A stretch of DNA of 31,272 nucleotides from a virus: the IMG/VR virus record IMGVR_UViG_3300042924_001153, positions 1 to 31,272 of that record, one strand, 5' to 3'. Shown here piece after piece: positions 1 to 31,272 of this stretch; position 1 is the first letter of the stretch, and each line of letters opens with the position of its first letter. The position numbers and the translations under genes are program-made. The notes below the pieces were generated by a model that saw only the letters and a list, made by a program, of their open reading frames with translations, searched no databases and was not told the DNA's origin.

Positions 1-728
1 AAGCTGGTGGCCCTCAGTACTATTCTGGTCAGACTTATGTAAGCCCCTCAGAAACCACTCAGACTGGAATACAGGCTTTAGAGGCTCGTGCTTCTCAGGG
101 TAATCCCTTGCTTTCGTCTGCACAAGGACAATTGCAAAACACTATCTCTGGTGGTTACTTGCAAGGCAATCCATTCTTTCAGGGTGCGTTTCAACCTGCA
201 GCGCAAGCGGCTCAGTCTAGGTTTGAGCAGACATTAGGCGATGTAGGTTCTGCTGCATCTCGTGCTGGTCGCTATGGCGGTGGTGCTATGCAGACATTGC
301 AAGATCGTGCTAGTGGTCAGTTTGCTAAGAGTTTGGCTGATACTGCTGGAAGTTTGGCTTATCAGAATTACGAAGCAGAGCGTGGTCGCCAACAAGCCGC
401 TACGATGGCTGCACCTGAGATGGCTCAAGCTGACTACCAAGACATTCAGAATATGCTCAAAGCAGGTCAGATGCGTGAAGGCTACACAGGCCAACAACAG
501 CAAGCCGATATTGCTAGATTCAACTACGAACAAACTCAGCCACAACAGAACCTGACAAACTTCTTGTCTAGTGTTTATGGAAACCCATTAGGTCGTCAAA
601 ACTCAATGACCAGTTTCCAAGAGCCATCTAATTTCCAAAACCTATTAGGAACTGCTGCCATGTTGGGTGGTATTGAAAAGAATACTGGATGGTTGAGCAA
701 AGGTTGGAACTTGTTAAAAGGCCCATAA
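1..728 (+). CDS. Virion/ejection-type structural protein, 5'-truncated
   Basis: The reading frame is open from base 3, so the gene starts before the window; 241 codons are visible. The product is rich in Gln, Ala, Gly and Ser. It has a long helical stretch around AQAAQSRFEQTLGDVGSAAS and SLAYQNYEAERGRQQAA, and ends in a Gly/Leu-rich segment. No enzyme motif is visible. This composition, and the position before two more large structural proteins and the tail fibre, fits an internal virion (DNA-ejection) or tail-hub protein of a podovirus-like phage. The class is inferred from layout and composition. The next gene follows after 10 bases with its own AAGGA site. Confidence 0.7.
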   Translation, partial: AGGPQYYSGQTYVSPSETTQTGIQALEARASQGNPLLSSAQGQLQNTISGGYLQGNPFFQGAFQPAAQAAQSRFEQTLGDVGSAASRAGRYGGGAMQTLQDRASGQFAKSLADTAGSLAYQNYEAERGRQQAATMAAPEMAQADYQDIQNMLKAGQMREGYTGQQQQADIARFNYEQTQPQQNLTNFLSSVYGNPLGRQNSMTSFQEPSNFQNLLGTAAMLGGIEKNTGWLSKGWNLLKGP

Positions 729-738
729 GGAAAAAATC

Positions 739-2130
739 ATGGCAGGACTATTAGATATTTTCGGCACTAGCGGTCAGGACACAATGGGTCTTTTGGGTAT
801 GTCTCCAGAAGACATAAAGCGTAGCCGTGACGATGCTCAAGCCCAAGCCCTTTACGCATTAGCAGGTCGTCTGTTCCAAGGTGGCAGAGGTGGTGCTTCT
901 ATCGTTGAGGGACTTCAACAAGGTCAACAAGCCTACAGAACTGCCATGCAAGGTGGTCTGCAACAACAACTGCAAAATGCACAGATTCAAGAATTAAATC
1001 GCAAGCGTCAGCAAGAGCAACAAGCATTGATGCGCCAGCAAGGTGTTGAGAGTTTGATTTCTCAAGCATATCGACCTGAGACTTTTGCTGATACTCCATT
1101 GACTAATATGATGGGTCAAGAGATTGCAGGGCCAAATATGCCACAAGCGGCAGGTGGTGGATTGGAGGCTCTTGCTCCTAGATTGATGGCAACACCAGAA
1201 GGTCGTAAGTCACTTACTGAATTGTTGGCTGCACAAGAGGCTATGAGTGGCAAGACTACTACATTGGCTGAAGGTGCAAATCTTATTCGTATTAATCCAA
1301 TTACTAATAAAGTTGAAACTGTTGCTCAAGGCGCACCAAAGCGTGAGCCAGTACCTACCTCAGTTGCTGAATATAACTTAGCAAAAAGCCAAGGATTTCA
1401 AGGAACTTTTCAAGATTTTCAAAAATCTAACAAAGGATTTACTTATCAAGACATTGGCAATGCTGTTATTCAATTTGATGCAAATGGAAAAGAAGTCTCT
1501 CGTATTCCTAAAGGTCGTGCGCCTGAAGGCCCAGTAAACTTCCAAACTGTAGAAACAGATCAAGGATTGATGGCATTTAATCCAAGAACTTTGCAGATGA
1601 CTCCAGTAATGGGTGCTGATGGCAAGCCAATTACTAAAGTTGAAAAACCAACAGAAGGTCAAATTAATGCAGCAGGTTTCGCATCACGAATGGTTGCTGC
1701 TCAAGCAATAACATCAAAACTTCCAACTGGCGCACAACCTAAAACTGGCGAAGCAGTATTAAGTGTAATTCCTTTAATTGGAAAAGCAATTCCAGAGATT
1801 ATTCCTGAAGGCATTGGTGGTTTGTCATCAGAACGAAGACAATATTTGCAAGCAGCAAATAACTTCATTCGAGCCAACTTGCGTAAAGAATCTGGTGCGG
1901 CTATTGGTGTTGATGAGTGGCTTGCTGAGTTTGTTAACTATTTCCCACAGTACACAGATGACCCACAAACAGTCAAGAATAAAGAAATTTTCCGTAATAT
2001 TCTGACTCAAAACATGGTTGCTGCTGGTGGTAAATCATATAAAGCACCAAGCATGGAAGTGCCTGAATCAATGACAGATACTTATGGGCTTAACCCTAGA
2101 CTGCGTAATTCTTTGCGTGGAGGTCAATAA
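739..2130 (+). CDS. Probable internal virion/ejection protein (463 aa)
   Basis: AAGGA lies 7-8 bases before the ATG. The N-terminal part (about residues 30-120) is Gln/Ala-rich and likely coiled coil (QQLQNAQIQELNRKRQQEQQ). The middle is beta-rich with short imperfect repeats, and the C-terminal part (about 315-440) is helical, including an ANNFIRANLRKESGAAIGVD segment. No signal peptide or catalytic motif is visible. Long Gln-rich proteins of this kind next to a Gly-zipper protein are typical of podovirus ejection proteins (compare the roles of P22 gp7, gp16 and gp20), but I cannot assign it to one. The stop overlaps the next start as TAATG, implying coupled translation. Confidence 0.65.
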   Translation: MAGLLDIFGTSGQDTMGLLGMSPEDIKRSRDDAQAQALYALAGRLFQGGRGGASIVEGLQQGQQAYRTAMQGGLQQQLQNAQIQELNRKRQQEQQALMRQQGVESLISQAYRPETFADTPLTNMMGQEIAGPNMPQAAGGGLEALAPRLMATPEGRKSLTELLAAQEAMSGKTTTLAEGANLIRINPITNKVETVAQGAPKREPVPTSVAEYNLAKSQGFQGTFQDFQKSNKGFTYQDIGNAVIQFDANGKEVSRIPKGRAPEGPVNFQTVETDQGLMAFNPRTLQMTPVMGADGKPITKVEKPTEGQINAAGFASRMVAAQAITSKLPTGAQPKTGEAVLSVIPLIGKAIPEIIPEGIGGLSSERRQYLQAANNFIRANLRKESGAAIGVDEWLAEFVNYFPQYTDDPQTVKNKEIFRNILTQNMVAAGGKSYKAPSMEVPESMTDTYGLNPRLRNSLRGGQ

Positions 2131-4136
2131 TGGCTTACGAAAATGTTGAGCGTATTCGTGAAAATCTTATCAAGATGATTGATAAGAACGCACCTGTTGA
2201 CCATATTGACAAATATCTAAAAGAGGAAGGATTCACACAAGAATCTTTTGCTAAAGCCTTAGACCTTGTTAAAAAGTCTGGTGGTAAGACTGCTGAATAT
2301 GGTGTAGGTCGTTCATTGGCTCAAGGCGCAACATTTGGCTTTGCTGATGAACTTGAAGCACTAACAAAGTCACTTGCAGGTCAAGGTACTTACGAGCAAA
2401 ACTTAGCCGCACTTGAACTTGCTAAACAAAAGTTTGGTCAGCAAAATCCTAAGACTGCATTAGGAACAGAGATTGCTGGTGGTTTGCCTTATGCTTTATT
2501 ACCATTTTTAGGAACTGCTCGTTATGCACAAATGGCTAGAGGAGCGTCACCATTGGCTCGTGCAGGTGTTACCGCAGGCGCGTCTGCTGTCACAGGTGCT
2601 CTTACTGGCGCACTCGGTGGTGCTGGTGCTGCAGGGGTTGGTGAGCGTATGGCTGGCGCACAAGCTGGTGGTACTCTTGGTGGAATTGTAGGTGGTGCTG
2701 CGCCTGTAGTTACAAAAGGTATTGGTGCGGTAGGTAGTAAGGCTGTTGACGTAACTAGCGGTATTCCTGTTGTTCAACAAGTTGGTAAGGCTGTTGGTTT
2801 GGCTACTGGTCAAACAGTAGATGCGGCTAATCGTGCTAAAGCTAAATTGCTTGAAGCTATGTATCGTGACAAGGTTAGTCCTGCTGACTTAGAGAAAATG
2901 ATTAAAGCAGCGACTAAGCCTGTTGGCATTGCTGATATTGCTGGCGAGAATGTAAGATCACTTGCTGATGTTGCTCAGAAGTATCCAAGTGAAGCAAGAC
3001 AAGCCGCTAAGGTGGCACTTGAAGAACGAGCAGCGGGTCAGGGTGAGCGTATTCAAGGCGATATTTCTAAATATCTTGGTGGTTTTACAGACCCATTTGA
3101 ATACACCACAGCCATTGCTAAACGACAACAACAATTATCATCTCCGCTTTACCAGAAGGCTTATTCTTATGGTCAGGTAACAGACCCTAAAGTTCTTAAA
3201 TTTTTGGAACTTCCTCAGTTTAAGAAGGCGGCTAAAGAGGCTCAAGAATTGCTTGCGGCTGAAGGTCGTGCAGTAGATATGTCTATGCCAACAGTAGAGG
3301 TTTTAGATCAAGTTAAGCGTGGTCTTGATGTTTTAATTAAAAGAGAAACAGACCCATTTGGAAAGATTACTGATCTTGGTCGTATTTATAAAAACAAGAA
3401 AAATGAATTCTTGTCTGAGTTAGATAGTGCTGTTCCTGATTATGGCAAGGCTAGAGCCGCATTTGCTGGAGAGGCTGAGTTGCTTGATGCTACGAAGTTG
3501 GGTAAAGACTTCTACAAACAGACAGCAACAGAAGCTAATCGTACATTTGCCAAACTATCTCCATCTGAGCAAGAGGCTTACAAGGTAGGTGCTTTGGATG
3601 CTGTAAAAGAGAAAATTCAAACAGCTAAAGATACTGCTGACATTCGTAAGCGCATATTTGGTTCTCCTGCCGAGCGTAATAGAGTTTCCTCATTGTTCCC
3701 TGATGATGCTACTTTTAAGCAGTTTGAAAAAGACATGATGACTGAATCATTGATGCGAAGAACTCAAGAGAAAGTCTTAGGTAATTCTTCAACATTTGAA
3801 AGACAAGTTGGTGGTCAAAGTTTAGAAGTAGAGCCTAGCTTTTTAGGTCAAATGATTGAGCAAGGCCCACTTAGAGGAACACTAGGTTATTTGAAGGCAC
3901 AAGGTCAGGGTGTTGCTGGTCAAACAGCAGAAGAACTTGGCCCAATGTTATTCAAACTTGGTGACCCAAGAGCAAATCTTGAGACATTAAAAAATCTATC
4001 TGCTTACGAAAAATACTTGCTTGATTTAGAAGCTAAAAAGGCTGCTGGATTAGCAGGTGCTTCTACAATGACTGGTTTATTAAACACAGAAAAACCATAT
4101 CGTGTTGATTTAACTGGAATGGCCAACCCCGACTAA
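2130..4136 (+). CDS. Large Gly-zipper virion protein, probable DNA-ejection protein (668 aa)
   Basis: The start overlaps the previous stop (TAATG). After a helical N-terminus comes a Gly/Ala-rich segment (about residues 110-225) with glycine-zipper runs such as GALTGALGGAGAAGVGERMA, able to insert into or cross a membrane. The remaining about 400 residues are mostly charged alpha helix. Phage ejection proteins often combine a membrane-active Gly-rich part with long helices, so a role in passing DNA across the host envelope is a reasonable inference. No peptidoglycan-hydrolase motif was seen. The tail-fibre gene follows after 9 bases. Confidence 0.65.
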   Translation: MAYENVERIRENLIKMIDKNAPVDHIDKYLKEEGFTQESFAKALDLVKKSGGKTAEYGVGRSLAQGATFGFADELEALTKSLAGQGTYEQNLAALELAKQKFGQQNPKTALGTEIAGGLPYALLPFLGTARYAQMARGASPLARAGVTAGASAVTGALTGALGGAGAAGVGERMAGAQAGGTLGGIVGGAAPVVTKGIGAVGSKAVDVTSGIPVVQQVGKAVGLATGQTVDAANRAKAKLLEAMYRDKVSPADLEKMIKAATKPVGIADIAGENVRSLADVAQKYPSEARQAAKVALEERAAGQGERIQGDISKYLGGFTDPFEYTTAIAKRQQQLSSPLYQKAYSYGQVTDPKVLKFLELPQFKKAAKEAQELLAAEGRAVDMSMPTVEVLDQVKRGLDVLIKRETDPFGKITDLGRIYKNKKNEFLSELDSAVPDYGKARAAFAGEAELLDATKLGKDFYKQTATEANRTFAKLSPSEQEAYKVGALDAVKEKIQTAKDTADIRKRIFGSPAERNRVSSLFPDDATFKQFEKDMMTESLMRRTQEKVLGNSSTFERQVGGQSLEVEPSFLGQMIEQGPLRGTLGYLKAQGQGVAGQTAEELGPMLFKLGDPRANLETLKNLSAYEKYLLDLEAKKAAGLAGASTMTGLLNTEKPYRVDLTGMANPD

Positions 4137-4145
4137 GGATTAAAA

Positions 4146-5729
4146 ATGCCAAAGACAAAAATCTCGGAATTTAGCGCAACCCCTGCAAATAACACAGACA
4201 TTGACAGTATCAACATTGCCGAGGGTTGCAGCCCGAGTGGCATCAACGATGCTATTCGTGAGTTAATGGCTCAACTGAAAGACTGGCAATCTGGTACATC
4301 TAATGACCCTTATGTTGTTGGCTCGTCTGGAAGCCTAACGCTTAATCAGGGTACTGCTAACGGAGTAGCGTATTTAAACGGCTCTAAGGTTGTTACAAGC
4401 GGTTCTGCGCTGGTCTTTGATGGAACGAATTTGGGTGTTGGAGTTACTCCTGCGTCTGATGGAGCTATTCATGTCCATCGTACTGGAGCGTCTTTTCCTA
4501 CAATCAAAATTACCAATGGCACGACAGGAACAGGCAATCTTGATGGTTTTGACTTGATATGTGGTTCTGGTGGTGAAGCTTATGTTTACAACCGAGAAAA
4601 CCAGCCATTACTTTTTGGCGTAAACAACTCAGAACAAATGCGCCTAACCAGCACAGGTCTGGGTATTGGTACAAGTAGTCCTGCGGCAAAGTTGGATGTA
4701 AACGGCGATGCTCGTATTGGAAATGCAACTGCTGGAACAAATCGTTATCTGTACATCAATGGTGTAGCCAATAAAGCTGGAGGAATTATTTTCCAAGAAT
4801 CTGGCACAGCTAAATGGTACATTGGTAATGGTGCGGCATCTGAGAACGGCAATTTTGAAATATATAACTCAAATGGAAACAACACAATACTTACACCCTC
4901 AGGCAATCTAGGCTTGGGAGTTACTCCTAGTGCTTGGCAAGTAAACAATAGAGCGATTCAATTGCTTGAAGGTTATGCAAGCATTTCTTCCAACAATTCT
5001 CAAGGTTGCTGTGATGTTGCCGCTAACTGTTTTAACGGAGGTTCTGCGGCTACTTCAGGTTGGAAATACACAAACACAGGAACTGCTGTTTCTTTGTTTC
5101 AACAACAAGGTGGAGCATTTAAGTTTCTTACTGCGGCATCAGGCACAGCAGGAAACACCATTACCTTTACACAGGCGGCTACGCTGACAGCGAATGGTGA
5201 CTTTTTGGTTGGCAGTACAACTGGAACAGATGGCAGAATTAAAGTAGATGCAACTACGGGCAGTCCAGTTCTTTGTGCTATATGGGCTAAAAATGATGCT
5301 GGGTCTTCAAGTGGAACTTATGTTTGTTGGAATGCTGCAACTACTGGTAACAACCAATTTATTGATTTTTATACGGAATCATCAGCCACTCTTAGAGGTT
5401 CAATTTCTTACAATCGATCAGGTGGTTTAACGGCATACAACGTAACATCTGATTACAGAGCAAAAGACATTAGTGGCCCTGTTGTTAATAGCGGTGCATT
5501 GATTGACTCTGTGCCTGTTTACATGGGCAAGATGAAGGGTGCTACACAAGAACGCCCAATGTTCATTGCTCACGAAACTCCAGCCTATGCACATACTGGT
5601 GTAAAAGATGCAGTAGATGCAGATGGAAACCCTGTGTATCAGCAAATGGATGCTTCTGCTCTTATCCCTGTGATGTGGGCTGAAATTCAATCACTTCGTA
5701 AACGCCTAGCAGACGCTGGCATCGCTTAA
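4146..5729 (+). CDS. Tail fibre/spike with C-terminal peptidase S74 chaperone
   Basis: The 527-aa product has a short N-terminal part, presumably virion-attaching, then a beta-rich shaft containing three copies of an LG(V/I/L)G(V/T)(T/S)P-type repeat near residues 96, 172 and 255, typical of trimeric fibres. The C-terminal 93 residues match the intramolecular chaperone auto-processing domain (peptidase S74). The motif SDYRAK gives Ser435 and Lys440, spaced as in the endosialidase Ser-Lys dyad, so self-cleavage is expected between Thr434 and Ser435. The protein presumably binds the host surface. AAGGAT precedes the ATG. The fold family is secure; the receptor is unknown. Confidence 0.88.
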   Translation: MPKTKISEFSATPANNTDIDSINIAEGCSPSGINDAIRELMAQLKDWQSGTSNDPYVVGSSGSLTLNQGTANGVAYLNGSKVVTSGSALVFDGTNLGVGVTPASDGAIHVHRTGASFPTIKITNGTTGTGNLDGFDLICGSGGEAYVYNRENQPLLFGVNNSEQMRLTSTGLGIGTSSPAAKLDVNGDARIGNATAGTNRYLYINGVANKAGGIIFQESGTAKWYIGNGAASENGNFEIYNSNGNNTILTPSGNLGLGVTPSAWQVNNRAIQLLEGYASISSNNSQGCCDVAANCFNGGSAATSGWKYTNTGTAVSLFQQQGGAFKFLTAASGTAGNTITFTQAATLTANGDFLVGSTTGTDGRIKVDATTGSPVLCAIWAKNDAGSSSGTYVCWNAATTGNNQFIDFYTESSATLRGSISYNRSGGLTAYNVTSDYRAKDISGPVVNSGALIDSVPVYMGKMKGATQERPMFIAHETPAYAHTGVKDAVDADGNPVYQQMDASALIPVMWAEIQSLRKRLADAGIA

Positions 5730-5740
5730 AGGAAACTAAC

Positions 5741-6034
5741 ATGACTACTACATGGAAAATCACAACCCTTGACAGCAACACAGCCGATGGCTTTGTAACC
5801 ACAGCCCATTGGACTTGCACAGCAGTAGACGGAGAACACTCTGCCTCTGCCTACGCAACAGTCTCATGGGCTGAAGGCACTCCTGCCATTCCTTATGCTT
5901 CGCTAACAGAAGCCACAGTCCTTAATTGGGTGTGGGAATCTGTTGACAAGGAAGCTACAGAGGCTTCTTTGGCGGCTCAGATTGAGTTGAAGAAGAACCC
6001 TGTAAAAGCCAGCGGAACTCCGTGGCAAGCATAA
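5741..6034 (+). CDS. Small tail-associated conserved phage protein (97 aa, DUF7936-like)
   Basis: AAGGAAACTAAC precedes the ATG, 11 bases after the fibre stop. The product starts with alternating beta-type residues (TTTWKITTLD) and contains the segment VLNWVWESVDKEATEASLAA near its C-terminus. Similar short proteins commonly sit right after fibre genes, and I recall them as DUF7936; that family name is from memory. There is no signal peptide or membrane segment. Function is unknown; a fibre-assembly or virion role is suggested only by position. Confidence 0.65.
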   Translation: MTTTWKITTLDSNTADGFVTTAHWTCTAVDGEHSASAYATVSWAEGTPAIPYASLTEATVLNWVWESVDKEATEASLAAQIELKKNPVKASGTPWQA

Positions 6035-6042
6035 AACAGGAA

Positions 6043-6064
6043 GCCACTACCTGAACTTAGTGGC
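6043..6064 (+). other. Intercistronic hairpin between tail and lysis genes
   Basis: GCCACTA and TAGTGGC form a perfect 7-bp stem around an 8-base loop, between the 97-aa gene and the first gene of the lysis block. No U-run follows, so it does not look like a standard intrinsic terminator. It may be an mRNA processing or stabilising element. The AAAGG ribosome site of the next gene lies just after it. Confidence 0.45.
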
Positions 6065-6080
6065 ACATTAAAGGAAAATC

Positions 6081-6302
6081 ATGGGCAACAACACAAAAAC
6101 CCCATTGACGATTGACGGAGTAGAGTACCAGTTCGAGGATATGACTCCTGAACAACAGACTCTAATCAACCATGTCGCAGACCTTGACAGAAAGTTATCG
6201 TCTGCAAAGTTTAATGTTGACCAGCTTCAAGTTGGCAGAGATGCTTTTTTCACAATGTTGAAGCAATCACTTGAAACAATTACGGATGTAGAGGCAAAGT
6301 AA
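6081..6302 (+). CDS. DUF6447-like small protein (73 aa)
   Basis: AAAGGAAAATC precedes the ATG. The sequence begins with a beta element (LTIDGVEYQFEDMTPEQQ) followed by a long amphipathic helix with heptad-like spacing (VADLDRKLSSAKFNVDQLQV). This is the pattern I associate with DUF6447 phage proteins; the assignment is from memory. It abuts the holin gene with no gap, so it is translated with the lysis genes. Function is unknown. Confidence 0.65.
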   Translation: MGNNTKTPLTIDGVEYQFEDMTPEQQTLINHVADLDRKLSSAKFNVDQLQVGRDAFFTMLKQSLETITDVEAK

Positions 6303-6518
6303 ATGGACAATCACACTACAGAAGTAGCATCAGCAGTCGCTACTAAAGCAGCTTCAGTAGCTACCTATGGTGGTGCAGGAAGTGCTGTATTCTTTGGTTT
6401 ATCAGCCAATGAATTTGGTGCTCTCTGTGGTGTTGTTATCGGTTTTGTTGGTCTTGTGGCTAATATCTGGTTTAAGCATCAACATTTAAAGATTGCTCGC
6501 AAGGAAGCTGAAAAATGA
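6303..6518 (+). CDS. Pinholin-like holin (phage 21 S type, 71 aa)
   Basis: Length, layout and motifs resemble the phage 21 pinholin S21, also 71 aa. There is a polar N-terminus, a weakly hydrophobic Ala/Gly/Ser-rich first segment (about residues 18-33), a short turn (SANEF), a second strong membrane segment (about 40-58) and a basic tail (HQHLKIARKEAEK). Pinholins form small pores that depolarise the inner membrane. The gene starts directly after the preceding stop and overlaps the next start (ATGA). One oddity is that the endolysin downstream has no SAR anchor, which classical pinholins usually accompany. Confidence 0.75.
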   Translation: MDNHTTEVASAVATKAASVATYGGAGSAVFFGLSANEFGALCGVVIGFVGLVANIWFKHQHLKIARKEAEK

Positions 6519-6631
6519 CTTGGTTACTTGTATTGGCTCTACAGGCTGAATACAGGTGCGTAAAGTGGACATGGACAGGTGATGTTTATAACCGCAAGGT
6601 TATTTGTCTAAAGTGGGAGAGAAAGAAGTGA
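6515..6631 (+). CDS. 38-aa exported or membrane-anchored lysis-block peptide
   Basis: The ATG overlaps the holin stop as ATGA, and the stop overlaps the next start as GTGA. The peptide has a hydrophobic N-terminus (MTWLLVLALQA), then a hydrophilic Trp/Lys-rich part with two cysteines (C15, C31) that could pair if the body lies in the periplasm. The double translational coupling argues that it is a real gene. A spanin-like or holin-accessory role is possible, but no lipobox is evident. Confidence 0.6.
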   Translation: MTWLLVLALQAEYRCVKWTWTGDVYNRKVICLKWERKK

Positions 6632-7125
6632 TTATCGACCCCATAACAGCTTTAGAAGGCTTACAGCAAGCGATTGGACTCGTTAAGAAGGCTAGTAAGG
6701 TCGCAAAGGATTTATCTGGCCTAACGCCCATGATTGCCAAAATGTTCGATGCTAAGAGCATTGCAACTAAGGCGATGGTTGAAGCTAAAAGGTCAGGTAA
6801 TAAATCAAACTTGGGTACGGCATTACAAATTGAGATGGCTCTTGATGATGCCAAAAGATTTGAGGCTGAATTGATGTTGTTGTTTCAGGCTACTGGTCGT
6901 GCGGATGTATGGCAGAAGATTAAAGAGCGACAGCAACAAATGGATGTTGAAGATGCCCATTTAGCGAGACAAGCCAAGGCTGATGAAAAGAAACGTAAAG
7001 AAGCCGAGCAAGAACAAATGGAGTGGGCTGTTGGTATTGTGGTGATCGTGATGCTTTTGGGTGCTATTGGTTGGGGACTCAACGAAATGGCTGAACTGTG
7101 TGCCAAAACAAGGTGTGGTAAGTGA
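6628..7125 (+). CDS. Conserved lysis-block protein with C-terminal membrane segment (165 aa)
   Basis: I chose the GTG at 6628 because it overlaps the preceding stop (GTGA) and follows GGGAGAG; an in-frame TTG at 6604 is less likely. The product is helical (IDPITALEGLQQAIGLVKKA), with a charged coiled-coil stretch (about residues 90-130), one membrane segment (about 133-151) and a short Cys-containing tail. Similar proteins occur near holin and endolysin genes in other podovirus-like phages, without known function as far as I recall. The topology (large cytoplasmic domain, C-terminal anchor) differs from a classical i-spanin. Confidence 0.6.
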   Translation: MIIDPITALEGLQQAIGLVKKASKVAKDLSGLTPMIAKMFDAKSIATKAMVEAKRSGNKSNLGTALQIEMALDDAKRFEAELMLLFQATGRADVWQKIKERQQQMDVEDAHLARQAKADEKKRKEAEQEQMEWAVGIVVIVMLLGAIGWGLNEMAELCAKTRCGK

Positions 7126-7271
7126 ATGAGTACCAAAAGCAATTTGACCTTTTCTGTAAAGTCTTTGTCAGGCTGTGCGTGGCTTGGTGGGTGCTTGGGC
7201 TGCTTCAGCACCTACCTGACGAGTTGGCAAGTAAAATCGTAGATAAACTTCTTGGAATGATTGGACTGTAA
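7122..7271 (+). CDS. 49-aa membrane peptide in lysis block
   Basis: The GTG start overlaps the previous stop (GTGA) and the stop overlaps the next start (TAATG). The peptide has one hydrophobic segment (FCKVFVRLCVAWWVLGLLQ, about residues 11-29) and an amphipathic C-terminal helix. A 38-aa frame starting with ATG at 7126 is less likely because it lacks this coupling on both sides. It may be a membrane helper of lysis; I do not recognise a family. Confidence 0.55.
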   Translation: MNEYQKQFDLFCKVFVRLCVAWWVLGLLQHLPDELASKIVDKLLGMIGL

Positions 7272-7774
7272 TGCTTTCACTATTTTCTACACTTGGTGGC
7301 TTGCTAATTTCTGGCTTGCCTAAGTTATTAGATTTTTTCCAAAATAAGGCAGACCAAAAGCATGAGTTAGCTTTGGCTCGAATACAAACAGAGCGTGAGT
7401 TACAGTTAGCCGCACAAGGATTTGCTGCCCAACAAAAGATTGAGGAAATCCGCACAGATCAGATTGCTATGCAGACTGATGCACAGATGACTGAGGCGGC
7501 TCTTAAACACGATGAAAAGGTCTTGGCAAGGGCTAGCACATGGGTAGTTAATTTTATTGGTACTGTGCGCCCAATAGTGACCTATATCTTTGTTTTAGAG
7601 TTATGTGCTGTCAACACTTGGATTGCATACTATGTGTACAAAAACCCTCATTTGGTTTTGAACATGGATGACTTAATTAGGTTGTCTGACATTATTTTCT
7701 CTAGTGATGAAATGGCTATGTTGGGTGGAATCATTGGATTCTGGTTCGGTTCACGTTCTTGGTCTAAGAAATGA
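7271..7774 (+). CDS. 3TM holin-like protein (GTA_holin_3TM type, 167 aa)
   Basis: Three hydrophobic regions are seen: residues 1-22, about 100-123 (PIVTYIFVLELCAVNTWIAY) and about 148-160. A long charged coiled coil (about 25-88) separates the first two. The RPIVTY segment and C-terminal GFWFGSRS motif fit the 3-TM holin family named after gene-transfer-agent holins. It is a second holin-class candidate beside the pinholin-like gene and overlaps the endolysin gene (ATGA). It might form the endolysin-passing lesion, which the non-anchored endolysin would need; that is inference. Confidence 0.7.
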   Translation: MLSLFSTLGGLLISGLPKLLDFFQNKADQKHELALARIQTERELQLAAQGFAAQQKIEEIRTDQIAMQTDAQMTEAALKHDEKVLARASTWVVNFIGTVRPIVTYIFVLELCAVNTWIAYYVYKNPHLVLNMDDLIRLSDIIFSSDEMAMLGGIIGFWFGSRSWSKK

Positions 7775-8295
7775 AACTGAGTAAAGCTGGGGCTGATCTG
7801 ATGCACCAGTATGAGGGGTATAGAAATAAGCCTTACCTATGCCCTGCTTACATCTGGACAATCGGCTATGGTCATGTTCTTTATCAGGAACAGATTAGAT
7901 TGCCTGTTGTTTATTTACCAAAACATGAGGAAATGGTTGAAAAACCTACACTTCGTAAAAATTATGCCTTAAACGCTCAAGACAATCGGGTCTGGTCAAA
8001 AGATGAAATCAATTCGTTATTCGCAAGTGATGTCGAGAATTTTGAACGTGGTGTTCTTAGACTTGCTCCCTCTTTACTTGGTCGTCAAGGGGCTTTCGAT
8101 GCGTGTGTCAGCTTTTCCTTTAACGCTGGATTGGGCAATTTTCAGCGCTCTACTATTCGGATGAAAATAAACCGAGGTGATTGGGAGGGTGCTGCACAGG
8201 CTTTTATGCAATGGACTAAAGGCGGCGGTAAAGAATTGATTGGTCTTGTGAATCGTAGAAAAGCTGAAATTAAACTATTTTTAGACAATGCCTAA
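7771..8295 (+). CDS. Endolysin, GH24 lysozyme (muramidase)
   Basis: The product should hydrolyse peptidoglycan glycan strands. The N-terminal block YEGYRNKPYLCPAYIWTIGY gives Glu15, Cys24 and Thr30, the E-8-(D/C)-5-T catalytic spacing of T4-type lysozymes, with Cys at the usual Asp position. A roughly 45-residue insertion (about 36-80) separates it from the helical lobe, which contains the conserved SFSFNAGLGNFQRST block and a C-terminal GLVNRRKAE block. There is no signal peptide or SAR anchor, so release through a holin is expected. Length (174 aa) is normal for the family. Confidence 0.92.
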   Translation: MKLSKAGADLMHQYEGYRNKPYLCPAYIWTIGYGHVLYQEQIRLPVVYLPKHEEMVEKPTLRKNYALNAQDNRVWSKDEINSLFASDVENFERGVLRLAPSLLGRQGAFDACVSFSFNAGLGNFQRSTIRMKINRGDWEGAAQAFMQWTKGGGKELIGLVNRRKAEIKLFLDNA

Positions 8296-8659
8296 TATAC
8301 CCAATCAACAAGACGCTGAACTTTTTGCCAAAAGTATTAAAAAATGGCAAGAGGTGTTGAATCTTGGTGACTGGAGGATAGAGAAGGGGACAAAACCTGC
8401 CAAGCAAGCAATGGCCTCTGTTGAGTTTAACGAAAATGCTAGGCTTGCCGTTTACCGACTAGGTGACTTTGGTGCAGAGAAAATAACTGATGAATCGTTA
8501 GACAAGACTGCTTTGCATGAGTGCTTGCATATTTTCTTACACGATTTAATGATGGTTGCTACAGACCCTAAGTCTTCAGACGAAGACATTGAAATGCAAG
8601 AGCATAGGGTTGTCAACTTGCTAGAAAACCTTATAAAGGATTCTCATGGTATCAAGTAA
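8288..8659 (+). CDS. HExxH putative metallopeptidase-like protein (123 aa)
   Basis: The gene overlaps the endolysin by 8 bases. A central helix carries HECLH (His77, Glu78, His81), the zinc-binding HExxH pattern, followed by FLHDLM and an acidic helix with Glu102 and Glu105 as possible third ligands. It resembles short phage proteins with SprT/IrrE-like helices, but lacks enough sequence for a firm family call. No signal peptide is seen, so it likely acts in the cytoplasm or during virion maturation. Function is inferred from the motif only. Confidence 0.6.
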   Translation: MPNIPNQQDAELFAKSIKKWQEVLNLGDWRIEKGTKPAKQAMASVEFNENARLAVYRLGDFGAEKITDESLDKTALHECLHIFLHDLMMVATDPKSSDEDIEMQEHRVVNLLENLIKDSHGIK

Positions 8660-9635
8660 TGGGCTGACAAGTTGTTCAGATGAGGAATTTCTAGCCCTTT
8701 GGGACAAGTATCAATCTGTCGCCAAAATAGCAAAACTCTTATGTTTGACTGAACGGGCTGTAAATTACCGCAGAAGACGCATGGAAAATCGTGTGGGTGC
8801 TTTGACAGCTATAGACTCAAGAGGTCTTCTTTACAATCACAAAAGAGCTAAATCCTTTTCCCCTTTAAAACAAATAGAGCTTGGCATACTCGATGGTACT
8901 GTTATTGTGTTCTCGGATGCCCACTTCATACCCGCACAGCGTTCAACAGCGTTTAAAGGGCTTCTATGGGCCATCCAAGAGTTTTCCCCCAAGGCGGTGA
9001 TATGTAACGGGGATGCGTTCGATGGAGCGTCTATATCAAGGCATGATGTAACAGACCAACCACAGACTTCTGTTATCCAAGAGTTAAAGGCTTGTCAGGC
9101 TATGCTTGGTGAGATCGAGGAAGCAGCAAAAGCAGCAAGGCACAATGTAAAGCTAGTGTTTACATTTGGCAATCACGATGTAAGGTTTGCCAACAGATTG
9201 GCTCAACACGCACCACAGTTTAAGGATGTACAAGGCTTTAAGCTGACAGACCATATCACCGAGTGGGATTTCTGCTGGGCGGTATGGCCTACTCCACAAG
9301 TAATCATCAAGCACCGATACAAAGGTGGAGTCCATGCTACTCACAATAATACGGTTCAAGCTGGCATTTCGGTGGTTACAGGGCATCTTCATAGTTTAAA
9401 AGTGACCCCATTTACTGACTATAACGGGAACAGATTTGGTGTAGATACAGGGACACTTGCTGAGACTGATGGCCCACAATTTACTTATGCTGAACTAAAC
9501 CCTAGCAACCACAGATCAGGCTTTGCAGTACTTAACTTCTTTAATGGGAAGTTATTGTGGCCTGAACTCGTACACAAGTTTGACGAGGATATGGTTGAGT
9601 TTCGTGGTGAAGTGATTGATGTAGGTGCATTTTGA
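8646..9635 (+). CDS. HTH-calcineurin-like metallophosphoesterase (329 aa)
   Basis: The N-terminus (about residues 12-45) looks like a helix-turn-helix (YQSVAKIAKLLCLTERAVNY). From residue 85 the metallophosphoesterase motifs appear in order: DAH (91-93), NGD (121-123), GNHD (175-178), a histidine near 230, and GHLH (246-249). The family cleaves phosphodiesters or phosphomonoesters with two metals; the substrate here is unknown. It overlaps the preceding gene by 14 bases. HTH-MPE fusions are common in phages, and DNA or nucleotide processing is a reasonable guess. Confidence 0.85.
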   Translation: MVSSNGLTSCSDEEFLALWDKYQSVAKIAKLLCLTERAVNYRRRRMENRVGALTAIDSRGLLYNHKRAKSFSPLKQIELGILDGTVIVFSDAHFIPAQRSTAFKGLLWAIQEFSPKAVICNGDAFDGASISRHDVTDQPQTSVIQELKACQAMLGEIEEAAKAARHNVKLVFTFGNHDVRFANRLAQHAPQFKDVQGFKLTDHITEWDFCWAVWPTPQVIIKHRYKGGVHATHNNTVQAGISVVTGHLHSLKVTPFTDYNGNRFGVDTGTLAETDGPQFTYAELNPSNHRSGFAVLNFFNGKLLWPELVHKFDEDMVEFRGEVIDVGAF

Positions 9636-9775
9636 GTGCTTGGCTAATTGCTTTAACAGGACTGATCTACGCCTACATTGCAGTAGAACAGTTTATGAAA
9701 GGCAACCCGAATATGGCGATTGTCTATGCGGGTTATGCCAGCTCGAATGTGGGTCTTTACTTACTCGCCAAGTGA
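9632..9775 (+). CDS. 47-aa small membrane protein
   Basis: A TTG start overlaps the preceding stop (TTGA). The product starts LSAWLIALTGLIYAYIAVEQ, a clear membrane helix, followed by a short loop (FMKGNPNMA) and a second hydrophobic helix ending GLYLLAK. The two-helix hairpin, with the coupling, makes this more credible than a chance frame. Function is unknown. It is the last rightward gene here and its end overlaps the end of the leftward MazG-like gene by 15 bases. Confidence 0.6.
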   Translation: MSAWLIALTGLIYAYIAVEQFMKGNPNMAIVYAGYASSNVGLYLLAK

Positions 9776-10072
9776 CTTCACGAACAATCCGTTGGGCAAT
9801 AGAATCCCCTTGCGACTTTTGATTTGGTCAAACGCAATTTCCATGCAGTTTACCAGACTAATGTCTTGTAAGGCACAATAAATTACAAGTGCTGTCATAA
9901 CATCGCCAACTCCATCAATAATTTCCTCTTTGTCTTTTTTGATGGTTGCGTCTGCCAACTCACCAAGTTCAGACATTGCTTTTAGCAATTGAGTCTCTGG
10001 GTTGCTATTAGGAATAATCTTCCTTTGCTCAGACCATTGTATGATTTTCATTTCTACTGCTGCGTAACTCAT
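9761..10072 (-). CDS. MazG-like nucleotide pyrophosphohydrolase (103 aa)
   Basis: An all-alpha single MazG domain. The metal-binding pattern is visible as SELGE (Glu35, Glu38) and EEIIDGVGD (Glu50, Asp53, Asp57). The family hydrolyses (d)NTPs, and in phages is thought to affect nucleotide pools or ppGpp. AAGGAGAAAAA precedes the ATG, which overlaps the end of the 73-aa gene upstream. It is the last gene of the leftward operon. Confidence 0.82.
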   Translation of the reverse strand: MSYAAVEMKIIQWSEQRKIIPNSNPETQLLKAMSELGELADATIKKDKEEIIDGVGDVMTALVIYCALQDISLVNCMEIAFDQIKSRKGILLPNGLFVKSLGE

Positions 10073-10290
10073 TTTTTCTCCTTAATCCATGTGCAATCAA
10101 AACAAACTTTCATCATCCATCTAACAAACCAGTTAGGCTCACAATCTTTTCTTGGGTGATAAACAATTCCATCATTTAATTCTGGCTTATTACCAAACAT
10201 ATAACATTTCCAGTCAGATCTTTCTGGCACATGGAATGAATATGTTTTTTCAGAATTTATATATCCAAAAGAATTTATTTCTTCACCCAT
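10069..10290 (-). CDS. Hypothetical protein (73 aa)
   Basis: I chose the ATG at 10290, 8 bases after GAGAG; a GTG at 10299 would add three residues. The sequence (GEEINSFGYINSEKTYSF) has aromatic residues and four cysteines, two in the C-terminal VCFDC. No family is recognised. It overlaps both neighbours, so it belongs to the leftward early operon. A metal site from the cysteines is possible but unsupported. Confidence 0.55.
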   Translation of the reverse strand: MGEEINSFGYINSEKTYSFHVPERSDWKCYMFGNKPELNDGIVYHPRKDCEPNWFVRWMMKVCFDCTWIKEKK

Positions 10291-10601
10291 GCTGACCACT
10301 CTCTTTCGTTTCTACCTGAGTTTGATTTAACTGTTTTACCTGTGAGATGAATAAGCCCTAGAACCTTCATCTCGTTTAAGCGTCTAGCGACTTGATTACC
10401 ATCTAGGTTTGTCAATGCTGAGATTCCATCTTTACCTAAAGCGCCATGCTTTTGTAGGCACTCTAAGATGATCTGGTGATGCTGAGATGCTACTGGTTTA
10501 ATAGCCTCTGCTGCTTCAAAAGAAGTGAGTGGGTCTGTAGTCCTAACTCTTGGAAAGTCAGGCATAACAAAAATTCTTTTAAACGCTTCTTTGTAATCCA
10601 T
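10275..10601 (-). CDS. Winged-helix DNA-binding protein (108 aa)
   Basis: AAGGAGAAAATA precedes the ATG. Residues about 40-100 form a helix-turn-helix with a wing: HHQIILECLQKHGALGKDGI, then NQVARRLNEMKVLGLIHLTG. This is typical of MarR/ArsR-like folds that read DNA. The N-terminal 35 residues are a Pro-rich extension. It is probably a regulator or replication accessory of the early region; the target is unknown. The upstream gap holds one of two repeated hairpins. Confidence 0.65.
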   Translation of the reverse strand: MDYKEAFKRIFVMPDFPRVRTTDPLTSFEAAEAIKPVASQHHQIILECLQKHGALGKDGISALTNLDGNQVARRLNEMKVLGLIHLTGKTVKSNSGRNEREWSAWVKK

Positions 10602-10614
10602 TATTTTCTCCTTG

Positions 10615-10647
10615 ATGTGGGGGACTAAGCCCCCTATTAACTTATTT
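10615..10647 (-). repeat. Intergenic hairpin repeat, copy A
   Basis: GGGGG (10619-10623) pairs with CCCCC (10630-10634) around a 6-base loop, flanked by ATGT and TATTAACTTATTT. The whole 33-base block recurs at 12809-12840 with one indel and two substitutions. It reaches the stop codon of the upstream gene and lies just before the ribosome site of the 108-aa gene. No U-run follows the stem on either strand. Confidence 0.7.
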
Positions 10648-10891
10648 AAAATGGCGCATCTTCAAAGTCATCTCTTGGAGAACGCTTTGTAGGTGATTTA
10701 GCTTCTTTCTGATCTTTAGCTTTGACAGACAAGGACATGAACTTAGTTCCATCTTTACCCTCTTTTAGCCATGCGCTAATCCAAAAATCTACACCCTCTA
10801 CATTGAGTGACCCTTTGTAGTGTGGAAACTTGTCATCATCTCTGCGGTCGTTTTTCCATAACGCACCACGATTTTCGTTGTTATATTCCAT
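10646..10891 (-). CDS. Small ssDNA-binding-like protein with SSB-type acidic tail (81 aa)
   Basis: AAGGAGCATTAA precedes the ATG. The core (about residues 25-60) is beta-rich: YKGSLNVEGVDFWISAWLKE then KFMSLSVKAK. After a basic Lys/Arg linker it ends DDFEDAPF, very like the DFDDDIPF tail by which bacterial SSB recruits partner proteins. Together with the ERF gene in the same operon this suggests ssDNA binding or handling. The domain is shorter than a full OB-fold SSB (about 110 residues), so the binding role is inference. Confidence 0.5.
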   Translation of the reverse strand: MEYNNENRGALWKNDRRDDDKFPHYKGSLNVEGVDFWISAWLKEGKDGTKFMSLSVKAKDQKEAKSPTKRSPRDDFEDAPF

Positions 10892-11384
10892 TTAATGCTC
10901 CTTTGTATGCTGAAAACTCTTTATGCAACTTGTTGGTTGCTTCTATTGCTACTAGTTCAGCTAATTCTTTATCATCGTAGTAACCAAAACTATGACACTT
11001 TGAATTAACTCTTAATTGTACAAACCATTTTTTATCTCTTTTGTGCCACATTACTCCTTTAATTCCACTTGTGTTTCTGGTGCTTATTTTCTGGTTCATT
11101 GAATTTTGAGACTTTGTTGCTTCTCTCAAATTTTCAATACGATTGTTTGTTCTGTTGTTGTCTATGTGGTCAACATAGTTTGGCAAATATCCGTGGTGAT
11201 ACAGAAAAATTAGTCTGTGCGTTTTGTACATCTTTGAGTTGATATGAATTCTGTAATAGCCAGTTCTTTCATCTAATGAGCCAGCAGCCTGACCAATTTT
11301 TATTGCATTAGCTTTTTGAACTTTCCAATACAAGATTCCATCCACATAGTCAAAATAGTCACAGACTTCTTTTTGCGTAAGCAT
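10881..11384 (-). CDS. HNH homing-type endonuclease with AP2-like domain (167 aa)
   Basis: The HNH core is seen as THRLIFLYHHGYLPNYVDHI, with Asp72-His73 and Asp75, then NNRTNNRIENLREAT; later conserved positions are Asn81 and Asn85. The C-terminal part (TSGIKGVMWHKRDKKWFVQL) resembles an AP2/DNA-binding finger. Such free-standing nucleases spread by cutting cognate alleles lacking them. It lies between the ERF and SSB-like genes; its ribosome site AAGGAG is made from the last two codons of the ERF gene. It may be a mobile insertion into the operon. Confidence 0.85.
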   Translation of the reverse strand: MLTQKEVCDYFDYVDGILYWKVQKANAIKIGQAAGSLDERTGYYRIHINSKMYKTHRLIFLYHHGYLPNYVDHIDNNRTNNRIENLREATKSQNSMNQKISTRNTSGIKGVMWHKRDKKWFVQLRVNSKCHSFGYYDDKELAELVAIEATNKLHKEFSAYKGALNGI

Positions 11385-11387
11385 GGA

Positions 11388-11990
11388 TTACTCCTTAGCC
11401 CTTTTAATTGCTGATCTTACTTTGCTAGGAAGCAGAGTCCACAATGCTACTTTTTGTTCAGCATCTAGGTTCTCTGATTCCAACTTTACCCAAGCTGCCT
11501 TAGGTTCTTCTTTATCACAGAGAGAAATTAAATCCATTGCTAACTCTCTGAGATAATTCTGTTCATCTTTTGGAAGGCTTTCCAGTGCACCCTGTGTAGG
11601 TGTGATGATTACCTCTTTAATAGGCGCAGAGGAGTCAAGAGCATCATGCTCAACGATTTCCATTGCTGTCATCCAAAGATACCTGCGCTGATATGTTTCT
11701 ACAGCACCAAGATTTTGGATGGCGTGTGCGCCCTTAAGGTTAGCCTCAACCATTGGCGAAGTAATCACAATGTTAGTGCCATCGTCAACGTCTGTAATTG
11801 TCAGGCTTGCGTAGTCTGTATCGTATGAGATAACTCCACACAATCCTTGACCATGAAAAATCTCGTTAATTTGTGGGAGAAAGTCACCCAACTCAAAGTA
11901 GTAGTAATTACTAAACTTGTTGTGACCAGACTTCTTGAGTGACATTTGTTGCAAGAACATCCTTGCTTGCATTAACTTCTTATGTACCAT
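11388..11990 (-). CDS. erf: ERF-family single-strand annealing recombinase (200 aa)
   Basis: The N-terminal about 130 residues fit the ERF family: a FSNYYYFELGDFLPQINEIF segment, GLCGVISYDTDYASLTITD, then the Gly-rich AIQNLGAVETYQRRYLWMTA block. ERF proteins, first studied in P22, anneal complementary ssDNA for phage recombination and genome circularisation. The C-terminal about 70 residues are a charged helical region. AAGGAAATTCAA precedes the ATG, which overlaps the upstream gene by 11 bases. The adjacent SSB-like protein is a plausible partner. Confidence 0.85.
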   Translation of the reverse strand: MVHKKLMQARMFLQQMSLKKSGHNKFSNYYYFELGDFLPQINEIFHGQGLCGVISYDTDYASLTITDVDDGTNIVITSPMVEANLKGAHAIQNLGAVETYQRRYLWMTAMEIVEHDALDSSAPIKEVIITPTQGALESLPKDEQNYLRELAMDLISLCDKEEPKAAWVKLESENLDAEQKVALWTLLPSKVRSAIKRAKE

Positions 11991-12165
11991 TTGAATTTCC
12001 TTGAGTTAAATATTCTTCAATCATTGCTTCTTTATCTTCTTCATAGAGATCGCCAAACTCTACAAAGTGGTTTTCTCCACAGCATGAGCCGTAGGTCTTA
12101 GGTTCAGCGCAGTAGCAGCAGTATTCGCCATGAGACAAATCCTTGATAGCGTCTTCTCTAGTCAT
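11980..12165 (-). CDS. Cys-rich small protein (61 aa)
   Basis: The ATG overlaps the upstream stop (ATGA). The sequence has clustered cysteines (CCYC at residues 16-19, CC at 28-29) and His33, a possible zinc site, followed by an acidic helix (EEDKEAMIEEYL). No family recognised. Its position just before ERF in a coupled operon supports a real early gene. Confidence 0.6.
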   Translation of the reverse strand: MTREDAIKDLSHGEYCCYCAEPKTYGSCCGENHFVEFGDLYEEDKEAMIEEYLTQGNSNGT

Positions 12166-12320
12166 TGGATTCTCTGCACTTGTTTAGCAATCAACCACTT
12201 GTCACCAAGTTGTAGGACTGATCTAACCCACTTGCGCTGATTGTATTGATTGACCTCTTGTGAGACTAGCTTGTTGTTATAAAGCTGTCTTGCCTTGCGT
12301 CTTAGTTGTTCTGTGTTCAT
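12162..12320 (-). CDS. Basic hypothetical protein (52 aa)
   Basis: ATG at 12320 overlaps the upstream stop and TGA at 12162-12164 overlaps the next ATG, so it is coupled on both sides (ATGA twice). The product (MNTEQLRRKARQLYNNKLVS at the start) is rich in Arg, Lys and Gln and likely helical. Charge suggests nucleic-acid contact, but no motif is recognised. The tight coupling is the main evidence that it is expressed. Confidence 0.6.
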   Translation of the reverse strand: MNTEQLRRKARQLYNNKLVSQEVNQYNQRKWVRSVLQLGDKWLIAKQVQRIQ

Positions 12321-12700
12321 TCTTCACTTTCAATTTTATTGTCAGCTTTTTTATCGCAACATCTTTTAACTGCAACAACTCCGCCTGTATGAATATGTTT
12401 TCCAGTTAATTGGTAAGAAGTTGGAAGCCCTTTTTGAACAGCTATATCCTCACATCTTGCGCAAACAATTTTTTCACTTGGTGGAGCAGCTATAAAAGTT
12501 AAATTTTTTTGTCCACAAATAGACCTTCCGCACCAACAAGAAACTGCCAAATGAGCGTTGTATTTTGGGCTAATTTTATGTGTTGTTACATATCGAACCC
12601 TATGAATCAATGCACCTCGTGTATTTTCTAAAAATGGCTCACACGCAGTCCAATGAATACCAGTTCTTGCCTTTTTGTCTTTTTTTATTTGTATTTTCAT
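12317..12700 (-). CDS. Cys-rich zinc-ribbon-like conserved phage protein (127 aa)
   Basis: I chose the ATG at 12700, one base after the stop of the 30-aa peptide gene; an in-frame upstream ATG at 12766 would overlap that gene widely. The sequence contains SCWCGRSICG (C55, C57, C62), then CARC (C80, C83), H102 and H104, and a C-terminal CC (C114-C115), suggesting one or two zinc sites. I recall similar phage proteins of unknown function with a VCARCE...TGGVVAV signature. It may be a nucleic-acid-binding or host-interaction factor. Confidence 0.65.
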   Translation of the reverse strand: MKIQIKKDKKARTGIHWTACEPFLENTRGALIHRVRYVTTHKISPKYNAHLAVSCWCGRSICGQKNLTFIAAPPSEKIVCARCEDIAVQKGLPTSYQLTGKHIHTGGVVAVKRCCDKKADNKIESEE

Positions 12701-12701
12701 G

Positions 12702-12794
12702 TCAGCCCCGATAAGCCAACAAAACACCCCAACCGCCAAAGATAACGATTGCCAATGTCCACTCAACTAGCGTTTGAATAATCTTACTTTTCAT
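12702..12794 (-). CDS. 30-aa single-pass membrane peptide
   Basis: The frame reads MKSKIIQTLVEWTLAIVIFG followed by GWGVLLAYRG. It has a basic N-terminus and a hydrophobic segment of about 20 residues. ATTTAAGGAAATCAAA precedes the ATG, the same ribosome-site layout as the 68-aa gene upstream (ATTAAGGAAATCAAG). The stop is one base before the next gene. The good ribosome site and fit between genes support a real micro-gene. Role unknown. Confidence 0.55.
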   Translation of the reverse strand: MKSKIIQTLVEWTLAIVIFGGWGVLLAYRG

Positions 12795-12808
12795 TTTGAT
12801 TTCCTTAA

Positions 12809-12840
12809 ATGTGGGGGACTAGCCCCCTGTTAACTTAGTT
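12809..12840 (-). repeat. Intergenic hairpin repeat, copy B
   Basis: GGGGG (12813-12817) pairs with CCCCC (12823-12827) around a 5-base ACTAG loop, followed on the plus strand by TGTTAACTTAGTT. It matches copy A at 10615-10647 in about 30 of 33 aligned positions. It overlaps the 3' end of the 68-aa gene and precedes the ribosome site of the 30-aa gene, so both copies hold the same place between two leftward genes. Confidence 0.7.
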
Positions 12841-13041
12841 AGCGACTCGCAAAACACCTGTGCGACCAGTTCCTTTTAAGAACTTAATCATGTCGGCAAG
12901 TAACTCTTGCTTTGAACTTGCATAAAATTCAATGGGTGTGTTTTTGATTTCAGCAATGTTGGTGTTGATGTTGATGCCATCAATCTCGCCAATAAAGCAG
13001 CGATTGTCTTGGTAAACATATGCTTTGAAAACTTGTGTCAT
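12835..13041 (-). CDS. First gene of leftward operon, hypothetical (68 aa)
   Basis: I chose the ATG at 13041, preceded by ATTAAGGAAATCAAG; a longer frame from 13119 would overlap the promoter and add a poor N-terminal extension. The product (TQVFKAYVYQDNRCFIGEID) is a mixed alpha/beta domain with one Cys, ending GTGRTGVLRVAN. No family recognised. As the first gene behind the leftward promoter it is likely expressed very early, where host-takeover factors are often found. Confidence 0.65.
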   Translation of the reverse strand: MTQVFKAYVYQDNRCFIGEIDGININTNIAEIKNTPIEFYASSKQELLADMIKFLKGTGRTGVLRVAN

Positions 13042-13088
13042 CTTGATTTCCTTAATGGCCCGTTTACGAATTGTTGCGGGTTGAGGGA

Positions 13089-13116
13089 AGTATAGCAAAC
13101 TAAACACATAGATCAA
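13089..13116 (-). promoter_or_regulatory. Leftward early promoter
   Basis: On the minus strand, -35 TTGATC (13116-13111) and -10 TATACT (13094-13089) are separated by 16 bases, and TG one base before the -10 makes an extended -10 (TGCTATACT). The predicted start is A at about 13082, leaving a 41-base leader before the 68-aa gene. It drives the leftward operon down to 9761. Confidence 0.7.
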
Positions 13117-13154
13117 CAATTATTTACTAAGTATTTTCCCTAGTGTATCTTTCT

Positions 13155-13182
13155 TTCAACAAACTGTTTACCTTGCTATACT
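13155..13182 (+). promoter_or_regulatory. Rightward early promoter, predicted leaderless
   Basis: The extended -10 TGCTATACT ends at 13182, with a weak -35 TTCAAC (13155-13160) 16 bases upstream. Exactly 6 bases (CAAGGG) separate the -10 from the ATG at 13189, so transcription should begin at or next to the start codon, as for the leaderless lambda cI mRNA made from PRM. It drives the right early operon. Confidence 0.65.
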
Positions 13183-13188
13183 CAAGGG

Positions 13189-13341
13189 ATGGATAAACAA
13201 ACTGCAATCAAACTTGCTGGCTCACAGAGTGAGCTTGCTCGTATCCTTGGAATCAAACGGGCGGCTGTCTGGCATTGGAAGACAATCCCCCTGTTACGAA
13301 TCTATCAACTCAAAGAACTCAGACCAGAATGGTTTAAATGA
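13189..13341 (+). CDS. Cro-like (YdaS-type) repressor, 50 aa
   Basis: The product begins MDKQTAIKLAGSQSELARIL and continues with GIKRAAVWHWKT. This is a compact helix-turn-helix with the recognition helix in the GIKRAAVWHW region, the pattern of Cro/YdaS regulators. It probably binds the inverted repeat in its own promoter region. The ATG is only 6 bases from the -10, and AAGGG directly abuts it, too close to act as a normal ribosome site. The stop overlaps the next ATG (ATGA). Confidence 0.75.
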   Translation: MDKQTAIKLAGSQSELARILGIKRAAVWHWKTIPLLRIYQLKELRPEWFK

Positions 13342-13700
13342 CACAAGAAGCAATAATTAAAGCCCTCCAGAATGGCCCACTTACTTCACAAGAAGTTTGT
13401 GATTTAACAGGTATGCCCAAGTCTTCTGTGCTGTCCACAGCTAAAAAGCTACGCTACAAAGGTGATCTAACAACCGAGGAGGTCAAGGTTGGTCGCTACA
13501 GAGTGGCTAGGTACACCCTTGCTGACCACTTAATTGAGAACAAGCCAAAAGACGAAACTCGCTGCTTACTGAACCCTTTCGATATTCGTAACGCCAAGGG
13601 CATCTTTAGCAAATCAGAGTATGCGGTGATGAACGCACAAGCTAAACGATTGCTTGGCAGACCAGTCAAAAAAGAAATTACCAACAATCAATTTATTTAA
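13338..13700 (+). CDS. Winged-helix regulatory protein (120 aa)
   Basis: The N-terminal 65 residues form a winged helix: MTQEAIIKALQNGPLTSQEV, then CDLTGMPKSSVLSTAKKLRY and a beta wing ending YRVARYTLA. The C-terminal half (NPFDIRNAKGIFSKSEYAVM) is charged and may bind DNA or partners. It is coupled to the Cro-like gene by ATGA. It could be a second early regulator or an accessory to the O-like initiator; target unknown. Confidence 0.65.
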   Translation: MTQEAIIKALQNGPLTSQEVCDLTGMPKSSVLSTAKKLRYKGDLTTEEVKVGRYRVARYTLADHLIENKPKDETRCLLNPFDIRNAKGIFSKSEYAVMNAQAKRLLGRPVKKEITNNQFI

Positions 13701-13728
13701 GTTTACAGTAGGCTTTTTTAAGTTTACA
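13696..13728 (+). repeat. Two direct 12-bp repeats spaced 21 bp
   Basis: TTTAAGTTTACA occurs at 13696-13707 and 13717-13728, identical, 21 bases apart start to start (two helical turns). The pair lies in the gap before the O-like replication gene. Such phased repeats suit a regulator or initiator binding on one face of the helix, so they are operator or origin-iteron candidates. Confidence 0.6.
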
Positions 13729-13758
13729 ATTGTTTGAAACACGGCTAGGTGCGAAGTC

Positions 13759-13842
13759 ATGAGCGCACCGAAAAGAGTTACCCCTTCTCCTGCCGAAGTT
13801 TCTTTTAAGGGGCTTTTAAAAAGCGGCAAAAATTATGGCTAA
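13759..13842 (+). CDS. Possible 27-aa basic peptide
   Basis: The frame starts MSAPKRVTPSPAEVSFKGLL and ends KSGKNYG, overlapping the replication gene by 8 bases. AGGTG lies about 9 bases before its ATG. The downstream gene at 13835 lacks a well-spaced ribosome site, so this leader peptide could couple its translation. No homology is recognised, and it may be a chance frame. Confidence 0.3.
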   Translation: MSAPKRVTPSPAEVSFKGLLKSGKNYG

Positions 13843-14602
13843 TCCGTGGTTTCGACTCTATTCAGAGTTCGCACATGACCCAAAAATTCAAATGCTTCCA
13901 GAGGCTATGCAAAGACGCTATGTCATGCTTATGTGCCTTAGATGTAGCGAAACACTTGAAACGTTACATGAAACAGAGATAGCGTTTCAACTACGCTTAT
14001 CAGAAGCAGAACTCATTGAAACAAAACAACTGTTCATCAGTAAGAATTTTATTGATAAGCAATGGAATTTGTTGAATTGGGATAAACGTCAATTTGTCTC
14101 AGACTCAAGCACCACAAGGGTTCGCAAGCATCGAGACAAAAAGAAACAACCAAGTAACGATGATGAAACGTTACAGAAACGTCAAAGTAACGCTATAGAT
14201 ACAGATACAGATACAGATACAGAACAGATACAGAAAAAGAAAGCAACTGTCGTTGCAACACCTGTCGGTGTTTCTGATTCTGTTTGGCAAGAATTCAAAT
14301 CTTTGAGGAAAGCCAAAAAAGCACCGATAACTCAGAGAGCCATTGACGCATTAACCAATGAAGCAAACAAGGCTGGTTGGACTTTAGAGAAAGCCTTGGA
14401 GGAATGTATTGTTCGTGGTTGGCAAGCATTTAAAGCAGATTGGGTTGTCAAGCCAAACCCTGCTGACAACATAAGGCTCACAGTTCCTCCATCAAATGAG
14501 CCTAATCTTGTTTTGCTAAAGATTAAGGAAGATGCAAAAAATGCTGCACCTATGCCTGATTTTGTTCGTCAATTTGCTAAACAAGTAAAAGGAAATATAT
14601 GA
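13835..14602 (+). CDS. Lambda O-like replication initiator/replisome organiser (255 aa)
   Basis: The N-terminal about 90 residues form a winged-helix-type domain (NPWFRLYSEFAHDPKIQMLP), a pattern of phage replication organisers that bind origin DNA. A polar linker (about residues 90-145) contains DTDTDTDT encoded by a GATACA microsatellite. The C-terminal part (WQEFKSLRKAKKAPITQRAI, then VRGWQAFKADWV) is a domain often seen at the end of such proteins, likely contacting host helicase-loading factors. I see no helicase or primase gene in the window, so host machinery is probably recruited. Confidence 0.72.
   Translation: MANPWFRLYSEFAHDPKIQMLPEAMQRRYVMLMCLRCSETLETLHETEIAFQLRLSEAELIETKQLFISKNFIDKQWNLLNWDKRQFVSDSSTTRVRKHRDKKKQPSNDDETLQKRQSNAIDTDTDTDTEQIQKKKATVVATPVGVSDSVWQEFKSLRKAKKAPITQRAIDALTNEANKAGWTLEKALEECIVRGWQAFKADWVVKPNPADNIRLTVPPSNEPNLVLLKIKEDAKNAAPMPDFVRQFAKQVKGNI
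14198..14232 (+). repeat. GATACA hexanucleotide repeat inside replication gene
   Basis: Four perfect tandem copies of GATACA (14198-14221), then GAACA and a fifth copy (14227-14232). Copy-number change would add or remove Asp-Thr pairs without shifting the frame. Lambda-type origins lie inside O as iterons, but these copies are shorter than typical iterons, so an origin role is uncertain. Confidence 0.75.
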
Positions 14603-14778
14603 AATTCCGTAAAGCAGAACCTGTTGAATTTTTTGTATCAACTGTTGGTTATCTTGTCTTCCAAAACTACTCAATCACAATAATTTTAACGCCTGAGCAA
14701 GCCAAAGTTTTGCAAAAACAATTACCAGATTTGATTGAAAAACAAGAACAACATTGGACAGGAATCGAAGAAGAATGA
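14599..14778 (+). CDS. Small hypothetical protein (59 aa)
   Basis: The ATG overlaps the initiator stop (ATGA), with AAGGAAATAT as ribosome site. The product starts MKFRKAEPVEFFVSTVGYLV and ends with a charged helix (KQEQHWTGIEEE). It looks like a small alpha/beta domain. No family recognised; coupling on both sides supports expression. Confidence 0.6.
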   Translation: MKFRKAEPVEFFVSTVGYLVFQNYSITIILTPEQAKVLQKQLPDLIEKQEQHWTGIEEE

Positions 14779-14894
14779 ACTACTTTGAAGCTATGAAACT
14801 GCTAGACAGAGTCAAGGAAGGCGTACCATATCCTGTACGTCTAATTAATCAAGCATTGGAATTAACTGGTGACTTACTCTCGCAAGACGATTGA
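14775..14894 (+). CDS. 39-aa acidic helical peptide
   Basis: The ATG overlaps the preceding stop (ATGA). The sequence (MNYFEAMKLLDRVKEGVPYP) is helical and ends acidic (SQDD). It overlaps the next gene by 26 bases. It probably serves as a small partner of the replication proteins, judged by position only. Confidence 0.55.
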   Translation: MNYFEAMKLLDRVKEGVPYPVRLINQALELTGDLLSQDD

Positions 14895-15081
14895 AAACCC
14901 AAACGATAGGGTAATCCTCGAAATTGCAGAAGCAAGGGAACTCTATCGTACTTGGGAGACAAACAAAGATAGAGACTTTGTGCGTGGTCGGCTAGAGAGA
15001 GCAGAACGAATCTATGGCTCTGGTGCTAGAGACAGGATTCGTACCTACATGAACAGAATTAAGGATGGGACACTCGAATGA
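14869..15081 (+). CDS. Basic hypothetical protein (70 aa)
   Basis: GTG is the only suitable start before a late internal ATG. The product is rich in Arg and Glu (LERAERIYGSGARDRIRTYM) and likely fully helical. The stop overlaps the methylase-like start (ATGA). No family recognised; nucleic-acid contact is possible from charge. Confidence 0.6.
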   Translation: MTYSRKTIENPNDRVILEIAEARELYRTWETNKDRDFVRGRLERAERIYGSGARDRIRTYMNRIKDGTLE

Positions 15082-15662
15082 GAGTTTTAGTTGCTTGCGA
15101 ATACTCTGGAACAGTAAGAGATGCTTTTATTGCTTTAGGGCATGAAGCAATGTCATGTGACTTGCTGCCAACAGATGTTGAGGGCCCACATTATCAAGGT
15201 GATATTTTTGATGTTCTTGATGATGGTTGGGATTTAATGGTTGCTCACCCTCCATGCACTTACCTTTCAAATGCTGGCGCAAGACATTTATATCCTAAAA
15301 AGTTTTTAAACCAACAAAGGTATGAACAAGGATTAGAAGCAAAACAATTCTTTATGAAACTGTTAACTTGCAACATTAAAAAAATCTGTGTTGAGAATCC
15401 AGTTCCATCGTCAATTTTTGGTTTGCCTAAATATCACCAAGTCATCCAACCCTATGAATTCGGTCATCCTTATCAAAAGAAAACTTGTCTTTGGTTAAAA
15501 AACTTACCGCCATTGATGGCGACTATGTATGTGCAAAAACAAGAAAGCACTAAGGTTGTTGGGAATTGGTTTAATGCTGGCGGCAAAGATAGACAAAAGA
15601 ATAGGGCAAAAACCTTTGAAGGTATAGCTACAGCAATGGCAAACCAATGGGGTGCAGTATGA
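15078..15662 (+). CDS. Cytosine-DNA-methyltransferase-like protein (194 aa)
   Basis: The N-terminus MRVLVACEYSGTVRDAF fits the SAM-binding motif I of class I methyltransferases. HPPCTYLSN (Pro58, Pro59, Cys60) fits the catalytic Pro-Cys of C5-cytosine methylases, and CVENP (Glu106-Asn107-Pro108) fits the ENV-type motif VI. At 194 aa it lacks the long target-recognition region of complete C5 enzymes (about 300-400 aa). It may protect phage DNA from host restriction, or be a diverged family with another substrate. It is coupled to the nuclease gene by ATGA. Confidence 0.75.
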   Translation: MRVLVACEYSGTVRDAFIALGHEAMSCDLLPTDVEGPHYQGDIFDVLDDGWDLMVAHPPCTYLSNAGARHLYPKKFLNQQRYEQGLEAKQFFMKLLTCNIKKICVENPVPSSIFGLPKYHQVIQPYEFGHPYQKKTCLWLKNLPPLMATMYVQKQESTKVVGNWFNAGGKDRQKNRAKTFEGIATAMANQWGAV

Positions 15663-15925
15663 GATACGCAGCTAGGGTAGATGCTAACCAAATGCAAATA
15701 GTGAGTGCATTAAGGGCAGCAGGGGCTTATGTATGGGTGATTGGCCTACCTGTTGATCTTTTGGTTGGCTACAAAGGTCACACGTTCTTGGTAGAAATCA
15801 AAACAGACTCTAAAAAGCGTTTAACCAAGCTACAAGCCGATTTTTTCGAGAATTGGTCTGGTAGTACCTTGTCAAGAATAGATAGCCCAGAAGCGGCATT
15901 ACGAATGATCGGAGTAGTCAAGTGA
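15659..15925 (+). CDS. VRR-NUC/PD-(D/E)XK-type nuclease (88 aa)
   Basis: I chose the ATG at 15659 because it overlaps the preceding stop (ATGA). The PD-(D/E)XK core is visible as PVDLLVGYKGHTFLVEIKTD, with Asp33, Glu46 and Lys48, followed by Gln59 in a helix. Such small nucleases act as structure-specific endonucleases or Holliday-junction resolvases. Its place after a methylase-like gene and in the replication region suits DNA branch resolution; specificity is not shown by the sequence. Confidence 0.78.
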   Translation: MRYAARVDANQMQIVSALRAAGAYVWVIGLPVDLLVGYKGHTFLVEIKTDSKKRLTKLQADFFENWSGSTLSRIDSPEAALRMIGVVK

Positions 15926-16254
15926 AAGCACCTTACAAAGCAATTGAGTTTATTTTGGAACAAGCCCCTCGTTTTGCCGAGGCAAAGGCTCAACGTGTGT
16001 ATATCGAGAATTTCCTTAGAACAAAAAAAGCCCTATTGATGAAAGAAGCTATGGCCAAAGGAATTGACTCTGGTGTAGCACAAGAGCGTGAGGCTTATGC
16101 ACACCCAGAGTACCAAGAACTATTGCTAGGCTTGCAAGTGGCTACCGAGCGTGAGGAAGCCCTTAAATGGAAGCTGATTGCCGCCCAGATGAAGTCAGAC
16201 ATCTGGCGATCAGAGCAAGCAAGTGAGCGTCTTGGCGTAAAAACCACAGAGTAG
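15922..16254 (+). CDS. Coiled-coil hypothetical protein (110 aa)
   Basis: A GTG start overlaps the preceding stop (GTGA). The sequence is strongly helical and charged (LRTKKALLMKEAMAKGIDSG, then VATEREEALKWKLIAAQMKS), suggesting a coiled coil. No catalytic motif. It may bind DNA or form complexes with the neighbouring nuclease; no family recognised. Confidence 0.6.
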   Translation: MKAPYKAIEFILEQAPRFAEAKAQRVYIENFLRTKKALLMKEAMAKGIDSGVAQEREAYAHPEYQELLLGLQVATEREEALKWKLIAAQMKSDIWRSEQASERLGVKTTE

Positions 16255-16264
16255 GGAAAGTACC

Positions 16265-16294
16265 TAGACAATTGTGTTTAGAAATCTATACAAT
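16265..16294 (+). promoter_or_regulatory. Candidate internal sigma-70 promoter
   Basis: -35 TAGACA (16265-16270, five of six matches) and -10 TACAAT (16289-16294, five of six) are 18 bases apart. They lie in the 87-base gap before the gene at 16342, within an outer inverted repeat AAAGTACC (16257-16264) and GGTACTTT (16321-16328). It could boost the second half of the right early operon. Confidence 0.5.
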
Positions 16295-16341
16295 CACAGA
16301 CAGCCCAAGCAATTCGCAAGGGTACTTTTAAGGATAAAGAA

Positions 16342-16599
16342 ATGCAATACAAATTTGACACAACTGTTGGTGAAGGCTCTGTAATCGTTACTGTCGTCAT
16401 GGAGTACGAGCAAGACGAAGAAGGCATTTATAACGAGAACATCGAAGATGTGATCTACGAAAATATTTCGCTGATGGGTATCTTTACTGCTGAACAGTAT
16501 CGTGATTTAGAGATCGAAGGCTCTATGCGTCTTTCTAAGCACATCTTAGATGAGGCAGACCATGCCAAAACTGTTGACTACGATATGAGGTGCGTCTAA
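16342..16599 (+). CDS. Acidic hypothetical protein (85 aa)
   Basis: AAGGATAAAGAA precedes the ATG. The N-terminus is beta-rich (MQYKFDTTVGEGSVIVTVVM), followed by an acidic helical part (EYEQDEEGIYNENIEDVIYE). The net charge is strongly negative, a trait of some DNA-mimic anti-defence proteins, though nothing else supports that here. It is first behind the internal promoter and overlaps the next start (TAATG). Confidence 0.6.
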   Translation: MQYKFDTTVGEGSVIVTVVMEYEQDEEGIYNENIEDVIYENISLMGIFTAEQYRDLEIEGSMRLSKHILDEADHAKTVDYDMRCV

Positions 16600-16748
16600 T
16601 GCTTTTAGGCTGCAAACCATCGCATCCAGACGCAAAGTGTGCAAACTGCAAAAGGCCATTGTCTGAGCATAAAACGACAGTTCATGTCATTAACAGCAAA
16701 GACAAGGCTTGTATTTACATCCCAATATCTTTACAGGTGAAGGTATGA
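16599..16748 (+). CDS. Small Cys-containing protein (49 aa)
   Basis: The ATG overlaps the preceding stop (TAATG) and its TGA overlaps the next ATG (ATGA). The sequence begins MLLGCKPSHPDAKCANCKRP. C14 and C17 form a CxxC with nearby His residues, so it may be a zinc knuckle. No family recognised. Confidence 0.6.
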   Translation: MLLGCKPSHPDAKCANCKRPLSEHKTTVHVINSKDKACIYIPISLQVKV

Positions 16749-17011
16749 CTAAAGATGAAATCATTGAGATGGCTAATGAAGCGGGATTTTTTCTAAACAT
16801 AGATTGTCAAATTTGTGGCTTTGAAAAATTTGCTCAACTAGTAGCACAGCATGAGCGTGACGTTATCAGCGATGAATGGTGGTCATGCTACCAGTCAGAC
16901 CTTGAAAATGGCGTTAAATCATTGAACGAATATGAAGCTAAAAAGTTTGCAATAACTTATCCAGAACTAGCAAAGTTTGGTTCATGGCTAGAAGCAAGGG
17001 GACAAGCATGA
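16745..17011 (+). CDS. Small hypothetical phage protein (88 aa)
   Basis: I chose the ATG at 16745 (ATGA overlap) instead of an in-frame ATG at 16709. The layout TKDEIIEMANEAGFF, then FEKFAQLVAQHERDVI, recurs in many phage proteins of unknown role that I recall from mosaic accessory regions. The C-terminal half is acidic and helical. The stop overlaps the following start. Confidence 0.62.
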   Translation: MTKDEIIEMANEAGFFLNIDCQICGFEKFAQLVAQHERDVISDEWWSCYQSDLENGVKSLNEYEAKKFAITYPELAKFGSWLEARGQA

Positions 17012-17688
17012 CTCAGACTGAAGCACTCAAATTAGCATTGGATGCGTTGGAATACACAGGTTTGAAATGGCCTCAAGTTGAAGAAGCCATCACCGCCATT
17101 AAAGCCGCACTAGAAGCGAAGGATACTTTAAAGTGGAAATTGCGAGGGCATACAACGCTTGACACATTGCAAAATGAAAAAATTGCAGAATCTTTTGGTT
17201 GGGGGAAAGGAGAATCGTATGACGATTGCATTTGTTGTTCAGCATTTAATCTTCACGATTTTGCAGAAGCAATTAGATTTGATGAAAGAGAAAGACTTGT
17301 TGGAAAAACACAAGAACCTGAACCTGACAAGTCAAGCCTGTTTAGTTATAAAACCTTGATTGCTTATGCCGCATCGTGTGTTGCTGAGGCTTTATCGGAT
17401 ATCCGCCAACAATCACAACTAGAAGAGAAAGATGAACCTGTGCTATGGCGCAATGCCGCAATCAGACTTGGCGAGGAGCTGTCCTCTGTTGGGCCTAATG
17501 GCTACTACGACATGAGTGCCAAGGAATGGCTTGATTGGGCCATGGAACAGAACCCAAGGGGCAAATATTCATTACCGCAGCGCAAGCCGTTGTCGGATGA
17601 GGAGATCAAAGCGCTCGATTACAGCGGAACACGCATCGAGTTTGTCCGAGCCATCGAAGCCGCACACGGCATTAAGGGGGAAGCATGA
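17008..17688 (+). CDS. Mosaic accessory protein (226 aa)
   Basis: I chose the ATG at 17008 (ATGA overlap). The protein seems built of short modules that also occur separately in phage accessory proteins: TQTEALKLALDALEYTG at the start, FAEAIRFDERERL in the middle, and RIEFVRAIEAAHGI at the end. A central CICC contains three of its four cysteines. No enzyme motif is visible. Function unknown; its modular nature suggests shuffling among accessory genes. Confidence 0.62.
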   Translation: MTQTEALKLALDALEYTGLKWPQVEEAITAIKAALEAKDTLKWKLRGHTTLDTLQNEKIAESFGWGKGESYDDCICCSAFNLHDFAEAIRFDERERLVGKTQEPEPDKSSLFSYKTLIAYAASCVAEALSDIRQQSQLEEKDEPVLWRNAAIRLGEELSSVGPNGYYDMSAKEWLDWAMEQNPRGKYSLPQRKPLSDEEIKALDYSGTRIEFVRAIEAAHGIKGEA

Positions 17689-17921
17689 AACAACTGATTG
17701 AAGACCTTATTAGCGCATTGGAATATCATGTTGAGCAGACAAGACCAATTTACAGCACCACTGTTGCACTTCAAGCCGCAAGAGAGGCGCTCAAGGCGCT
17801 CCAACCACAGCGCACATGGGTAGGGCTGACGGATGAGGAGATTTCTGACTGCATGGAAATGAGCATACAAAAAACTTGTCGTGCCATTGAAGCCAAACTC
17901 AAGGAGAAGAATGGCATATAA
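17685..17921 (+). CDS. Helical accessory protein (78 aa)
   Basis: The ATG overlaps the preceding stop (ATGA). Its start, KQLIEDLISALEYHVEQTRP, and its LTDEEISDCMEMS segment resemble pieces of the 226-aa neighbour, suggesting descent from shared modules. No known family; likely dispensable. Its last codons form part of a TATAAT box placed before the HNH gene. Confidence 0.6.
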   Translation: MKQLIEDLISALEYHVEQTRPIYSTTVALQAAREALKALQPQRTWVGLTDEEISDCMEMSIQKTCRAIEAKLKEKNGI

Positions 17922-17922
17922 T
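17917..17922 (+). promoter_or_regulatory. Perfect TATAAT before HNH gene
   Basis: TATAAT at 17917-17922 overlaps the stop of the 78-aa gene, 20 bases before the HNH start. No convincing -35 or TG extension is seen. The AAGGAG ribosome site at 17930-17935 would lie at the very start of such a transcript. Weakly supported. Confidence 0.35.
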
Positions 17923-17942
17923 GAAACGCAAGGAGATTCATT

Positions 17943-18398
17943 ATGAACATTGAAGCAATGATTTTTGAACGGCTTATGTACACACCTCAAGATGGGAAAG
18001 TTTGGTGGGTCAATCATCCAAGATGGCCGTCATATAGTGGCAAGGAGGCTGGCAATATGATGCAGACCGGATATCGAAAACTGAAGTTTTGCAACAAACA
18101 ATACTTGGTTCATCGTATTGCTTGGCTTCTCCATCATGGTTTTTGGCCTATTGGTGATATTGACCACATAGATGGCAACCCATCAAATAACAAAATTGAA
18201 AATTTACGGGATGTTCCTCATAGCGTAAACATTCAAAACCGCAAGTCGGCTACCGCAAAAAATAAGACGGGATTTTTGGGGGTTGTGAAGCGTAGAAACA
18301 AATATGCCGCCCACATTCATAAAAATGGCAAGCAAATCTATTTGGGTTTGTTTGAAACGCCAGAACTTGCGCATCAAGCATATAAGGAGAACACATGA
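17943..18398 (+). CDS. HNH endonuclease with AP2-like tail (151 aa)
   Basis: The core is seen as VHRIAWLLHHGFWPIGDIDH (Asp74, His75), IDGNPSNNKIENLRD with Asn83 and Asn87, then a C-terminal AP2-like strand set (GFLGVVKRRNKYAAHIHKNG). AAGGAGATTCATT precedes the ATG. It is similar in plan to the leftward HNH gene at 10881-11384 but clearly diverged. It sits between small coupled accessory genes, as expected of a free-standing homing nuclease. Its stop overlaps the next start (ATGA), so it is well integrated in the operon. Confidence 0.85.
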   Translation: MNIEAMIFERLMYTPQDGKVWWVNHPRWPSYSGKEAGNMMQTGYRKLKFCNKQYLVHRIAWLLHHGFWPIGDIDHIDGNPSNNKIENLRDVPHSVNIQNRKSATAKNKTGFLGVVKRRNKYAAHIHKNGKQIYLGLFETPELAHQAYKENT

Positions 18399-18646
18399 CT
18401 GAATGGACTCCAGAGGAAGACGAGGCTTTCAACATGGTTGAGAGAAACAGTAACCTTGGTAAACAGATATTAAGAGCAAACAAATCTAGTGGCATGGACT
18501 GTTGCACTTACGACTGTACCCAAGGAAGAAACTGTCCAGTACGAAATAAGACTTTAGATGAGGTAGCCCATGAGTTCAGTTTAATGAAGTCATTTGGTGA
18601 TACTGCACAGAGTTTTGCTGCTTTTGTAAGGGGGATGAAAAAATGA
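18395..18646 (+). CDS. Cys-containing hypothetical protein (83 aa)
   Basis: The ATG overlaps the HNH stop. The product has an acidic N-terminus (TEWTPEEDEAFNMVE) and a cysteine set CCTYDCTQGRNC that may hold zinc or a metal cluster, then a helical C-terminus. The stop overlaps the alpha-CTD-like gene start (ATGA), so they are likely made in similar amounts and could function together. Confidence 0.6.
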   Translation: MTEWTPEEDEAFNMVERNSNLGKQILRANKSSGMDCCTYDCTQGRNCPVRNKTLDEVAHEFSLMKSFGDTAQSFAAFVRGMKK

Positions 18647-19035
18647 CAAAAACAGAAATACTAGATCATTTTGCGGTAAACGCAATGCAAGCATTAATTG
18701 AAAAAATGGGAGTTACAAACCCTTTTGCCATGGCTCAAACTTCTTATCGTATGGCTGTAGAAATGCTTGAGCATCGTGAGCGTATTTTGAGAGAGTGGCA
18801 AAAAGAACAAGAGATGCAACACAAACAGCAAAACTCTGACATTAAAGACCTTGATTTGCCGATTAGGTATCACCGATGTTTAGTGTCAGAGAATATCTTA
18901 ATGAAACAAGATCTTTGCAACTGGACAGAACGAGAAGTAAGACGAATTCCAAATCTAGGCGTAAAAGGATTGCAATTTGTTAAAGAAGCAATGGTTTTGC
19001 ATGGATTGAAATTTAAAGGACAACAAGATGCTTGA
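18643..19035 (+). CDS. Protein with RNA polymerase alpha-CTD-like domain (130 aa)
   Basis: Residues 1-62 are a helical N-terminal part. Residues 66-125 align over their whole length, without gaps, with the C-terminal domain of bacterial RNA polymerase alpha: IKDLDLPIRYHRCL, then DLCNWTEREV, then PNLGVKGLQFV and a final GLKFKG. Arg75, Cys79, Leu80, Gly106 and Lys108 correspond to E. coli Arg265, Cys269, Leu270, Gly296 and Lys298. Arg265, Gly296 and Lys298 are among the residues contacting UP-element DNA. E. coli Asn268 and Ser299 are Arg78 and Gly109 here. The fold call is by eye but strong. A role as a transcription factor acting on host polymerase or AT-rich promoter DNA is inference; a generic HhH DNA-binding role is the alternative. 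Confidence 0.75.
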   Translation: MTKTEILDHFAVNAMQALIEKMGVTNPFAMAQTSYRMAVEMLEHRERILREWQKEQEMQHKQQNSDIKDLDLPIRYHRCLVSENILMKQDLCNWTEREVRRIPNLGVKGLQFVKEAMVLHGLKFKGQQDA

Positions 19036-19195
19036 ACAAAAAAGGGACGCACCCAATAACCCTCCATATTGGGTATGCACTAACTGTAAATGGGCTTTTG
19101 AGGCATTACAAGCCGCAAATAGACATAGATGTAACAACCAAGATAAGGAAGACAATGGGCAAAGGTTCTACTCCAAGAAAATTCTCAGTAACTAA
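19028..19195 (+). CDS. Small zinc-finger-like protein (55 aa)
   Basis: AAAGGACAACAAG precedes the ATG, which overlaps the previous gene by 8 bases. The finger pattern is WVCTNCKWAFEALQAANRHR with C17, C20, H33 and C35 (CxxC-x12-HxC). Such fingers bind nucleic acid or proteins. It also overlaps the next gene by 41 bases. I preferred it to a TTG-started frame at 19032, because the ribosome site and finger pattern fit. Confidence 0.6.
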   Translation: MLEQKRDAPNNPPYWVCTNCKWAFEALQAANRHRCNNQDKEDNGQRFYSKKILSN

Positions 19196-19355
19196 CGAAG
19201 AATATGCAAACCGATGGAACGCCATTTTCGGAAAAGATAATGACTCGCAAGAAAACAAAGAGAAAGCATTGGAATCTGGTGAATCCGATATCTCATGCCC
19301 TAGTGGGGGCATCGATAACTCAGAGGGACAAGCTGGACAAACTCAGACTCCTTGA
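19155..19355 (+). CDS. Small conserved phage protein (66 aa)
   Basis: AAGGAAGACA precedes the ATG. The N-terminus MGKGSTPRKFSVTNEEYANR with WNAIFGK is a pattern I recall from many small phage proteins of unknown role. The C-terminal half is disordered and polar, and overlaps the start of the next gene by 116 bases in another frame. A longer frame from 19032 lacks a good start. Confidence 0.6.
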   Translation: MGKGSTPRKFSVTNEEYANRWNAIFGKDNDSQENKEKALESGESDISCPSGGIDNSEGQAGQTQTP

Positions 19356-19701
19356 GTACTCAGCATTAGACGCAATGACAAAAGGCTCTGGAACTATCCT
19401 AGACTGGCGTACCTTGGTAGATGTTCTAAATTTGTCTGAAATGATGGGAAAGAATGGAGTAGGCCCAGAGGTGCTACCTATTTGCCAAACAGCACAGGAT
19501 AGCCTCCACAAAGCCGCCTTGCGCTACCAAGAGACAAAGAAGATGGGATTAGATGGGCAAGGTATAAAAGCCATCAGAGAATTGATTGAGTATGCTGATT
19601 TGCAACAGGGAAGTATCTCAAGATCAGAGTTTGAGAGATACATTCAGAAAACAAAAGACTACATAAAGTCAAATGGGAATCTGGTGGTAGAGATTGAATA
19701 A
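19240..19701 (+). CDS. Conserved phage/prophage accessory protein (153 aa)
   Basis: I chose the ATG at 19240 (MTRKKTKRKHWNLVNPISHA); an upstream in-frame ATG at 19204 seems less likely. The pattern NPISHALVGASITQRDKLDK with LDAMTKG and a C-terminal SISRSEFERYI recalls proteins of Betaproteobacterial phages with unknown function. It is all helical. Its C-terminus overlaps the Ref-like gene by 8 bases. Confidence 0.65.
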   Translation: MTRKKTKRKHWNLVNPISHALVGASITQRDKLDKLRLLEYSALDAMTKGSGTILDWRTLVDVLNLSEMMGKNGVGPEVLPICQTAQDSLHKAALRYQETKKMGLDGQGIKAIRELIEYADLQQGSISRSEFERYIQKTKDYIKSNGNLVVEIE

Positions 19702-19951
19702 CAAACTTTCTAGTCGTGAAAGACTACACCTCGCAAGGGTTAAAGAGATGCCTTGTGGGGTCTGTGGTCAGGCAGGGCCATCAGATGCTCACCACATTGA
19801 GCAGCACCAGCAGTATCTTTGTATTCCGCTATGTAAGGACTGCCATCAGGGTAGCCACAATGGAATTCATGGACAAGCAAGAATCTGGTCGGTTTATAAA
19901 CACACAGAAATGTCAGTTTTAAACGAAACCCTGAGAAAGTTGATAGGATAG
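19694..19951 (+). CDS. Ref-like HNH nuclease (85 aa)
   Basis: A TTG start follows GGTGGTAGAGA; the first internal ATG would cut off the N-terminus. The zinc and HNH features are CGVC (C21, C24), DAHHI (H33, H34), CKDCHQG (C47, C50, H51) and HNGIHG. This pattern resembles P1 Ref/DUF968-type nucleases, some of which act with RecA-coated DNA. It is the last gene of the right early operon and may act in recombination with the ERF system; the exact family is uncertain. Confidence 0.7.
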   Translation: MNNKLSSRERLHLARVKEMPCGVCGQAGPSDAHHIEQHQQYLCIPLCKDCHQGSHNGIHGQARIWSVYKHTEMSVLNETLRKLIG

Positions 19952-19974
19952 AGACACTCGTTGCCATGAGTTTT

Positions 19975-20000
19975 AGAGGGCTTGTATGCCCTCTTTTTTT
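19975..20000 (+). terminator. Rho-independent terminator at end of right early operon
   Basis: AGAGGGC (19975-19981) and GCCCTCT (19988-19994) form a perfect 7-bp stem with a 6-base loop, followed by six T (19995-20000). It lies 23 bases after the Ref-like stop. It sits between early and late genes, so either read-through/antitermination or a late promoter just after it is needed for the head genes. Confidence 0.88.
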
Positions 20001-20010
20001 GTGCGAAAAT
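19982..20010 (+). promoter_or_regulatory. Weak candidate late promoter overlapping the terminator
   Basis: TTGTAT (19982-19987) and GAAAAT (20005-20010) are 17 bases apart, with TG one base before the -10 (TGCGAAAAT). The -35 lies in the terminator loop. The match is modest and could be chance, but some promoter or antitermination is expected before the late genes at 20035. Confidence 0.3.
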
Positions 20011-20034
20011 AGTACAAACTCCATGAGGATTGCC

Positions 20035-20541
20035 ATGACAGGCTTGCTAGAACCATCCGTTAAGATTGAAATTGAGATACAAAGCCAAGAGAAAAGTGGC
20101 AAGGCTTGTCCTGTTGCTACAGGTGATGTAGAGGTCAATCTTGAGAATCGTCAGAAGGCCATCGACAAGGCTAACTATGGCCCAATGAACCCCAACGAAG
20201 CAAACATGGATTACTGGCGTGAAATCAGTAAGACTTGGAGAAACTCACCAGTTCAGGCTAAGAAGTCTCGCTGTGGTAACTGTTCAGCCTTTATCCAAAC
20301 ACCAAAGATGCTTGCTTGCATTGAGTCAGGCTTGGAGATGAATGGCGAGGAGATGGATGCTTGGGAAGTGATTGACGCTGGTGACTTAGGTTACTGCGAA
20401 GTATTCGATTTTAAGTGTGCTTCCAAGAGAACTTGTGAGGCATGGATTGCAGGTGGGCCAATAACCGAGGATGAATATGATGGGAACGACAAATCAGCAA
20501 GCTCTGGAAATGATGCAGAAGTTGATGCAGAAGAAGCCTAA
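20035..20541 (+). CDS. Cys-motif conserved phage protein (168 aa)
   Basis: I chose the ATG at 20035, with TGAGGAT 4 bases upstream. The central domain has CGNC, a further Cys (MLACIESG), GYCEVFDFKC and CEAWIAGGP: a spaced cysteine set plausible for a small metal or Fe-S site. I recall similar proteins at the start of head operons in podovirus-like phages. The C-terminal tail is acidic and overlaps the next small gene by 65 bases. First gene of the late rightward operon; function unknown. Confidence 0.65.
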   Translation: MTGLLEPSVKIEIEIQSQEKSGKACPVATGDVEVNLENRQKAIDKANYGPMNPNEANMDYWREISKTWRNSPVQAKKSRCGNCSAFIQTPKMLACIESGLEMNGEEMDAWEVIDAGDLGYCEVFDFKCASKRTCEAWIAGGPITEDEYDGNDKSASSGNDAEVDAEEA

Positions 20542-20602
20542 ACCCATGCCTGTGCGTGGTGAGCGTACTGCAAAGAACAAAGCAAAGAAGCCTAAAAAAT
20601 GA
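20477..20602 (+). CDS. Lys-rich small protein (41 aa)
   Basis: CGAGGATGAAT lies before two adjacent ATGs (20477 and 20480). The product ends in a very basic tail (KNKAKKPKK) after a short Met/Gln-rich helix. The stop overlaps the next ATG (ATGA). A nucleic-acid-binding or virion-internal role is suggested by charge. It lies largely inside another gene's 3' end, but the ribosome site and coupling support it. Confidence 0.55.
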   Translation: MMGTTNQQALEMMQKLMQKKPKPMPVRGERTAKNKAKKPKK

Positions 20603-20757
20603 AGGGCCTCTACGCTAATATCAATGCCAAACAAGATCGCATCAAGGCGCAAAAGGCTGCTGGTAAGACTCCAGAGCGTATGCGTAAAGTTGGCTCGAAG
20701 GGTGCGCCAACTGCGGATGCGTTTAAGCAAGCGGCTAAGACTGCTAAAAAGAAATGA
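20599..20757 (+). CDS. Lys-rich small protein (52 aa)
   Basis: The start overlaps the preceding stop and the stop overlaps the next start (both ATGA). The sequence KGLYANINAKQDRIKAQKAA and GSKGAPTADAFKQAAKTAKK is a pattern I recall from small virion-block proteins in related phages. It is strongly basic. Function unknown; DNA condensation or a structural role is possible. Confidence 0.65.
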   Translation: MKGLYANINAKQDRIKAQKAAGKTPERMRKVGSKGAPTADAFKQAAKTAKKK

Positions 20758-21005
20758 TTAAGCGAGGCTCAGAGCAGTTTTCTGGCTATAACAAGCCTAA
20801 GAGAACTCCTGACCATCCAACCAAGTCTCACGCTGTTTTAGCGAAGTCTGGTGAGGATGTGAAGCTGATTCGTTTTGGTCAGCAAGGCGTAAAAGGTTCT
20901 GCCGATGGCACGAAGCGTAACGAGGCATTTAAGGCTCGTCATGCGGAGAATATTGCCAAGGGTAAGATGAGTGCAGCATATTGGGCTAATAAGGTCAAAT
21001 GGTAA
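20754..21005 (+). CDS. Conserved basic phage protein (83 aa)
   Basis: The start overlaps the preceding stop (ATGA). The segment KRTPDHPTKSHAVLAKSGED followed by LIRFGQQGVKGS and a C-terminal SAAYWANKVKW is a pattern I recall in many marine and freshwater phages, usually near head genes. It is basic, with no enzyme motif. Its place among three other Lys-rich proteins suggests a virion or packaging role. Confidence 0.7.
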   Translation: MIKRGSEQFSGYNKPKRTPDHPTKSHAVLAKSGEDVKLIRFGQQGVKGSADGTKRNEAFKARHAENIAKGKMSAAYWANKVKW

Positions 21006-21022
21006 TTAACTGGAGAATTTAA

Positions 21023-21337
21023 ATGAGTAAACTTGCTCGTGACGACAATGGTCAACTGACCCAAATTTATACACTTGGTACAACCCAAGTTATGACTGTT
21101 ACTGCTTCTAGCGTTCAGTCCAATGCTATTGCTTCTGATTGCACAATCATTCGCTTGGCAGTAGGTAGCGCATCACATTGTCACTTTCAGATTGGCTCAA
21201 ACCCAACTGCATCATTGACAACAAGCCCTATGGCTCCTGCAAACTCTGTTGAATACCTAAAGGTTAGTGGTGGCGATAAGGTTGCTGTTATCCGTGGCGC
21301 TACTGCTGTTGATATTTCAATATCACAGGTGGCATGA
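21023..21337 (+). CDS. Small beta-rich virion-type protein (104 aa)
   Basis: GGAGAATTTAA precedes the ATG. The protein is nearly all beta strand (SKLARDDNGQLTQIYTLGTT, then VEYLKVSGGDKVAVIRGATA), small and Gly/Ser/Thr-rich, resembling small head-decoration or stabilising proteins. No membrane part. The assignment is based on composition and on its place in the head operon. The stop overlaps the next start. Confidence 0.55.
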   Translation: MSKLARDDNGQLTQIYTLGTTQVMTVTASSVQSNAIASDCTIIRLAVGSASHCHFQIGSNPTASLTTSPMAPANSVEYLKVSGGDKVAVIRGATAVDISISQVA

Positions 21338-21501
21338 TGAAAATGACTAAAGCTGGTCAGAAAAAGGTTGGCAAGGTCATGGGTGAGTACAAAGAAGGCA
21401 CTCTGCACTCTGGTAAGGGTGGCAAGGTTGTCAAGAACCCAAAGCAAGCTGTTGCCATTGCTCTTAGTTCTGCTAAAAAAGTAATGAAAAAAGGCAAGTG
21501 A
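21334..21501 (+). CDS. DUF6496-like small basic protein (55 aa)
   Basis: The start overlaps the preceding stop; an adjacent ATG could serve equally. The segment VMGEYKEGTLHSGKGGKVVK and KQAVAIALSSAKK matches my memory of DUF6496 proteins. It is strongly basic and helical at the C-terminus. The stop codon is part of an extended -10 promoter (TGATATAAT) that precedes the GIY-YIG gene. Confidence 0.7.
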   Translation: MMKMTKAGQKKVGKVMGEYKEGTLHSGKGGKVVKNPKQAVAIALSSAKKVMKKGK

Positions 21502-21507
21502 TATAAT
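21499..21507 (+). promoter_or_regulatory. Extended -10 promoter TGATATAAT before GIY-YIG gene
   Basis: A perfect extended -10 (TG-A-TATAAT) overlaps the preceding stop codon, with no clear -35. The predicted start (about 21514) falls inside a 6-bp hairpin, TCTGCT (21511-21516) with AGCAGA (21524-21529), so the hairpin can form only in read-through transcripts. Confidence 0.6.
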
Positions 21508-21565
21508 AATTCTGCTTAATGTGAGCAGATACTAACCTTGACCAACCCTAGAGGAGTCAAACAAA

Positions 21566-22189
21566 ATGAACGAGCAAAGTGCCAGATGGTACGTCTATGA
21601 ACTCATCAATCCAATCAATGGAAAGGTGTTTTATGTAGGCAAAGGAACTGGTAACAGAATAGACCAGCATGAGCGTGAAGCCGCTAAAGGGGTATGCTCG
21701 AAAAAATGTAATAAAATCAATTACATAATTAAGCGTGGTTTCAAAATAAAGAAGCAAAAAGTAGCATTATTTTGGGATGAACAAGCTGCTTATGACCATG
21801 AGACTGACTTAATTGCTCACTATGGTTTATCTAATCTCACAAACATCATGGCTGGTGGTCAAACCGCATTTGATAGACGCTTAGTTGAGCGTAAGACTCG
21901 AATCAAAGAGCCTCAGTTTTCTTTATCTGATTGGCTTGAAAAGAAAAAGCCAGATCATCCTACATTTAGCCGTTTTGCTGAATGGTTTAAGACTGGGATG
22001 TACACAGGCAAGAAAATATCTGTAAGTAGCGAAAACCCCAAACTTACATATCATTGTGTAGCTACAGAGATTGTCTATAACAAGATTCTTCCATTCTTTT
22101 GGGAAAAGATTAAACAAGACGATATAGCCATTGAGATATTTACTCAAAGGATGAAACATCACAATGTGGAGTTGGTATATGGCGGCTAG
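21566..22189 (+). CDS. GIY-YIG homing-type endonuclease (207 aa)
   Basis: AGAGGAG precedes the ATG. The N-terminal domain has WYVYELINPINGKVFYVGKG, the GIY-YIG pattern in diverged form (VYE then YVG), followed by Arg31 and His35, and a catalytic-type Glu in the DHETDLIAHYG helix. The C-terminal about 100 residues probably bind the target site. It stands alone between a DUF6496-like gene and the small terminase gene, with its own promoter, consistent with a mobile insertion. Confidence 0.85.
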   Translation: MNEQSARWYVYELINPINGKVFYVGKGTGNRIDQHEREAAKGVCSKKCNKINYIIKRGFKIKKQKVALFWDEQAAYDHETDLIAHYGLSNLTNIMAGGQTAFDRRLVERKTRIKEPQFSLSDWLEKKKPDHPTFSRFAEWFKTGMYTGKKISVSSENPKLTYHCVATEIVYNKILPFFWEKIKQDDIAIEIFTQRMKHHNVELVYGG

Positions 22190-22412
22190 AAAACGAAAGG
22201 TTACTTTGAGCGATTCATGGAAAGATGGAATCAAAGCCTCTGTGATTATGGGGCGTTTGTATAACCATGTTCAAGGCGAAACAGAGATGAGTCAGAGTCA
22301 AATAAAAGCGGCTCAGATTATTCTTTCAAAACTTGTTCCTGATCTATCTCGTGCTGAGATTGCAGGTGATTCTGATAAGCCAATTGAGCATAAAGTCACA
22401 TGGGCGAAGTAA
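22179..22412 (+). CDS. terS: Probable small terminase subunit (77 aa)
   Basis: I chose ATG 22179 with GGAG 8 bases upstream; it overlaps the nuclease gene by 11 bases. The product (SDSWKDGIKASVIMGRLYNH, then SQSQIKAAQIILSKLVPDLS) is helical, resembling short terminase small subunits next to TerL. TerS recognises phage DNA and controls packaging start. It is shorter than many TerS proteins (about 100-180 aa), and the call rests partly on position. Confidence 0.65.
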   Translation: MAARKRKVTLSDSWKDGIKASVIMGRLYNHVQGETEMSQSQIKAAQIILSKLVPDLSRAEIAGDSDKPIEHKVTWAK

Positions 22413-23662
22413 TCGAAATCCCTTATGCACCAAGGGAACACCAACTAAAGGTTCACGAGTTACTAGATGGCAATAGGTTTGCTGTCGTAGTGGCTCATAG
22501 ACGTTTTGGAAAGACTGTTGCTGCCCTCAATCACCTAATCCGTGAGGCGGTGCTAAACCAACAAGAGACACCTAGATACGCTTACATTGCTCCTACATAT
22601 GGACAAGCTAAAAGGGTGGCATGGGATTACTTAGTTAAGTACACACAGCCTCTGGGTGGGACTAGCAACATCTCAGAATTAAGGGTTGACTTCTGGGGTA
22701 GACGCATCCAGTTATATGGCTCAGACAATCCTGATTCCCTGCGAGGTCAGTTTTTCGATGGGGTAATCATTGACGAGGTAGGCGATCAGAACCCTAAGAT
22801 ATGGACTGATATCGTTCGCCCTGCCCTGACAGACCGCAAAGGTTGGTGTCTATTTATTGGGACTCCAAAGGGACACAACCACTTCAAAGAACTGCGAGAC
22901 AGGGCTGAGAAAGAGGATGGGTGGGGTTTGCTAGAGTTTAAAGCCTCTGAGACAGGGGTGGTGGATGACACAGAACTGAAGGCGGCTCGTAATGAGATGG
23001 GTGAGGATAAGTATCGCCAAGAGTTTGAGTGTAGTTTTGACGCTGCCGTAGAGGGTTCTTACTATGGGCAAATCCTCAACGAGTTAGAAGACAAGAAGCA
23101 TATGCAAGAGATTCCTTGGGAGGAACTCAGCAGAACCTTTACAGCTTGGGACTTGGGAATGGGTGACTCTACTTCTATCTGGGTGGCTCAGTTAGTAGGC
23201 ACAGAGATCAGATTGATCGACTATTACGAGAATCATGGGGTAGGCTTAGATCACTATGTGAAGTGGATTAAAGATAACGACTACTCAAAAGCTGAACACA
23301 TCTTGCCCCATGACGTTAGGGTTAGGGAGTTAGGCACAGGTAAGAGCAGACTAGAGATGCTTGAGGAAGCTGGACTAGAGATCAAGATAGCACCCAGAAT
23401 GAGCCTAGACGATGGTATTCAGGCTGTAAGGCGTATTCTACCGAGGTGTTGGTTTAACGTGCCAAAGGTACAGACAGGATTAAACTGCCTGAGAAACTAC
23501 CGCAGAGACTACGATGAAAAGCGTAAGATATTCTATGAAAGACCACTACACGATTGGTCTAGTCATGGAAGTGACAGTTTCAGATACTTAGCCCTTGGAC
23601 TTGATGAAGGTCATAGTACTTGGTCTAAACCGATTAACAAAGCACCGAAATGGATTGTGTAA
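22400..23662 (+). CDS. terL: Terminase large subunit (420 aa)
   Basis: The product is the ATPase-nuclease motor that packages DNA into proheads. The ATPase shows AHRRFGKT (32-39, Walker A with the Arg/Lys pattern of TerL), VIIDE (122-126, Walker B plus catalytic Glu) and FIGTP (152-156, coupling motif). The nuclease half shows AWDLG (Asp251), HDV (Asp305) and SDSFRY (Asp392) as metal-binding acids. Length is normal. The gene overlaps terS by 13 bases, without a clear ribosome site, so translation is probably coupled. Confidence 0.95.
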   Translation: MGEVIEIPYAPREHQLKVHELLDGNRFAVVVAHRRFGKTVAALNHLIREAVLNQQETPRYAYIAPTYGQAKRVAWDYLVKYTQPLGGTSNISELRVDFWGRRIQLYGSDNPDSLRGQFFDGVIIDEVGDQNPKIWTDIVRPALTDRKGWCLFIGTPKGHNHFKELRDRAEKEDGWGLLEFKASETGVVDDTELKAARNEMGEDKYRQEFECSFDAAVEGSYYGQILNELEDKKHMQEIPWEELSRTFTAWDLGMGDSTSIWVAQLVGTEIRLIDYYENHGVGLDHYVKWIKDNDYSKAEHILPHDVRVRELGTGKSRLEMLEEAGLEIKIAPRMSLDDGIQAVRRILPRCWFNVPKVQTGLNCLRNYRRDYDEKRKIFYERPLHDWSSHGSDSFRYLALGLDEGHSTWSKPINKAPKWIV

Positions 23663-23841
23663 TGTATGTAGAACGCCAAGGGGTTAATTTTGCCCCTAAG
23701 ATAAAAGAACTTGAAAACCGCATTGAGATGTTGGAAAATGTGATAAAAGAGTTAAAATCGGATAAACCCCGAATGGGTCGCCCTCCAAAGGACAAACATG
23801 GCACAGAACGAATTGTTGTCGATAATTCAAGCGGAAATTGA
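23662..23841 (+). CDS. Coiled-coil protein with AT-hook-like GRPPK (59 aa)
   Basis: The ATG overlaps the terL stop (TAATG). A coiled coil (KELENRIEMLENVIKELKSD) is followed by MGRPPKDK, close to the AT-hook core GRP, which can bind AT-rich minor groove. It overlaps the portal gene by 44 bases. Small coiled-coil proteins between terL and portal are frequent in phages; function unknown. Confidence 0.62.
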   Translation: MYVERQGVNFAPKIKELENRIEMLENVIKELKSDKPRMGRPPKDKHGTERIVVDNSSGN

Positions 23842-25930
23842 TGACTCGATTGGCTACATCGAAAGCGAGACTGTAGAGCAGCGCAAACAAGCACTAGAGG
23901 CTTACTTACGTCAACCTTACAATAATGAAGTCGAGGGAAAGTCTCAGATCGTTACAGGTGAGGTAGCCGAAGCAATTGATGGTGCTCTACCCTCCTTAGT
24001 TCGCATCTTTACAGGCTCAGACAATATTGTTGTTTTTGAGCCACAAGGCCCTCGTGATGAAGCCTCTGCCAAGCAAGCTACAGACTACTGTAACTGGGTA
24101 TTCAACAGGGATAACGAAGGTGTAGCCATTCTGCATGATTGGTTCAAAGATGCTTTGCTTCAGAAAAATGGCGTAGTTAAAGCCTATTGGGAAGACAAAG
24201 AAAACATTACCAAAGAGCGTTACTTCAACTTGTCTAACGATGAGTTGGCAATGCTTATGTCTGACGACTCAATGGAGATTGTCGAGCAAGACACAGAAGA
24301 ATTCCCCATCCTAGATCAAATGGGTAATCCCATGATTGACCCAATGGGTATGCCAATGATTAACCAAATCCACAATGTTGTTGTTCAACAGAAAAAGATG
24401 GTTGGTCGGGTTCGCATTGAGAACGTACCCCCAGAGGAGTTCTTGATTAGCAAGAAGGCTCGCACGATTGCTGATAGCCCATTCGTAGCCCACAGACAGA
24501 TGCTGACTCGTAGTGACTTGATCGCTATGGGTTTTAACAAGAAGCAGGTAGAAGGTCTGCAAATGGATGATGCTTTGGCATACACTCCAGAGCGTGTGGC
24601 TCGATTCTCTGCTGGTGAGCAACCTTACCAAGTACAGACTGATGACCCATCCATGCAAGAGATTGAGGTCTTTGAGTGCTATGTAAAGACTGATGTAAAT
24701 GGTAAAGGTATCGCCTCTCTCGTTCAGGTGTTCTACGCATCTAATGAGATTCTTGAGGATGAGAAGGGTAAAGAGATGGTCGAGGAAGTGGACTATGTTC
24801 CTTTCCACTCAATCTGCCCCATCCCAATTCCACACAAGTTCTTTGGTAACTCTCTTGCTGATAGAACCACAGACATTCAGCTAATCAAGACTACGATCAC
24901 TCGTCAGATTCTTGATAACCTATACCTGACAAACAATGCACGAGTAGTCGCTGTTGAAGGTCAAGTAAACCTAGACGACTTGCTTACATCTACCGCTGGT
25001 GGTGTTATTCGTGCCAAGTCTCAGGGTGCTGTATCTCAATTGGTTGTGCAGAACGTAGCTACTGCTGCTTTCCCAATGCTCCAGTACTTGGACACAATGC
25101 AGTCTAAGCGTACTGGCGTGTCTGATGCTTCACAGGGTTTAGACCCATCTATCTTGCAGAACGTGACTGCTGCGGCTGTTGCTTCTATGCAACAAGCTGG
25201 TGCAGGTAAGATTGAACTGATGGCTCGTTTGTTTGCTGAGACAGGTGTTAAATCTCTGTTTAAGGGTATCTTGCATCTACTGTGTAAGTACCAAGACAAG
25301 CCACGTTTGGTGCGTATGCGTGGTGAATTCGTAGAGTTTGACCCTCGCACATGGGCTAACCAGTACGATGTAGCGATCAATGTAGGTTTAGGTGCTGGTA
25401 ACAGACAAGAGCAAATGGCTATGCTTCAGATGGTTCTTGCCAAACAAGAGCAACTGATTGCACAGTACGGCCCTGCTAACCCTTATGTCTCACCTGCTCA
25501 GTATCGTTCTACCTTGGGTCGGATGGTTGAGTTGGCAGGGTTTAAGGATTCTGGTGAGTTCTACAAAGCGATCACACCAGAGCAAGATCAAGCATTGTCT
25601 AACCCTCCTCCACAACAGCAACAGATGCCTCCAGAAGTTGAGGCTTTGATGGCTAGGACTCAGGCTGAGATTCAGGCTAACCAACAAAAAGCCCAAGCTG
25701 ATATGCAATTGCAACAACAGCAAATGCAGATTGATATGCAGATGGCTCAACAAAAGGCAAGCCTTGAGATGCAGTTAATGCGTGAGAAAGAGGCTGCTAA
25801 GTTGATGCTTGAGCGTGAGAAGCAACAGGCTTACTTTGCCATGAAGCAACAAGAGTTTGAGGTTGAGGCTCAACTGAAAGCTATGAAGGTCGGTGCTGGT
25901 ATCACTTCTAATGTTGAGATCAAAGGTTAA
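23798..25930 (+). CDS. Portal protein, P22 type (710 aa)
   Basis: AAAGGACAAAC precedes the ATG. The product forms the 12-mer ring at the capsid vertex through which DNA enters and leaves. The N-terminal part (QRKQALEAYLRQPYNNEVEG, then GKSQIVTGEVAEAIDGALPS) and DWFKDALLQKNGVVKAYWED are typical of the P22-like portal family. The C-terminal about 130 residues are Gln/Met/Lys-rich coiled coil, comparable to the long barrel helix of P22 portal. Length and place (after terL, before scaffold) agree. Confidence 0.9.
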   Translation: MAQNELLSIIQAEIDDSIGYIESETVEQRKQALEAYLRQPYNNEVEGKSQIVTGEVAEAIDGALPSLVRIFTGSDNIVVFEPQGPRDEASAKQATDYCNWVFNRDNEGVAILHDWFKDALLQKNGVVKAYWEDKENITKERYFNLSNDELAMLMSDDSMEIVEQDTEEFPILDQMGNPMIDPMGMPMINQIHNVVVQQKKMVGRVRIENVPPEEFLISKKARTIADSPFVAHRQMLTRSDLIAMGFNKKQVEGLQMDDALAYTPERVARFSAGEQPYQVQTDDPSMQEIEVFECYVKTDVNGKGIASLVQVFYASNEILEDEKGKEMVEEVDYVPFHSICPIPIPHKFFGNSLADRTTDIQLIKTTITRQILDNLYLTNNARVVAVEGQVNLDDLLTSTAGGVIRAKSQGAVSQLVVQNVATAAFPMLQYLDTMQSKRTGVSDASQGLDPSILQNVTAAAVASMQQAGAGKIELMARLFAETGVKSLFKGILHLLCKYQDKPRLVRMRGEFVEFDPRTWANQYDVAINVGLGAGNRQEQMAMLQMVLAKQEQLIAQYGPANPYVSPAQYRSTLGRMVELAGFKDSGEFYKAITPEQDQALSNPPPQQQQMPPEVEALMARTQAEIQANQQKAQADMQLQQQQMQIDMQMAQQKASLEMQLMREKEAAKLMLEREKQQAYFAMKQQEFEVEAQLKAMKVGAGITSNVEIKG

Positions 25931-25932
25931 TC

Positions 25933-28038
25933 ATGGCAACACAAAGAGACAGATTTAGAGCGTTCAACGATGAAGATGGTGCTATGTCTCTTGATGACTT
26001 GCTTATGCAAATTCAGCAACCACAAATAGACACAGAGGCAATAGCAAGACAACAAGCTGAAGCACAGCGTCAGGCTCAAATAGCCGCTGAACAACGAGCC
26101 TACGAAGAACAAGTTAGACAGGCGCAAGCTCGTCAAGAAGAAATTCGTGTTCAAAATGCTGCTAGGTTAGCCGCAGAGCAAGAAGCCGCAAGACAAGCCC
26201 AAGCCCAAGCAGAACAACAAGCTAGAGCGCAAGCAGAAGCACAACGTCAAACTGCTCAAGCACCAATTACTACACAAGAAGTAATTAATCAGATTGCTGC
26301 TCAAACCCCTGCACAACCAGATAAAAACACAATCATTAATAACCTAGTTAGTCAGATCAAAGCCAGAAGTAACACTTCTCAATGGTCAGGTGGTTATGGT
26401 GCTGATGAGGCTACCAAGGACATGGCTCGTATTCTTGCTGAAACAGGAATCACAGACATTAGTCAGTTTGGCCCTGTAACCCAAGAAGTTCAAAAGGTTG
26501 TTGGTTACGAGGAATGGGGTGCGCCAATTTATGGGACTGTAACTGAGCAAACCTATGGTAATAAGGTAACTGGTCAAGCAGTACCCAATACCTACACAGA
26601 ACGCCAAAAAGGTGAGTTCTTTGGTGGAACTTACGAGGGTAAGGGAAATACTGGATATGGTGTTCAGTTTGATGCTCAAGGCTTGCCAATTTTCTACACT
26701 CAGGGTGCATCAAGTGCTGACCCGATTGCAAAAGCCGCAGTTCCTATTGCTTCACTAGCTTTAGCGGCTATAGGTGCGCCTAATATTGTGGGCAATGCTT
26801 TGCTAGGCACAGGTGCTAATCAGGTGGCTGCTGGTGCTTTAGGTGGTGCATTGATTGGTGGTGGTACTGCTGCGCTAACTGACCAAGATATTGGCAAAGG
26901 TGCTTTGCTTGGTGGTGCTGGTGGTGCTTTAACTGGTTATCTTCGTGGTGATTTAGCTGGTGTAACTTCTGCGGAAATAAATGCGGCTTCTGATGCAGCT
27001 TCTAATATGGCTGACTCTGGACTTAGCATTGCAGAAATTAACAACCAACTAGAGATTGCTGGATTCAAACCTGCGGCTATTGCGTCTGCTCTAGAAGATG
27101 CCTCTAATATCATTAGTGCGCCTCCTTTGCTTACTACTGTGGCAGATCAACCAATACCTTTATTAGAGCCAATTACAGCAGTCACACCAAGTGCGCCTCT
27201 TGAGAGTGTTCAAATAACTGCGCCCGCTGCGCCATCAACCATTGGTAATGTAATCAGCGCAATTGCTACCCCTGTTCCTGAACAACCTCCCTTTACAGGT
27301 ACTATTACTAATGCTCCTCCAGAGCCTGTAGAGCAACCAATTGAAAGAGTTGAAATAACTGCGCCTCCTGTTCAGCTAACAGCGCCCCCAACAGTTAGCG
27401 ATGTGATTAGTGCTATTGCTCAACAACCAGCAATTACTCCAGAACCTGTAGTGCAACCAATTGAGCGTGTTGAGATTACTGGTAAAGCAGAAACGCCCCC
27501 AGAAGCGCCTCCAGAAGAACCGCCATCTTTTCCTTTTGTCATGTCTCCAACAGCACCTACAAGTGTTCCTAATGAGCCTGTTAAAACAGAGCCAGAGAAA
27601 GAGAAAGAGAAAAGTTGGACAGCCGCTGAGTTGGCTGAGTTGGCTCGTCTTGGTTTGTTGGCTACAACTGTATTAGGTGCTGGTCAAAATGGCGAAACAG
27701 GATTCCCAATAGTACCTATACCTAGCGATTGGACAAGCCCAATTAAACCTACAGGTTCAACATCGTTTACTCCATTAGCACCGATTGACTTTGGTAGCCG
27801 TGAGTTATTGCGTGGCACTCAATGGGAGAAGTTCCTAGACCCTAACTATGGTCAAGTTCCTGCACCAGTACAGTTTAACCAACCAAGCAACATGAGTTAC
27901 GACAGACTGATGAACATCTTGGGAACTGGTAGAGATGTGATGCCTAGCCAAGCACTTACCATTAACGATGTAATTTCAGGAATACAGAATCAGTATGGAC
28001 AAACAACTAACAGCGCAATGGGCCAGAAACCTGCTTAA
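25933..28038 (+). CDS. Gln/Ala/Pro-rich virion-block protein with repeated motif (701 aa)
   Basis: AAAGG precedes the ATG. Residues about 36-110 are a Gln/Ala coiled coil; about 260-345 are a glycine-zipper region (GALGGALIGGGTAALT); about 400-545 are a Pro-rich repeat zone with modules such as ERVEITAPP. The motif (D/E/N)VI(S/N)xI appears at about residues 116, 439, 490 and 679. The C-terminus contains PIDFGSRELLRGTQWEKFLD. No enzyme motif. It lies between portal and scaffold, so a structural, ejection or assembly role is likely; I do not recognise a named family. Confidence 0.6.
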   Translation: MATQRDRFRAFNDEDGAMSLDDLLMQIQQPQIDTEAIARQQAEAQRQAQIAAEQRAYEEQVRQAQARQEEIRVQNAARLAAEQEAARQAQAQAEQQARAQAEAQRQTAQAPITTQEVINQIAAQTPAQPDKNTIINNLVSQIKARSNTSQWSGGYGADEATKDMARILAETGITDISQFGPVTQEVQKVVGYEEWGAPIYGTVTEQTYGNKVTGQAVPNTYTERQKGEFFGGTYEGKGNTGYGVQFDAQGLPIFYTQGASSADPIAKAAVPIASLALAAIGAPNIVGNALLGTGANQVAAGALGGALIGGGTAALTDQDIGKGALLGGAGGALTGYLRGDLAGVTSAEINAASDAASNMADSGLSIAEINNQLEIAGFKPAAIASALEDASNIISAPPLLTTVADQPIPLLEPITAVTPSAPLESVQITAPAAPSTIGNVISAIATPVPEQPPFTGTITNAPPEPVEQPIERVEITAPPVQLTAPPTVSDVISAIAQQPAITPEPVVQPIERVEITGKAETPPEAPPEEPPSFPFVMSPTAPTSVPNEPVKTEPEKEKEKSWTAAELAELARLGLLATTVLGAGQNGETGFPIVPIPSDWTSPIKPTGSTSFTPLAPIDFGSRELLRGTQWEKFLDPNYGQVPAPVQFNQPSNMSYDRLMNILGTGRDVMPSQALTINDVISGIQNQYGQTTNSAMGQKPA

Positions 28039-28234
28039 TGATGACTTTTTCAAAGAAGTCATAGATAACTTGAAAAAACAACAGATTAGTGTAATAATTA
28101 ACACAAGTGGTGAAGAATCTGATAAGCGTGAAGATGCTTACAGACACATCAAGACAATTGAATTGATTACAGGACACCTAGAAGGCTTGGCCTCGGAAAC
28201 TTTAATCAAAGAGAAGAAGTGGAAGATTTTGTAG
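27995..28234 (+). CDS. Small helical protein between portal block and scaffold (79 aa)
   Basis: It starts in another frame inside the 701-aa gene (44-base overlap). The product, MDKQLTAQWARNLLNDDFFK and an ELITGHLEGLASETLIKEKK tail, resembles small phage proteins commonly placed just before the scaffold and capsid genes. All helical. Function unknown. Confidence 0.65.
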   Translation: MDKQLTAQWARNLLNDDFFKEVIDNLKKQQISVIINTSGEESDKREDAYRHIKTIELITGHLEGLASETLIKEKKWKIL

Positions 28235-28238
28235 ATTC

Positions 28239-28278
28239 TGTGGTATAAAAGCCACACCTCCGCCTAGAAGGTTTCTAG
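28239..28278 (+). promoter_or_regulatory. Two tandem hairpins before scaffold gene
   Basis: TGTGG (28239-28243) pairs with CCACA (28252-28256), and CTAGAA (28264-28269) pairs with TTCTAG (28273-28278) around GGT, with ATTTTT following two bases later. They lie in the only gap between the 79-aa and scaffold genes. They could act as a weak terminator, a processing site or a transcript-stabilising end. The scaffold gene's own ribosome site is weak (GAGA). Confidence 0.5.
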
Positions 28279-28296
28279 CGATTTTTGAGATGACAA

Positions 28297-29220
28297 ATGG
28301 AAAACACCAACCCACAAGGGAGTGAAAGCCTAGATGTAAACCAAGCCGCTTCAGCGTTTGAAAGTCTGATGGGTGATTCTGAGGAAGCCGAACAAGGCCA
28401 AGCCGAGGAGCAAACAGAAGAAGTTGAAACGAGTGATGAAGTTGAATACTCAGAGGAATCTGAAGAACCCAAGCCTAGATATAAAGTCAAGGCAAGTGGT
28501 GAGGAAGTTGAGGTAGAACTTGACGAACTTATCAAGGGTTATCAACAAGGTGCAGATTACACTAAAAAGTCTCAGGCTCTAGCTGAACAACGTAAGGCTC
28601 TCGAAGCTGAGCGTCAACATTTAGAGTATGTGAAACAAGAGCGACAAGCATATGCCCAGAAGTTGCAAGCGTTGGATAGCTTCCTTTCGCAGCAAAATCA
28701 GGGTGTTAACTTAGATGTTCTAAAGGAAACAGACCCCATTGGTTATGCCGTGGCGGTTGCTGAACAGAGTCAGCGAGAGAAGCAATTAGCAGTAGTTAGG
28801 AATGAACAGCAAAGACTTGCCCAACAGCAACAATCTGAGCAACAGGCCTCTCTGCAAAACCATCTCCGTCAAGAGTCTGAGAAGCTAACCAGTTTGATTC
28901 CTGAGTTAGCCACTCCACAGGGTGATGCGGTTCGGAAACAAATCCGTGACTATGCGAAGTCTATTGGGTGGTCAGACCAAGAACTCAGTCAACTATATGA
29001 CAGTCGTGCTGTGGTGACTTTGTATAACGGGATGAAGTATCAGCAACTTCAAAAGAGCAAGCCAGAGGTAAACAAGAAACTTCAAGCTGCTCCTAAGATG
29101 ATGCGATCAGGAACTTCTGCCCCTCCTACTAAGTCGTCAAGTGACAAACAGGCAATGCAAAGGTTGCGTGAGACAGGAAAAGTCTCAGACGCTGCCAAAG
29201 CATTTGAACGATTCTTTTAA
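28297..29220 (+). CDS. Scaffolding protein (307 aa)
   Basis: The acidic N-terminus (about residues 1-60, many Glu) is followed by a short beta segment (KPRYKVKASGEEVEVELDEL) and a long charged helix/coiled coil (AEQRKALEAERQHLEYVKQE). The basic C-terminus (QAAPKMMRSGTSAPPTKSSS) may dock to the coat protein. This layout, directly before the major capsid gene, is typical of scaffolds that shape the prohead and then leave. No protease motif is evident. Confidence 0.85.
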   Translation: MENTNPQGSESLDVNQAASAFESLMGDSEEAEQGQAEEQTEEVETSDEVEYSEESEEPKPRYKVKASGEEVEVELDELIKGYQQGADYTKKSQALAEQRKALEAERQHLEYVKQERQAYAQKLQALDSFLSQQNQGVNLDVLKETDPIGYAVAVAEQSQREKQLAVVRNEQQRLAQQQQSEQQASLQNHLRQESEKLTSLIPELATPQGDAVRKQIRDYAKSIGWSDQELSQLYDSRAVVTLYNGMKYQQLQKSKPEVNKKLQAAPKMMRSGTSAPPTKSSSDKQAMQRLRETGKVSDAAKAFERFF

Positions 29221-29235
29221 TTTTGGAGTTTTAAA

Positions 29236-30186
29236 ATGGCTACATATCAAACATATACCGCAATCGGTATGCGTGAAGACCTCTCGGATGTTATCTACTC
29301 GATTTCACCAACAGACACCCCGTTCATGTCTTCCATTGGCAAGACAAAAGCTACTGCTGTTTTGCACGAGTGGCAAACGGATAGTCTTGCAGCGGCAACC
29401 CTGTCTAACTTTGCTGTTGAAGGCGACACCGCTTCTGACGCTACTATGTCTCCAACCACTCGTGTTGGTAATCGTTGCCAAATCGCACAGAAGACTGTGA
29501 AGATTTCTGGCACTTTGCAAGCTGTTGACAAAGCTGGTCGTAAGTCTGAAAAGGCTTATCAACTTGCCAAGGCTTCTAGCGAAATCAAGCGTGACATGGA
29601 AACAACCCTGTTGAGCAACCAGATTGCTGCTAACGGCAACTCTACTACTGCTCGTAAATTGGGTGGTCTGCAAGCATGGTTGAACACCAACTACTCTGGC
29701 GGTACTGATGGTGTTGCTGGTAACTTGGGAACAACTGCTCGTGTTAATGGTACAAATCGTACCTTTGAAGAAGCCTTGTTGAAGACTGTCATTCGTAGCG
29801 TTTACGCTTCTGGTGGCAATCCTAAAGTGTTGATGGTCAACCCTGCACACAAGCAAGTTGTTTCTGCTTTTGCTGGTATCGCTGCTCAACGCTTCATGGC
29901 CCCAAGCAATGCTCCTACCACTATCGTGGCGGCTGCGGATGTTTATTTGAGCGACTTCGGAACAGTTTCTGTTGTTCCCAACCGCTTTATGACTTCTACC
30001 AATAACTGTGACGAGACAGCATTTGTGCTTGACCCTGACATGGCTGCTGTTGCTTTCTTGCGCCCATTCCAGACCAACGAGTTGGCTGTTACTGGTGACA
30101 ACGAGTCTACACAATTGCTGTGCGAGTACACCTTGGAAGTTCGTAACCAAGCTGCTCACGGCATCATAGCCGACCTCACGCCATAA
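29236..30186 (+). CDS. Major capsid protein, SU10/DUF5309 type (316 aa)
   Basis: GGAGTTTTAAA precedes the ATG. The N-terminus (REDLSDVIYSISPTDTPFMS, then HEWQTDSLAAA) and TTRVGNRCQIAQKTVKISGT are characteristic of the DUF5309/SU10-like HK97-fold capsid family as I recall it. A later LGGLQAWLNTN loop and KVLMVNPAHKQVVSAFAG follow. Length is typical. It builds the icosahedral shell, and a strong terminator follows it, as expected of the most abundant late transcript. Confidence 0.92.
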   Translation: MATYQTYTAIGMREDLSDVIYSISPTDTPFMSSIGKTKATAVLHEWQTDSLAAATLSNFAVEGDTASDATMSPTTRVGNRCQIAQKTVKISGTLQAVDKAGRKSEKAYQLAKASSEIKRDMETTLLSNQIAANGNSTTARKLGGLQAWLNTNYSGGTDGVAGNLGTTARVNGTNRTFEEALLKTVIRSVYASGGNPKVLMVNPAHKQVVSAFAGIAAQRFMAPSNAPTTIVAAADVYLSDFGTVSVVPNRFMTSTNNCDETAFVLDPDMAAVAFLRPFQTNELAVTGDNESTQLLCEYTLEVRNQAAHGIIADLTP

Positions 30187-30200
30187 TACTCACATAGATG

Positions 30201-30209
30201 TGATACAAT
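30201..30209 (+). promoter_or_regulatory. Extended -10 promoter TGATACAAT, predicted leaderless
   Basis: TG-A-TACAAT ends at 30209, and the ATG at 30216 follows after exactly 6 bases (GCCCTC). No -35 is evident. The predicted transcript begins inside the capsid terminator stem-loop, at the start codon of the longer HNH reading frame. Confidence 0.55.
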
Positions 30210-30239
30210 GCCCTCATGTTAATTCATGGGGGCATTTTT
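30209..30239 (+). terminator. Rho-independent terminator after major capsid gene
   Basis: TGCCCTCATG (30209-30218) pairs with CATGGGGGCA (30225-30234) as a 10-bp stem with one G-U pair and a TTAATT loop, then TTTTT (30235-30239). It should end capsid mRNA. The 3' arm contains GGGGG that would serve as ribosome site for the ATG at 30240. Confidence 0.88.
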
Positions 30240-30809
30240 ATGTGTAGTGTTGAAAATTGTGATAGAGAAGCAACAAAATCTGGAATGTGCAATATGCACT
30301 ATCTCAGAGTTAGGAGACATGGTAATCCTCACGATGGAATTAAAAATCATGCGCCAATTGAAGAACGATTCTGGAGATTTATTGTAAAAAATGAATCGTG
30401 TTGGAGTTGGACTGGAAATAAGGCTTTGGGATATGGTCGAATATCAACTGGAAAAAAACCATATGTTTTAATTTTGGCTCATAGGCTTTCTTGGGAAATA
30501 CATAACAAGCAAAAGATTCCAGAAGGTATGTTTGTTATGCACAAGTGTGACAATCCTGAGTGCTGTAACCCAGATCACTTAATGATTGGAACACCAAAAG
30601 AAAACACGCAAGATATGATTGCAAAAGGAAGAAAGCGTGTTGTTGCTCCACTAGGTACTGAGAATGGAAAATCAGTCTTAGATGAAGAAAAAGTAAGGTT
30701 TATAAGATCAAGCGATCTTCCTCATGCAAAACTAGCAAAACTACTAGAAGTTTCTCCTAGTTGCGTAAGAGGTGTAAGGATTGGAAGAACTTGGGGACAC
30801 ATAAAATAA
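30216..30809 (+). CDS. HNH endonuclease with zinc-finger and HTH ends (197 or 189 aa)
   Basis: Two starts are possible: ATG 30216 (leaderless from the promoter at 30201) or ATG 30240 (after GGGGG). The N-terminus carries CSVENCDREATKSGMCNMHY, a CxxC/CxxH-type finger. The HNH core shows LAHRLSWEIH, then MHKCDNPECCNPDHLMIGTP and KENTQDMIAKGR. The C-terminus (LDEEKVRFIRSSDLPHAKLA) is HTH-like. It is a free-standing homing-type nuclease inserted between the capsid and next virion gene. It differs in subtype from the other two HNH genes. Confidence 0.83.
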   Translation: MLIHGGIFMCSVENCDREATKSGMCNMHYLRVRRHGNPHDGIKNHAPIEERFWRFIVKNESCWSWTGNKALGYGRISTGKKPYVLILAHRLSWEIHNKQKIPEGMFVMHKCDNPECCNPDHLMIGTPKENTQDMIAKGRKRVVAPLGTENGKSVLDEEKVRFIRSSDLPHAKLAKLLEVSPSCVRGVRIGRTWGHIK

Positions 30810-30830
30810 ATGTGTTTTTTCTACACAAAC

Positions 30831-30839
30831 TGATAGAAT
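30831..30839 (+). promoter_or_regulatory. Extended -10 promoter TGATAGAAT, predicted leaderless
   Basis: TG-A-TAGAAT ends at 30839, and the ATG at 30846 follows after exactly 6 bases (TAAGGT). No good -35. AAGG ends only one base before the ATG, too close for normal ribosome binding, which favours a leaderless mRNA. The layout parallels the promoters at 13177 and 30204. Confidence 0.5.
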
Positions 30840-30845
30840 TAAGGT

Positions 30846-31151
30846 ATGGAAAACATTAGACAAACTGCTGTTCATGCCGATGGCGAAGGTGGCATCATTA
30901 TTCAAACTCGCCAAGATGTTACTGACATTGTTGAGCAGAACAAAAAGGAATATAACTCCTTTGATGAGCGAGCAAGATGGTCTGACCATATGTTTGGCAA
31001 TAAGGTTGCGTCTATCCCTTTAACAGTTATTGATGATCTAAACAAACAAGGCATCATGCGTGGTTATGCTGTTCTTGATGACAAGCGTTTTGCTGCTTGG
31101 TTAAATGACCCAATGAATCGTGCATGGCGCACAAGGACAGGAGTAGTATGA
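30846..31151 (+). CDS. Small conserved virion-block protein (101 aa)
   Basis: The first possible start is the ATG at 30846, because an in-frame stop lies two codons upstream. The product (IIIQTRQDVTDIVEQNKKEY, then NSFDERARWSDHMFGN and RAWRTRTGV at the end) is a pattern I recall directly after capsid genes in related phages. It overlaps the adaptor gene (ATGA). It is probably a head or neck structural component; function not known. Confidence 0.68.
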   Translation: MENIRQTAVHADGEGGIIIQTRQDVTDIVEQNKKEYNSFDERARWSDHMFGNKVASIPLTVIDDLNKQGIMRGYAVLDDKRFAAWLNDPMNRAWRTRTGVV

Positions 31152-31272
31152 GTTTCGCAACTTACTCTGATTTAAAGACCTCGATTGCAGGTTATCTGGC
31201 TAGGTCTGATCTGACTAACCAGATTCCAGACTTCATTACATTTGCTGAGAATCGTCTGCGTAGAGAACTGCG
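31148..31272 (+). CDS. SU10-like head-tail adaptor, 3'-truncated
   Basis: The start overlaps the preceding stop (ATGA); 41 codons and two further bases are visible before the window ends. The N-terminus, MSFATYSDLKTSIAGYLARS then LTNQIPDFITFAENRLRREL, fits the adaptor family that connects portal to tail in SU10-like phages. The neck and tail genes expected after it are outside the window. Confidence 0.75.
   Translation, partial: MSFATYSDLKTSIAGYLARSDLTNQIPDFITFAENRLRREL

Follow-up and report, generated by a model that had tools for sequence, protein, structure and literature searches.

An early phage protein that joins an RNA polymerase alpha-CTD homologue to a phage helical domain and varies in genome position

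The 31,272-base phage record analyzed here, which we refer to as the window, encodes a protein of 130 residues (P0001; 18643-19035, + strand) that carries an alpha C-terminal domain (alpha-CTD). Judged by profile matches and predicted fold, this domain is a true homologue of the alpha-CTD of RNA polymerase, and chance resemblance can be ruled out. We tentatively read P0001, at somewhat less than an even chance, as a trans-acting DNA-binding early regulator in which a captured alpha-CTD would be fused to a helical domain of phage origin.

An earlier note on this DNA had described an ORF with an alpha-CTD-like part, and both are present. P0001 residues 54-117 match PF03118 (RNA_pol_A_CTD) with an E-value of 7.4e-12 and 45.3 bits against a curated cut-off of 23.8 bits, so that the profile search which the note had proposed was positive, and the same profile was matched above its cut-off in 19/19 alpha-CTD records searched. 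In a phmmer comparison with the PDB, alpha subunits were the only matches at E < 0.1 and filled all ranks down to E 0.6. The best of them was 3gfk_B, the alpha-CTD of B. subtilis, at E 1.2e-7 in an ungapped alignment. Structure prediction, likewise proposed in the note, returned the alpha-CTD fold. In two AlphaFold models (pLDDT 84.8 from 18 sequences and 92.0 from 30 sequences) the fold is predicted at about residues 66-119, preceded by helices at 3-22 and 27-63. The top Foldseek matches of these models were all alpha-CTDs, with TM scores (normalised to the isolated domain) of up to 0.86, and the DNA-bound alpha-CTD structures 1lb2 and 3n4m were among the matches. Profile, PDB, fold and residue matches together place the alpha-CTD-like domain at residues 66-125 (18838-19017, +). 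The gene is under strong purifying selection, with pS 0.58 and pN 0.05 in comparison with a class-L relative (L010), and selection is seen in both halves of the protein.

The remaining N-terminal domain (residues 1-63; 18643-18831, +) consists of the two predicted helices. A Pfam search of P0001 found no match to the alpha N-terminal domain (alpha-NTD). When the PHROGs families were searched, the alpha-CTD part matched none of them and the N-terminal domain gave the only match, a weak one to phrog_2201. This module ('MTLRDYFAAKAM...MADAMLKARE') also occurs alone, as separate small proteins, in the same phages. The helical part is thus unlike the alpha-NTD, as had been proposed, and P0001 lacks the N-terminal polymerase-assembly domain of RpoA.

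In E. coli, R265 and N268 are DNA contacts, and N268 is important for UP-element use (PMC11434276). The correspondence of Arg75, Gly106 and Lys108 to R265, G296 and K298 of E. coli, on which the earlier note relied, holds and extends to C79 (C269) and N104 (N294). Within the E. coli contact set (265, 268, 269, 294, 296, 298, 299 and 302), positions 265, 269, 294, 296 and 298 are kept, and 268, 299 and 302 are changed in the window subfamily, which in P0001 takes the form of N268 to R78, S299 to G109 and E302 to F112. Among 32 distinct sequences no variation is seen at R265, C269, N294 and G296, while position 298 is Lys in 30 and Arg in 2; N268 is replaced by Arg in 28 and S299 by Gly in 31, and E302 is mostly hydrophobic. 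The same four residues are invariant in a set of 30 diverse members, in which K298 is Lys or Arg. A sister subfamily with the same N-terminal domain also retains S299 and E302. Its members include L045 (3949) and L060-L079 at the same right-operon position, and L076, L077, L121, L122 and L124 in other settings. As S299 and E302 are kept there, these alignments suggest that a DNA-binding alpha-CTD was the likely ancestral starting point of the family.

We also compared the surfaces at positions 259 and 261, which we take to contact sigma70, and at 285-288, presumably the activator contact. An acidic residue is found at 259, 261 and 288 in 20/30, 11/30 and 20/30 members of the phage family versus 33/35, 31/35 and 35/35 bacterial alpha-CTDs, a comparison that is indicative only because the 35 bacterial domains were gathered by similarity to one family member. 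As far as this indicative comparison goes, the phage family has kept the DNA core but relaxed the sigma70 and activator surfaces relative to bacteria, and this relaxation speaks against P0001 simply mimicking the alpha subunit.

In the window, the leftward early operon (9761-13119) carries MazG-like, SSB-like, HNH and ERF genes, among them a short SSB-like ORF (10646-10891, -) and the ERF single-strand annealing protein (PF04404; 11388-11990, -). The rightward early operon (13189-19951) carries Cro-like, HTH and helicase-loader/O-like genes and many small ORFs and is followed on its 3' side by terminase, portal, scaffold and capsid genes, with the large terminase starting at 22400. The P0001 gene belongs to the rightward operon. 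Its ATG overlaps by 4 nt the stop of an 83-residue ORF (18395-18646, +), which stays beside the alpha-CTD gene in several close relatives (L001-L005); one of these, L002, is a 37-kb IMG/VR contig that is identical to the window at the protein level across most of the shared stretch. The stop of the P0001 gene is in turn overlapped by the start of c4 (19028-19195, +), which encodes 55 residues with a CxxC...HxC zinc-finger-like motif and often accompanies the alpha-CTD gene. There follow c2 (19204-19701, +; profile match to phrog_20828), whose family is found in the right operon in both of the context classes described below, the HNH/DUF968-like nuclease-like ORF c9 (19694-19951, +; profile match) and a terminator-like hairpin with a T-run (19975-19994, +) at the end of the operon. 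The gene had been placed late in the early operon, just before the terminator. It does lie in the right early operon, but not just before the terminator, as c4, c2 and c9 intervene.

Other features of the window were recorded alongside. Scattered among the phage genes are four ORFs, three for HNH-like endonucleases and one GIY-YIG-like (10881-11384, -; 17943-18398; 30216-30809; 21566-22189), of which 17943-18398 was checked by profile; one of the four lies between ERF and the SSB-like gene. A 12-bp hairpin with a T-run (30207-30236) adjoins a promoter-like site and overlaps the HNH start codon at 30216; it may silence translation of the homing endonuclease. The G5/C5 hairpin GGGGGCT(T)AGTCCCCC occurs twice in the left operon (10619-10634 and 12813-12827), and on the minus strand the 10634 copy lies directly upstream of the ribosome site and ATG of ORF 10275-10601.

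We then examined the distribution of the gene. A second scan brought the loci with the gene or its neighbours to about 57 (57-58), and further scans to more than 80, all of them on viral contigs, and a search of bacterial genomes with full-length P0001 found no relatives. Used as a query, the L077 alpha-CTD matched bacterial alpha-CTD loci only, at 42-51% identity; since these came from mixed phyla, a bacterial donor is not singled out. In every locus examined the alpha-CTD gene lies in early clusters and never with structural genes. Its settings fall into two classes, whose locus counts include near-duplicates: class L (32 loci), with the order SSAP (ERF PF04404 or Sak PF06378), alpha-CTD, YqaJ (PF09588) and SSB as far as the contig reaches, and class R (45 loci including the window), in which the gene shares the right operon with families c2, c4, c6 and c9, and YqaJ is absent, L001 excepted. 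The class-L gene and the O gene, wherever the latter is seen, lie on different strands; together with YqaJ, the class-L gene is directly downstream of ERF, an arrangement not found in the window. About half of the relatives place the gene in the opposite early operon, and relatives up to 91% identical carry it on the opposite strand, between ERF/Sak and YqaJ. A tree built from 53 distinct proteins shows about ten switches of context, and well-supported branches force at least 3-4 of these. One locus (L056) has an intermediate layout, with c4 between alpha-CTD and YqaJ downstream of the SSAP. The alpha-CTD gene is free in position, and one of its settings ties it to a recombination module.

The gene is present in one copy in 16/19 records; in G007 the two contig ends each hold part of one gene, and two copies are present in G010 and G015. 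A second alpha-CTD protein in L027 (3764-4165, -), encoded in the right operon, with the usual protein encoded in this phage as well, is without the N-terminal domain and runs into a segment 'RQWIGLTEEE'; a search for relatives of this protein returned only itself. In L055 a 236-residue ORF (5963-6670) has the C-terminal 86 residues of the alpha-CTD protein behind a different phage N-terminal part; either the domains were swapped naturally or the assembly is chimeric here. The end of L022 and the start of L029 split one alpha-CTD gene over both ends of IMGVR_UViG_3300032295_001092 (38,989 bases), which makes a complete, circular record probable.

The setting in class L raises the main alternative, that P0001 is an accessory of recombination or replication whose alpha-CTD would serve solely as a helix-hairpin-helix type DNA-binding module aiding the annealing protein, the exonuclease or the replication machinery. 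We consider this doubtful. In its favor, the class-L order persists when one SSAP type replaces another, and in whole records YqaJ is present in 9/9 of class L and 0/9 of class R, with alpha-CTD in 18/18. In L077 the alpha-CTD gene has a RecB-like nuclease, a helicase and an SSB-like gene in its vicinity, and relaxed polymerase and activator surfaces around a kept DNA core would suit such a role. However, class-R phages without YqaJ, including the window, keep the protein, which is 90% identical to that of the class-L locus L010. Phylogenetically independent support for the YqaJ link amounts to 3 supported pairs (p 0.25), so the association is clear by counts but weak phylogenetically, and neighbours in an early operon may differ in function. 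Sister phages, moreover, run ERF-YqaJ-SSB without an alpha-CTD gene, which indicates that the recombination module does not need it.

By terminase and capsid, the closest named relatives are Manatee Spring podovirus MW202481 and Methylophilales phage Venkman, both of this sister lineage. The alpha-CTD gene was looked for in both and is absent. They carry ERF-exonuclease-SSB or Sak-YqaJ with no gene in between. Their right early operon ends with a gene whose annotation is antitermination (Q-like). The Q-like gene matches PF06530 below threshold (E 0.0086); at least 80 relatives of it were found among viral contigs. Among the loci scored, 82 had Q without alpha-CTD, 87 had alpha-CTD without Q and none had both, many of the Q loci being short fragments; no similarity to PF06530 or to the sister-phage Q-like gene was found in the window or in any alpha-CTD record. 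As the two genes never occur together and the Q-like gene stands at the end of the right operon, the alpha-CTD protein is a possible substitute late regulator. The two groups differ in their replication genes also, so the exclusivity may reflect lineage and not replacement.

These observations bear on a strict late-gene activator that would replace Q and drive late promoters without -35 boxes, the role which the earlier note had derived from position and promoter type. We regard it as quite unlikely. The absence of a Q-like homologue from the window and all alpha-CTD records and the place of the sister-phage gene are in its favor, as is a candidate late promoter (21499-21507, +) with an extended -10 (TGATATAAT) and no clear -35, just as the note had characterized late promoters. 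This promoter type is not late-specific, however. In the candidate right early promoter (-10 TGCTATACT; 13174-13182, +) the -10 is extended and a clear -35 is missing; the divergent candidate left early promoter (-10 TGCTATACT; 13089-13097, -) has an extended -10 with a partial -35, TTGATC. The argument from promoter type therefore falls. Across the window extended -10-like sites were not enriched (17 found versus 28.7 expected), and we found no late-specific promoter motif there. The argument from position does not survive either, because relatives carry the gene on the opposite strand and the tree shows the repeated context changes described above; the gene has no conserved place late in the early operon and does not stay near the late genes. 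In both classes the c2 ORF keeps to the late end of the right operon and fits that position better, and the Q label of the sister phages is itself a sub-threshold Pfam match. A wider version, in which an alpha-CTD detached from RNA polymerase would act in trans as a late or global regulator in place of the Q-kind antiterminator of the sister lineage, seems to us similarly improbable.

Some details of the promoter regions may be added here. The A-tracts upstream of 21499 were considered as UP-like elements and rejected, because they are Lys codons of a small ORF. Both divergent early promoters are carried by an 18-nt inverted repeat, TGTTTANNTTGCTATACT (13089-13106 and 13165-13182), a candidate operator of the Cro-like protein encoded at 13189, and a TGTTTA...CTATAC site that resembles TGTTTANNTTGCTATACT (16273-16297) precedes ORF 16342. 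Within 13174-13191, 30201-30218 and 30831-30848, the extended -10-like sites TGCTATACT, TGATACAAT and TGATAGAAT each end exactly 6 nt 5' of an ATG (13189, 30216 and 30846). With this spacing transcripts would begin at the start codon, so the Cro-like gene (13189), the HNH gene (30216) and a small ORF (30846) are possible leaderless genes.

A decoy for host takeover, in which free alpha-CTD would occupy UP elements or host activators and thereby weaken host transcription, where other phages modify or remove the host domain instead, would agree with the invariance of R265 in the family and with the targeting of host alpha-CTD by other phages (T4 Alt/ModA, phiKMV-like Rac), but is very unlikely given how poorly the activator-contact surfaces are kept.

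We thus return to the trans-acting early regulator as our preferred reading. An RNA polymerase alpha-CTD would have been captured by a phage and joined to a phage helical domain. The helical part may pair subunits, or dock a partner, and so bring together two alpha-CTDs, which could grip A+T-rich DNA through the kept core of minor-groove and backbone contacts; P0001 bound in this way would modulate host RNA polymerase at early or late promoters of the phage or at those of the host. A protein supplied in trans would leave the gene free in genome position. The mutual exclusion with the Q-like gene also counts for a role in transcription, unless it only separates two lineages. The sequence comparisons and models speak directly to the homology, the predicted fold, the contact core, selection, the early location and the positional freedom; we infer dimerisation, target sites and an effect on polymerase. 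Against the early-regulator reading we count that N268 is Arg in most members, that S299 and E302 are lost in the window subfamily, that the sigma70 and activator surfaces are relaxed, and that about half of the relatives embed the gene in a recombination operon.

Modification or removal of the host alpha-CTD is known from several phages; the freshwater phage lineage described here keeps its own copy, fused to a phage domain. The binding target of P0001 would tell whether a detached polymerase domain works as a regulator or as a DNA-binding part of recombination, and natural contrasts make the question testable: left versus right operon, with versus without YqaJ, and alpha-CTD versus Q-like gene.

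Among known systems, T4 Alt/ModA ADP-ribosylate Arg265 of host alpha (PMC2988021) and, as a result of phiKMV-like Rac, alpha is cleaved (PMC7552054). With the bacterial alpha-CTD (E. coli 249-329), P0001 shares the family, the fold and the positions R265, C269, N294, G296 and K298. It differs from the bacterial alpha subunit in the missing alpha-NTD, in the changes of N268 to Arg, S299 to Gly and E302 to a hydrophobic residue, and in the relaxed sigma and activator surfaces. To the lambda-type late antiterminator Q (PF06530) P0001 has no sequence relation; a Q-like gene fills the right early operon of the sisters that lack alpha-CTD. Our literature search on phage alpha-CTD-like proteins found annotation, namely ORF 40 of Erythrobacter phage L02, termed part of an RNA polymerase (PMC9127768), and no functional study. 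Phage proteins with an alpha-CTD-like domain are already known from database annotation. A0A6J5MNY7 (128 residues) matches P0001 over its full length at 55% identity and hence belongs to the same family. Rhodococcus phage Finch A0A2P1JY10 (240 residues) and Mycobacterium phage Mithril A0A5Q2WLP1 (149 residues) match in the alpha-CTD-like part only, and gp24 of Microbacterium phage Morrill ('DNA binding protein'), whose neighbours are unannotated ORFs, has an alpha-CTD-like segment of 34% identity that matches weakly (E 0.06). As far as our searches show, what is new is the domain fusion across subfamilies, the alternation between two contexts, the link to YqaJ and the exclusion between the alpha-CTD and Q-like genes.
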